NCBI RefSeq assembly: GCF_009730915.1 | Contig: NC_052477.1 | Location: 496,001-560,000 of the forward strand | Reading direction: 5' to 3' | DNA: 64,000 nucleotides | DNA from: Dioscorea cayenensis subsp. rotundata | Taxonomy: Eukaryota > Streptophyta > Magnoliopsida > Dioscoreales > Dioscoreaceae | Shown here: piece after piece, positions 1 through 64,000 of the stretch | Position numbering within the stretch: position 1 is the stretch's first letter | How the letters are laid out: every line of letters starts with the position of its first letter | Notes under the pieces: model-generated | Seen by the model: the letters and a program-made list of their open reading frames with translations, nothing else | What the model was told of the DNA's origin: nothing | Databases searched by the model: none | Position numbers and translations under genes: made by a program

Positions 1-35
1 CTATTATTATAGCCTCAAGGTAAGTATTGAAACAA

Positions 36-396
36 CCACTATTAGTGTAGTGGTATGTTATTAGGATAGTGAATGTGCTGGCCCAGAGTCGAATTCATAG
101 GTCAGCAGTTGTTATAGTATTATTTATTCACTGTTCATGGGCCCCATATGAGAGGATGTCGTTCCCCTTCCCTCCAGAGTTGTAGGGCAGGAGATTTGTT
201 AACTTGGTTTGATTTCTGAAATATCTTCTGGGCATGCACATGGTAGGAATCTAATTGCCCCATGTGATGTCTGGCCGAGTTAATAAATCTCTAGAGGGCC
301 GTTAAGCCACCGTAATTGGTGCACTTCTATACCTGTCTGTCCGTTGACACTCCATTGTGGGGCGACGCCTGTGGCCTTTGTAAAAAGGGACCATTG
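36..396 (+). repeat. tRNA-headed SINE-like repeat, degraded
   Basis: Positions 43-55 resemble a tRNA A box (TAGTGTAGTGGTA) and 85-96 a B box (GAGTCGAATTC core), spaced as in tRNA-derived SINEs. The segment after the boxes contains TTCACTGTTCATGG, also typical of the family seen at 1873-2112. The part at about 250-390 resembles 31974-32060 (shared GCCCCAT.TGATG, TTAAGCCA..GTAA and a GCCTTT.GT.AAAA end). No clean target duplication was found, so the borders are approximate. It may be one old SINE or two repeats fused by insertion. Confidence 0.45.
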
Positions 397-399
397 AAT

Positions 400-1376
400 G
401 TGTTGACCCTTTTGTAATCTTGAGAATAACATAGATTGTATCTTGTGCAGATGCCTTAAAACCAGGAAATGTTGGAATTTGGTTGCCTCTTATGGTGGTT
501 TAAATTTTTATTTCAATGAAAGTCTCTCAATAGGAGACTGGCTTCTTAGGAAATGCAATGCAAGCATCAACAACTATCACATCGATGGGCTCCCATGCTT
601 GGGGATCTAGAAATCTAAGTGTAATGTGGTTTTCAATGGACAACGACCCAATTGGTATATGATCTTCCATCACACAATTCATGAATTAGATGTTTTGCCG
701 CTAGATCTCAAACTAAATTCAGGGAGTTTCTACCTTCTATGTACTCACAACAATGCATTAATATATTCTGTGATAACTCTTGGATTGATAGTGCCTCTGC
801 ACTTGGCTTAAGTTTTGTCATTGTAACTAATAATAATCAAATTATCTTAGTTGCTCTTTTTCTTAGAACATCAAAAAAACAACAATCAAATTATCTTGAT
901 AGATGCTTTATCAACTTTTGTTGAATGAATCTAACTAGTCTTCTTGATGAGATTGTTGCTTGTATGAAGTTTGCAACCAAGCATTGTTTTATCAGATTTT
1001 CTTTTTTAATAAAATAGATAAACCACAATTTTATTAAAAAAAAATAAAAAAAAAAAACACTACAAGCAAGATATATAAAAAACAACAAGAATTGTTTTAT
1101 CAAATTGTATCACCCTTATGGACTTAGTGTATGAAGAGTTTTTAGGCCACATTAAGGCATCTTGCTGAAACTATTAATGATTTTAAAAGTCTATTGTACT
1201 TTCATGGAATCAAAATTAATTACATTCCTCGAGATCTCAATATAATAGTTGATGCTTTTACCTGTTTTGGTCATATGAACCCAAAACTATCTCTATTTCA
1301 TTTGGGACTCCAATCACCTAATTAGCTAATCGAAATTGCTAATAGATCAGTTTTGCCTTTTTTTATTAGTGTTTAA
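400..1376 (+). mobile_element. LINE remnant: 3' end of ORF2 with RNase H-like domain
   Basis: Conceptual translation across several frames gives the pattern of the last part of plant LINE ORF2. A KSKCNVVFNGQRPNW stretch lies near 610-660, as in the spacer after the zinc-binding reverse transcriptase region. WIDSASALGLSFVIV lies near 770-830, as at the start of the RVT_3 RNase H domain. YIPRDLNIIVDA lies near 1220-1260, followed by PKLSLFHLG near 1281-1310, as at its end. Stops and frameshifts interrupt it throughout, so it is dead. The reverse transcriptase itself is not present. This lineage differs from the LINE at 28.6 kb, which has no RNase H domain. Confidence 0.6.
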
Positions 1377-1858
1377 GTGTTTCGGCTCACCTATATATAT
1401 TTTTTCTTTTTTAAATTTGTTGTGTTCAACTCTCTTGGGGGACAAAAGGGAGTGGTAAAGAAGATTGGGAAATAATAAACATATAATAAGGAGAAAATAG
1501 GGTGTTAGCATGTGAATTAAGTTACTCACAGTTAGTAAAAATTATAGGTGAACTGTTAGATGACATGGCAATTTTCCTTAAACTAAATTATCTTAAATTA
1601 AATTGCTTAGGAGTCAAGTTGCTAGTCATGCTTGGCAACCAAGGAAATGAGTCAAATGACATGCTTTGGTTAGTTCATATTAAAAGGTGCCATATTTTGT
1701 TCCCAAAATCTCTTATTTTTTTTTAATAAATTGGATAAAGCATGAGTTAATTCAAAAAGAAGAAAAATCCTACTATCTTAATCACGATGGATTTGGTCTA
1801 ATTGGAATTTATTTCCTCATTGTTTTTTGTGGTGGTTTGTGCAATTGATTCAAGTAAT
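1377..1858. other. AT-rich intergenic DNA, nothing recognised
   Basis: Short open frames only, of AT-rich composition and with no recognisable domain. It separates the LINE remnant from the SINE. Confidence 0.6.
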
Positions 1859-2126
1859 GAAAGTCAGTTATTTTTATTTTTTATTTTTTGAATAATAGAC
1901 GACAAGTGTCTTTTTTTTTTATGAATATAAACAGTACCAAACAACAATGGAACCCGGATGTACAATATATATACAGTATGAAAATAGTATAGGAATCCCG
2001 GGTGAACAGTATATGAACAGTACATGGAACAGTACTGTTGGGGGAGAGATTTGAACCCATGACCTCCCCCTTACACTTTGGTGTCATACCATTGGGCTAT
2101 CCAATGGTTGACGAAAGTCAGTTATT
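1859..2126 (-). mobile_element. tRNA-derived SINE with perfect 14-bp target-site duplications
   Basis: The element occupies about 1873-2112 on the minus strand and is flanked by identical copies of GAAAGTCAGTTATT at 1859-1872 and 2113-2126. Reading the minus strand, an A box (TAGCCCAATGGTA, 2099-2087) is followed by a B box (GGTTCAAATCTC, 2057-2046). The body has repeated ACTGTTCA-type motifs, and an A-rich tail corresponds to the T-run at 1911-1920 and the T-rich stretch at 1871-1889. Head, tail and duplications all fit an RNA polymerase III transcript inserted by target-primed reverse transcription. A diverged relative lies at 49151-49282. Confidence 0.85.
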
Positions 2127-2683
2127 AATCTAGTTAATTTTTATTTGATTATATAATTAATTATAAAAAAATAATTTTGGCCAAACTAATAATAAGGTTT
2201 ATATAAACTCCTATTAATATCTCATTTGAATTTAAGAAATGACCTGTTTATTAAATATTAAATCAAAAACTTTAATTTTATCAGTATTTGATGAAGCTCA
2301 TCTTTGGAGAGCTGGTGGGTTTGGACGTCAAGAACCGTATGTGATGCATGTATATAGACATCTATCCCTAGGTTTATGTAATGAATATTTTCTAAGCATT
2401 CGACTTATATTAAAAAATATCCGTGTTATTATCTATGCTATTCCTTCCACACATTTTTTGAGTCACCACTCTTCTAGAATTTGCTCTGTTTTTCCAATGA
2501 GGCTGGTTGACCGAAGAGGCGGTCCAATTTCAAATATGGTTGCTGATTTACGCGGGCTTATTAAACTACAACATTTAATATTAAAAATGGTGAATTTTAA
2601 TATTTTTATTTTAAGCAAAAAGAAGTGATCCTGACTCGTGAGAACGAGCTTGGAATGGATGGTGGTGTCGTAAGGTGTTTGTC
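2127..2683. other. AT-rich intergenic DNA upstream of the VTT gene
   Basis: The one open frame here (2239-2628) has no recognisable domain and AT-rich composition, so I do not call it a gene. The stretch probably holds the promoter of the next gene. Confidence 0.5.
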
Positions 2684-2900
2684 AGAGAGAGAGAGAGAGA
2701 GAGGGCCAACAGGGCCAGGCCCAGGCCTAGGCCCAGTGGCAGGCCCTGGGGTTTCATTTTGGCCAGTAAAACCCAGTCAAGACACGGACGCACCCCTGAA
2801 CACTTCTTCCTTTTGTTCACCAAACTGTGAAGCCCTTTCCTTTTGTTCTGACCTTCAAACTCCTTTTCCATTTCCCCCAATCCCTCTATTCCAATTCCAG
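2684..2900 (+). promoter_or_regulatory. Probable untranslated first exon and (AG)n tract of the VTT gene
   Basis: An (AG)10 tract (2684-2703) precedes a CT-rich stretch ending in CAATTCCAG followed by GTAACTCGC, a good splice donor (exon end about 2900). The matching acceptor is AAACAG at 3907-3912, 22 bases before the ATG. Leader introns are common in this kind of plant gene. The transcription start is not determined. Confidence 0.45.
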
Positions 2901-3934
2901 GTAACTCGCTTCCGATCCCTCTTTTTTTTCATTTCAATTTGCTTATTGTTCTGCTGTCTGTCGTTCTTTTCCTTTTTTTCTATATATATATATATATATA
3001 CATAATTTAAATTTCTAGTTACTAGATCTTTTTTATGTACATATGATATGATCTCCTCGTTCGGTTTGTTATTCGTTATTTCATCTATATTACTCATATT
3101 TTAGATATCATATCTCTTCATTCTTGATCATGTCTGGAATAGAATTAAATGTTGAATATTGTATTTTTACACAATGGAGGTCATATGAACCTTAGCCCTG
3201 AGATGAGATGGGGAATAGATTGTGAATCAGAGACTTCAAACAAATAAATTTTGAACTTCGAATTGCATACTTCACCTTTACTAATTAGCCTTATAAATAA
3301 ATAAATAAAATGATCCTTTTATTTGTTCTTTTTTTCCCCTTCTTAAACTTCGGAAGAAGCAGTGAAACCAAATTCCACAGGGAATGGTACCTACTGGATT
3401 TGATCTAATCTGCCATATTAATTGCTTCACTTTTTTGACCATACTATGGTTGAAATTAAATGATCTAAATTACTTTTTTTTTTGTCATTTTTTTTATTAA
3501 CCAATGACTATCTAAGGCAAGGTTTGAGTACTCATTAGTAACTTAATATTATACCTTTTGTATGGAATATGAATATTGAAACCTTGCACTGCAGCGTGCT
3601 AAGTAATGTAATTACAATACTATTTGTTTGGGAGGAGATGGTGTTGGAGTTTTTAGTGATAATGGTAATGGTTTATCCAATGATCAATAGAAAGTTTCAG
3701 TTGCAACTTTAAGGATTTGATGTTCTTCTTCTTATTTCTTCTTTTCTTTTCTCTCTTCTTTCTTTCCTTTTTTTTTTTTTTGAGCGTATAATGATGCCTT
3801 GTCTCCATACAGTGTTTTAAAATACTTTTCATATCTTGAATATTTTTCTGTTGTAAAATATTGGATTTAATTTATTGGACGCATCAATGTAATTTCTCTT
3901 CTTGTTAAACAGCCTATCTTGGATTCTGTTAAAG

Positions 3935-5995
3935 ATGCCAGATCCATCTGAATTGCCAGAAAGTAGTAATGAAAATACTGAGTGCAGCACAAGGGGAGAT
4001 AGTGAGTATGACAGGCTGGTCAACGAGACCACAATTGATGTTCATACCTCGCAATGTTCAGAAGAAGGAAAGAGTAGATCATTTGTTTGGTGGCTGAAAG
4101 CTCTTGCTTGTTTCTTCATTCTGATTGTACTTACCTTCATAACTATAAAATGGGGAGTGCCCTTTGCTTTTGAAAAGGTATTATACTATAGCGCACTCTT
4201 TTTTAACAGCATCCTCCATCATGTTTTGCAATTTGACATTGTTTGCCTGTGATGTTTTATATCCTTTTGGGCTGATGTGCACATTATCATTGTCCCTGTT
4301 GTGTTGCCTAAGCATACAGCTTAAAATGATCTATTAATATTTGATCATTCAGCTAGGTATGAACTATTATATCGAGCTAAATATATACATATGTCTTTCA
4401 CCAAGATCTTTGGTATTGTTTTCGTTAATTCTTCATTGACTATGCCTCATCATTGAAGACAATCAATTCTGAGTCATAGAACTAGTGGCTTTGTAGAAAA
4501 GTGAACATGGTTTTGAGTTGTCTCAAGCTGTTAATCTCAGGTCTCCAAGCTGCAGTTTTATGGTACTATTCGTAAGTTTTGTAAGTCAGAGTTTCTACTT
4601 TTGCTTGGTCTTCAATATAGCATCCTCATTTGTGGCTTCAGCTTTCAGAGTTGCTGTGCAAGATCAGTGCAATTCTTAAATATTTTTGTACTTTTGGAAT
4701 GAATGATGCTGTTAGAGTTTTATTTTCCTCTGACTAGTTTGCTGATTACTGGTGTCTCATTGTAGGTTCTCTTGCCGATTATGCAGTGGGAATCATCAGC
4801 TTTTGGACGACCTGTTCTTGTTTTAGTGCTTATTGCCTCTCTGGCTATCTTCCCAGTGATTTTAGTCCCTTCTGGGCCCTCCATGTGGTTGGCAGGAATG
4901 ATATTTGGTTATGGTCTTGGTTTTGTGATCATCATGGTGGGGACGACCATTGGAATGGCATTACCCTATTTGATTGGTTTACTATTCCGTGACCGTTTAC
5001 ATGTAAGAGGTTTCTATTGACGGAATGTTAATGTTGCTTAGCGTATATGCTTCATTTTGTTTCTTATCATTGAACTGATTTTCTTTTGTTCCATGATACA
5101 AATGCCCAGGCATGGTTGAAGAGATGGCCTCAGAAAACTGCCATACTACTTAGGCTTGCTGGAGAAGGGAGCTGGTTTCAACAATTTCGAGTTGTTGCAC
5201 TCTTTCGAATCTCACCATTCCCATACACAATATTCAATTATGGTGTGGTGGTTACAAATATGACATTTGGACCTTACATATGTGGTTCAATAGCTGGAAT
5301 GATACCTGAGGCTTTCATCTACATTTATGGGTATGTAGTTTTTTATGGCCATATTTTGTGTAACATTCATCATTCCTTAGAACTACTCAATCTTAGAAAT
5401 ATGTGATTCATCTTGTTGAGCATAAGCATCCCTCACCCAAGATAAAAATATAAAACGGAAGATTGTCTTTTATTCAAATCCTGTAGTTGATAAGTAAATT
5501 GTAGCTGCATTTTTGTGAATGATATGAGATGGATTGAGCTTCATCTAAGGTTCATGATACACACCAGATCATTATTTTCAGCAGAGATGTTGGTTGCTCG
5601 ATCATGGATTAAATCCTTCATTTAACTGTTATAGTGTAATGTTTCATGGTATAGGGCAATCTTATGTTTCAAGAAATTGAGGTTTTGCCATTTGTTGCGC
5701 TACAAATTAACTATTTCTTCCTTTGATTTCTTGGTGCAGCGGCCGGTTAATACGGACTTTGGCTGACATGCAGTACAGTAATTACAGCTTGACTCCAGTG
5801 GAGATAGTTTACAATATCATATCATTTGTCATTGCAATTTTAATGACAGTTGGTTTCACAGTTTATGCAAAGAGAGCTCTGAATGATCTTGAATCATCAG
5901 AAGACAACCAAGATGAGCGTATCCAGGCCGTTGGTTCTTTTGAGTTGGAAAAGCTCCCACAGGAAAGGCCAAGGGCACCTTACTACCCAAATTGA
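3935..5995 (+). CDS. SNARE-associated Golgi / DedA (VTT-domain) family membrane protein
   Basis: Four coding exons: 3935-4177, 4766-5002, 5110-5330, 5740-5995. All junctions are GT-AG and the frame stays open, giving about 318 residues. After a hydrophilic acidic N-terminus of about 50 residues comes a first membrane segment starting at WWLKALAC, then the VTT domain: a re-entrant-type stretch ([17 protein letters not shown]), a long hydrophobic segment, the family motif FRISPFPY, and [11 protein letters not shown] last membrane helix precedes a polar tail ending APYYPN. The length and order match the plant TVP38/TMEM64-like group. Family members are multi-pass proteins of the endomembrane system; scramblase activity is shown for some animal relatives, but transport or scrambling here is inference. 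The ATG at 3935 is chosen because it begins the family-like N-terminus directly after the acceptor. No damage is seen. Confidence 0.9.
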
Positions 5996-6986
5996 CTGTG
6001 TAGCTTCTGAACATAAAGAGTCATACAGCCTTTGTAAGGATCAGATAAAAGTTTTTAGCAAGAGTGAAAACAATTATATACATGTTATCAAAACGTAGAT
6101 TCCAAATGGAGGGGGGATTTGGTCATTGTCATCTTGTTGTATATGCCCTTGTATTGGACAGACACAAAGACCCCAAACGTGGGTTGGACGGTTGGACTTC
6201 ACGCAGCCCAGTTTGTACATAAACAACACAACAGAGGTAAAGGATAACCATATGTAACTATGAAAAATTCGCCAGTGATTTTATGAGTTCTTATTTGCTT
6301 ATTGTGACTGTGATTGTGAATTATTTATTTGCCTTTTTATTGATACATTGGAGAGCACTGAACAACGGTGATTTCTCAGCATCCCCGATGATGGCATGGG
6401 TGGTGATGTGATGAGACTCGAGCATGAAGATTTTGAACCTTAGCCGAGTTAAATACAATTCCCCTGTTTAATCTAACCATTCAATTTCAATGCTGTGGGA
6501 TTTGTTTTAACTGAAAGATCATTTCCATCACTCGGCCATTCTTGCAAGTCCTTAGTCTGATCCGCTGACAATCTGAGTTGATGACGCTTTTTTTTTTTTG
6601 TTTGTTTATAGAGCAGAGCAATATATCAATTGGGCCGGTAGAGCTGTTCCTTTGGTCCACATCTGCTGACGAGTGCCCTTTTAATTCTTAACCGAAAGAT
6701 ATCATCAGCATAATAGCTTGTTACCTTATAATGACCCACCACCAGATGTATATATATATATAAATATAATGAAATTTTATCTTGAGCTGTCTCCGGCGGC
6801 AGAATTGAAAGCCAAAACTTTTGCCTTCTTCAGCAGTGATTGAGACTTAGAAAACCGAAAACCATTTGCATAAGCCATTGTTATGGACCATATATACTTC
6901 AACAATGTCGAACCAGAGGAGGGAAAATAAATCACTCTATTTTTCTGGGTCAATCAAGGTAGCTGCTTCCATATGCTAAAATCCTA
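5996..6986. other. 3' UTR of the VTT gene, then intergenic DNA
   Basis: The first few hundred bases are probably the 3' UTR (AT-rich, no open frames). The rest has a T-run near 6590 and a short TA repeat near 6753. No gene or repeat family was recognised. Confidence 0.5.
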
Positions 6987-7127
6987 GACCGCTGGTACTT
7001 AATGGTAATAGATAATTATGTTGCTATTCATGAAACACATCGACCGCTGGTACTTAATGGTAATAGATAATTATGTTGCTATTCATGAAACACATCGACC
7101 GCTGGTACTTAATGGTAATAGATAATT
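6987..7127. repeat. 55-bp tandem repeat, about 2.6 copies
   Basis: Copies begin with GACCGCTGGTACTTAATGG at 6987, 7042 and 7097, so the period is exactly 55. The copies I compared are essentially identical, so the duplication is recent or homogenised. The third copy stops after GATAATT at 7127. Confidence 0.95.
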
Positions 7128-7423
7128 TCATAGAACAGAAAACATGAAACGTTTTTGGTTAAAAAACAGAAACTTTTATGAAAGATGTGAAAAGAGAAAG
7201 ATAGTGAGAGAGAGAGACGAAAGAAACAGTCTCTTGATTGATTTGCCTCTCTCTGTCTATTTCCATTTTCCACTCATACATATATCTATACACACACAGA
7301 TGACAGATGTACAAGGTACTAAGTAGTCTTGCTACTCCTCTATATATTAATTTCTTCATGAATATGTTGTATATATATATATATATATATATTAATCAAA
7401 CCCTTTTGCAGCTGGACCTGGTG

Positions 7424-7708
7424 TTAGGGCGCAAATGACGCAGGGCGAGGAGGATGGACTTGAAGACGGTGGAAGGTCCTGCAGAGGGGCCAGCGACATC
7501 TCAGTCTGAACCGCATGAAGCAGCGCCGCAGTTTGTGAATCGTTCCGAAGCGATAGCAAGTTATAAGGCGCCTGATCCTGATCAGTGTAAAGCGAACCTT
7601 GTCGCCGCTGCTCCGCTTGCGCGAGAAGTGGTAGCTCCTCAGGAACACCCGTCTTTTCTCCACCCACTCGTTCTCATCCCAAAGCCATACCGCCATTCCC
7701 GTCCTCAA
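7424..7708 (-). CDS. Small basic protein of unknown function
   Basis: An intact frame of 94 codons, or 90 if the second ATG at 7696 is used. It begins MAVWLWDENEWVEKRR, followed by a region rich in Arg, Phe and Leu (RSYHFSRKR, then KLRRCFMRFRLRCRW). The stretch is clearly more GC-rich than its AT-rich flanks, which favours real coding. I choose the minus frame over the overlapping plus frame because of the aromatic/acidic start and basic body, which give the impression of a small plant-specific protein family, but I cannot name it. There is no signal peptide, and the protein is not convincingly transmembrane. A TATA-like CTATATATA lies about 100 bases upstream (7816-7808). Between two TA repeats and with no obvious partner gene, its role is open. 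Confidence 0.45.
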   Translation of the reverse strand: MRTGMAVWLWDENEWVEKRRVFLRSYHFSRKRSSGDKVRFTLIRIRRLITCYRFGTIHKLRRCFMRFRLRCRWPLCRTFHRLQVHPPRPASFAP

Positions 7709-7781
7709 CGTACGTCTCTTGCTAATTAATTCCCAGTTATATCATCTCATGATCATCCATAAATTAATAGACACAGGTAAT

Positions 7782-7814
<33 letters not shown>

Positions 7815-10064
7815 GAGTATCGGAAACCGTCAGTTTAATTTCCTGAGAAGCAAATCAATGGTCAGAATAAATAAAAGCCTAATTAAGCAAACTTTAATCA
7901 ATTGGCGCATGAGATAAAAGAAGAAGAAGCAGCAGCAGCAGCAGCAGCAGAAGAGGCAGATTGGACGATTGATTCTGTCACCAAGAGCGACACACACACA
8001 CACAGGTGCTCCGACTGATGATATTTATGTTTAGGCCGGGAGGAGATCCATGGATGGATAACCTTTATCTTGAATATTTGGCTTAACAGAGGTGGCTGTG
8101 GGTTAACACCCAACCTCCCTTTCAACTAGTCTTCGTCATCCACTACCTGCTGATTTGATTTCGCTTGGCTTTCCACGTTAGATGGATGGTCAGATGGGTA
8201 ACTGGACGTACGTAAACAATGACGCGCACGATTTCATTGGCTTTTCTACTTCTTTCTGTTCTCATTTGTTTTAGCGTATTCATGCTTAACTTTTATTTGT
8301 CCAACCATATCATTACTCCATATAAAAAACAGAGAGAGGTATAATTAAAAAAAAACAGACGAGTGACCAGCTACGCCTTTGAGCGCTCATTAACCTGAAT
8401 AAATGATGATTATGAACGGTGTTTTTAACACGTCACCATTAATTAATTACAAACCCCAAAATTAACCTCGTCAAATTGAAAAAGTTTCGGCCTGCCTTCT
8501 GTCCAAGGCCGGCGCGCCCCTCATGTCCAATAAACGACAGTTTTTATCAATTTTCAGGAACAATCGCCATCTCCAATTAACTTTAAGTAAAAACAAAGAA
8601 CCAACTTCTACCGGCATGCAAACAAAAATAGTTCAGCCATTGGTCATGCATACATATGCATCATAAATAAGCTTCTCTCTACTTAAGCATCGCTCTCCTA
8701 CTTCGGAAAAAAAATTCAGAGAATTTTATAATACTAATAGCAATAATAATATATAAAAAATAAAGAAAATAATATGAAAGCTGATTTAAATAATAATTGA
8801 TGATTAGAAGTTCTAGCAAAAAGAAAAATAAATAAAAATGGCTCTTAAAATGAAGATTCCTTCACTATAACTAAGCACTTAAGCACTTTCATAACTATGT
8901 GTTTTTCTTTATTCTTATGCTTATGAAATGCAACTATAATTATGCCCATTTATCTATCTCTGTTAATCCTTATACTAAGAGCCCTCTCCACTCCAAGGAT
9001 TTGACTAGGAAGTTGCTTGAGACCTAAGCGTTAATGGCAGGTGTCAGGTGACATCCAAGCATAATACTGTTGACATTGGTATTCTGTTTATATATGTATT
9101 GATATTGATGTTCTCCTATATACCCCGCTCCCACCAAACTTGTTCAGTCCATTGACTGTTTTGTCAAGTGTCTTGTTTGGAGATCTCTCTCTTAATTTTG
9201 CTTTCCCGTGCATGCATGTAATCATCATCCTTCAATGAAGTGCCTCCAACTGGGAGAGTGAAAGGCCTTTTTGCCCTTGGCCTTGGCCTTGTCTTTGTTT
9301 AACAGCGAAAGCTCCTCGTGTGTGTGTGTGTGTTTTTAAAATAACAATCTGCAGGAGGGTATGGAACCAGAGCTTCCCTTAATTTGGTTCTCCACGAAAA
9401 CATTCAGCTGCATGCCTCAATAGTCAATACTATAGTTGCTTTTCACTGTCGGTCAACTAAAGAAGTTTCATCCTCATTATCTCTAAACTCGCGGGTCAGA
9501 GCTACAGGGCACAGGGATGGTTGACTACTTCTGGGTTCAATGCACAATACTACAATAGAGGCAAGGAACCATATAATATATCAATTAACATGGTGGACCA
9601 GCTTTTAAAGAGTTGAAAATATCAATCTGTTATTGGTTGATTAGCACGGGGGGCGCGGAGGTTTCCATCTGTCCTCTCGCAGCGAAACCTTGTCCATCCT
9701 TGTCATGCTGATTGCTGTCCCCGCTCGCTCTAATCCATCTTCTCCTCTATTTTATTATATTCTTCTTTTATAAATTTTTAATTATGCCTCACATCGATAC
9801 CAACGTCCTCGCCTGCCTCTGGCTGACATTTTCCTCCCCATTCTCTGAACCAACATCAACCTTCTTTTCTGCTTCTTTATTTATAACACACCGCTTGATT
9901 TCTAAGTTATTGGCATTTAAATTAGTTATTGGCAGTTGGATGGATGATCAGGATCTCCTCCTCCAACTGAACTGTGTTGTTTGAATCGGTTGGAGTGACG
10001 AGCAAGAGTGGTAGTAGTAGGCAGCACAGCACAGCACAGCACTAGGAGGCAAGGCAATTAATTG

Positions 10065-10067
<3 letters not shown>
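7709..10067. other. Intergenic DNA and upstream region of the ERF gene
   Basis: Contains TA repeats (about 7786-7815), a CAG-type run near 7928-7950 and a short (TG)n near 9318-9332. No open frame with a recognisable domain on either strand. The 5' UTR and promoter of the ERF gene are expected in the last several hundred bases, but I see no decisive TATA box. Confidence 0.5.

Positions 10068-10106
<39 letters not shown>
10068..10106. repeat. (GA)n tract directly before the ERF start codon
   Basis: About 39 bases of uninterrupted GA end two bases before the ATG at 10108, so the tract lies in the 5' UTR. GA tracts are binding sites of plant BPC/GAGA-binding proteins (established knowledge); use as such here is inference. 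Confidence 0.85.
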
Positions 10107-10107
<1 letters not shown>

Positions 10108-10109
<2 letters not shown>

Positions 10110-11019
10110 GGGCGTGGGAGAAGGTCCAAAACAGCGCAAGAGAACGCCAAGGGATGAAAAAAGATTCATCGGCGTACGACAGAGGCCATCCGGGAGGTGG
10201 GTAGCCGAGATCAAGGACTCGCTCCAAAAGGTGAGGTTGTGGCTCGGCACATTCGACACCGCTGAAGACGCTGCTCGTGCCTACGACAGAGCCGCACGCA
10301 CCCTACGAGGCGCCAACGCTCGGACCAACTTCAAGTCCCCGTCAGTCGGACCTGATGATGAGGCGTTGGATAACCTACCACCTTTCTCGTTCGAGGACGG
10401 CTGCGGCCCTGCCAACGACTTCATTGGCGTGCTCAAGGCGAAGGTGCTTGATGGCAAACTACCGTCGCACCCGGCTATCGCCAAGGCTTTGGGCGCAACC
10501 AGAGTGCTCAGCCCTGGTCCTGGTCCTGGTCCTGGTCCTGGAGCCAAAGAGGCAACCCGTGGGGGAGGCTCTCTCAACAACAGCATTAGTGTTGCCTCAA
10601 ACGAGGCTTCAGACATAATGGATGAGCAGGGGCAATATTGGCGATTGCTAAACCAAGAAACACGCGCAGCACCAGCACCCGCACCCGCCTATGTCACAAA
10701 TGGTAGACCACTAACTGACTTGGAGACACGCATGTTCCCATCCAGCAGCATAAGCATCTATGCTGATGGCTCAAGCTCGAGTTCAGATCCATTAATAGGC
10801 GCAAGTGTGCGGGTGCCCGCGGCCGGCTATTGCGTGGGATCGGCGCCAATCAAAGGGAAGGAGATGGTAGATGCAAATGTGTATATACCGCAGCCACCTG
10901 ACAACCAAACACTCTGTGACTGTGAGGAATGGCCTCCTACAGATTCCTCCTTGGATTTTGAGTACGATCCAGCAAACACACAACATGAAGTCTGGTTTCC
11001 CTCTTCTTTTCCTTTCTGA
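10108..11019 (+). CDS. ERF-type AP2/ERF transcription factor (RAP2.11-like)
   Basis: A single-exon gene of 303 residues. The one AP2/ERF domain spans about residues 19-76: [19 protein letters not shown], then [19 protein letters not shown] and GANARTNF. The AEIKD stretch carries the Ala and Asp typical of ERF rather than DREB proteins, and the RQRPSGRW start resembles the RAP2.11-like group. The domain should bind GCC-box-like DNA in the nucleus. A basic stretch ([12 protein letters not shown]) just before it may serve as a nuclear signal. Outside the domain the protein is low-complexity: a (PG)n run near residues 134-145, APAPAPA, Ser-rich stretches and an acidic aromatic C-terminus (LDFEYDP, then VWFPSSFPF) that could activate transcription. 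The coding region is GC-rich and undamaged. Confidence 0.92.
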
Positions 11020-12300
11020 TTCTTCATCTCAAAGATTTATCTCCCCTTTCTCATTCGTTAATCCTTGGTCTTCTTTCTTCTTGTTTTTCACTTCTTTTCT
11101 TCTTTTAATGGGAAGTGAAAAAAGAATAATGTAATAATAATAATTAGGAAGTATTGGTCACCAGATTTTTCTGGGTTTTGCTGTCGCCTAGCCTTTGCAG
11201 CCATGGTTTTTCAGCCTACGGTTAACAAATCTGATACCGAGTGTTGCTCTCATCAAGCCAGTTTTGTGCTGGGTCAAGGGGTCAAAGGGGGAAAAACACT
11301 TGCTGTTTGTATTTATTACTCATATTGTAAGTATTATCACTTACCAGTCATAAATTACAAATCAGATTCGACTTGATAACACAAGGATGCAAAACCCAGA
11401 TGGATTGGCATTTTTATGTGCCAGAAGATAAAAAGCTTGTTGTCCAAGCACTTACTGGCTGATCATGACACGGCAATTAATTGACTATTTCCAGTGTTTT
11501 ACTCATGCTTACCGTGGAGTCTGAATGTCTGTTAGGAAGACTATTAAGCAACAGTGTTAACCTAATCATCTTGTCGCAATGTGTCATACGAGGTCAGCTG
11601 TTTTTTTTTTTTTCTTTGAAAAAAGATAAACTATAACCTCGCAGGGGCTGTTTATGTACAAATTAAACATCCCCCGGTAAACTTGATAAATCAATGGGTG
11701 CATTTCTTTCTTGGTTCATTACCAATTATGACCTTAAATAAGTTTCAAGAGATGAGAAAAATGTTTCAATCAAATATGAACTTACTTGATGAGTGATGTA
11801 AATCATTGGTGATATGGTACCATATTCCTTGATTTATTACCAATTATGATCTTAAAAAAAATTTCAAAAGCAGATGAAAATACTTCAATCAAATGCGAAT
11901 TCACTCGACAAGTGATGTAGATGTTGTACCATATTTTATATTGTGAAGGATCAATATGTAAATTATTATTATTTATTTTAAATCTTAATAATTTTAAAAA
12001 TAGAAATATATAAAGTATATATATATGTAATAGACAAACTGTAATTTGCATAAAAAAACAGTTAATGAAAGTTAAATTGGTTTTTATTGAGTTTATAATT
12101 TTTATAATATTATTAGTATAAAAAGAAAAAGAGTATGTTTGCGCAATACTTTTTTATTCTCACCGTATATAAACAATTAAAATATTTTTTTTAAAAAAAA
12201 AATACCGTAAATATTTTCGGGTATATAAATAAATAATTAAAAAGTTCTTAAGCAGTGTTTTATTATTATTTAAAAAAAAAAAGACGTTGGCAGCCGGGTG
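11020..12300. other. ERF 3' UTR and AT-rich intergenic DNA
   Basis: A T-rich 3' UTR is followed by increasingly AT-rich DNA from about 11.8 kb. A short direct duplication is visible: a TTTCAA...GATGAAAA...CTTCAATCAAAT pattern near 11740-11800 recurs near 11860-11920, each followed by a TGATGTA motif. No gene found. Confidence 0.5.
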
Positions 12301-12314
12301 GGTTTTGTACCAAG

Positions 12315-12384
12315 TAGCCGTTGGAGTAATAGCCGTTGAGAAGGGCAACGGCTAAATTCTCCTCCTTGGATCCGGACCGTTGAA
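12315..12384. promoter_or_regulatory. Cluster of four MSA-like (AACGG-core) promoter motifs
   Basis: AACGG cores occur at 12315-12325 (minus, TCCAACGGCTA), 12330-12340 (minus, CTCAACGGCTA), 12344-12354 (plus, GGCAACGGCTA) and 12374-12384 (minus, TTCAACGGTCC). This is 190-260 bases before the KNOLLE start codon. MSA elements (YCYAACGGYY), bound by three-repeat MYB factors, drive G2/M transcription of cytokinesis genes including KNOLLE in other plants (established knowledge). Function here is inferred from motif, clustering and position. Confidence 0.8.
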
Positions 12385-12571
12385 TGCAAGTAGAGGAATT
12401 CAAAAGGGCAGGAGGAGGGCTTGGCATAAATCTCCTCTCTTGCTAGAGATTTTCTGCTTCTGGACTCTTTCCTGTTTTTGTTCTAGCTTTTGCTTTTATT
12501 CTCCTTCCTCTCTTGCGCTCATTAGGAAACAAACACAAACAAAGGAAAAGAAAAGAGAAGCAGAAAAAAAG

Positions 12572-13525
12572 ATGAACAACTTGATGACCAAATCTTTCAT
12601 GAGCTACGTGGACCTGAAGAAAGAGGCCCTCAAAGACCTTGAAGCCGGCGGCGGCGGCGAGGATGAAGCCGCAGCCATTGAGATGGCAGCAACCATCGGC
12701 AAAGTGGATGCTAACTTAGGTCACTTCTTCGAGGAAGCCGGGCTGGTGAAGGAAGAGATGGCCTCCATCAGGGCCCTCCTGGTGAATCTCCAGGACGCCA
12801 ACGAGGAGAGCAAGTCCCTCCACAAGCCGGACTCCCTCAGGTCCCACCGCAACCGCATCAACTCTGACATCGTCCAGGTGCTCAGGAAGGCCAAGGCCAT
12901 ACGCGACCGCCTCGAGGTCATGGACCGCGCCAATGCTGCTAACCGGAGGCTCTCCGGCTTCCGGGAGGGTACCCCCATCGACCGCACCCGGACCTCGGTC
13001 ACCAATGGCCTCAGGAAGAAGCTGAGGGAACTGATGATGGATTTCCAGGGTCTCAGGCAGAGAATGATGGCCGAGTACAAGGAGACCGTGGAACGGCGCT
13101 ATTTCACAGTTGCCGGTGAGGTCCCCGAGGAGGAGGTGATCGAGAAGATTATCTCCGAGGGGGCCAGCGAGGAGCTCTTCTCCAAGGCCATATCTGAACA
13201 CGGAAGCGGCAAGGTGCTAGAGACTGTGCACGAGATCCAAGATCGGCACGATGCCGCCAAGGAGATAGAGCGGAGCCTGCTGGAGCTCCACCAGGTGTTC
13301 CTGGACATGGCGGTGATGGTGGAGGCCCAGGGGGAGACAATGGATGACATCGAACACCATGTAACAAATGCGGCGCAGTACGTCAAGGATGGGGCCAAAG
13401 AACTTAAGAGTGCCAAAGACTACCAGAGGAGCAGCCGCAAATGGCTGTGCATTGGCCTCATTCTTCTTCTGATCATCATCTTGGTTATTGTCGTCCCAGT
13501 TGCCACGAGCCTCAGTAAATCCTAA
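12572..13525 (+). CDS. SYP111: Cytokinesis-specific syntaxin KNOLLE (Qa-SNARE)
   Basis: An intronless gene of 317 residues. The ATG at 12572 (MNNLMTKSFMSYVDLKK) is chosen over an upstream in-frame one at about 12380 because this N-terminus matches KNOLLE and the upstream part is low-complexity leader. The N-terminal Habc helical bundle spans roughly residues 45-160. The linker reads RTSVTNGLRKKL, as in KNOLLE. The SNARE motif lies near residues 215-280, with the zero-layer Gln in MVEAQGE. A single C-terminal anchor (WLCIGLILLLIIILVIVVPV) ends at SLSKS. In established work KNOLLE drives fusion of vesicles at the forming cell plate in dividing cells. Compared with the Arabidopsis protein, it has a Gly/Glu-rich insert after residue 25. 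The upstream MSA cluster fits M-phase expression. The frame is intact. Confidence 0.95.
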   Translation: MNNLMTKSFMSYVDLKKEALKDLEAGGGGEDEAAAIEMAATIGKVDANLGHFFEEAGLVKEEMASIRALLVNLQDANEESKSLHKPDSLRSHRNRINSDIVQVLRKAKAIRDRLEVMDRANAANRRLSGFREGTPIDRTRTSVTNGLRKKLRELMMDFQGLRQRMMAEYKETVERRYFTVAGEVPEEEVIEKIISEGASEELFSKAISEHGSGKVLETVHEIQDRHDAAKEIERSLLELHQVFLDMAVMVEAQGETMDDIEHHVTNAAQYVKDGAKELKSAKDYQRSSRKWLCIGLILLLIIILVIVVPVATSLSKS

Positions 13526-14666
13526 TTTCCTGAAGCAAAGGAGTGCTCTGATTGAAGTTATTGAACTAGTTGATGGTAATACACCGTCTAAGGAGAGGCC
13601 CCATTCCATTCCGTAAGAAGCATCCATGATCCATATATACATTTAGACCGTAGAGTATTGCTGCTTGCTTGCTTGTGAGTTGGAGTAGCAGTGCATGCTA
13701 CTAATATTCCCAGTGGGGTCTGGAGTTGTGCTCAAGCTCCCTCATTTACAGTAGTAGCATAAATTACTGCAGTTTACCCTCTCTCGCTTTTGGCTGCTCA
13801 TATTTTTTCTCCATGAGGAATTTCACTTTGTTTTGTTGTTGTATCTGGTCTCTTTGATGTTCTACCGTTTCGTACGAGGACAATTGTGATGCCTTCTTCA
13901 TACTCTCTGGTTTTTACCTTAGTGCTGAGAGGTTATAAGGATATTTCTGAGGTTATTATTATTATTTTTTTAATGTTCTCTCAAAACATAACGTGCATGC
14001 ATGTTGGGAACAGGAAATGGGGACAATTACCTTTGCCGAATAACTGCAATTTAACACTCGCTCATCCTGTCCTTTAGGCAAGAATTAACCGCTCACACAC
14101 TCACAACAGTCTCGTGAGTGCATGCTTTCATTGCAGGAATAATAAAAAGGTGCTGCATAATAATTTGCATTAACCAGGTCTCTTCGCGTGCTACCAACAA
14201 CCCCATGACCACCAATTCTCATTGGAGGGTGTTCTTGGCCAGCCAGAGAAGTAGATGTCAGATCGGGTCACCTGATGGAGAAATATATAGCAACCAAATA
14301 TTATATTATACCCATTTAATAAAGATATGCCAACGGCAGGAAGCTTCTCAACTCCAAGAGCTTATCAGACCTACCAAGCAAAATGTTTTTGCGTCCCTGT
14401 GTTGTTTCTTAAGCACATGTTACTCGCATTTTGTTCAACACACTGGTGGAACTCCTTTATTCACCACAGGGATGTATTTGGTTTGTCACTTGTCACCAGA
14501 TACAAATGCATAGGAGAGACAGAAAAGACCAACTTATGTACAACCTTATCCTGTCCGAACACTAACCACTTGACAACACAAGGCAAACTAAGAAGCAAAA
14601 ATCAGTCTTTCCATTTTGATTTTTCGCCATCATCAACAGGCATTATTATTCAAGCACCACCCAACC
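13526..14666. other. Convergent 3' ends of SYP111 and CBSX3
   Basis: The 3' UTR of SYP111 probably runs to about 13.85 kb, and that of CBSX3 (minus strand) from 14666 to roughly 14.3 kb. The open frames here have no domain similarity. Confidence 0.55.
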
Positions 14667-16305
14667 CTAATAACCCCCTTGTATATAAGCATTGAGGCGG
14701 TTCAGTTCCTCCCGATGCTCGGTCACAACAGCACGGACAACATCACCAATGGAGACCATGCCGATCATGCCCCTCCCATCTATCACTGGGATGTGCCTGA
14801 TACGGTTATCTTTCACCACAAACCAATGCACCAGTTACAATTGACACCAGGTGGACGCTTGAGGATAAAAGGAAAATAAGATATGACAGGACAAACCTGT
14901 CATCAGCTGCATAGCCCGCAGAACTTTGGTGTCAGGGGTCACAGTAATCAGCTTATTCTGTTGAGAAAAAAACAGATAAGTGGTATGTTATGTAGGCAGA
15001 ATTCCCAATTTCATTTTCATTTTGGAGTTAACCAGCACAATTCATGAAAAACTAGATAGCAGCAGACATGCATCAAGCAAATTTTAAAAGAGCCTTAGCT
15101 AATTTATTGTGAAACCAGAAAGGTAATTAGAAAATCTTAAGTCCTGGAAATGCTTGTAAATCACAGAAATAACAATTATGTAAAGAGCACCTCCTCAGTC
15201 ATGATGTCCCCAACTTTTGTAGACTTGGATGATCTCCCCTGCACGATGATTTTCCTTAGGTAATCTGATATCAAAAGGAATAACAAATGCGTAAATATCT
15301 CAACATGTTGTAAGTGAACAATAGAACACCCTAAGAGAACAGAATAAAAATTTTAATATATATGCTCAACAATGCTTTAAAAATTAGCTTCCGTTAATCC
15401 TCAAGGCATACAAGATCCTACCAGCCTCTAGATATCAATACCTAAGGTAAGATTAGTCATTTATATGATGCCCAACTCATCCTCCATCAACAAAAACCAC
15501 TAAATTCAAAAACTTCACACAAATCATAGGCAAAGGAGATCTGAGATACTGAGGATGACAAAGAGTGGCAAAAGAAGGCTGATAAATGGGCAGTCTTCAT
15601 TTTCCTGGTGAACATAAAAACCGAATCTTCATCAACTGACAACATCATCACGTTCCAGAAAGGTAATATCAAAACCATACACTCATATGTTGCATAGCAG
15701 AATAAAACTGTAATTTACCTAGCAAGCAGATTAGCATAATTTCTAGTATGCATTACTTAATGGTAAATCATGTAAAGAATCATCCAGTACACAAACAAAT
15801 AGGAGCAAACTTCGAAACTGAGCACTCTGAGCACCTCTCTCAGTGATAATTCCAGCAATTGCCTTCTCTTCTTCAGGTTTCACGACCACCAAAGCTCCAA
15901 CATTGTGCTGAGTCATCTGATACAAATTATTAGTCAGCTATCACATCTCCAAAGGTTGAACATAGACCAACAGATTCAGCCGATGAAAATTTCAGTCTGA
16001 AGCCCCTACATAACATTGTAACAAGGAATAAACAGAGACAACATGATACATACCGATTTTACAGCATCATAAACAGTATCATTAGTGGTGCACCACAACC
16101 AGGAACCATCTGCATTTTTACCTTTTGCTTTTAGAATGTCAGAAATTGTGGTGCTTTCAAATCCATGCTCTTCCAACCGAGCAGAAGAAACTGACTGAAA
16201 CCGTGAAAAGACAGTAGGTCGCACAACAGGGTTTGCAATGGAGAGGCGAACAGCAGATGTAAGGATACTTCCGTTTGATCGGATTGCTCGAATTAGTCCT
16301 TGCAT
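14667..16305 (-). CDS. CBSX3: CBS-domain protein CBSX3, mitochondrial
   Basis: Five coding exons read on the minus strand: 16305-16054, 15916-15835, 15264-15191, 14957-14897, 14809-14667. All have GT-AG junctions and one open frame of 203 residues, close to the usual 206. The N-terminus (MQGLIRAIRSNG, basic, Ser-rich, no acidic residues) looks like a mitochondrial presequence. Two CBS motifs follow: FESTTISDILKAKG with WCTTNDTVYDAVK, MTQHNVGALVVVK and GIITERDYLRK in the first; VGDIMTE, LITVTPDTKVLRAM, RIRHIP and MIGMVSIGDVVRA in the second. It ends LNAYIQGGY. CBS pairs bind adenosyl ligands; CBSX proteins of Arabidopsis are reported to act on thioredoxin, and CBSX3 acts on the mitochondrial o-type (established knowledge). 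No damage is seen. Confidence 0.93.
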
Positions 16306-17640
16306 TGTTTCCAACTGACAAATTACCACGGTTAGACTCTACGGTTAGAATCTAGATATTTTACAGTTTGCTCAAGGAGAAAGAGGTAAGTGTATAGTTT
16401 CTTCTCGCTAGAGTCATCCAAATAAATAAATAAAATCTTTCAAAAAGATACTTCAAGAAATACTTGACCATTCAGCTGGAGTGGAATTACAGAAATAAAC
16501 CTCTGATAAAGTTTTACTCTTTATCAATCGAAGGAATACTGTCAAAGATTAAAATATTGAGTAGCCATATATATGCATAAACATGGTGTTTGCAATAATA
16601 TGAGGAAAGTCTTTTTAAACCAAAAGACAACTGATGATTTTAGCAATTGGAAAAAGGAGAAAGATAGCCACCTGAATAAGATTTTCTAATTGAAGCCACA
16701 AGTAAAGGCCCTCTTTCAAACCTAAACTTGATCAGCATAGGAAAATTGGCACAATTGCAATCAACAAATATTAGGCACCCATTTATGAAGTGGTTCATTA
16801 AGTGACAGACCGCTTTTCCCTTCAATTCTCTGCTACACAGCACAGACTAGTGAAAGTGAAATATGCTCAAGTTTCTTCCATAACAAACATTCTGTATCCC
16901 AAACATGACCATTTTAGACCATTATATGCAAGCCTGAACACAGATATTACTCTGCCATGCAGTGGGCACTTTCCTCCGAAAAAGCGCAAAAATCTCATGT
17001 ATATGCTATGGTTGTATCGAAAAGAAGGAAAAAGATGGAGAAACTTTTTATGATCCCACTTAAAAGGGAGTAGCATGAGCTTTAATTTGGGAAAAAGAAG
17101 GAAAAAAAAAAAAACCAACCTTTCAAGATGAATGAATTCCTTCATTCACAACTAAGGTCAACTTAATTGAGAAATTTCCAGCAGTTTTGCAAAAAGTCCG
17201 GTTAGAGAGCTATCCACCTAAATGTTTTACTTCTGGAAAGAGAACAACAAAAACATCTCAAAATTCAAACAGACGTTCATATTATATAACTTGCCTCCTA
17301 ATAGATCAATCAGTAATAAGCATAGAGTTAGCAAGATATCTTCTTTATTTGACAATCTACTCCTCAATAAAGGCATCTACCCTTGTATAAGTAATTTGTT
17401 GGCCGGAATAATAACCTCATCGTGAAAAATTTTCAACCGTCGACCTCAGTTAAGATGATGGGAAATCATCACTCGGATCAGTAACCGAGCCAAATGAGCA
17501 GCGAGATAAGTTGTGTATATATGTATGACCAGATCCAAGCACACATAATACTCGATGAACCAGATCCATCACTAAGTAGAGCAGACGAAGAAAAAGAAAA
17601 TCAAGAAGAGAAGAGAGAGAAGGATCTTGTGTGAATCGGG
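16306..17640 (-). promoter_or_regulatory. Probable leader intron and untranslated first exon of CBSX3
   Basis: TTTGTCAG followed by TTGGAAACA lies just before the ATG and is a good acceptor (intron ends at about 16315). A purine-rich stretch on the plus strand near 17560-17640 reads as a CT-rich leader on the minus strand and is the likely first exon. No other gene is visible between them, and the open frames lack domains. The exact donor is not settled. Confidence 0.4.
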
Positions 17641-18440
17641 GAACCATAAGATGAAAAAGACGAACAACAAAATAGAAATCAAGATCGGAGTGGTATGGAT
17701 GTTCAAAACTGTTATCAATCTAACCGTCATTACCTCTCGAAACCGAATGGAGCGCCAAGCTGCCAAGAAGAAGAAGAAGAAGAAGAACCAGGCTGAGGGG
17801 TTTGAGGGCAGGAGAGTTTTGCCCTTTTGCCCTCGATCAGCCTCAATCTTATCAACAAAAACTTTCCTGAATATTATTATTTTTTAAATAAATTCTAATG
17901 GGGGATGTAGTGGACTGCAGATTAGGAGTTCCACGTAATCCTGACCAGCGCATAAGATTCTTAATAATGCATTAGTCTTCTTCTACGAGACATTTTTTAA
18001 TTTCTGTTACTTATCTAAGGCCAATTATGAAGATACACAAATGAAGCACCAGGACAAATTTAAACCGCGTCGGTCAGACTCACAAAACGGTGGGTTGGGG
18101 AAGCCCCAGTTTAGTGGTTTCAATCTAGCTCAAAAATAAAGTGGTGGCCAATGGTCCAAAGGTCGAACTCAATTTTATAAATAAAGTAAATAATATAAAA
18201 TATAATTTGAGATTTATTAAAACCATGTGAACCCGACTTGGCTCAAATGGTTCATAGTCGAACTGCTTGAGTCATAAAGTTCAATAGCGGATCTCAGCCT
18301 ACCCGTCCAGTTATGTTTAATTGGGAGAGTGGGGTGGGATGAGAAGATTGTTGAGGGTGTAATGAGTATTTGGTTACTGGAGTGAAGGGGGTAAGGGGGT
18401 AAAGCACCCTTTTTCATCCCTTCATAATCCACTCCCAAAT
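17641..18440. other. Upstream region of CBSX3 and intergenic DNA
   Basis: Contains a GAA-type run near 17766-17786 and no recognisable coding sequence. The promoter of CBSX3 (minus strand) should lie in the first few hundred bases. Confidence 0.45.
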
Positions 18441-19081
18441 TAAGGCCTTTTGGGAGAATGGATGTTTGTTATTATAATTATTTTAATTAAATAATATAAA
18501 ATATTAATAGTATCTTTCACTAATTTCTATAATTCCCATTATATCCTCACTTACTTAAAAAACCCTATATTTTACTTACTAAACTTTTATAAAAAAACCA
18601 AATTACTTTTTATCAATTTAAATTTTTTTTATAATAGCTATTTAAAACCTAATTTCATCTTTCATATTATTTTTTTCCTTAATTTTTTAATGTGTCAATT
18701 AAAAATTAATAATAATAATTTAATAATAATAAAAATAAAAATAAATAAATAAATATAAAAAATTCAATAATTATAGTATTAGTTTTAAAATAATATTATA
18801 ATAATAATAATATTATTGCACAAATAATATTATTAGTAATATTAATATTAATATTAACAAAATTTGTACAAAATAATTTTAAATACATATAAAAAAAAAT
18901 TTATGATCAATTTTATATAAAAGGATAAATTAGTAAAATATACATTACATCTCTCCTCACTCCTTTGAACCAAACAAAAAAAAATAAATTACCTCTCTAC
19001 ACTCCTCCATTGAACCAAACATAAAACTTTTTCCAAACCCTCTATTCTCCTCCCCATCCCACAAACCAAACAAGGGGTTAA
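18441..19081. mobile_element. Candidate AT-rich MITE-like element
   Basis: The left edge reads TTAAGGCCTTTTGGG, and the right edge, reverse-complemented, reads TTAACCCCTTGTTTGG. These are imperfect inverted ends of a kind common in plant MITEs. The interior is extremely AT-rich with no coding potential. Near the right end, two GAACCAAACA motifs sit about 50 bases apart. The inverted match is short and the target duplication (TTA or TTAA) weak, so this is tentative. Confidence 0.35.
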
Positions 19082-20130
19082 AGAGGAAGTATATCACCCT
19101 AACCTTCAGATCCAGTCCAACTGGGTTAGACAGCCCGACGGTTCCAGTTCTTAGTGCATAGTACTCTACTAAGGCACTGCATAAAGTTAATATATCATGC
19201 ACGGACAAGAGACAACAGGCAAGAGAGAACGAAAAACGAGAGCCCATATATATCCATGAAGTATGATTCGGATCCATAAGACCACATCCTAGTCCAGATC
19301 AAGCAAGTTACATCCCTTCACGTCGAGTCAGGTATCAAGCCCTAGTTACAGCAACACAGTGAGAACGCCATTTCAATCAGCTGTAGATCATACCATACTG
19401 CGCAAGTTAGACAGATGGACCCATCCAAGTTTGCTGGCCATCTGTGTCATCACCTCATCCCAACTATAACAGAGATTCAGGTGTAAACTTTAATATAAAG
19501 AAGCTGAGAAATGCTTAAAATCTGATTCGTGCAGCCAAAGCAAGAACCCAAGAAACTCTATGCTAAAACAAGCACACAAGAGATGGAACAAGTATAGCAT
19601 GATTCCATCTATATTTGCATGTCTCCGGCTTTGCTCTGCCCATATCCGTCATCATCCTCATTCCAACTTCAAGAATTTCAGAAGCATTCACAGAGAACTA
19701 TTAACCAAAAGCAGAAAAACAAACAAACAAACAAACAAACAAACATTCATGCTTAAAATCTGGTGCGCACTAGTGAAGCAAGAAGCCAAAAGCTATAAAC
19801 TAAAGCAACAGCGCAAAAGAGATAACAAATATAACATGATTCCATCAGATCATTGGGGCAGCTGTGGTCGTGGGAGTTCAAAATGATGAAATGCAACAAT
19901 TTATCCGATATAGACAAGAGATCTTGAACCTTGGAAGGTGAAAAAGTTTTCTTCTTCATAGATGGAAGAACATAAATTTACCTTCACCATTTATCCACAT
20001 TGATTGTCTTATAAACATTAGTTAACAGACAGAACATACGCCTTTGATCAGAGGGTAATCTTCCACAAATACCTGTAGTTTTCCAACTAATGGGACCAAG
20101 TTCCAGCAGAAGTATCCATGATAGCACGTC
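19082..20130. other. Downstream region of the MAEA gene
   Basis: Holds the 3' UTR of the MAEA gene (minus strand, first few hundred bases below 20131), an (AAAC)n tract (19716-19744) and the direct duplication listed separately. No other gene recognised. Confidence 0.5.
19512..19846. repeat. Diverged direct duplication of about 100 bp
   Basis: Copies at about 19512-19610 and 19750-19846 share GCTTAAAATCTG, AGCAAGAA, a CAA.AGAGAT stretch and CATGATTCCATC in the same order. The copies have clearly diverged. An (AAAC)n tract lies between them. Confidence 0.65.
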
Positions 20131-23100
20131 CTAGGATATGAAAGCCTTGACAAGCTGAGTATAGTTGAAAACAGCACCTGTCCTAGGACAAGTAACTTTG
20201 CCATCATTACTCTTCGCCATTTCCTCAAGCGCCTGCCATGCAAATAAAACAAGATGAGCAAATTGTAACCTATAAAACATTTCAGTGGCTAAATTAAACC
20301 ATAACTACTCAATTCAAGTCTTCAAAGGGATCTTCACAAGAGAATCTGCAGTTCTAATAATGCTCAATACCTTTGTGCTATACACATAGCCATTTGGCAA
20401 TACAAGAGGGGGGTTCTCTGTGTCCATCAGCTCTTTCGTTATGTGGCAAACAAGCTTTGAATGATGTTGCTTTGAAAAAGGAAGTGGTGCAGCCAATTCC
20501 CGGAACACATCTTGTGAAAGAGGATCTTCTATGGGACAACCCTCTTCATACGAAAATCTTAGAGAGGTCAAGAAGAAACAAAATTCTAGCAATGTACTTC
20601 ATCTGTTAAAATATTCCTTCATTTTCTCATTAAGATAAACAAACTGCAACCTATTAAATATTTCAGCAATTATAATCACTCGACTCAAGTCTCACTGAAC
20701 TTCATAAGAGTCTTCACAAGAAAAGAGCTCTCACTCTGCTCACGCCCTTTGTGCTCCAAGCATAGCCATTTGCTAATAGTGAGTTATTTTCCATTAATAT
20801 GGATTTCATAAAGGAATTCTAGTATTGTCCATCTATTAAAATATTACTTCATTTTCTTATTATCACCAAGTTCCAGAAGGAAATGTCAAAAAGCCATACC
20901 TCAATTTAAATCACGCAGAGATGAAGTTTATCAAATAAAATTCATGCAGGATACGGCGTCTTTAGAGCAGACAATCCCGCTTGTAGATATATATTCAGCA
21001 AAGGTTCAAGTGTCATGCCATACAATTTGCAGAACTCATGTTTAAATTGCTCAACTAAATAATCCCACTGCTTGGGTTCAAATAAAACCTGTCCAAGAAA
21101 CTCAAGAAAATAACTTCCCTTTCCTAACAATCCAAACACAGATGTTCTAAATTATAAAGAAAAACTATTTCATCATAAGAACAACATGAAAGCTATTTTA
21201 ACTATAAGGGTTAAGGGGTCTGTCACTCCATGAAATGGAGCCTGATGGCTGATGTTCAATTTCATAAAGCGAAAAATGTTCTATTTCGTTATTGAAGTGA
21301 AGGGTTTTATCTGTTTCCGTCCATCAATCAGCCACATGTCTGACAATGTTCCATCTGCAGTTTATGTGGTAATACATGTGGACAGCTTACACCTGTCAGC
21401 TGCCACGCGACAATTCAAATATTTCTTAATTTTTTCAGTCCATACTTCTAACTATTTTTACAAAAAACACTTGACAATTTTTCATAACATGATAGATGCG
21501 TTTTCTTAATTGTTGAAACTTTACAGAAAAAGCTCCTGCAAAAAATGGATATAAACATGAAACATAGTGATCTAAATTATACAAAAACAACCCCCTCACA
21601 AAACTGTTTATAACATATAAAACTAACCCTAAGTTACTTTATTTTTCATGTTGATACCCATATTTTACAAGAACTCTCATGTTAATATAAAAAATTAATA
21701 GCTCAATTTTGTCATATTCATATTAAGATTTGACAACGATTGTTTCGTAAAATATAAATAGGTACAATTATTTTCTAAAAAAACATTAAAAATATACACA
21801 TGCATATATTTTTAATTGCCATTTCACAGCAATTGTAGATAAACTGCACACAATCCATATCAGGAGGTGTAATGATGTTAAATAGGTGGTCTGACGGAGG
21901 GACGAATATGAACAAAAGCATGCACCAGGGAAGAAATCTGACACCAGCCTTTATTTTAGAGACAAATAATTTCCTTAAAGAAAATCATTACAGAATTAGT
22001 TTGAGAGTTATAAACAGAATACTAGTGGAATTTAAGATGTTATTACAATCTCAATGCAATTAAGCAAAGAAAGTCTTCATGCTCTTTGCAAGGGACAATC
22101 ATTTTTTTTATAGACAGTGGCAGATTAAGAAAATCAACATAAGCCGGATGGATATGGAGCAAGAAGAGAATCTTCACATCAACGATAGTGTACCAGAAAC
22201 TGGAAACAAAATGTTTACTAACTTGTATGCAGCTCTCTGACTACTGATTCAATTTCCATTACAAGAGACAGAAGAAAATTAACAAATCAAACCAAACTCA
22301 ACTTACACCGATTTAATTCAGCTTTTTTAAAGCCCTCAGTTAGGTCTATGTTTTCCTTTTTATCAAATTAAATCATATCTGCTTCTAGTTCTTATTTAAG
22401 ATTTTAAAAAGGCAAAAGGCAAGAGCATAAAGAAGAAACAGATCAGGGTTGTCCATAATGAGGATTGTAAAACCCAGGTTTGGCCTGGCTCTCCTTATCT
22501 TGAAACCAGATCCTTAGGACTATGGCATTAACTAGTAAGCTTTCTTCCAAATTCTTAAACTTATTTAGTTTTCAAGGTCAGCCAATCTAGGAATTAATCC
22601 CAGCCCAAAAAATCAACCGATACCACTTTTTTAAGTTGAAGCAGCCCAAGCACACGGACAGCCCTATTAGCAAGGAGCGCAAGAGAGTATTGAAGATCAG
22701 GATGAATTGAATAAAGCACCCAACCAAATAAAAAAAGATTCACTAATTTTTGGTTTCCCTTCTCAGGCTACATTTTATCATGTAGTTTTCCTCAAAGTAA
22801 TGGGTGCTTTAAATTGTGGCATATTAAAAAGCGTATTATTCCACTTATTTCCAAAAAGCCCTAATTTAAACTGTACAATCTAATTTAATCCAAATCAATT
22901 AGTATGGTAGCATTTCTGTACATAGTTTAATTTTAATAAAGAAAATACGGTTTTACTAAACATAATAAGAGCCATATATATTACCACTATGCTATTGTAG
23001 TGTTTTTACAGGACATGTCTCCTAATGTAACATTGACTCCAGAACTAGTCTCGGAATAATCATAAAAAACCCAAATCATCCCTTACAAATACAGTTGCTT

Positions 23101-25254
23101 TCAACTTAAAAAAAAAGGTTGATGAATTTAATTCAGTTTAAAATCTTCATCACCAAATTAAATTGGCACCTGTGCACCATAAAGGTTGAAGTTTGCAAGG
23201 AAAAGGATACCAGACTACCGCATTCAACAAAAGCTATAGACTGAAGAGTATAAGACTTGCCTTGTAATTAACGCATTCGGTACTACTTTTAAACGCCAAT
23301 GTTGCCATGACTCGCTGTAGTTCCTTCATATGGGTAGCACCCCATGGTGCAAGATACTTCCGAGCATATGTGATAGCCTGCAAATTGTTTTCAGCTCGTA
23401 CCAACTCTATGAATTCCTGCAGCCGCAACTGAAACTCAAATTTACTCTGCAAGATGTAGTGCAACTAAGTTATGATTAGCTTCCACAAATTGGAAATGCA
23501 TTTGGGTATATAGAGAAATATTTTTTAGTGGAACAAGGACTTCATCAATTAACAATGTTTGCCTAAAGTAATTTAATGACCATCTGCAATCTAACTCATT
23601 CAGCAACCATAAATGGGCTCTGAAACATTACATTTATAGGTCAGTCTAGAATCATACCATGGGCAATTATTTAAATAATAAAAAAGAAATCACATCATTC
23701 CTGAGTGAGGTCAGTGATCAACAGGCAACAGAATTAGTGATTCCATTTCAAGTGGTGCATGGCCCAACAAAGAACTTTGATGCCTGAATCGGGTATTAGT
23801 CTGTTAGAATGCATATATGCCCAAGACCTTTAGTGGAATGTCCAATTTGCTTTAATCATATCTGTATGAAATTTCTTATCGACTATTTCCTTCTCAGTAA
23901 AATTTTACTTTGTAAATTAGTACTTCAGAACATTATCAATAAAAAAATAGACAAATCACAATCAGCACAGCATACCTTTGATTTTTTCAACCTTGCCCTA
24001 TTGTCTATGCACCAAGCAAGAGCAGGAGCCACTTCCTTATTGTGGAGTGAGTCAATTACTCTTTTTGCATCAAGAAAGGCATCAATATCTACAAGATCCT
24101 ACAACAAATCAGACCATCAAATAAGAAATGATGATGTCTAGCAGCTCGCAAGAACAAATCTTTTGCCAAACGAGTACCAATAACAAACTATAATTGCATT
24201 GGAAGGCATACACCTGAATGATCTTGCAAGAAATTTTAAGGATTGAAACCACATATTCAACAAGAAATATTAAGGATTGAAACCACATATTCAAAATTCA
24301 GGCAACAGAAAAAAAAAATAACAATTTTGCATAGAGCAGAATCATAAGACAGCAATTTCAGTCTTCTAGGTTAGCAGTGTGAGCAGTTGCATCCATGAAA
24401 TCAACCAAAGAAAAGAAATAAGGGTATATATTGATCACTCGTAGCAAATAATATAACACTCTAAAAAAAAGTTCAGTGCAAGGGGAAATGAAAATGAACG
24501 GACAGTAAAAGTATCAACATTCAAAAAGGGATTGAGCTAAAATAACTAAAGAAGGTTGAGGAGAAGGATCAAGCCTGCATATTGCTGATTTCTGCCATCT
24601 TGGCGGCGGTGTCATAGTATGACATGCGCAGCATGTAATCCACCAGAATCCGCTTCAGCCTCGTGTTGCTCCAATCCGACATATTCCCCGCATCTACTCC
24701 ATCCAAATGATTCAGTCTTGCACGGCATCGTTGAGCTTGCAAATTCTCAGTCCTGTTGCCTTCTTCAAGCTAATTGACCGGCGAACCATGTGATTGGGAT
24801 CAAGAGATGATGTTATTCATTGACAAGATCCATGACGGGAATTGACAAATTAATTAGTGGCCAACAAAGTAAATAGAGGAACAAGAAAAGGGGAATGGGA
24901 AGAGGGTCCGTAGAAGTTAGTTACCTTGCGCTTGAGTCCCTGGAGACGGGAAACGAGGGAGGTAAGATGGGTGACGGCGTCCTCTTTGGACATTCCCTCT
25001 GAGCGGTCAGCAGCATCGGCAACGCCAGAGAGCACAACCGAGACCTCCTTCTCGACGCTGCGGTGATTCCCCCTGATCGTCTTCTTGAGATGCTCGAAGG
25101 GCACCCTCAGGAACTGATGCTCCAACCTTAGGGATTCCGCGATTTGGATCAACCTCGTTGAGGGCGTTGTAGGTCCGGCCGGCACTGCAGCTGAGACAGA
25201 GGAGTTGCTGATGATGGAACCCCCGTCAGGAGGCAACCCCATGGACACCTCCAT
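20131..25254 (-). CDS. MAEA: MAEA/Gid9 homolog, GID/CTLH E3 ligase subunit (LisH-CTLH-CRA-RING)
   Basis: Seven exons on the minus strand: 25254-24925, 24769-24575, 24098-23976, 23446-23261, 21088-20955, 20557-20371, 20232-20131. They sum to 1257 bases and 418 residues in one open frame. The N-terminus is helical (RLIQIAESLRLEHQFL, then VSRLQGLKRK). A LisH motif follows in exon 2 (NTRLKRILVDYMLR), then CTLH (DIDAFLDAKRVIDSL), then CRA (FEFQLRLQEFIELVR, ARKYLAP). The C-terminal degenerate RING holds KLVCHITKELMD, LPNGYVYS and VTCPRTG. Homologs are the RING partner in the GID/CTLH ubiquitin ligase that regulates carbon metabolism in yeast. The introns are unusual: intron 2 and intron 4 have GC donors (CAG|GCTTGA and AAG|GCAAGT), and intron 5 has a U12-type donor (GTATCCT). 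Intron 4 is 2.2 kb. The protein itself shows no damage. Confidence 0.93.
20251..20862. repeat. Tandem duplication covering MAEA exon 6, second copy decayed
   Basis: Unit 1 is 20251-20631 and contains exon 6. Unit 2 starts at 20632 and runs to about 20862, inside intron 5. Matched landmarks include AAGAT.A.CAAA.TG.AACC, ATTTCAG, TCTTCACAAG, CATAGCCATTTG, AATTCTAG, TTAAAATATT and CTTCATTTTCT. Unit 2 lacks most of the exon body. Its minus strand still encodes an ANGYAWSTKG-like echo of the real PNGYVYSTKV. Confidence 0.85.
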
Positions 25255-26793
25255 GATCCCTTGACGGCGCTAACGCAGATGGATCCAAGAATTCTGCCGA
25301 TGGAACGAGGAAGGCGGATGCGTGATGCTAAATACTCTGCTTTTGCCAATTGGATAAAAAATTAAATTAAAAATTAAATTAAAAATTAAATTTTTTTAAA
25401 AAAAACCACACCTTTACTACAAAAGTCATCGAGGAGAATTCAGAAATAAAATAATTAATATGTTAATCTGTTCTAAATTTATTGCATTTTTTTAAGAAAT
25501 ATTAATAAACCGTAATATCCAGATTAATCTCTCTCTATTTTTCTCTATCCTCTGATTCGAAAGACTGGGACTAATCACTCTATTTTTAAAAAAATACGAT
25601 CGATTAGTCCTCTATTTTTGAAAAATACAGATCACTATTCTTGGCTCATTTTTAGAGAGAAAGAGATCAAGTAGAATCTATTTTCAATAAGTAAAAGAAT
25701 TACGTGAGGGTCATTTCTAAGAGTTTAAAAGTAAAAAGAGAGAAAAGTAGAGGACTCAAACCTACAATTTATTTTAAAAAAATTAAGAATTCAAAGCATG
25801 ATGAGGTGGTTACTCTTAACAGAAAAGAAATTGTATAAAAACAATTAAAAAATAAACAGGTATAATATGCATTAAAGCATGTGGTGAATTAAATAGAAGA
25901 GTTGCATAGATCCAAAAGGTCTAGTGACACTAAATTCACTGTGAAAGTTTAACTTATTGGATATTTATTGTTTGGGTTCAAAATACTTGTATGAGAGCAT
26001 GCAATCCAATCTTTGTATCAACTGAATTTTATTATGCACACCCCTAATTATAAATATATTTGTCATAATTTGTAAATTAAAAATCATAGAAATGAGAATG
26101 TTCCGTTCTATTTGACAAGAGTGCATTACAACAATGCCATAGTTTTTTGGGCATAAAAAACTATGAAGTTTATTTTATACTTAATTATTTTTTTAACATA
26201 TTTTTATCCAATTTGCAAAAAAAAAAGGTTATAAAATAAATTGTGTTTCTATTGTTTTCCAAATTTTTGCTTATCAAACCGACTATTATTCTTTGTCAAC
26301 CTCATTTAAGATCGTATTTCTTTGAAATCCATGTCCATTGTTTTAGAAGTTTAAATGATTTAATAAAAACTTATATTTTTATTTGTTTATGTTAAAAAAT
26401 AAAATAAAAAAAGTGTCTAATTAACACTATGGTGACTCCCCTTCTAAGGCTAGAGTTGTTGCTTGGTCAATATGATGTTAATATTTTTTTAAAATTTATT
26501 TATTTATAAAAGTGAATAAGTCACAACCCACAACCCTTATCCATTACGATGAATGAAAATTGAACTTTCAAAATCTCACTTAAGGAGCTTGATGAGTTGT
26601 CAGTCTCTTGTTATGGGTGTTTATGTTTTAAATTTAAATGAAAACTAGTTATGATTTTTTCAAATAGTAAGTTTTCTATTTTGTTTGTGTTTTAAAGGTC
26701 TCGAGTTTGAAACCTCCAAACACAATGCAAAAAAAATAAAAAGGTTCTTGTCGTCAATTTATCAAAAAAAAAAATTCTCACCGTTTAAAGTTA

Positions 26794-26794
26794 T

Positions 26795-26835
<41 letters not shown>
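26794..26835. repeat. (TAA)n microsatellite
   Basis: About 13 uninterrupted TAA units in AT-rich DNA. Confidence 0.9.
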
Positions 26836-26836
<1 letters not shown>

Positions 26837-27359
26837 CCATATAAATTAAAATTTCTTCTTAGAGAAAAATGTGAGAAAACGTATAGAGTTAGAATCATCA
26901 GCCTTTGAGTTGGAAGAAAAATGGGATGGCCAACTACATAAAATGTTCTCCTTTGGTAATTTTTTAAAATTATAAATTATTTATTTTTTGAGACAAATTA
27001 TTAAAATCCTCATTAGGATCATTTGGCTCCTCTAACATTAGAAATTGCTTTTCATTCACTTTTGGAATTATTTCCTATACAATTCCATTTGAGTAAAATA
27101 TTGAAAATACCCCTAAAATATTTAACAACACTCGTAAGGGAAAGCGGGAACTCATTTGGTGCACGAAGAACTAGACGAACTCACCGGGTTTTAAGAGTAG
27201 GCTTTTATTTCAATGAGGCTGGGTCCTCACTCTTGGTGTAGTTAAACTCTCACTCAAGGCTGAAGCTAAGGGATTCAGTTCTCAACATAAACAGAGAAAC
27301 TTCAAAACTATGATGATTAAAAAGCCTCACAAAAAAATGAGAATAGCTTTCCCTTGTTA

Positions 27360-27880
27360 CTGTATACCCATATTTGGTATTTGGTAAAAGGAATGGGCAA
27401 TGTTTTTATATGGGAATAAGATTCCTACACTTGGGCTAATTCCATTCCTTTCGAGATTGGGGGAATGTTATTCCCCCTTGGAAAATGATGAGTTTGACCC
27501 TCTCCCTCTCTTTTAATTTAAATAAATAATAATCATTATCATTATGCATGAATTAAATATTTAATTATAATGATTAAAACATAAAATAGTTAAAGGGGTT
27601 TATATTAACTAAAATTTTTTATTAAAATCATTATTTAAATTATTTAATAAATGTGTAAATTTAGTTGTTATTAAACCTAATCTACTATTTTATACAAATT
27701 TCATCACATTTCTCTCTTACTCTTTTCATTCATTATTCCTTCCAACCAAACACTATTTAATATTTATTCTCATTTATCTTGTTTCTATTTCGCATAAACC
27801 TATTTTCCCTAATCTCATTCCTCACATTCTCATCCCACAAACCAGAAGCAACCTGAAAACAGACCCTTAGGTTCCATATG
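27360..27880. mobile_element. Candidate MITE-like AT-rich element
   Basis: GC-richer ends carry GGAATG/GGGAATAA motifs on the left (about 27388-27425 and 27450-27480) and complementary CATTCC/CTCATTCC/CATCCCACAAACC motifs on the right (about 27730-27845). They flank a very AT-rich core, the usual look of plant MITEs. I could not fix exact inverted ends or a target duplication. Confidence 0.3.
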
Positions 27881-28418
27881 ATTGATACTAGCATAATCGT
27901 ACTTTGTATTTTGAGGGGAGCTATTGTCTGAAACAAGCTCACCTCAAGTATTAGTGTGAGGGCAAGCTGGCTCATGCACAAGAGTTTTTTATGGAGGATA
28001 AATGGATTATTTTCTTATTTTGGATTTAAGAAATAAAATTTTAAACATGTGGAATGTTTCCGAATATTAGAAAAAAAAAAGAGGTACAATAAAATTTTTA
28101 AAAATTAAACTTTTCATAGTAGTACCACTTTCCTTTATTTTTTTTTATTTTGATTTGTTGTTAAATTTTAAAATCTCTCATATTTGAAAAATATGTCATT
28201 TAGTTGAAAATAATTTTATTTTTTTTTTGCACGCTTGTATTTTCCTTTTTTCATTTAATCAAACCTTATATATATATATATATGCACATTGTTAGAGGTC
28301 CCTGTATATTGGGCCCATCTTTGGTTTCAAAACATTCTTATTTAGTTTAGTACCACATTGCCTATTTGTAAGGCCTTAACCCACCTTATATATGGCACTA
28401 TTTATTAGCCCTTAACTT

Positions 28419-28560
28419 TGGTTTAGTGGTTATGCTCTCTTACGCGTAAGCGCAGGGGTGTAAATTTCAGGGTTGGATTCGGAATTTGGCTTGAAACTTC
28501 TGAACTCATGTAGGCGCATGATGCGGGCACGAATGCACCGATTTTCTTTTTGTGTTGCAC
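28419..28560 (+). repeat. tRNA-like SINE head
   Basis: TTTAGTGGTTATGC (near 28431-28445) is A-box-like and GGTTGGATTC (28471-28480) is B-box-like, with spacing as in tRNA-derived SINEs. The body is GC-rich (GCGCATGATGCGGGC) up to about 28560. The LINE begins within about 30 bases downstream, and a matching tail may lie beyond it. Family membership with the other SINEs is unproven. Confidence 0.4.
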
Positions 28561-28589
28561 TGTTTCTCATACGTGCGCATGATCGAATC

Positions 28590-31500
28590 AAATAGAGTTT
28601 TGGGATGGGATTGGCATCCTAATCTGGAGGTGGCTTGGATGATATGTGGGGACTTTTGCGAAGCATTTCACTTGGATCAATGTCCAATCTAGTTGGGTAG
28701 CAATGTTCCCTAGGGTCCTGTAAAATTTGGGGTCTGATCATGTTCCTATTCGGGATGAGTCGGGAATTCACATTCCCAAGACTCGCCCTTTTCGCTTCGA
28801 ACAAGCGTGGTGGTCGGCAGATAACTTTTTTTGACATAATCAAGAATTGGTGGGATACTAACCAATTGAATAGTTGCGGGCCATTTATTCTGGAGAAAAA
28901 GATCTCACTCCTCAGAGAGCGGCTAAAGTACTGGGCGAAAATGGAGTTTGGCTTGATCAAATTGAAAAAATTGGCTCTTTTGCATGATATTGGAATAATT
29001 GATGCCACAAAGGAATCGCGCCCTTTGACAGATGAGGAAAGGGGCAGATACAACGCCTTAAAAGTGAAGATGTTTTCAATTCTCAATCAGGAAGAGATAT
29101 ACTGAAAACAGAGAGCTAGAGTAACTTGGCTTAAAAAAGTTGATAAAAACACAAGTTACTTTCACTCTGTTGCTAACGGTCGCCGAAATAGGAATTTCAT
29201 TCCTTTTGGGTTTAACATGATAATCGTAGGGTAGATGACATTGGGAGGATTCATGACACCTTCACCTCCTTTTACAAAGATCTTTATGGTTCAACATAGG
29301 AACATTGATTCCAGCTTAATTGGTCTAACCTCCTTGGTATAAAAGTTCAGAGTGATTAGACTGGCGTTGGATATCCCGTCCTCACAAGATGAAATCAGGG
29401 CGGCTGTTTTCAATATGAGTGTTTAAAAAGCCCTAGGACTAGATGATTTTTTTATTCCTTTTTTTTTCAAAAGTTCTGGGAAATCGTCAAGTTCGATATC
29501 TTTAAGCTTTGTGATGACTTTTACTGGGGGAATGCTAACTTGGAGAGAATTAATTGGGCTAACATTGCCGTAATCCCTAAATGCCAAACTCTAGATGACC
29601 CCTTCCATTATTGTCCAATTAGTCTCATTAATTCTACTCTTAAGATTGTGTCAAAAGTTTTAGCAAACAGACTCAATTGTAAGATTGATGCTCTAATTGA
29701 TATGACGTAATCAGCTTTCATTAAGGGTCATTGCATTATCGATAATATTTCTACAGCCTAAGAGCTCATCTTCTACATCCGAAAACATTAGCTTCCGGGT
29801 CTGATCCTTAAAGTAGATTTTTCCAAAGCTTTCGACACAGTTGACTGGGGATTCTTACTTGATCTTCTGAGGGCCCTAGGTTTTAGTGCAAAATGGACAG
29901 GGTGGATCTAGACCATTTTGTTTACTTCAAAGGCAATTTTCCTTGTCAATGGAACTCAACGTGGGTATATCGTTAACGTAGGGGCCTTAGACAAGGAGAT
30001 CTACTTTCATCTTTATTGTTTATCCTTGTGGTGGATGTTCTAAGTACCATGTTTAATAACCCCCTGAATTATGGGATCCTTCATGGTATCGCATTAGGTA
30101 ACCGGGGTGATAAAATGTGTCATCTCCATTTTACTGATGATCTTCTAGTTATGACGACAGGGGGAGGGGAAGATCTTCGTATAATCAAGCTAATCCTACT
30201 CTTATTTGAAGGTCTCTTAGGTCTAAAGGTTATCTCTAGCAAAACTTTCTTATATTCTTCTCCAAAAAAACCAAGAGCCACCAGCCTACCTTCCTAGAAC
30301 CTTGCATTGTAGTACGGGCACCTTGCCATTGGTATATCTTGGAATTCCAATTTTGGGTTGTCGTCCAAGAAGACAAGATTGGGATATCCTAATAAATAAA
30401 ATTAGAAATAGGTTAGCAGAGTGGAAATCCAGATTCTAAGCTGCTCTCTCTTGGAGGAAGACTCACTCTCCTGAACACGGTGCTATCTGCTATTCCAATC
30501 TAATGGATGTCTATTTATAAGCTATCCTGTTGGGTAATTAAAAATATTGACAAAATTAGAAGAGATTTTCTCTAGTCAGGCCCGGATGGTCACCACTCGA
30601 AGATGAGATTGGTTTATTGGTTGAGGTTTTGCAGATCAAGAGATCAAGGAGGCTATGGGATTTTAAACCTGATCATCTTCAACATTACCTTGCTTGGCAA
30701 ATTGTGGTGGAAAATCATAGCTGATAGGCATTGGTGTGGCGAATTAATTTAATTTTGCCGCAAAAATTACTTTTGAAATATTCCTTCTCGGAACTTATTC
30801 TATAAACAATGCTTTAGGAGATCGTTCTTCTGGAATGGAATCCTCCATACTTTGCAGCCCATCAAGAAAAATCTATTTCCACTCATCTGAAAATGGAGCC
30901 TCCACTTTGTGTTGGCTAGATAATTGGGTGGAAGGACATGCAATGGCGGATATCTAGCCGGATATCTTTCAATCAATGCAGAGCAAGGAAGACACCATCA
31001 AAGACTTGGCTTGCAAGAATACACTTGTTCCATTAGGGGACTTCTCACCTGCTCGCAGCCTGATTGATCAAATCAACTCGCATCTCGCTTCGGAGGGGGA
31101 TGACAAATGGTGGAAGTTATTGGCAAATGGTATTTTTTCGGTCAAATCCTTCTACAATTTCTTGAATGATGGTAGGTTAAGATGTCGTTGGACCACCATT
31201 ATCCTTAAAGGGCAATGCTAAAAAAAGATCAACATGTTTAACTGGTTGGCACGGGACAATAAAATCTTGACTTGAGAAAATTTAGCACTGTGAAGATGTA
31301 ACCTCTTACATTCTACCATGTGTGCTATGTGTCATGTTGACATTGAATTGGCCGATCATTTCTTCATCCAGTGCCCCGTCGCATCCTACATTTGGAATTA
31401 TTTTGGCCAGCTCTTGAGGACTCGTTGTGTCCCGTCGTTATTTAGTGATTTGTGGGGGGGATTGGAGAAAAAACATTAGAAAGGCACTTATTTTTGGGAC

Positions 31501-31931
31501 CTGATTGTGCGATCAATCACTTAGAACATTTGGCTTGAAAAAAATGCCCACATATTTCTTCTGTGGTTAATTGCAGCCCCTGAATTGAAGAAGGCAAGAT
31601 TGGAGGAGCCAATGACGAAAGTCAAGCGTAGCTTTGAGTTTCTCTCCTTTAGGGACTCGGCGTTTAGTGTCCTTTCTGAGCCCACTCCGAACCCTGGCGA
31701 GATCTAGTTGTTGATAGTTTGTCCATCCCTAGAGGATCTCTTTCTCAAGGGATTTTGTGGTATGTTTTCTGTCTAGAACCACCCCTTGTGGTTATGTTTT
31801 GTCTTTTTAGTTACTTCGGTCTGTTCTTCTGTCTTTGCCCACCTTTGGGTTGTGTTGTTTTCTCGGTATGTACTTCTCTTTTATTAATGAATATGATTTA
31901 TCCATTTTTTCAAATATATATATATATATTA
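28590..31931 (+). mobile_element. Non-LTR retrotransposon (L1-type LINE), 5'-truncated and broken
   Basis: Translation over changing frames gives, in order: the end of an endonuclease domain (MICGDF near 28635-28655, as in the GDFN motif); the reverse transcriptase with KCQTLDDPFHYCPISL and KVLANRL (29580-29690), KVDFSKAFDTVDW (29810-29850) and HFTDDLLVM (30126-30153), the FTDD site replacing the usual FADD; then the zinc-binding zf-RVT region (CAMCHVDIELADHFFIQC near 31320-31376). Stops and frameshifts occur about every one to three hundred bases, so it is dead. No RNase H domain follows. The 3' end is an AT-rich stretch and a (TA)n tail at about 31913-31931. The 5' part of the endonuclease and any ORF1 are missing. 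The longest open pieces are 28740-29105 and 30016-30297. Confidence 0.9.
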
Positions 31932-31973
31932 TTTTGGGCGCACGTGACAAGCATTCATAATCTCGTACGTTAG

Positions 31974-32060
31974 CCTGCCCCATATGATGAATTTTTAAAG
32001 CTCATTAAGCCATTGTAACGGATGTATCTTCATGCTAGCCTTTTGCCTTCGTTAAAAAAA
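31974..32060 (+). repeat. Repeat segment shared with about 250-390
   Basis: GCCCCATATGATG, CATTAAGCCATTGTAA and a GCCTT.GCCTTCGTTAAAAA end match the segment at the start of the window in order and spacing. The A-run after GCCTTCGTT looks like a retroposon tail. It may be the 3' half of a SINE. Confidence 0.45.
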
Positions 32061-32637
32061 TGATAAATTATTTAAATAGTCGGCCAACTATTGGCTCACT
32101 CCTATTTGGTTCACCAAATTATAATAAATATCAATTGCGTACCCTAACTTTATATTCATGTTTAATTGGGTCACCCGGGCTGTTAATAGTGCACTGACAT
32201 AGTATGCCACATGTACAAAGAATGAAATTAAATAAGCGGCATTATTGCAATTTATCTCACTAAAAAAATTCAAAATTAAATTACTTTTTGTTTATATGTC
32301 ATAAAAACCAATTGTATTAGTTGACTATTTTCAATATAAAGAGTGTTTTTAATTAAGTGGCATGCTAATGTGACAAGGGAGCATGACGTGGCATGCTATG
32401 TAAGCATTATATTAATAGAGTTACTCCGCTGACCTAATTGAACAAAAATTTAAAGTTAGGGTACCTAATTGAGTTTTTTTTATTTTATAATTGAGTGAGT
32501 CAAATAAGAAAAATTTAATAGTTAAATGACTGTTTAAATAATTAAAAAGACAATTAGTGAGAGACTTCGACCGTAATATTTCCAAAATTTGGACAAGTTT
32601 CTTCTGCGCCTAAAGGAATAAAAATATTCGAAGGACT
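32061..32637. other. AT-rich intergenic DNA upstream of RDR6
   Basis: No gene recognised. The promoter of RDR6 is expected here if the leader exon at 32638-32797 is real. Confidence 0.4.
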
Positions 32638-32797
32638 ATGGACGGGGCATCAAAACAACCCCTCTTTGAAGGCAGCGTTCCCCTCCAAGCTCGATCCTTT
32701 CCATTTTTCCCTCCCTCGATCAGTGTCTGTCAGCTAATTAAAACAGTTTTCCAACTATTGGGCTCATTTTCTTCCCCTTTCTGCTTATCAGTCCGAG
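32638..32797 (+). promoter_or_regulatory. Probable untranslated first exon of RDR6
   Basis: A CT-rich leader-like stretch ends TCAGTCCGAG before GTATGC, a good donor at 32797. Suitable acceptors lie at CATGCAG (about 34587) and GCAATTCAG (about 34640), 65-120 bases before the RDR6 ATG. Everything between, including the terminal-inverted-repeat element, would then be a leader intron of about 1.8 kb. This is inference without transcript data. Confidence 0.35.
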
Positions 32798-33163
32798 GTA
32801 TGCTTCTTCTCTCATTTTCTTCCCAATCACTCCTCTTCTGCTCAATTTACTTTTCTCCTTTTTTTTTGTCCAATGCCATTAGTCTAGCGTCGCAGCTCCT
32901 CATCCTTCGTCTCTCTCTCTCTCTCTCTAAACATCTTCTTTTTTATTTTTATTTTTTTTATTTTTTTTTTATTTTTATGTGTAGTTTGTGGCTATAAGAT
33001 CATTTAAGTTTAGAATTCACGAAATTGCGATAACCATCCCTGATTATTTGCTGTTTGCTGAATGTTGATTTGTTGTTTGCTCTATTGACTGACAGAAGGT
33101 TGTTGAATACTGTAACCTTTTACTTGTTGCTATTATTTTTTAAGAATGTCTGCAAGACCACAA

Positions 33164-34142
33164 GTTCTCATCTATGAAGCATGGACACGGTGACTGTGAC
33201 ACGATACTACTACCCACTACCTGACACTGACGATAAAGGTAATTTTTAAAAAAATTAAAGACACGTGTATGGTGGGACACTCAATATATATATATATAAT
33301 GAAAAATACTCATTATAAATATAAATAATTATATTTATTGTTTAAATATAAATAATTTTTATAATAAATCTATTGCAATTATGCTAAAGGAAAAGTCTTC
33401 AACATTGACATAACAATAGTAAATACACTAATATCAAAAAAATCACTTCCTTAATTTAAAATGATGATATAATATAATATAATGTATAATTATAATAATA
33501 TTAAATTTGTTATTTAAATTTGAAATTTCACTTTTATAATACCTTATAATAAATATTTAAAAAAATAAATTGCAAAATGAGTCTAAACAAAAATTAAAAA
33601 AATAATAATAAACGAACGGTCAGGATTGATGTTTGTGGAGAAACCCTGATGTTAAAAGGCTTTGGAAGCCCTATGAGCCGCCCCTCGCCTCCTTCTCTCC
33701 AACCCTCGTCACCCTACTCCGCGTGGCGCCTCTACACCACCGGACCACCTCTCGAGCCCCTCGTCAACGCCGCGCGCAGCGCCTCCTCCACCTCTATAGC
33801 CCCTCGTCACCTCCGCGCGTAGAGACTCATAAAGCCCCTCCTCGAACCCCTCGCAGTTGCGGTCTTTGTCATCATGCTCCACCTCTCATCACCTCAATTT
33901 CATCCTCTTACAAGCCTCATGCCGGAGAAAATCTCAACCCGAACTTCTGCAACCTAAGGTTAGACAAGCTTCGCCACCAAAAATCTAGTTCGGCCGTGTC
34001 CAGGCATGTCGAGAGGTGTCCAATCGTATGAGAGGGTGTCGGATACGGTGTCCGACCGTGTCGACCGCGTATCCGTGTCGGACACCGGCACGACACCGGT
34101 ACGTCGGCAGTTTTGCCGTGTCCGTGCTTCCCAGGTTCTCAT
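33164..34142. mobile_element. DNA transposon (TIR, hAT- or Mutator-like) with GC-rich cargo
   Basis: The element is 33172-34134 (963 bp), flanked by identical GTTCTCAT at 33164-33171 and 34135-34142. Its ends are inverted: CTATGAAGCATGGACACGG on the left and CTGGGAAGCACGGACACGG (reverse complement of 34116-34134) on the right, 16 of 19 positions equal. An 8-bp duplication favours hAT; the long similar ends and captured DNA would also suit a Mutator-like element. The interior changes from very AT-rich (33240-33620) to very GC-rich (about 33650-33960), as if foreign coding DNA had been captured. Subterminal repeats of GTGTCGG/CCGACAC follow near 34030-34110. No transposase is seen, so it is non-autonomous. 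Confidence 0.8.
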
Positions 34143-34705
34143 TTTTAGAAGCATGCAGCATGCCTGAAGCGGTTTGGTAGTTCTCATGTAAAATGTTGGA
34201 TGGATCATGATGGATTGATGAATTTATGATTTTACCTCTATGTGTATATTGGGATCCACTATTTCTTAACATTGCTCTATGTCCTTTATCTGCAATTGAT
34301 TCAATACTTCAATTCAATATTTATCTCGTATATTTGAAACCATAAAATTCAGTTATTTTAATCTTCACAACACAAATATATATTATTTGCATGATCCTCA
34401 ATTTTTTTTCCTGGAATTTTTGAAGATTCTAAAATTAAAGGATAAAAAATGACTCATCCTGGTAAAGGCAAGTACTACGAGTGCTTTTCAATACTAATAT
34501 GATATGCTAAATATACTTACAAACAACACAGGAAACTGTTCAGTATTTCTTTAAAGCTAATTGTTATATGTTCTTGCCCATGCAGAAGGTCAGAATTTCA
34601 ACTTGAAATCTATCCAATTTTGGTTTTCGTGCAATTCAGGATTTTCTTTGAATCATTTGCAAAAGCATTACCTGGTGTCAGTGATTGAGAAATTTTGGTG
34701 AAACC

Positions 34706-37700
34706 ATGGGATCTTCTGGCTGTGAAAAAGATCGACACCGAAAGGAGATGGTTGTTACTCAGGTCAGTTTTGGTGGTTTTGATGAAAGTGTTTCTGCTAA
34801 GGAGCTCACAGATTATTTGGAATTTGAGGCTGGCTTAATATGGAGATGTAGGCTGAAGACTTCATGGACACCACCTGACTCCCATCCAGATTTTGGGATA
34901 ACTGACATGTTTGCGATGCCAAGAAAGGATGATTTTATGAAGGTGGCCCCTCATGCTTTTGTACACTTTGCTAGTCCAGATGCAGCAAAGAAAGCAATTA
35001 ATGCTGCCGGTCGCTGTGAGCTTGTATTGAATGGTCATCCTCTGAGGGTGAATGCAGGGACAGAGAGCTCTTTCAGAGTTAACAGGAGGAGAACAACTGA
35101 TCCTTTCAAGTTTTCTAATGTAAATGTTGAAATTGGAACCCTGGTTCGCAAATATGTTTTTTGGGTTGGTTGGAAGGGCCCTGATTCTGGGACTGACTTT
35201 GTTATTGATCCCTTTGATGGATGTTGCAAGATCCATTTTTCAAAAGAGACTCCTTTCTCATTCAAAAGCACACGCGAAATAGCAGTGATAAAGTGTGACT
35301 TCAAGGTGGAGTTCTTGGTGCGAGACATAGATAGAATAGAGGTTTACAAGGATCAGGCCCCATTTGTGCTACAGTTGAATCTGACTTCTGCTCCATGTGT
35401 TTATTATAGAACAGCAGAGGATGACATTCATGTTTCTGTACCGTTTAATCTTTTAGATGATGAAGACCCATGGATAAGAACAACAGACTTCACTGCAAGT
35501 GGAGCTATTGGTAGATGCAGCTCATATCGTGTGTCACTGTCTCCTCGTTTTGGTCGTAAACTGGAAAAAGCCCTTGCATACATGACTGAACACCGAATAG
35601 CCGAGTCCAGACCGAACTATCAGATTGAAGTTCAAGATGAGCCTGATTTTGGGATATGCATGCCAGATTCTATCTTCTGTGTTCAGAATAAGAATGGCAT
35701 AAGCTTTGCAACAATGTACATGGTAAATGCAGTGGTCCACAAAGGTATTGTCAATCAACACCAGCTGTCTGAAGAATTTTTCAATTTATTGAGGAGCCAG
35801 AATGATTTAGTGAATGCTGCATCTCTGAGACATATTTGGGCATACAAGCGCCCAATATTTGATGCCTTAAGGAGGTTGAAGCTTGTTCAAGAGTGGCTGT
35901 TAAAGAATCCTAAACTTTTGAAGAGCTCTAAGGTCTCGGTTGATAATATTGAAGTTCGGAGATTAGTTATAACCCCAACCAAGGCTTACTGTCTCCCTCC
36001 AGAGACAGAGCTTTCTAATAGGGTCCTTCGGAAGTATAAAGACATTGCTGACAGATTCCTGCGGGTAACTTTTATGGATGAAGGCATGCAGCGGTTGAAT
36101 GCCAATGTCCTGACGAGTTTCACTGCACCTATTGTTAGGGACATCACTCTGAATTCATTCCCACAAAAAACCACAGTATTTAATAGGGTTAGGAACATTT
36201 TGTCTGATGGTTTTCACTTGTGTGGTCGGAAGTATTCCTTCCTGGCATTCTCATCCAATCAGTTAAGGGACCGTTCTGCATGGTTTTTTGCAGATGAGCC
36301 GAACACAACTGCAGATACAATTAGGCATTGGATGGGGAAGTTTTCCAATAGAAATGTTGCAAAGTGTGCAGCTAGAATGGGTCAATGTTTTTCGTCCACA
36401 TATGCCACAGTAATTGTTCCAGCAAAGGATGCCAATTTAGAACTTGATGATATTGAGAGAAATGGCTATGTATTTTCAGATGGAATTGGCAAAATCACAC
36501 CAAAGCTTGCATTGGAGGTGACTGAAAAATTGCAACTAGGAGAGACTCCGTCGGCCTTTCAAATCAGATATGCAGGTTGTAAAGGTGTCATTGCTGTTTG
36601 GCCAGAAAATAGTGATGGCATTCACCTGTCACTTAGACCAAGCATGAATAAGTTTGAGTCTCAGCCACAATGTACTGGAGGTTGCATCATGGACACGCCC
36701 AGCCAGGTTTCTTAAATCGTCAGATTGTAACATTACTCTCATCCTTGGGTGTCCCAGATAATGTATTTGCAAGAATGCAAGATTCCATGATCTCCAAGCT
36801 AAATCAGATGCTCATAGATGTTGATGTTGCTTTCGAGGTTCTTACAACCTCTTGTTCTGAGCAAGGGAATGTTGCAGCAATGATGCTCAGTGCTGGATTT
36901 AAACCTCAAACTGAGCCTCACTTGAAAGCAATGCTCTCCTGCATTAGATCTGCTCAATTAGGAGATCTATTGGAAAAGGCTAGGATCTTTGTCCCAATGG
37001 GAAGGTGGCTGATGGGATGCCTTGATGAGATTGGAGTGCTTGAACATGGACAATGTTTTATTCAGGCATCAATCCCATCCCTGACAAATTGCTTCTCAAA
37101 GCATGGCTCCAGGTTTTCTGGATCAAAAAATGATAGGCATGTTGTTGTAGGGACAGTTGTGATCGCCAAGAACCCTTGTCTTCATCCTGGAGATATTCGG
37201 ATTCTAGAAGCTGTTGATATTCCTGCTTTACATCATCTTGTTGACTGTCTCATATTCCCCCAAAAAGGTGATAGACCTCATGCAAATGAAGCATCTGGAA
37301 GCGACCTTGATGGTGATCTGTATTTTGTTACATGGGATGAATGCCTTATTCCTCCAGGCAAACGAAGGTTGGTGGCAATGGATTATACCCCTGCTGAGGC
37401 CAAGCTGATGCCACGCTCTGTTACTCATCGAGTAAGTTGCATGAAATTATTCTGCTTCTACCCTAACCTCTCCAGGAAAAAGTTTTGTTTATTTATCTCA
37501 TATCATTCGCTCTTTTGTCTTATATAAGAATACTTTTCCCGAAATAGCTTGAAACTGCTTCCTGTCATAATTGTGTTCCTTTTTTTGTTGCTTCATGTGC
37601 CAAGTTTTCTCTCTGTTTACATTTATCCTTATTTATAACTACATACTGCTAAAACAAATGCCCCTGTTAGCTTTTTAGAGATGGAATTAGAGGAAAATGA

Positions 37701-39683
37701 CCTCTCTCTCTTTGGCTGTCACATGATTTGAATTTCACGTGTCCATTTTTGCATGATAGAATGTCAATTGAAACAATGTCATGTTTGAAGCTGGAAGGTG
37801 TTTTGGGCTCTTTCTTTATGCGCTTTCATGGATTGATTTTTGAACCTGAGTTATACTGCATATCGAATGTATCCGACAAGGAATTTTTTGTACATGGAAG
37901 ATATAACCTCTTCTAAGTTAGACTAAAGAAAAGGAACTTCCTTCTTCATATGTCTAGGTACCTGTCCATATCTTTTAAAAAGGAATAGGCACCAGGTTGA
38001 TTCTTTGACCTTTGTGGCCCCTTGTTAGTTCTTGCCATGTAGAAATTTAGCTAGGTCCCACCTCATTTGTGCATGATCAACGGCACACCAATATGCTTCA
38101 GTGATATCTAGAGTGTCTGACATAGTATAAATGTGTATTTATGTAGATGCAATACCATCTAAAAATTTGATCTTGTGTCAATAATAAAAACTCAATAGGA
38201 TACTGAACCGGCATTTGAAAAATAATCTATGCATTAGGAAATTGTGGTGGTCGCTCTACTATGCTAAAATAGTTGCATGCTCATGCATGAGGGACCAACT
38301 TATTCTATTACAGTAGCTTATCAGCATGATACAAACCGCTTGCTTTATGGATAAACTGATGATCTGAAAGATCACACATCAAGTTGCTAATTGAGTTTGG
38401 TTGGGCTGCATTATCAGGGGCCTCTGATTTGGGGCCATGTTATTGGGCTTTTGTTATTTGAGAACAGAGGTTTTGATCTGGTTTTTGGGTTGGTTGTGTG
38501 CATGATAATTGGCACTGCGCAAGACTCAAAAGTCCTTCCAATACTTTTGTAGCTCTAGTTGTATTTCTGGCATAAGCAACAAAATAGTCAAAACTGCATT
38601 CTGTATTCTTTCAGTAGCGTGCTTGAGGCCATCTTAACTGGAAGAAGAGTCCAGCCAGTAATCTTTGCACTGACCTGATTGGTCGACACTCTTGTTCCCG
38701 CTTGATCCTCATGTATGGTGTCGCTTTGATGATGAAAGACATAGTGTTTTACATGCACATAGGGAGCTGTGATTTATTGTACCCACTACCATTTTATGCT
38801 ACAGGACATAATCGATTTCTTCACAGCAGCTTTGGTTAATGAGAACCTGAGTAATTTCGCAATGCTCATGTGGTTCGTGCCGATGCGCGAAGGTGGTGAG
38901 CTAGAATAAAATGCCTTCAGTTGGTCTGAGCTTGCGCTACTGCTGTGGATTTTCGAAAATGGAAAGGTTGTGACCATGCCACAGCTGAAACCAAAATTGT
39001 ATCCGGGACTTAGTGGGCAAAGCGTGTACTTCATCCCACAAGTCAGAGAAGATATCGGGCAAACTTTAGCGGAAGGCCAGAAAGATGCTTATGGTGAAAG
39101 TATATGGTGCTGTGAACTGTTCTGCACCTCTATGAGGACTTCTGCCTTTGGACACGGAGCTTTGATGTCTCTGGTGCTCTAGCTACCTTTCGGATGGCAT
39201 GGTTTCACAAATGCTCACGCTGAGAGGGCAATCACTGAAAATGCTCTGTTGGGTCAGCATAGCATATGGGCTCTGAGGGGGAGATAGGTAACGTGTATCA
39301 CATATCTGGTCGCCACAAAATACAAACACAGTCGGAGGCAGGGTGACCTCAAAAGATGCTGCCATGCATACTCTGCCTTCAGAAAGAGAGCCTGGTCATG
39401 TTTTGAAACTCATTGGGCTGACAGTGGCCATCTCACAGATGATGAGAAGAATGCATTGTACGAATGCAAAGCATCAGCGTGGTACCAGGTTACCTACCAC
39501 CCTTTGTGGGTTAAAAAGTCAAGTGAAATAACAGAGGAAGATGGGAATGTCATCCCATCACGTCTTAGCTTTGCATGGATATCGGCTGATTACTTGGTTC
39601 GTCAAGTTGAAAACCAAGAGAGAAAAAGAGTTGACAAGAAGCCCATAGATCATCTGGCGGATTATCTGCTTGAGAGGCTCTGA
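34706..39683 (+). CDS. RDR6: RNA-dependent RNA polymerase 6 (RDR6/SGS2), frame disrupted in the C-terminal part
   Basis: The large exon runs 34706-37431, then an intron 37432-38804, then a last exon 38805-39683. The ATG at 34706 (ACCATGG context, MGSSG) matches RDR6. An N-terminal RRM-like part (VTQVSFGGFDESVSAKELTDYL) is followed by the polymerase region: ITPTKAYCLPPE, FMDEGMQRLN, GRKYSFLAFS, NVAKCAARMGQCFSSTYA, NGYVFSDGIGKI. The catalytic DLDGD is at 37303-37317. RDR6 makes double-stranded RNA for tasiRNA and transgene silencing with SGS3 and DCL4 (established knowledge). The first 650 codons are open. Two extra bases, in C runs near 36674 and 36700, shift the frame around VLEVASWTR and GFLNRQIV. 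From about 38880 to 39420 the frame changes at least four more times, with a stop, while pieces such as KPKLYP and HIWSP remain readable. The last 75 codons (KASAWYQVTYHPLWVKKS to LLERL) are clean. Either a recent pseudogene or local sequence errors. Confidence 0.9.
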
Positions 39684-40868
39684 TTCTGCAGGTAGCTCTG
39701 GCTGTTGCCCTCATTACAGGCCCAAATAAACGCCCGGTCATCTAGCAAGACCACTCTCGCCATCACTCTGTCGATCCTAATATATTTGTAAAGTCTGGTT
39801 TTTGTGACATGAGACTCTCGTCCTGACGGTGCCAGGCTTTGCATGGACGTTGTAATATTTACTTTATCAGCTGGCATTACTAAGCGCCGAGGCAAGCAAA
39901 AACGTCTGTCGTAAATCCTGTGGTACTTCAGGGTCATATCAGCAATCCAGGTCCTTTGGTTTGCTCTGCAGTCTACCAACACTCTTTCTCGGCGGCAATG
40001 AGACAGTCGTCTGATGTTGATCAAGAGATTTCTTAGTAAAGTTTTATCGTCTGGCCACTATTAAGTATTAACATGAGCAAATACGTGCAGCAACAGTCAA
40101 ATGTTCCCAAAGTATAGGTGAATGTGAAACAGTATTCGTTGACGCTGTGTTCCTAGACGTGTGGTGCAGTCTCTTTGTTGGCCTTGCGCATGTCTGCTGA
40201 GTTGCTGGCGAAAGCCAATAAGTCGCTTTTATGCTTAAGCACTTCGCTTTTAAAAATCATTGTCAGACAATTTCTTGCAGAAAATTGAACGAAAAGTTCA
40301 GTATACGCGCTCTTTTGTGAACCGCCGAGAAGTGCTTTTCTCAAAAAGCACTTTTTAAAAGCTCTTTTACGATCGTGGTGATTACTAAAATACTCCACGT
40401 AACCTTTTTATAAATTTTCTCTCATCCTTCATAGCCATGACTTCTCCAATGAATTATAATTAATATAATAATAATAATAATTATAATTAATATCATAATA
40501 TATTAATTTATTATTATTTTATTATAGTGCTTTATTATAATTAAATACTAATATCTACAGTAACTTAAACGAAACTCAATAAACGCTTCATTTTAAGAAT
40601 TTGCCACTCCTAAAAGCTCTTTTAAAAATCTCCATCCAAACAATTTATATATAAAAAGGCTTTTCTTTTAAGTTATCCAAACATAAAATACTAAAAAACA
40701 CTTAACTTACTCTTAAAAACACTTAAAAAATGTTTCTAAATAAAAACCTCAAAACTCAACTCTTTATTTATCACTTTTAGAAGGTTTTATTTTTATTTTT
40801 ATTTATTTTTTTATAACCTGAAAGAGCATTATTATTTTTTAAAACCATATATCATTATGGATTATAAT
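39684..40868. other. RDR6 3' UTR and AT-rich DNA up to the gap
   Basis: From about 40200 the DNA has repeated AAGCACTT/AAGTGCTTTT and AAAAGCTCTTTT motifs in both orientations (40230-40375 and 40610-40790) around a very AT-rich core. This looks like a MITE with long imperfect inverted ends, but I could not set borders. No gene found. Confidence 0.4.
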
Positions 40869-41868
40869 NNNNNNNNNNNNNNNNNNNNNNNNNNNNNNNN
40901 NNNNNNNNNNNNNNNNNNNNNNNNNNNNNNNNNNNNNNNNNNNNNNNNNNNNNNNNNNNNNNNNNNNNNNNNNNNNNNNNNNNNNNNNNNNNNNNNNNNN
41001 NNNNNNNNNNNNNNNNNNNNNNNNNNNNNNNNNNNNNNNNNNNNNNNNNNNNNNNNNNNNNNNNNNNNNNNNNNNNNNNNNNNNNNNNNNNNNNNNNNNN
41101 NNNNNNNNNNNNNNNNNNNNNNNNNNNNNNNNNNNNNNNNNNNNNNNNNNNNNNNNNNNNNNNNNNNNNNNNNNNNNNNNNNNNNNNNNNNNNNNNNNNN
41201 NNNNNNNNNNNNNNNNNNNNNNNNNNNNNNNNNNNNNNNNNNNNNNNNNNNNNNNNNNNNNNNNNNNNNNNNNNNNNNNNNNNNNNNNNNNNNNNNNNNN
41301 NNNNNNNNNNNNNNNNNNNNNNNNNNNNNNNNNNNNNNNNNNNNNNNNNNNNNNNNNNNNNNNNNNNNNNNNNNNNNNNNNNNNNNNNNNNNNNNNNNNN
41401 NNNNNNNNNNNNNNNNNNNNNNNNNNNNNNNNNNNNNNNNNNNNNNNNNNNNNNNNNNNNNNNNNNNNNNNNNNNNNNNNNNNNNNNNNNNNNNNNNNNN
41501 NNNNNNNNNNNNNNNNNNNNNNNNNNNNNNNNNNNNNNNNNNNNNNNNNNNNNNNNNNNNNNNNNNNNNNNNNNNNNNNNNNNNNNNNNNNNNNNNNNNN
41601 NNNNNNNNNNNNNNNNNNNNNNNNNNNNNNNNNNNNNNNNNNNNNNNNNNNNNNNNNNNNNNNNNNNNNNNNNNNNNNNNNNNNNNNNNNNNNNNNNNNN
41701 NNNNNNNNNNNNNNNNNNNNNNNNNNNNNNNNNNNNNNNNNNNNNNNNNNNNNNNNNNNNNNNNNNNNNNNNNNNNNNNNNNNNNNNNNNNNNNNNNNNN
41801 NNNNNNNNNNNNNNNNNNNNNNNNNNNNNNNNNNNNNNNNNNNNNNNNNNNNNNNNNNNNNNNNNNNN
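40869..41868. other. Assembly gap (1000 N)
   Basis: Exactly 1000 undetermined bases, the usual placeholder for a gap of unknown size between joined contigs. Open frames across it are meaningless. Confidence 0.99.
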
Positions 41869-42253
41869 CAAGGTGCTCGACGAAAGGTGGAGGGATGGTG
41901 TTTATTTGGTTTGTGAGTTAATAAAATTGAAATATTTCTATTTTTCAAATTTAAAAAAAACCCCAAATTAATAAATAAATATGCTTTAATTTTCAAAATC
42001 ATTATATATATATATATATATTTTATTTATTTATTTATTTACAAGGTGGACAAGTGACGCATGAATGATTGAGAAGTGAACGTCCGACTTTACACCCTCA
42101 TCTAGGAATACGGGGTTCGGGAAAAAGGGAGCCTGCGCTAGAGATCTATTATCACTATTTTGTTATCGGAAATATTTAAACTCGGAGCAATGAAAGTCTC
42201 TTATCTTAATCTTAAGCAAGTGAAGTCATGTGCTGAGCTATGAACTTTTTTTG

Positions 42254-42285
<32 letters not shown>

Positions 42286-42902
42286 GCACTTACAGTTTAA
42301 AATAAACCCCCCATTGCCCAGGAACAGATACAATATTTGGGTACAAAATATTTTCTTTCTGTCTCTCTCATCCTCACCGTCTCTCTACTTCTTTAAAATC
42401 TGGGTATCTCTACCATTTTAAAATCTAGGGACGTTCATATATATTTACACATTAATAGTATGTTAATGACCCAAAAATATTAATTAGATAAACGTTTAAA
42501 CCGAACCAAAGGTGTGAGCTCAAGGTGCCCTACAGAATGCCTGGGAATTTCTTGGGCGAAAAAAGAATTGAATAACATTACACAGATTGCATTGAAAAAC
42601 AACCCAGAAAGAGCAGACTCAGTGAGATTTTGCTGGAAATGAGAACAGAACCATAAAAGAACAAATACTAGTATTGTTACTATAAAGTGATGAAGGGTTA
42701 GTAGAAAGCACAATACAAAGTTTCTGGTTTGGTTCATAAACTAAATGGTATTACAAATGAAGAAAAAAAACACTGGATAAACAAACAATAGGTTCCACAA
42801 GAACATATCTGTTGTGCTGCTGCTGGCTCATGGACCTCAAAACAAATCACCTAAAAGGTACACAAATACAACACATTGGCTAGCCATGATTGAATTGCAA
42901 TA
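41869..42902. other. Intergenic DNA and 3' UTR of the GSK3-like gene
   Basis: Two TA repeats (about 42003-42021 and 42258-42285). The last few hundred bases before 42903 are probably the 3' UTR of the minus-strand kinase gene. No other gene recognised. Confidence 0.5.
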
Positions 42903-45358
42903 CTAAAATCCTAGGAAGGCACATTGCTTTCTCGCATGCTCGGGGATCAGCTTCACCAGAGTCTCCATTGGCACTCCTTTCAGCTCTGGTCATTATCAAA
43001 ATTTAGGTGCTTTGAGTACATAATGTAAGATTATATCTGATTTAACATTGCGTGGTGTTGATATTGAAACTAACCATGTTGCTTGAAATTAAAGAGTGGT
43101 GGAAGAAAACGTCCGTTCGGCAAACGGGTGTTTGGATCCCGAAGCTCATCGAAGAATGGATGAATCAAAGCTTCCATCTGAATCAGAAGAAAAGCTGATT
43201 CTCACTTTCTTTGTACAAGACCGATTATTAGATACCCAGTTGCTAAAAATACTCACTGCAGTGGATACATAAGTGTGGTGAATATTGAAGAAGTCTAGAC
43301 ACCAGGTCCACAGCTTCTGGTGGCATTCGTTTTGTGGAAGATCTAACAAGATAAGAAATTTCTTGTGTTTAAGATATCGGAACTATGCAACATGGTATAA
43401 TAGAACAGATGCACTCAAAATAATACCTTGTGCCATGGATGAGCCTTAATTTGCGGGAACTTGAATTCTGTGTAATTTGGATTCATACACTTAATTTCCT
43501 CTCTTGTTGGTGTACCTAAAACCTGCAAATCGACGAATATGAATCAATTTAAGTATAAACATAACGGAAGTAGTATTTTTATTGGAATTAAGACTAGTTT
43601 CAGTAAGAACAAGTAGAGCACCTTGATAATTTCAACGAGCTGGTCTACTCCACTCTCACCGGGAAAGAGAGGCTGTCGAGAAAGAATTAGAGGTATGAAC
43701 AAATCTGAGCAAGACTATACTTTAAAAGCTTATATTAATGAGGCAGTGACAGACAGAAACTTGACCTGTCCAAGCATGAGTTCGGCAAGTACACAGCCAC
43801 CAGACCAGATGTCAATTGCTGTGGTATATTCAGATAGCTACCAAATATGAGCTCAGGGGCCCTGTAATACCTAGAACAAATGTATGATATATTCGACTCG
43901 CCTTTTTACCTAACAAAAAGAAATATAGAAGACATCAGCAAAAAGATAACAGAACAAGGCCAATAGACTAACATGGGGTGGAAACTGCAGATGTACCAGG
44001 ACTTTCGCACTTCCAAAGTGCCATCAGTTTAAGCTGGTGAGTATGAGGATTAACCTATCACAGAACAGGAGATGAGTGTTTATAATCTTTGAAAGCAATA
44101 AATAAATAAACAAATAAAATTGAAATGGGAAGCATCTAAATAAGTAAAACAAATGAAGTCAATTTCCCAAAGATGTACGCGAATCAAACGACTAGATGAA
44201 GATCATAGGCATAAGAATACCAGAAGGTTTTGCGGCTTGATGTCTCTGTGGCACACCCCAATGCTACCATGAATATAAGCTAAGGCTCTGAATATCTGTT
44301 TAAATAAATCAAAATAGAATCAGAACATTTGCCTCACAGAAAATTCTAATAGGATGAGAAAATGGAACAAAGAAATTATTCCAACAAAAGTTACAAAATA
44401 AAGAAGAAATAGCAAGATCAGGCCGAAATTCTCACCTGGTAAGTATAAAGCTTCACATATATCGGTGGCATCCGTTGATTCATCTTGTTGTAGTGTTTAA
44501 CCACCACGATGAGCGGTTTCTGGTACATACTCTAGAACCAAGTTAAGGTACAATTCATCCTTCTCAGTCGTTGAAAAAGAAGCAATGCTTCAGGAAACTA
44601 CATTTGGATGGTCAAGAAGACGCATTGTCTGCAGCTCTCGGTTCTTGTACCTCTTGTCTTGAAGAACTTTCTTTATTGCAACTGTTTCACCAGTCTCAAG
44701 ACATTTTGCCTGAATAACCGAGATTTTAGTGATTAAAAACTTTGCCCCATCATCTAGTATCCCCAGGCTTATCTTTCAATCACAAAAGAGGCATACGTAA
44801 AATAATTAGCCAGTGGACCAAAATACTTAGAAGCTAACCTGAAACACAACTCCAAAAGATCCTTGCCCAACAGTACGCTCAGCCATGTAGCTAATGGTCT
44901 GCAAACAGAGTAAAATTTTTCAACAATCAAGAAACAATACTTGTAACAAAGAACACGGCACATTCAACAATTAGTATGATTAGCATTTTTCAACAAAAGA
45001 AAAGTAATGAAAACTAGAGTCAATTGAGCAAGATTTCTTATCACGTCAAGAAAAAAATAATTAACCTATACCCTGCTTTGGCTGACCATTTCTACCCTCC
45101 GATGGTTGTTACAATTATATGACCAGTCTCTGTCCCATTCCCAGTCACTACCGTCGCCTCTAATTCCTAAATCAACAAACAAACCAAATACCAGATATTT
45201 AAACATTTGTCAGATACAAAGAAATCTTCAATTCAACCCTCGTGCAGACATTATACCTTATCATCTCTAATTTTCATGTCATTCATTTGATCAGGAAGTT
45301 TGTCAACAGCAGCGTTATTTCTCAACCCCAATGAGGGCACCACATTAACTGAAGCCAT
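42903..45358 (-). CDS. GSK3/shaggy-like protein kinase (clade I type), many small indels
   Basis: About twelve exons on the minus strand: 45358-45257, 45166-45072, 44898-44839, 44709-44436, 44295-44221, 44054-about 43985, 43870-43766, 43672-43622, 43522-43427, 43342-about 43255, about 43163-43083, about 42987-42903. Start [12 protein letters not shown] and IRDDKE suit the ASK-alpha/gamma/epsilon group. Landmarks: [13 protein letters not shown] loop, VAIKK lysine, CHRDIKPQN catalytic loop, [33 protein letters not shown], end PEHARKQC. Exons 1, 3, 5, 8 and 9 are clean. Single-base gains or losses interrupt exon 2 (GGAGGG before AGAAAT), exon 4 (three places) and exon 10 (CACAAAACG). The DFG/activation-loop exon is scrambled and lacks the KGEPNIS part. 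The protein sequence is otherwise almost that of an active kinase, so either sequence errors or a very young pseudogene. Family members act in brassinosteroid and stress signalling. Confidence 0.85.
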
Positions 45359-46480
45359 CCACTGAAACTAGGGATCTATAACAGAACGCATGGCATAAGA
45401 ACTCTTCTCAAAATGAAGCCATTCACAGCCTGTTAAAAATAAGAGACAAAGGGAGGTTTTAGTAGACATAAACACATAAAACTGATATACTCATTATTTT
45501 CAGGGAAAAATAAAATATATAGGATTATAAAACTGCGTTGCTATCTCATCTACACTGAAAAAGGAATTCTTTCATAACTTTAAAAATGCTAAGGAAGCAA
45601 ATATTTCAACCTACAAAAAAGAATTATCACATCAGAACCATTGAGCAAACTAGCAACCACTAAGTAGAGGATGTTTTAGTTGAAAAAACAAAAAGAAACA
45701 GTTTTACAAAACCACCATCTTGTGCTTGCAAATGGGAAGGAAAAACCCACACACACCACTAATTTATAAAAAATAAAAATAAAAAAGAACTCTAATTAAT
45801 TTTCAGAAGATTAACCAAACAAACCAAAGGACAAGAAAACCACTTGGCAACACAACTAATACAATCTAAAAGGAAAGCTTTTCCTCGTTAGGGAAAAGAG
45901 CTTACAACCCTAGAACTTCAAGATCTACAAGTTTCCATCCGAAAGACCAAACAAAACCCAAAGTTTCATTTTTTCCACAATTATACGAACAAAAGCCAGC
46001 AAAAACAAACCCAGGGAAGACTAACAGACTAAGTTCATATCTTCCCAATCCTAAAATATACAAAGAAAAAAACCTAAAACACGAAAAAGATCATAAGTTT
46101 CCTAGAACCAACATCAAAACCGGGGAAAATCACAGCAATCCACAGATCCACACATCAAACAACAACCAAACCCAATGCACTGCCCGATCTCCATCAAAAC
46201 CCCAACTTTCACCCACCTCTATCCACAAATCCACAACCAACCCCAAAAACCATCAAAAATACAGTACTACCTAACCTCAAAGATCCAGCACGTCCTCAGA
46301 TCACCACCAAAAAACTTCAAATAAATCGCGTCCAGAGCATAAACACCGTTGCCTTGCGATCCTATCAACGTTTAAATCAAGCGAGAGAAAAAGCGAAAGA
46401 GAAGAGAAAACGAAAGCAAGGGGCGAAAAGCAGCAAAGAGAGGGTTGTGGTTTCTATTCTCTGCTTTTTATTGTGAATTT
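45359..46480 (-). promoter_or_regulatory. 5' leader and leader intron of the GSK3-like gene
   Basis: The second leader exon begins at 45429 after the acceptor TTTTTAACAG. The first leader exon ends near 46276 (GAG|GTTAGG), giving an intron of about 846 bp. The first exon extends to about 46480 and is CT-rich on the minus strand. A tiny upstream frame, ATG GCT TCA TTT TGA (45422-45408), precedes the main ATG. The whole leader is homologous to the RPAP2 leader at 56281-57180: 46168-46239 and 56888-56959 match at 62 of 72 ungapped positions. Confidence 0.65.
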
Positions 46481-49150
46481 TTTTTTTATAATTTATTTAT
46501 TTATTTATTCATTTATTTCCTTTTTTTTAATATAATATATATATTATAAATAAATAAATAAATAAATAAATAAAAAGGTGAAAACTTTGGTTTGTAGGCA
46601 GTCAAAGTAGTCGCTCTTTACTCTCCATTTGGATTTGAATCCATGTTCCGTTGACCAGTCAAACTCCGCCCGCCCTTTTCTTGTCGTTTTCCCTTTTTTC
46701 ACTTTCAACCCTGTAAAATGCATTAATTAATAACAATATTCGATGTTATTGTTAACATTCAAGTTTTTCTTTGCATACTGTATAAAAAAAATTTTGGGGT
46801 ATTTATTAAAAAATTATTTTAAAAAAATTATTTATAAGTATGGAAAGCAAAGACCATGTCAAACATGGTATAATGTGTTCAATGTAATGGGGACAAATCA
46901 CATCAAAATTCTCAATGAACACATGTTATTATTATATTAGGACAAAATTTTAATTGAATTGATAAGATCTATGCATTAAAATTCCACTTCTCCATGAAAT
47001 TTCATTGCTTGATTTTATTGGTCCAAACAAACCAGTCAGCCATGTATGAAGGAATTAATCAACATTTTGAACTTATCAACAGCCATGTATTTGATGCATT
47101 TGAAGTTAATTAAGATTAAGAAAAGTTAATCAAAGTGTTAATCAACGTTAGCAATTTCCTAGATATTGCATAAGAGTTTTTAGCATGTCATATCTCACCA
47201 AACAGAAAAAAAAAATCTTTGACTTTTTGCAACTAAAGTTGGATCAAGATTGACAAATGGCACATCACTTGATATTACTTGTTTATTTTTCTTGGATATG
47301 ATTCAATTAGTCATCTAATCTGTTTAATTAGTGTTCATCTTGTCAAATTAATATGAGAAATTGTCAGTTACAAGCATTATTATTTCTGTTGTTGCTGTTG
47401 TTTTCAGCAACTCAAGATCAAATTCATTTGAAGTTGATTGATAAACCAAAAACATGTGAATTTGTAATCACTGTTAATTAGATTTTTTTTTTCCTTATAG
47501 TTCTGATTACGGATGAATTCAATTGAATATCTTTGATGAGATTGGGTTAATTTCGAGCTCCGCTAAATGTTGTTCCAAAACATTTTCAAGTCACTTCCGG
47601 AAAGTTTTTGATCATGATAGAGTTAAATTGTAAAATTCAATCGCCACGGTTGAAAGAAACCTCGAGTTTTTTTTGCACTTGCGTCAATAAAACGGGAAGC
47701 TAAACTCTAGCATAAATCTCGACTAACACCCCGATCTTCCAACCTATGAATATCTACTACGGCAGTTATTTTCAAGGTAACACAGGCTTTTTCTATTTTG
47801 TTATTTTATCCATCTCCAGTGGATCCTTTTTATTTTATTTAATTCCTTTTTCTATAGATATTTGTTACAACTATCTCATTTATTGTTTTGTAGTTTTGTA
47901 ATCATACAGTATTGATTTTAAATTTTTAATAAAATTATAATTTATCTATTTTTAATTATTATTTTAACTTGATAATAAAAATAGATCCATAAACTAAAAA
48001 TAATTGCTATGAAGCTAACATTTTTCCGAAGTTATGTGGGTGGATGAAATAAGAAACATACGCAAATATAATCAATAATCAATTGAAAGTTTTTAAAGTT
48101 TAAGTAACAGAGAATTAAGTTTGGGTTTTTTTGTTTGTGCACTCCACTCTACAGAGAGTTTAATGCTTGCACTCTCAGATTTCATTTTAGTTTGAAAACA
48201 ATACTTAAATTAAAGAAATCAGACAAACAAACAAACATCAAATCAAGATTTGGTAATGAAATATTATTAATTCAACTTTTCATAAATTTAACTTAAAAAT
48301 AAACAGTCAAATTCCATTCTGTAGATTGCCAAATAGTCCCTTTTTGTATAAATAATTTATTTTTAGTCCATGTGGGTCACCTCTTAATCATTTTTCATGA
48401 AATCTGATTATTAACAAAAAAAAAAAAATTTAAAAAACAAATGAATGGAATTAAAAAAACTGAGAAATTAATTGTGGAAGCTCAAAAATATTTATTTTCT
48501 TATTTAATTATTCACCAATAAATCAATTTCTCTATTTTTTTATAATCTATTTAAATCTCACCAACTTTTTTTAGTGCTAAATAATGGAAGTCTGATTGGG
48601 CACCAATTGATACAAATGGAAACAATATTCTCAAGAACGGAGCTAAAATAGAAGGCATCAAAGCATCATCCATTAATAATGTTCCAATGATTGAGACCTT
48701 TTAAATCTAATTAATTTTTTAATCTCAAGAATTATCCAAATCTTAATTAATCCACTAAACTTTAGAATAATCAAACTCTCTTATAGTTTCTAAACTGAGA
48801 ATATTCGTCAAAGTTTAATGAATGCTTCTTTGAACACTATATCAATTGAATCATGCTTTAAATTAAAGTGTAAATAAAGATAGAAATTAATTATTAAAAA
48901 TTAATAGTATACGGATCAATAATTGAGAACACACGCAATAAAAAAAGTGCATAAATTATAGTCATGGGCATCCGGACCACACCAAAGATCCAATTATGTA
49001 TTTATTTATTTATTTTATGAATGAGTGATAAATGCCCTAAATTATAAAAAATATAGATAAATGCGGAGGCATATCAATTTATAGTAATTTATTTGTCTTT
49101 TTAGAAAATCCTCCATCATGCAACTTTGGATAAAAATACTATTTTTTTCA
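46481..49150. other. AT-rich intergenic DNA
   Basis: A (TAAA)n tract lies near 46548-46575, in the promoter of the kinase gene. The rest is AT-rich with no domain-bearing frame on either strand. No repeat family recognised before the SINE copy at 49151. Confidence 0.6.
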
Positions 49151-49282
49151 TAAAAAATTCACACCCAGATATAAACAGTATTGGACCCGAGTATTATATA
49201 AATAGTATAATAACATATTATATAATAAAAGATTCTAATCCTTACACTCTTGTGTCATACCTATTTAACGGTTAATATAAGT
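49151..49282 (-). mobile_element. Diverged SINE, same family as 1873-2112
   Basis: Reading the minus strand, GGTATGACAC.A.AGTGTAAGG (49264-49241), a decayed B-box region, CGGGTCCAATACTG and a TTTATAT.TGGGTGTGA tail follow the order of the first element. The A and B boxes are degraded and no target duplication is clear, so it is the older copy. Confidence 0.65.
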
Positions 49283-49393
49283 TTTTTAAATAAAAAAACA
49301 AAATGAAAATACAACTATTTCATTAAATAATTATTCTAGCTTTAAATAATTACAATCTTAAGGATCAAAACGTAATTTTAAGAAAAATTTGCC

Positions 49394-49599
49394 GACGTGG
49401 TTCCTGTGATAAATAAATAAATATAAAACGAGGGTGTTTTTAGCAAAGAAGGGAACGGTTGGAAGCCTCGCGCCGCAACTGTTGCCGTATGACGTGTCAG
49501 CATCTGGACCGCATGGCGTATACGCATGGGCGGGAATAGTTTGATGACTGACACGTGGCGGTAATCTTAGCCGGTTAATCTCAACTTTCAGTATATAAA
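49394..49599 (+). promoter_or_regulatory. PP2C promoter with three ACGT-core motifs and TATA box
   Basis: ACGTGG at 49395-49400, TGACGTGTCA at 49490-49499 and GACACGTGGC at 49550-49559 are ABRE/G-box-like sites for bZIP factors. TATATAAA at 49592-49599 lies about 200 bases before the ATG. Spacing and clustering suggest ABA or stress control, which is inference. Confidence 0.65.
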
Positions 49600-49794
49600 C
49601 TCCTCCAAAGCTGATCGATTTGTCTAATTTCTTCACTTCCGTGTCGACTTCCAACCACTTCCCGGAAAACCAAAGCATTAAGAAGAGAAACCCTAGAAAA
49701 AGCAAGAAGAGAAGGAAACCCTAGTTTTGGGATCGAATTTGGCGTCAAGAAGAGGATTGTTGTTGAGATTTTGAGGATTGAGATTGAGATCAAG

Positions 49795-51732
49795 ATGGTG
49801 GCTGGGCCGAACTTGGTTCATCAGAGCATGGCGGTTCTTGATGTGCAGTATCGGTGTGTCGCGAAGGGCGCTGAGGAGATGGTTGATATCTCAACGGCGG
49901 CGGCGGCGGCGACGGTGGTGGTGACGCCGCCTGGTTCTCCGGTTTTCCGTCCGGCGTCGGAGTTGGTGAGTTTCCTGGTGACTTTGGGGGTTTTTGGTGT
50001 TTTTGAGAATTAGATTTATTTTTGGAGATTCTTGTGGGTATGGTTTTTTTGAGTACTTTTTGTTCAAAAAGTTTTGATCTTTATGTTGTTAATTGGATAA
50101 GGATCCGGGTTCTTGCTTCCTGATTCGTTGTTCCTGTTTGGATGTGATTGCTTTGTGTTTTTATAGCTATTGATTTTGGTAATTTTACTTGATTTATCAT
50201 TTAATTAAAGCAAATGATTGTTCATTAGGTATTATTGCTTCTGTATTTAGATCTAAATTTTGCTTCGTTATTGCATTTCGCTTATTGTGTGCTTCTATGG
50301 GCTGCTATTTAATTGTGATATTTTTCAGATGTGTTGTTGTTTTGTTTGTATCGTTAGTTTGTGAATTGGACTTTGAATATGTGCTAAACATATAGATATT
50401 CACTTGTTGATTCAGGATATGAGAGAGTCAGATGCTATTCCAGATGTGGCTTTGGAGGTGAATGTTCTTCCATTTGTGCCGAGCATCCGTTCCGGTAGCT
50501 ATACGGACATTGGACCTCGGAGATTCATGGAAGACGAGCATATTTGTATTGATGATCTTTCGACTCATATGGGTTCATTGTTCAAGTGTCCTACACCTAG
50601 TGCCTTCTATGGGGTATGATGAATTTTTCGGTTGCTTTATTTGCAAACTATTTGTTCGTTCTGTTTGTCGTAATGTTTTTTGGCTTTGTGGTTTAGGTGT
50701 TTGATGGTCATGGAGGCCCGGATGCAGCTGCCTTCATAAGAAGGCATGCAATCAGGTTCTTCTTTGAAGACACAGGCTTCCCGCAATCATCGCTGAGGTT
50801 GATGATGTCTTTTTTTGGAGGGTGTTGAGAACTCTGTGCGGAAGGCATACCTTGTCGCTGATCTAGCTTTGGCTGATGAGTGCACTGTTAGTAAATCATC
50901 TGGGACTACGGTGCTCACCGCATTAGTGCTTGGAAGGTGAGTGTGCATTGTTTGATGATGCCTTTCTGTGGAAAACTATTCTAATTCAATAATCAGTCTT
51001 TAACTTCTATCCCTGTCCTAATGGCAATAAATAACTTGAACAAACATTGCTAATGATCTATCCCAAGTAAAATATTTTTGTCATTCAATATGATTAGCCT
51101 CTCTAAATCATAGCTCCTCTCACTGATTCTCTTGTAAATCATTGGCTGCAGGCTTTTGTTGGTTGCTAACGCAGGGGGATTGTCGAGCAGTCCTTTGTCG
51201 GAAAGGTGAAGCCGTGGACATGTCACAAGATCACAGACCCATTCATGCTGCCGAGCACCAGAGGGTCCTGGAATCCGGGGGTTACATTGATGACGGGTAC
51301 CTGAATGGTGTTCTTTCTGTAAGCCGAGCCCTCGGTGACTGGGACTTAAAGCTGCCTCCGGGCACCCCCTCACCGCTCATCGCAGAGCCCGAGTTCAGGC
51401 AGCAATTACTCACTGAAGATGATGAGTTTCTAATCATCGGGTGTGATGGTATCTGGGATGTCATGTCAAGCCAACACGCTGTCAGCATTGTACGCAAAGG
51501 CCTTCGGCGGCATGATAATCCTGAACAATGTGCAAGAGAACTCGTCATGGAGGCTCTGAGGCTCAACACTTTCGACAACCTCACGGTGATCATTATATGC
51601 TTCACTAGCGAGCAACAGGATTCTTCCCCATCGCGCAATCGCAGGGAGGCACCGATGTTACGGTGCTGTAGCCTCTCTACCGAGGCATTATGCAATCTGA
51701 GGAGCTGGCTCGACATTGATCGGGGCGATTAA
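49795..51732 (+). CDS. Protein phosphatase 2C (PPM family), frame interrupted
   Basis: Four coding exons: 49795-49965, 50416-50613, 50697-50936, 51152-51732, with GT-AG junctions. A variable N-terminus with an Ala run and [10 protein letters not shown] precedes the catalytic domain. Landmarks: [18 protein letters not shown] (metal-binding acidic residues), [56 protein letters not shown] and [10 protein letters not shown]. The layout resembles the plant group around AtPP2C22/27/49, not clade A. PP2Cs are monomeric Mg/Mn-dependent Ser/Thr phosphatases. Three small shifts break the frame: one base between QSS and EVDDV in exon 3 (near 50795), a run of seven T shortly after (near 50810), and one extra G in the AGGGGGA run at the start of exon 4 (near 51172). 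Everything around them reads as a normal PP2C, so sequence error is likely. Confidence 0.88.
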
Positions 51733-52541
51733 ATAGAGACATTGTCATGTGTGTAACTTGTGTTGTACATAATGTACTGATAATAAGTCGACGTTGTTTC
51801 GTTTCTTCGGCTGCTTGTCAGCAGTCTCCAGTTTTGTAGGAGTGTTATATCATGTCTTTGTTGTTCCTTGAGTATTTGTTCATGGCTGTGTAGAGATTGT
51901 TTAACATTATTATGTCTTTTATCATTATTTCTTCCAGCTGAGATCTAGTTTACGTGTTTTACTAGAATTGCAAATATTTAAGAATTTTTCTAAGTTTCAA
52001 CTCTAGTTTGGTGTAGAGGTTGATGTGTTTCAAGGTTGAAAAATCTAGAGGCAAGTCAGCTGATATTTCTAGAAAGCATTTATTTTAGGCAATACTTTGA
52101 CCATCTGCTTATTGGAGCACTCTTTTTTCAACTAGAACTCTGAAGATGTTTCATGAAAATTCTCAGATTGGGGGCATCTGGAAAGCAATGTAATAAAATA
52201 CTGTTCCAAGTGGCAGGCAAAAGAATGGTTCTTTCTGAAAGATGATAAACTAATAGGACAGCAAAGATAGGCAATAACTCCCACCAGCTCTTGCAAAGTC
52301 AATTTCAATAGATGAAGGTCATCAACAAATAAATGCTAACTTGTAATGCTTTCTCTTCAACCAAAATAATATACATAATTCAGTGATACCACATATGTTT
52401 ATTTTTTGTGTCCATGTTACAAAGATGATGTAGAATTTTGAGAAGGATATGTACATGGTCCATTTAGGGAAAAAGTAAATAACATATAGAGTCGCGAAGA
52501 ACATTGATCTGTTTCAGCCTCTCGTATGAAGCCATCGCCTA
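51733..52541. other. Convergent 3' ends of PP2C and RPAP2 genes
   Basis: About 800 bp that must hold both 3' UTRs. No repeat or further gene recognised. Confidence 0.6.
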
Positions 52542-55500
52542 TCATTGGGTCTGTGAGTTTGTTTGGGGCACTCGACCCAGAGGGATTATAAGATCTACCA
52601 TGGTTTTGTATTCCTCTGAAGTGATCTTAGCAGGGTTTAGCACCTGGATTACCGAAGATTTCATGTCAGACAAGAAACAAGCTTTGCCAAACAAGAGACA
52701 CAAAGGTGAAAGCAAATACATATATACATACATATATATATATATTACATTCATAGGCATTAAAGATAGATAACAATGATATATGCAGAACAAAGTGCTT
52801 CTATACTTCACGACAACAAGCTACTGTGACAATACTCAATTATTTTGGCATTTGAATAGCTAGGAAAAAACAAGATGGAGAATGATTCATCACGCATGGG
52901 CCCTGTGAACCTAAATTTATCAAGCATCTCGCTAAATGCATCATATGAGAACATTTGGCATCAAAACAATATTGTTTAGCATTCACCTAAACTTACAAAT
53001 TGTTAGTGATATCTTGATTTGGAGCTTTTCTTTGTTAGTATAAAAATGACGAGGTGCAAATAATTAGAGTTTATAAAGCAATAGATGGCATGGGAAAGCA
53101 GCATGTAAACATCCTGAATTTTGAAAAAGTGTGCATCAAAATTACTGCCCTGAATAAAAATTTGATGATGGAATCATGGAACTTAATTACATATTGACAT
53201 CTTTCATGGATTCTCATTAAATGGAAAAAGTAAAAAAGATGGAGTTTTAAAAGAACACCTTATGCAATAGTGTATTCCTGCTGGCCATATGCTGAGCAAG
53301 AGCTGGAAGCCTGTGCAAAGATAAGGCCTCAAGAAATAAAAGAACAATCACATGCCATTGTTTTGTTCTGAAGGCCGGCACAGCCTCGATGAGAGACATT
53401 GTATCAAGTAATTGTCCCTGAAACCAAAGGAAAAGAGTTAATACGTGTGGGATTTCAATAATCAAAGCCATAAATCAGGTCCAAAGCCATGATCACATAC
53501 ATCTGCATGTTAGTTGACATTACCCAAACATTGTGACTAGCAACATAAAAGATCAAGAATGTTTTCCTGCATGTAACTATAGTATGACATCCATGGAGAA
53601 AAGTAAAATCCATCACGTCCATCTAACATGCAAGATGAGCTACACCTCAACATTTCTATTGAGATAGGTAGATTGATAGCCAAATACGCACGCCTGGGCA
53701 ATTACTCATGTGAGGAAATAAACTTATATAAAAAGTCAAAACCACAAAAAAAAACTACAATCCGCACCTGTAAGATATAGGTTTTGAAAGTCACATGACA
53801 TGCAGATGTATAACAACAAAAATAGCAAAAAAGTCATTTAAAAAAATAACATTTCATATATACAGAGAAATAGGTAATACAGGAACAAACTGGCTAGAGA
53901 ACCTGGGCGCATACCACAGCTTTCTCTAGAGAGGAAACTGGCAATGATAATCTGAGATCCATAACAAGCGCAGGTATGGCACGACCAACACAAATATCAA
54001 GAGTTTGTCTGATCTCAGAAGACTTGCCATCTTGAAGGATAATCTTTCGTGGATACTCCCTTCCATTTACAGTAAGAAAATCTTCATGGGAACTTTCATT
54101 GAACCCATAAATGTAGGCTATAGAAGAACTTGTTATCCATCCAAAAAGTGCCATCCACATCGTTGCAAATGATGACAACTAAAGAAGGACATGTGACCTT
54201 AAATAAGTATACAAGGAGTAACCTAAAAAAATCCAAAGTGACCTTTCTACTCACAGTCAGTTTAAAACCCTCAGGTGGAGTATCATGCCACGAATCCTCA
54301 ACTTCAAACATATCAGTATCAAGAAGCACAGGCTTTGTAGGCCATTTAACACGTCCTCGATCAAGTTCAAACATTTCCTCATCTTCCTCGATGCCCCCTT
54401 TTTCATTATTTTGCAGTTGTGGCAGGATAATGATTCCAGCTTCAGAAGCTATAAGAGATATAACAAATGCATGTCACCAAGCAGTCAAACCATCAACCCA
54501 GTTCTCCTTTTTCTATTGTATGTCAGCGCAACAAAAAATATCCCAAATTATAAATATAAAAAGGGCAATAAAAAGAAGAAACACATGTACCGGCATCTGT
54601 GGCATCTGAAGTTCCTGAGGCAACAGTCTCAGCTGCCCTGATTAAAGCAGCAGCACAAGCCTCGGCAGAAGCAAGCCTCAAATCCTCATCAGCATCATCG
54701 TGTGATACTTGTGCATTGCTACTGCCTCCATGGTCAGCATCCTTCTTTTCTGGAGCTTTATAAGTTTCATCTGCCCAAGTAACAGTCTTTCCATCCTTCG
54801 ATCCACCACTCTTCAAGGAAGACTTCAACACAGCTCCATTTGACACTGTTTCCTTCTCCAAGTGCAACCTCTCTTCCAACTCCTTACCCAACTGCTCTGA
54901 GAGATCCTCAAGCACAACAGAATGCTTATTAGGAGGGGTTGCTTTTGACTGTTCACAAACAATTGCAGCCCTCTTAATCTCCTCTTCAGCCTTGCATGCG
55001 TTAACCTTTTTCATTGCCTTTCTGTTCCGAGTTTTACCAGAAGTTCTTTCTCTGGGAGAATTTTTCTCTTCAATTGCCAGATTTTCCAATTGTTTAGCAA
55101 TCATATTTGAAATATCTTGCTGATGTACAGAAGACTTATCGGATTGAGGCACAGATAACTCGTTCTCCATGATTAGACAACTTGTAAATCCCATCTCACC
55201 ATTACCAGCATCATCCACCATCTTTGTGGATTCATCTTCAGACATATATTTAGCCCCTGCAATGCAGTAGCAAGCTCACTCCTGAATTCACAGAGCAAAC
55301 CCACAAGGAAACACATATATGAAAAGGAATAAACCAACTATAGCCCCTAAATTCCCAATTCTATAGATATAATACTTGCCAACAATTTTCAACAACAATC
55401 ACTGCTAATTCAACATTAAAACAATTGCTTAACAGTTTCACTAACTTTCCACAGAACCTGCTAAAAATTCCCGACATTTTCTACAATAACTACACCTGCA

Positions 55501-56280
55501 CGAGATTGAAGCTGAAATTGAAATAAAACAACTTAATCATCATAACTTTTCAACAATCACTACAAATTCAACCATAAAAACCATTGCTTCACAGTTTCAC
55601 CAAATTTTCACAGAAGATGCTAAAAGTTTTAGTTTTCCCAACAAAAATTACACCAACAAAGCAACTGGAATAACCACAATTAATGCACAAAACAAGAATA
55701 AAAAGCAAGGATTTCTACCTTGTTTTCTGTCTCGCAGGGGAACATAGCCTTCAATGGCATCAGATGGTCCCAACCATTCTTCCATGGAGACATCACCATT
55801 ACCAGCCTGCTCCTTCTCCTTAATCTTCAAATCCCCAATCCCCAACCCTTTTTCTGCAGGCAAGTCCTCATCTTTACCCAACCCAAACACCCTCAAAACC
55901 CCATCCACCTTCAAGCTCACATCACCCACTCTCTCCCTCTCCAAGCTCTCTGCAAATGCACGGCTAGAAACTAAGCAAGCTTGGGAGCAGTACTTATAAG
56001 TTTCCTCAAGATCATACACTTTGTGCTCCCGGAGTGCAATCCGGTACCGACCCCGACGCCGCTGGGAGTCAGCAGTGGAGGACAAAGCTTTGGTGCAAAG
56101 AGGATGACCGCACAGTCGGGCCAAGGACCGTTCTACAACAACATCATCATAATCCGGCTGAGAGAGGAGAGTGCCGGCAGCAAGAAGCTGGCCCTCGGAG
56201 GTGGCAGCGCCATCAAGCAATGCTAACTGGATCCGGTGCACAGCATCAGCTATGGTAGCAGAATGCGAGGGCACCGCCAT
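52542..56280 (-). CDS. RPAP2/RTR1-type RNA polymerase II CTD phosphatase homolog
   Basis: Six coding exons on the minus strand: 56280-55719, 55256-54591, 54448-54255, 54178-53915, 53417-53259, 52643-52542. Total 1947 bases, 648 residues, all GT-AG and in frame. The ATG at 56280 (MAVPSHS) is chosen 13 bases after an acceptor. Residues 1-190 carry the RTR1 domain with the zinc cysteines in CGHPLC and [18 protein letters not shown] stretch follows, then a long acidic, Ser/Lys-rich region (exon 2). A conserved C-terminal region holds [30 protein letters not shown] and [10 protein letters not shown]. Family members remove Ser5 phosphate from the Pol II tail and help move Pol II into the nucleus; the Arabidopsis homolog is known as RIMA (established knowledge). 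No damage is seen. The 5' leader is shared with the GSK3-like gene. Confidence 0.9.
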
Positions 56281-57180
56281 CACTGATCGAATCCTAAGAA
56301 ATGTATCAGGGTTAGACTAGTTTATATACTTGAACGTTAATTGTAGTTATCCCCTGGAAAATAATAACACATGGTTGGAGAGTTATCTTGTGTTGCAAAT
56401 GAAAAGGAAAAATTCATCTAAACCATCCTAGACTGAGAAAAGGAATAAGAACAACCATCCTTGAATTTTCCCAAGAAAAAATATGCAGCTAAAAAAAAGT
56501 GATTCTAAACGAAAACCACACCCAACCATCCAAAGAACAAGAAAATCACTAAGCAACACAACTAATACATCAAAAAAAGAACGTCTAGTTCTAAATTTCT
56601 TGTTTTCAGTGAATTTACAGTTAAAGAGGCTGAACGGCCCCAACAAACACAAAACCCTAGAACATCCAAATCTACAAATTCATCCAACAAGCCAACAAAA
56701 CCCAAAGTTCCAATTTTTCCATTAATTATAGGAACAAGACCCGCCAAAAACAACCCAAACTACATTCACATCTATCTTCTCCCGAAAATCATACAAAGAG
56801 AAACCCGAAAACACCAAAAAGATCACAACATACCTAAAACCACCGAAATTGACAACAATTCGCATATCCACACATTAAAAAGACCCCAAGCCCAATGCAC
56901 TGCCTGATCTCTACCAAAACTCAAACTTTCATCCACCTATATCCAGAAATCCGCAACCAAACCCTAATAACTACAGTGAAAAACACAATAATCCAAACCT
57001 TAGATATCCAGACGTACAAGACTTCGCCTCTCAGATCACCACCGAAATTTGCAGAGAAATCTCATCTAGAGGGTAAACAGCAACGCCCTGGCGATTCTGA
57101 TGACGTTTGGATCGAGACCTCGAGATCTCGAGATCGAGAGAGAGAGAGGAAAACCCTAGGAAGGAAAAACCTTGGAAGGG
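56281..57180 (-). promoter_or_regulatory. RPAP2 leader exon and leader intron, homologous to the GSK3 leader
   Basis: The acceptor TTTCTTAG ends at 56294. The first leader exon ends near 56999 (AAG|GTTTGG), giving an intron of about 705 bp, and extends to about 57180. Its order of motifs follows the GSK3 leader at 45.8-46.4 kb: AGCAACACAACTAATACA, CCCTAGAAC, ACAAAACCCAAAGTT, CCCAATGCACTGCC and TCAGATCACCACC, with about 86 percent identity in a 72-bp ungapped stretch (56888-56959). TGGGCC (57215-57220) and TGGCCC (57253-57258), site II-like motifs of housekeeping promoters, lie just upstream. Confidence 0.7.
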
Positions 57181-59951
57181 TCGCAGTTTCTTTCGCTTTT
57201 AAAGCGACAGTAACTGGGCCGGCACTGCCCGCTTCCCAGCCCGCCAAGCGTGTGGCCCGTTTATATTTATTTATTTATTTCAATTATATATATACTAAAA
57301 TAGATGGTTTTTTTTTAAAAAAAAATTCCCCCGCTCATCCTCACAGATGATGTATTGCATATATATATATACACAAAACTTTTTTAAATTACAAAATTTA
57401 AAATTAATTAATTAATTTTATTTTTTACAATAAATGGAGAGAGAAGGACAAAAAGTTGATCATGTTATAAGTTGATTTTTGAGGGTAAAGGTGTATAGGT
57501 CGATATGAATTCTAAGGTGTATAAAAACAATATTTTTTTAGGTATAAGTAGAGAAATTATTTTTTTCAAAGGATCGGGACTGTAATTTTTCATATCATAA
57601 GTGCATTTTTTAAAAAAAATGTTAAAAAAAAAAAATGTAATACATACTTATAAGCTCATTACTTTTTTTTTCTATGGTAAATGCACATTTTTAAAGTGGT
57701 AATTCTTTACAAAAAGAAATTTTTTTAATTTTTTTAAGCTTTTTTAATTTGTCATTGACCCATAGATCGGAAAGCCGTCTCGTAAAATTATATTTACATA
57801 ATAATAATAATAATTCTATCATTATTATAATAAATTAATTAAGAAAAAAAATATAATTTCTTGCCCCAGCCCCCTAGAGTGTTGGATAGGGTTTGTTTTT
57901 AGCATTTTACATATATTTTTATTGTATAAATTATTTATGATAGCTCAACATAAAAATTTAGATTGTGAGACCCAATAAATTTATCATTATCATATCACAT
58001 ATATTCAGTTTTAAGTAAATGGATAGCTTTAAAATTATACAAATTGATTGATTATTACAGCGCCCAATCAAAGCATCGAGCTACAGTGTTTTCATATTAG
58101 TTGGCCTATACAAGTTATTTATATTAATACAAATATAATATATATATATATAAATATTTCACAGAAAAATATTAGCTTTATGTTTTAATTTGGTCCACAT
58201 TTATACATGGATATATGTAACGTGTCATAAGCGTTTTGAAAAAGTCAGAGTTGAACTAATTCAAATTAATGATATTTATAATAAATAAATTAAATAGTTT
58301 ATAAGATGAGAATATAAACTAAAAACATAAAATTTCTTCCTGAATTAAAACTTCAATAGGCTCATCCAAACCATCAAACTAGTGGTGACAGCTATAATAA
58401 CATGGAAAATTCAAAATAAAAACATACGATTATTTCAGTTATTAACTGTTTTTTTTAGTGATTATATTTTAACTTCTGTCTTGGATTGCTACCTTGATAT
58501 CTGCCAATGGCTGTTGGATTAAGTCTAAACAAACAGCATGTTACTAAAATAAAGGATCAAGCTAATTCGGTTGATTGATAACAAGCACACTGTTGTTATT
58601 CAAGTGGTTGGATTGAGAAATTGCCTATCAGATTTAAGCTCTTAATCTTTGGTCATGTTTTTTGGTGGGAATAATTCCCATATGAACAAAAAATTTTCAA
58701 TTGTTTTGATTTAAAGACTAGTGAGTTAATTGTGCTAGAACAATGAATGGTGTATTCTTTGTCATATAACATGCTGCAAACGATCTATGTTTGCCGGATA
58801 TGGGGTTTGTGGATAGTCTAAACATCACATTTCTGGTCATAAATACCATACTCAATAACCTGTATGTGAGTGAATAATGCCAAACTATCCAGATGAACAA
58901 TACCAAAGTTAATCGCAATAAGGTGATATAAGTCGAGTATTTCTTGCAGTCTTTTCCTTGGTTTTGAATGGAATATTTTGTTCTTTCGAGTGGCATCTAT
59001 GTGTCTTTCCTTTCGATCCTAAATGGCTGTGATTCTTCATGGTGTCCAAACTCATTCCTAGAGCTCAGAATTTCTAGGGCTACTCTATAGTACGTGAAAA
59101 CTAGTTTGATCCCATTCTTTTCAATTCATTGAACACAAATAAAACATACGGTGATATAGTGTTTGATGTCTCTAGTGCATTTCTACACTTCCCTTGCTAT
59201 GCAGTTTACATTCTACTTGTGAGGGCAAACCATTCACATTTCCCTAAATGTTTCTGCAAAACTATGTAAGTTCATACTGTACTGAATTTTGGAAACATGT
59301 AATTGAAGAGCATTGTGAATGTGTGTGAAGTTTGTGAAAAAAGACTAACAGAAGTTCAGTATCTCCACACATGAGAACCTAGCAAACCAGCTAAGTGAGA
59401 AGCAAGCATTATTATAAAAAAACTCAACAAAATTATGAGCCCTAACAGACACCATCATGGGATTCAATGCAATGCAAAGAAGCATAAGCCCAAATTGACA
59501 ACTCATTACCATAACAAAACTATGACACCATTGACCATTGAACTTCAACACACACACACACACACACACCCCATAATTTACTCTATTGAATCCAATTTGC
59601 TTCAGCATGATAAACAATTAAAGCAGTTCAATTGATAAACACATACCAATAAAAACTTCATCTCATCAACTCCATTTTTTTCACAGTAATCATAAACTAA
59701 GCTGTTTCTAAGTCATATTATTCCAAAAGCACAACAACAAGAACACAAAACCTTAAAAACATTATCATAACCCTTGCAAATAATTAAAAGTATCATCCAT
59801 AACAATAACTGATAACCAAAACAGAGAAATTTAAAGATTAAAACAAAGGACAAAATTCATAAAAACCTAAAAAATCAGGTTGCTATTGCCAGTTTCTCAG
59901 CATCAATACAAACAACCCAAAAGCTATAAACTTTCATTTGGAAAACAAGAA
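57181..59951. other. AT-rich intergenic DNA
   Basis: Contains TA and (CA)n tracts (about 57359-57372, 58138-58152, 59551-59570) and no recognisable coding sequence. The last 100-300 bases are probably the 3' UTR of the ubiquitin fusion gene (minus strand). Confidence 0.6.
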
Positions 59952-61197
<1,246 letters not shown>

Positions 61198-63154
61198 TTA
61201 AAGGTCACAAGTTAACCAAAGTGGCTCATCAAATTGCCCACGTAACTTGACACCCTCATTCTCAACCAAACTAAGTGACCCAATATCCAGGACCCCACCA
61301 CCCGAGTACCATGCTGGCGTCCCATTCTCAAAACAGTTACATGTCAGCCTCTTCACCCCGGTCCCATCCACGCGTACAATGTACAAGTCCCCGTACGGCT
61401 GAAACTGATTAGGCACCGACACAGGCTCCGCCACGACCCCACCCAAGTTACCAGTAAAAAGCAGCCACCTGGAGTCCCCACTGAAGCACACGTGGTTGAT
61501 CCTCTCCCTATCCACGTCATCCGACCCTTCCTCACCCGCCACGTGTACCCGTCGCAACCCCTTCCCGTCCGGCCCCACGAGATACACACTGAACACGGCC
61601 TGGTCCTCCGGGCAGTGACGGTTCGATGAGAACGCGATAAGCTTACCGTCCGGTGACCAACACGGCATCGTATCCACCCAATCACCGTCTGTTAACCGCC
61701 GTATCCCCTCCCCGTTTCCCGTTTCCCCTTCAACGGGGTCAACGATGTACAAGTTCTTCTGCCCCGTTCTGCCGGAACGGAAAACCAAAAACTTTCCGTC
61801 AGGCGAGCACGAGGGAAACGCATTGTTCCCCGTTTCCCCTCTCGTGAGTATCTTCACCTCCACTGGAACTTCATCACGACCGTCCACGAGATCATCGAGA
61901 CTGAACTTGATCCGGGCGATCTGCACCGTTGCTTTGACGGACTCGAAGATGGGCCCCAGTGAAGTGTAGATTACTCCCTTCTCGGTTGGGCTCCACGTGG
62001 TGTAGAACGCCATGGAGTCTTTCAGAAGGGTCCATCCTTTAGAGCCGTCGGATTTGAGGAGCATTAATCCTGGGCCGTCCGTTAAATTGCCGTTGATGGC
62101 GATGAGGTCACCGTCGGGAGAGAATGCTGGGAAGGTGGCGGAGAGGCGGAGCATTTTAAGAGATTTCACCGGGGACGTGACTGGTTGGAGATGGGGCGTG
62201 ACTGAGTCACCTGAGCGCTGACTCGCCTCGGAATCGGTGGTAGCCGAGCCGAGTCGAATCGTGAGAGAAGAACGGGTTGTAATGGTGGAGCTTCGGGTTT
62301 ATAAGCTCGGTGACTTGGAGAAAGGTCTCCGATTCGAGATCGAAGATCTCGATTTGTGGAGTCCCTCCCTTGCGCCGCGTGGCGACGGCGAGCATTTTGC
62401 CGTCGTGGGTGGCCGCCGGCGTGAAGGCGTGCAGTCCTGGCGGTGTGATCCGACGTTCTTTGCCGGCGATGTCGAGATCCGCGGTCAGTTCCACACGGAA
62501 TACGCTCCACCAGCCATCATCGGCGACGCGGTGGAAGAACAGCGTCGAGTCGCCGGCCCACGCAGGCCATCCGGCTCGCCGGGTGATCACCGTCCGGGTG
62601 GATGGATCGGAGGCTCTGAACACCACGATCTCCGTCTCCAGCTCGCGAAAATCGCCCGGCCATGGCTTGGACCCATACGAAGCCACGGCGATCAGATCGC
62701 CGGATCGGGACAAGGCGGGGCTTAGATCGGCAGAATCCGGCGGAGTGAGCCGGACGGTATCGCCGGTGTCAAGCCGGGTTGAGTAGACGGCGGCCCAGCT
62801 CTTGAACCAAGACGAAGGCTTCTCATGGGCGGAGACGAAGTACAGACGATCACCTCGTATCGTTGGCCGATCCTGGAAGAGGCTCTCAGAGATCGCCGGC
62901 AGCGATTCAGTTTTCCCGTCCGGCGAACCTGTCCGGAAAAGCCGAGACGAGCCCGTTCGCTCGGAGACGAAGACGACGGCCTCGCCGCCATCATCGACGA
63001 ACTCGCCGTTGTAATTGACGGAGACGCCGTCAGTGTGTCGGAATTCCTCTAGAACTGAATCGGACCGGCAGTTAACGGTGACGGAGAAGACATCAAAGCC
63101 GTAGATTGGCAATCCAAGCGTGGAGAACGCGATGATCCCTTGCGGTTCTTCCAT
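61198..63154 (-). CDS. TolB-like beta-propeller protein, one frameshift
   Basis: An intronless gene on the minus strand in two frames that together give about 652 residues, the length I recall for the Arabidopsis TolB-related protein. It starts MEEPQGIIAFSTLG. WD40-like/DPP6-N-type propeller repeats recur with FSPDGD, WSPTEKG, CSPDGKFLVFRS and CWSPDGKLIAFSSNRH. It ends FDEPLWLTCDL. There is no signal peptide. The frame changes near 62217, where one extra base in GCGCTC separates GYHRFRGESA from SGDSVTPHL; dropping it would align fully with the family, so an error or a recent lesion is likely. Plant relatives are reported as stress-induced proteins of unknown biochemical role. The gene is GC-rich, in contrast to its flanks. 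Confidence 0.85.
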
Positions 63155-63190
63155 TTGGAGTGAGGTGTGTGTGTGGAGCTTGTGAGAGTG

Positions 63191-63200
63191 TTTTATAGCC
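63191..63200 (-). promoter_or_regulatory. TATA box of the TolB-like gene
   Basis: GGCTATAAAA on the minus strand, about 37 bases before the ATG, so the 5' UTR would be very short. No better TATA is seen nearby. Confidence 0.7.
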
Positions 63201-64000
63201 GCACATCTCGGGAGAGGTTTGATCTTATCTTGATCACAAACACGTTAGCTTATTCGCCGTCTTCATTCGTTTTCAGGTCACCTGCTCACCTTACTTTCTT
63301 GTTTCTTTAATTGGTTTATAATAATTATATAATTAATCTGTGTTTTCTTGCTTGATAGAGTACAAAAGCTGAGTTGGAGGAATCTCGTCATGGTTCAATG
63401 AGTTCACATTTGTTAGTCAAAATTAGATTTATTAAAATGCTAAAAACGTGACTTCCTCGTTACTTGGTTCGTTCTTAATCTTATCATTGTCGTCTAATTA
63501 TGCTTACAATTTATGTAGTTTTAATCCACATATTATTTTTTTTTTCTTCACTATTTGGTACAGTTTATGTTTAACCTTGCTAAGTAATCACCATAGTCGT
63601 GCACAGATTAAGAATTAATCATCAATGCAGAATTTGGATTTGAATTTAATATCTTTTTATTGTTTTTTTTGTTTTTAATAATAAAACCAACTACTGATAG
63701 TAGGCTACCGGTCTTTTAATGTAATTGTGATTTGTTATTGGATTAGTTCTATCAATATCAGTAATGCAAAATGCTGACTGACATGCCACTATTTTGTGAC
63801 TGATGGGTAGATAAAATTTCATTTATTAAGGTATTCATGAAAAGAATGACAAAGCTCACAAATTACACTTATTATATATTTCAGGGAAGAGCACCATGCA
63901 TGGGAGTTCATTCACCAATGCAGAGCACTGCCTTCCTGCAAACAACTTCAACAAAACCAAAAAGTATTGTAAGATAGACACTCATATTTATACTTGCATA
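63201..64000. other. Intergenic DNA at the window end
   Basis: The promoter of the TolB-like gene and AT-rich DNA. No further gene recognised. A following gene may begin beyond the window. Confidence 0.5.

Follow-up and report, generated by a model that had tools for sequence, protein, structure and literature searches.

A 5' leader shared by a GSK3-like kinase gene and an unrelated RPAP2 gene in yam

Genes of the region

The window is the whole stretch of 64,000 nucleotides that we have analysed. It has a GSK3-like kinase gene and an RPAP2 gene on the minus strand, each with a predicted intron in its 5' leader. A PP2C gene lies between them, divergent from the kinase (Table 1). An apparent duplicate of the region, with 97–98% identity, lies 404 kb away and includes the segment shared by both leaders. 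The first coding exon of RPAP2, used as a query, gave two matches, both in C7, which are the window and its duplicate; the genome duplication thus provides no outgroup for RPAP2. No Rfam family matches the window at gathering thresholds.

Table 1. Position of the features discussed in the text
Feature	Positions	Strand	Basis
GSK3-like kinase coding exons	43079–45358	-	sequence searches
Kinase leader intron, predicted (donor GAG/GTTAGG, acceptor AACAG/G)	45430–46275	-	sequence; donor within homology
Kinase leader carried by the CACTA family, greatest extent	45755–46419	-	search and alignment
Shared segment in the kinase gene (exon 1 in part, donor, leader intron for the most part)	45802–46395	-	blastn and alignments
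Kinase start-site region, weakly like RPAP2 57177–57200	46441–46468	-	shuffle test
Kinase proximal promoter, conserved with C12 paralog, unlike RPAP2	46576–46664	-	similarity and shuffles
PP2C gene, limits by eye	49640–51732	+	searches and by eye
RPAP2 gene body, 3' end rough	52500–56280	-	domain search and by eye
Rtr1/RPAP2 domain of RPAP2	within 55720–56280	-	domain search
RPAP2 leader intron, predicted (donor AAG/GTTTGG, acceptor TTAG/GAT)	56294–56998	-	sequence; donor from pairwise alignment
RPAP2 copy of the shared segment	56510–57125	-	blastn and alignments
Segment of about 60 bp in RPAP2 and four CACTA copies, lacking in the kinase leader and in the duplicate of that leader	56581–56645	-	multiple alignment
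RPAP2 start-site region, weakly like kinase 46441–46468	57177–57200	-	shuffle test

Similarity of the two leaders

An earlier note on this DNA had claimed that the two leaders are colinear and similar, at about 45.8–46.43 and 56.52–57.15 kb. Our comparison of 45000–47000 with 55800–57800 by blastn confirms it. Two blocks are found, colinear and in the same strand: 45907–46346 with 56653–57079 (72% identity in 458 columns, E = 5e-58) and about 45814–45863 with 56520–56569 (86% in 50 bp, E = 7e-12). In the whole segment 392 of 538 aligned positions are identical, with a JC divergence of 0.337. The alignment score is 483, as compared with a maximum of 151 among 200 dinucleotide shuffles. The block 46168–46239/56888–56959, with 62 identities in 72 positions, does exist, but its density of identities does not exceed chance (p = 0.16, 2000 permutations). 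It is unremarkable, since the core has 73% identity, and we reject the idea that it is specially conserved.

The homology takes in the donor and the greater part of both exon 1 and the leader intron. The donors had also been said to correspond. In the pairwise alignment a single column holds the first base of both introns (46275 and 56998, on the minus strand), but three multiple alignments place them in different columns, as the donor stretch is gappy there. The acceptor ends of the two introns, as read from the sequence, lie outside the homology. That of RPAP2 has no visible likeness to the acceptor end of the kinase.

Upstream of the leaders the situation is different. Homology of the proximal promoters is not supported: in the comparison of the kinase and RPAP2 upstream regions 108 of 1000 shuffles are equally good. 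The start-site regions show a weak match (6 of 1000 shuffles as good). The proposal that a promoter/leader segment was duplicated can be maintained, with C12 as outgroup, for exon 1, the donor and the intron, but not for the proximal promoter; the word promoter is too strong, as only a weak start-site region is shared in addition. No breakpoint signature of the copying was found.

The kinase paralog in C12

In C12 a GSK3 paralog and a divergent PP2C homolog are about 6 kb apart, the same arrangement found in the window. In its upstream region the leader was recovered by a profile search (E = 1.3e-9). It is the sole match among eight paralog upstream regions (the next value is 0.56, and the best one among the reversed sequences used as control is 0.087). 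Similarity with this paralog is also apparent on the acceptor side of the kinase leader intron and in the kinase proximal promoter (0 of 1000 shuffles as good). For the RPAP2 start region a similarity with C12 has no support, as 866 of 1000 shuffles are equally good.

We will call K the leader of the window kinase, R that of RPAP2 and C12 that of the kinase paralog. The alignment of K with C12 is distant, with 254 of 463 positions identical. In these 463 columns, which have letters for all three, K and R agree against C12 at 133 positions, K and C12 agree at 53, R and C12 at 45. In a maximum likelihood tree rooted on C12 together with its transposon copy, K groups with the CACTA copies described below and R stays outside; the support for the group of K and CACTA copies is only 84. 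Since the C12 paralog keeps both leader and promoter, and R is sister to K plus the CACTA copies, the leader belongs originally to the kinase. The alignments and the outgroup establish the homology, the direction and the extent of the copying, and identify the kinase as the donor of the RPAP2 leader. The duplication which separated K and C12 is most likely the delta genome duplication of yam.

Transposons which carry the leaders

The shared segment is found in at least eight further dispersed places among the matches listed. These loci are alike well beyond the leader, and their surroundings belong to a single CACTA transposon family; no free-standing copy of the leader appears among the same matches. 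We have read the ends of two of the eight copies, those in C5 and C2. The C5 copy has 14.4 kb (C5:13473536–13487952), with ends CACTACAAGAAAA and TTGTAGTG and TTG on both sides: it shows the CACTA...TAGTG terminal inverted repeats with a 3-bp target duplication. In the C2 copy, read by eye, one end is altered and TTA is found on both sides. Two ORFs of the C5 element contain DUF4218 (E = 7.8e-9) and DUF4216 (E = 1.2e-16), which are domains associated with CACTA-type transposase. The kinase leader lies between the terminal repeats, as a host piece does in Pack-TYPE elements, in an element which retains fragmentary ORFs related to transposase.

The best CACTA copy has a divergence of 0.064 JC from the kinase leader, as compared with 0.337 for RPAP2. 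A relative of the CACTA flank at C5:824 kb has a similarity which begins at the leader junction; its next 897 bp have no leader. Nothing in the C5 CACTA element matches the flanks of the RPAP2 leader (56291–56505 and 57131–57900).

The leader of the C12 paralog is carried by a second repeat family, distinct from CACTA. It is perhaps a PIF/Harbinger family, a group with GGCC-type ends beside TTA or TAA: by eye, some of five copies have a GGCCCTGTTTGG-type end beside one of these triplets. Neither its other end nor a transposase was found in the sequence examined. It does not match the flanks of the RPAP2 leader. Dispersed relatives are present for all four GSK3 upstream queries (K, C12, C6 and C19) and for none of two control regions of the window.

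The earlier note had considered that the shared segment might be a dispersed repeat. Such copies exist, but they are parts of CACTA elements, and in the tree they group with the kinase to the exclusion of RPAP2. Their presence does not make the leaders of the genes transposon-derived. Some caution is needed here: a leader which looks like a repeat may be the source of the repeat, not the reverse.

Origin of the RPAP2 leader

Our preferred reading, with a probability of about three in four, is that a leader native to the kinase was copied to RPAP2 after the K/C12 duplication and was captured by CACTA later. The shared segment would have been in its native state the 5' leader of the GSK3-like kinase. 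After the split of K and C12 a piece of about 0.6–0.7 kb would have been copied over a distance of 10.7 kb to the 5' end of RPAP2, with its orientation kept. Besides the donor it would comprise the larger part of leader exon 1 and of the leader intron, without the proximal promoter. In RPAP2 it now precedes an acceptor unrelated to that of the kinase, and then the start codon. The DNA upstream of RPAP2 is unlike the kinase promoter, so its own elements would likely drive the transcript. We infer from the sequence that this transcript would start in the kinase-derived leader, whose donor would splice to RPAP2's own acceptor. The capture of this kinase leader by a CACTA transposon, which then spread it, would be much later. 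As a result of gene conversion the RPAP2 copy could look younger than it is.

A captured kinase leader may have come to RPAP2 in an old element, of CACTA or another type, which has since decayed; its origin would be unchanged and only the vehicle would differ. Two repeat families do carry leaders, that of the kinase and that of C12. However no ends or sequence of either family are found beside the RPAP2 leader, and the kinase leader is much nearer to the best CACTA copy than to that of RPAP2. Such a delivery is a minor possibility. A more ambitious version supposes that the 5' leader of plant GSK3 genes is a portable regulatory module, repeatedly taken up by transposon families and brought to RPAP2 by an element, which would still work there. 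We find it highly unlikely on these sequences; if true, the expression of RPAP2, an RNA polymerase II factor, would be tied to that of the kinase. Independent insertion of a dispersed repeat into the 5' ends of both genes appears the least probable, in spite of the eight or more dispersed copies: these loci are parts of the CACTA family, the C12 paralog retains the leader with its promoter and acceptor side, and the leaderless relative of the flank begins at the junction.

The earlier note had also proposed a second kinase copy which lost its coding exons. A tandem copy of the whole gene, with its leader fused to RPAP2, would explain a homology restricted to the leader and in the same strand, but no remnant is found: kinase DNA has no match in 46601–64000, and in the window its peptides match only their own gene. 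We consider it unlikely. Finally, the likeness of the leaders might be older than the K/C12 duplication, and gene conversion across 10 kb might have maintained it. No RPAP2 on the C12 side was found in a genome search, which leaves room for conversion; the changes are balanced between both sides, as given by the counts above, and the segment shows no clear patchiness of identity (p = 0.06), which makes it quite improbable.

Comparison with known systems

By local duplication a new 5' leader or promoter can come to stand before a gene. The case of RPAP2 is similar, as the 5' end of a neighbour has been copied before an unrelated coding sequence. It differs in that donor and recipient genes both persist, and in that what they have in common is the leader exon with its intron, without the proximal promoter. 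A search of one open library found no earlier report of a leader shared by these two genes. It is a datable case in which an untranslated exon and an intron of one gene head an unrelated neighbour. Set against the published KS values of yams (0.064, 0.163 and 0.389; PMC9010478), the K–R divergence of 0.337 would predict this leader at RPAP2 in D. alata and D. dumetorum, would be borderline for D. zingiberensis, and would predict no such leader outside yams. The donor is known from an outgroup in a duplicated block, and the same sequence has been separately mobilised by transposons. Such a case allows one to test cleanly whether expression behaviour moves with a leader intron to another gene.

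The motifs TTNGATYTG and CGATT are characteristic of intron-mediated enhancement. A long leader intron is predicted near the start of both genes, like the 5'-UTR introns with this effect treated in PMC3095359 and PMC4225707, but neither intron (45435–46275 and 56294–57006) contains these motifs. In Pack-CACTA, as presented in PMC8903248 and PMC13317346, part of a host gene is enclosed by the two ends of a CACTA element, which multiplies it. The same transduplication is found in our CACTA family. The C5 element, with 14 kb and transposase remnants, is thus outside the classic Pack elements, which are non-autonomous; the copy in RPAP2 is the older one and has no element ends. The captured piece is here an untranslated exon with its leader intron.

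Homology of the two leaders

The leader regions of the GSK3-like kinase (45.8–46.4 kb) and of RPAP2 (56.5–57.1 kb) can be aligned, and the earlier note was right to call them colinear and similar: in columns limited to 45802–46395 of the kinase, 392 of 538 positions are identical (JC distance 0.337), and the alignment score is 483 against a maximum of 151 among 200 shuffles. The predicted splice donors, also said to correspond, share one column in the pairwise alignment but fall in different columns in the multiple alignments, which are gappy there. The proposed duplication of a promoter/leader segment holds for the leader, with a direction given by contig C12 (see below), but not for the proximal promoter, which the two genes do not have in common; nor do they have the acceptor end of the leader intron in common. 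The start-site stretch (46441–46468 and 57177–57200) has a match level equalled by 6 of 1000 shuffles and is only suggestive of a common start region.

Features of the region and dispersed copies
Feature	Position	Strand	Description
GSK3-like kinase		minus	Pkinase domain; top PDB hits: a serine/threonine kinase, GSK3-beta
PP2C gene	between kinase and RPAP2	plus	PF00481, E = 1.5e-4
RPAP2		minus	PF04181, E = 3.2e-21; PDB match human RPAP2
Ubiquitin/S27a gene	adjoins 60400–61100		identified by eye
C5 CACTA element with a copy of the kinase leader	C5		14,417 bp, flanked by a TTG target duplication; terminal sequences CACTACAAGAAAA / TTGTAGTG
Copies of the C12 leader	C15:8732055, C16:19350686, C18:20239120, C18:4716854, C4:9113557, C148:53727, C1511:38085, C8:20381098, C17:3174472		dispersed

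The duplicate region

The window occupies C7:496001–560000. Its positions 42340–64000, from the 3' part of the kinase rightwards to the window end, recur at C7:942119 to at least 964048, 403.8 kb away, with 96.6–98.3% identity; two stretches tested farther left do not match. Either the region was duplicated recently or the assembly contains two haplotypes that were left unmerged. The kinase coding exons (43079–45358, limits approximate) differ from the duplicate by 16 substitutions and 6 indel columns in about 1103, with the extra bases always in the window copy (6/6). By eye, the PP2C gene has apparent single-base frame shifts in homopolymers at 50780–51200. Together these look like long-read assembly error, or the decay of one copy. 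Close to where the duplicate ends on the left, and just past the 3' end of the kinase, there is a run of 1000 N (approximately 40868–41867).

Source of the leader

We compared the upstream DNA of eight other GSK3 loci, leaving out the weak C13 and C24 matches. A leader profile found one of the eight, on C12 (E = 1.3e-9); the next-best region had E = 0.56 and the best reversed control 0.087. Similarity of the kinase to the C12 promoter stretch was equalled by none of 1000 shuffles, and further similarity spans the acceptor to the first coding exons. At C12:369 kb the PP2C leader has a homolog as well (69%, E = 1.2e-13), which diverges from the kinase on C12, the same arrangement as in the window; the two kinase loci therefore look like block paralogs. 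PMC9010478 gives chromosomes 7 and 12 of D. alata as a pair, and D. alata and D. rotundata chromosomes as one to one. The C7/C12 pairing fits this, if contig numbers are chromosome numbers.

Of the 463 columns in which the kinase, RPAP2 and C12 leaders each have a letter, 133 unite kinase and RPAP2, against 53 and 45 for the other pairings. A maximum-likelihood tree (13 sequences, with five of the CACTA copies partial and the C2 copy left out) groups the kinase leader with its counterpart in the duplicate (support 86), the dispersed CACTA copies among themselves (80), and these two groups with each other (84); RPAP2 stays separate. From the C12 leader, the column counts and the tree, we take the leader to be native to the kinase and that of RPAP2 to be a copy. 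The distance between the kinase and the C5 CACTA copy is 0.064, so capture by the CACTA element came later than the copying to RPAP2. In the alignment about 60 bp are kept in RPAP2 and four CACTA copies and missing from the kinase leader and its counterpart in the duplicate, which suggests that the kinase lost them after the capture.

The kinase–RPAP2 distance lies between the median KS of D. alata versus D. dumetorum (0.163) and versus D. zingiberensis (0.389), and below that of the delta duplication (0.869), as published in PMC9010478; the age is approximate, because an intron distance is no synonymous-site distance and gene conversion may have acted.

Dispersed copies and the CACTA element

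In the genome (584.2 Mb, 2249 contigs) the query 46160–46440 has 12 places among the matches listed: the two leaders, their two counterparts in the duplicate and eight others, with 84–93% identity. The stretches compared cover all ten places outside the window. The eight loci are alike beyond the leader (many blocks of 81–99%, some short ones of 70–80%); their similarity to the kinase region 43001–47500 is confined to 45755–46419 (E up to 1e-6). By its ends, its target duplication and its ORFs with DUF4218 and DUF4216, the C5 copy is a CACTA element. Ends were read in the C5 and C2 copies only; C2 keeps just 85 bp of the leader segment, and C586 is a contig of 1.1 kb. A CACTA-flank query gave nine loci in the ten rows listed. 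At C5:824 kb similarity to the flank begins at the leader junction, and the leader is absent from the 897 bp past it: the leader is thus a discrete piece inside the element.

One CACTA copy has an ORF (L011:1785–2195, plus strand) that looks by eye like the first part of a PDR-type ABC transporter; a Pfam search gave no match. Window positions 1885–2112 match DNA adjoining the C5 element, outside its ends, at 89%: this is another repeat.

A second repeat family

The C12 leader has nine dispersed relatives of its own among the matches listed. The flank of another repeat family directly adjoins at least seven of them (40 of 283 candidates scored); the query came from one of the seven, which matches by construction. 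We found no similarity of this family to CACTA. Its single visible end, GGCCCTGTTTGG, adjoins TTA or TAA in some copies, which we take to resemble PIF/Harbinger elements; perhaps it belongs there. Window positions 26672–26764 match its C18 stretch at 75% and are another repeat.

Upstream regions of the C6 (L052:2100–3150) and C19 (L050:1900–2950) GSK3 genes have 6 and 23 rows of dispersed matches listed beyond self; for this upstream DNA, insertion of a transposon into the gene and capture are equally likely explanations. One C9 match to the C6 region unites two query parts, the roughly 100 bp between them missing. Among the matches listed, the control queries had no dispersed copies: the PP2C leader found itself, the duplicate and the C12 homolog, and 60400–61100 itself and the duplicate. 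Four queries set beside two controls do not establish a preference for GSK3 leaders.

How the copy may have reached RPAP2

The earlier note had offered a dispersed repeat as an alternative, and eight further places of the segment are indeed listed; but the CACTA copies group with the kinase, and the flanks of the RPAP2 copy contain neither C5 CACTA nor second-family sequence. On present evidence we do not regard the RPAP2 leader as transposon-derived. A second kinase copy with lost coding exons had also been proposed: we looked for a kinase remnant, by DNA in 46601–64000 and by peptide in the window, and found none. The copying would have been by local duplication or by a traceless element, and RPAP2 would use the copied exon and donor. 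Sequence comparison shows the origin, direction and extent of the RPAP2 copy: we regard the leader duplication as real and directional, followed by transposon capture of the donor gene's leader. In Arabidopsis SK11 and the RPAP2 homolog presumably adjoin; if so, the closeness of the two genes predates the copying.
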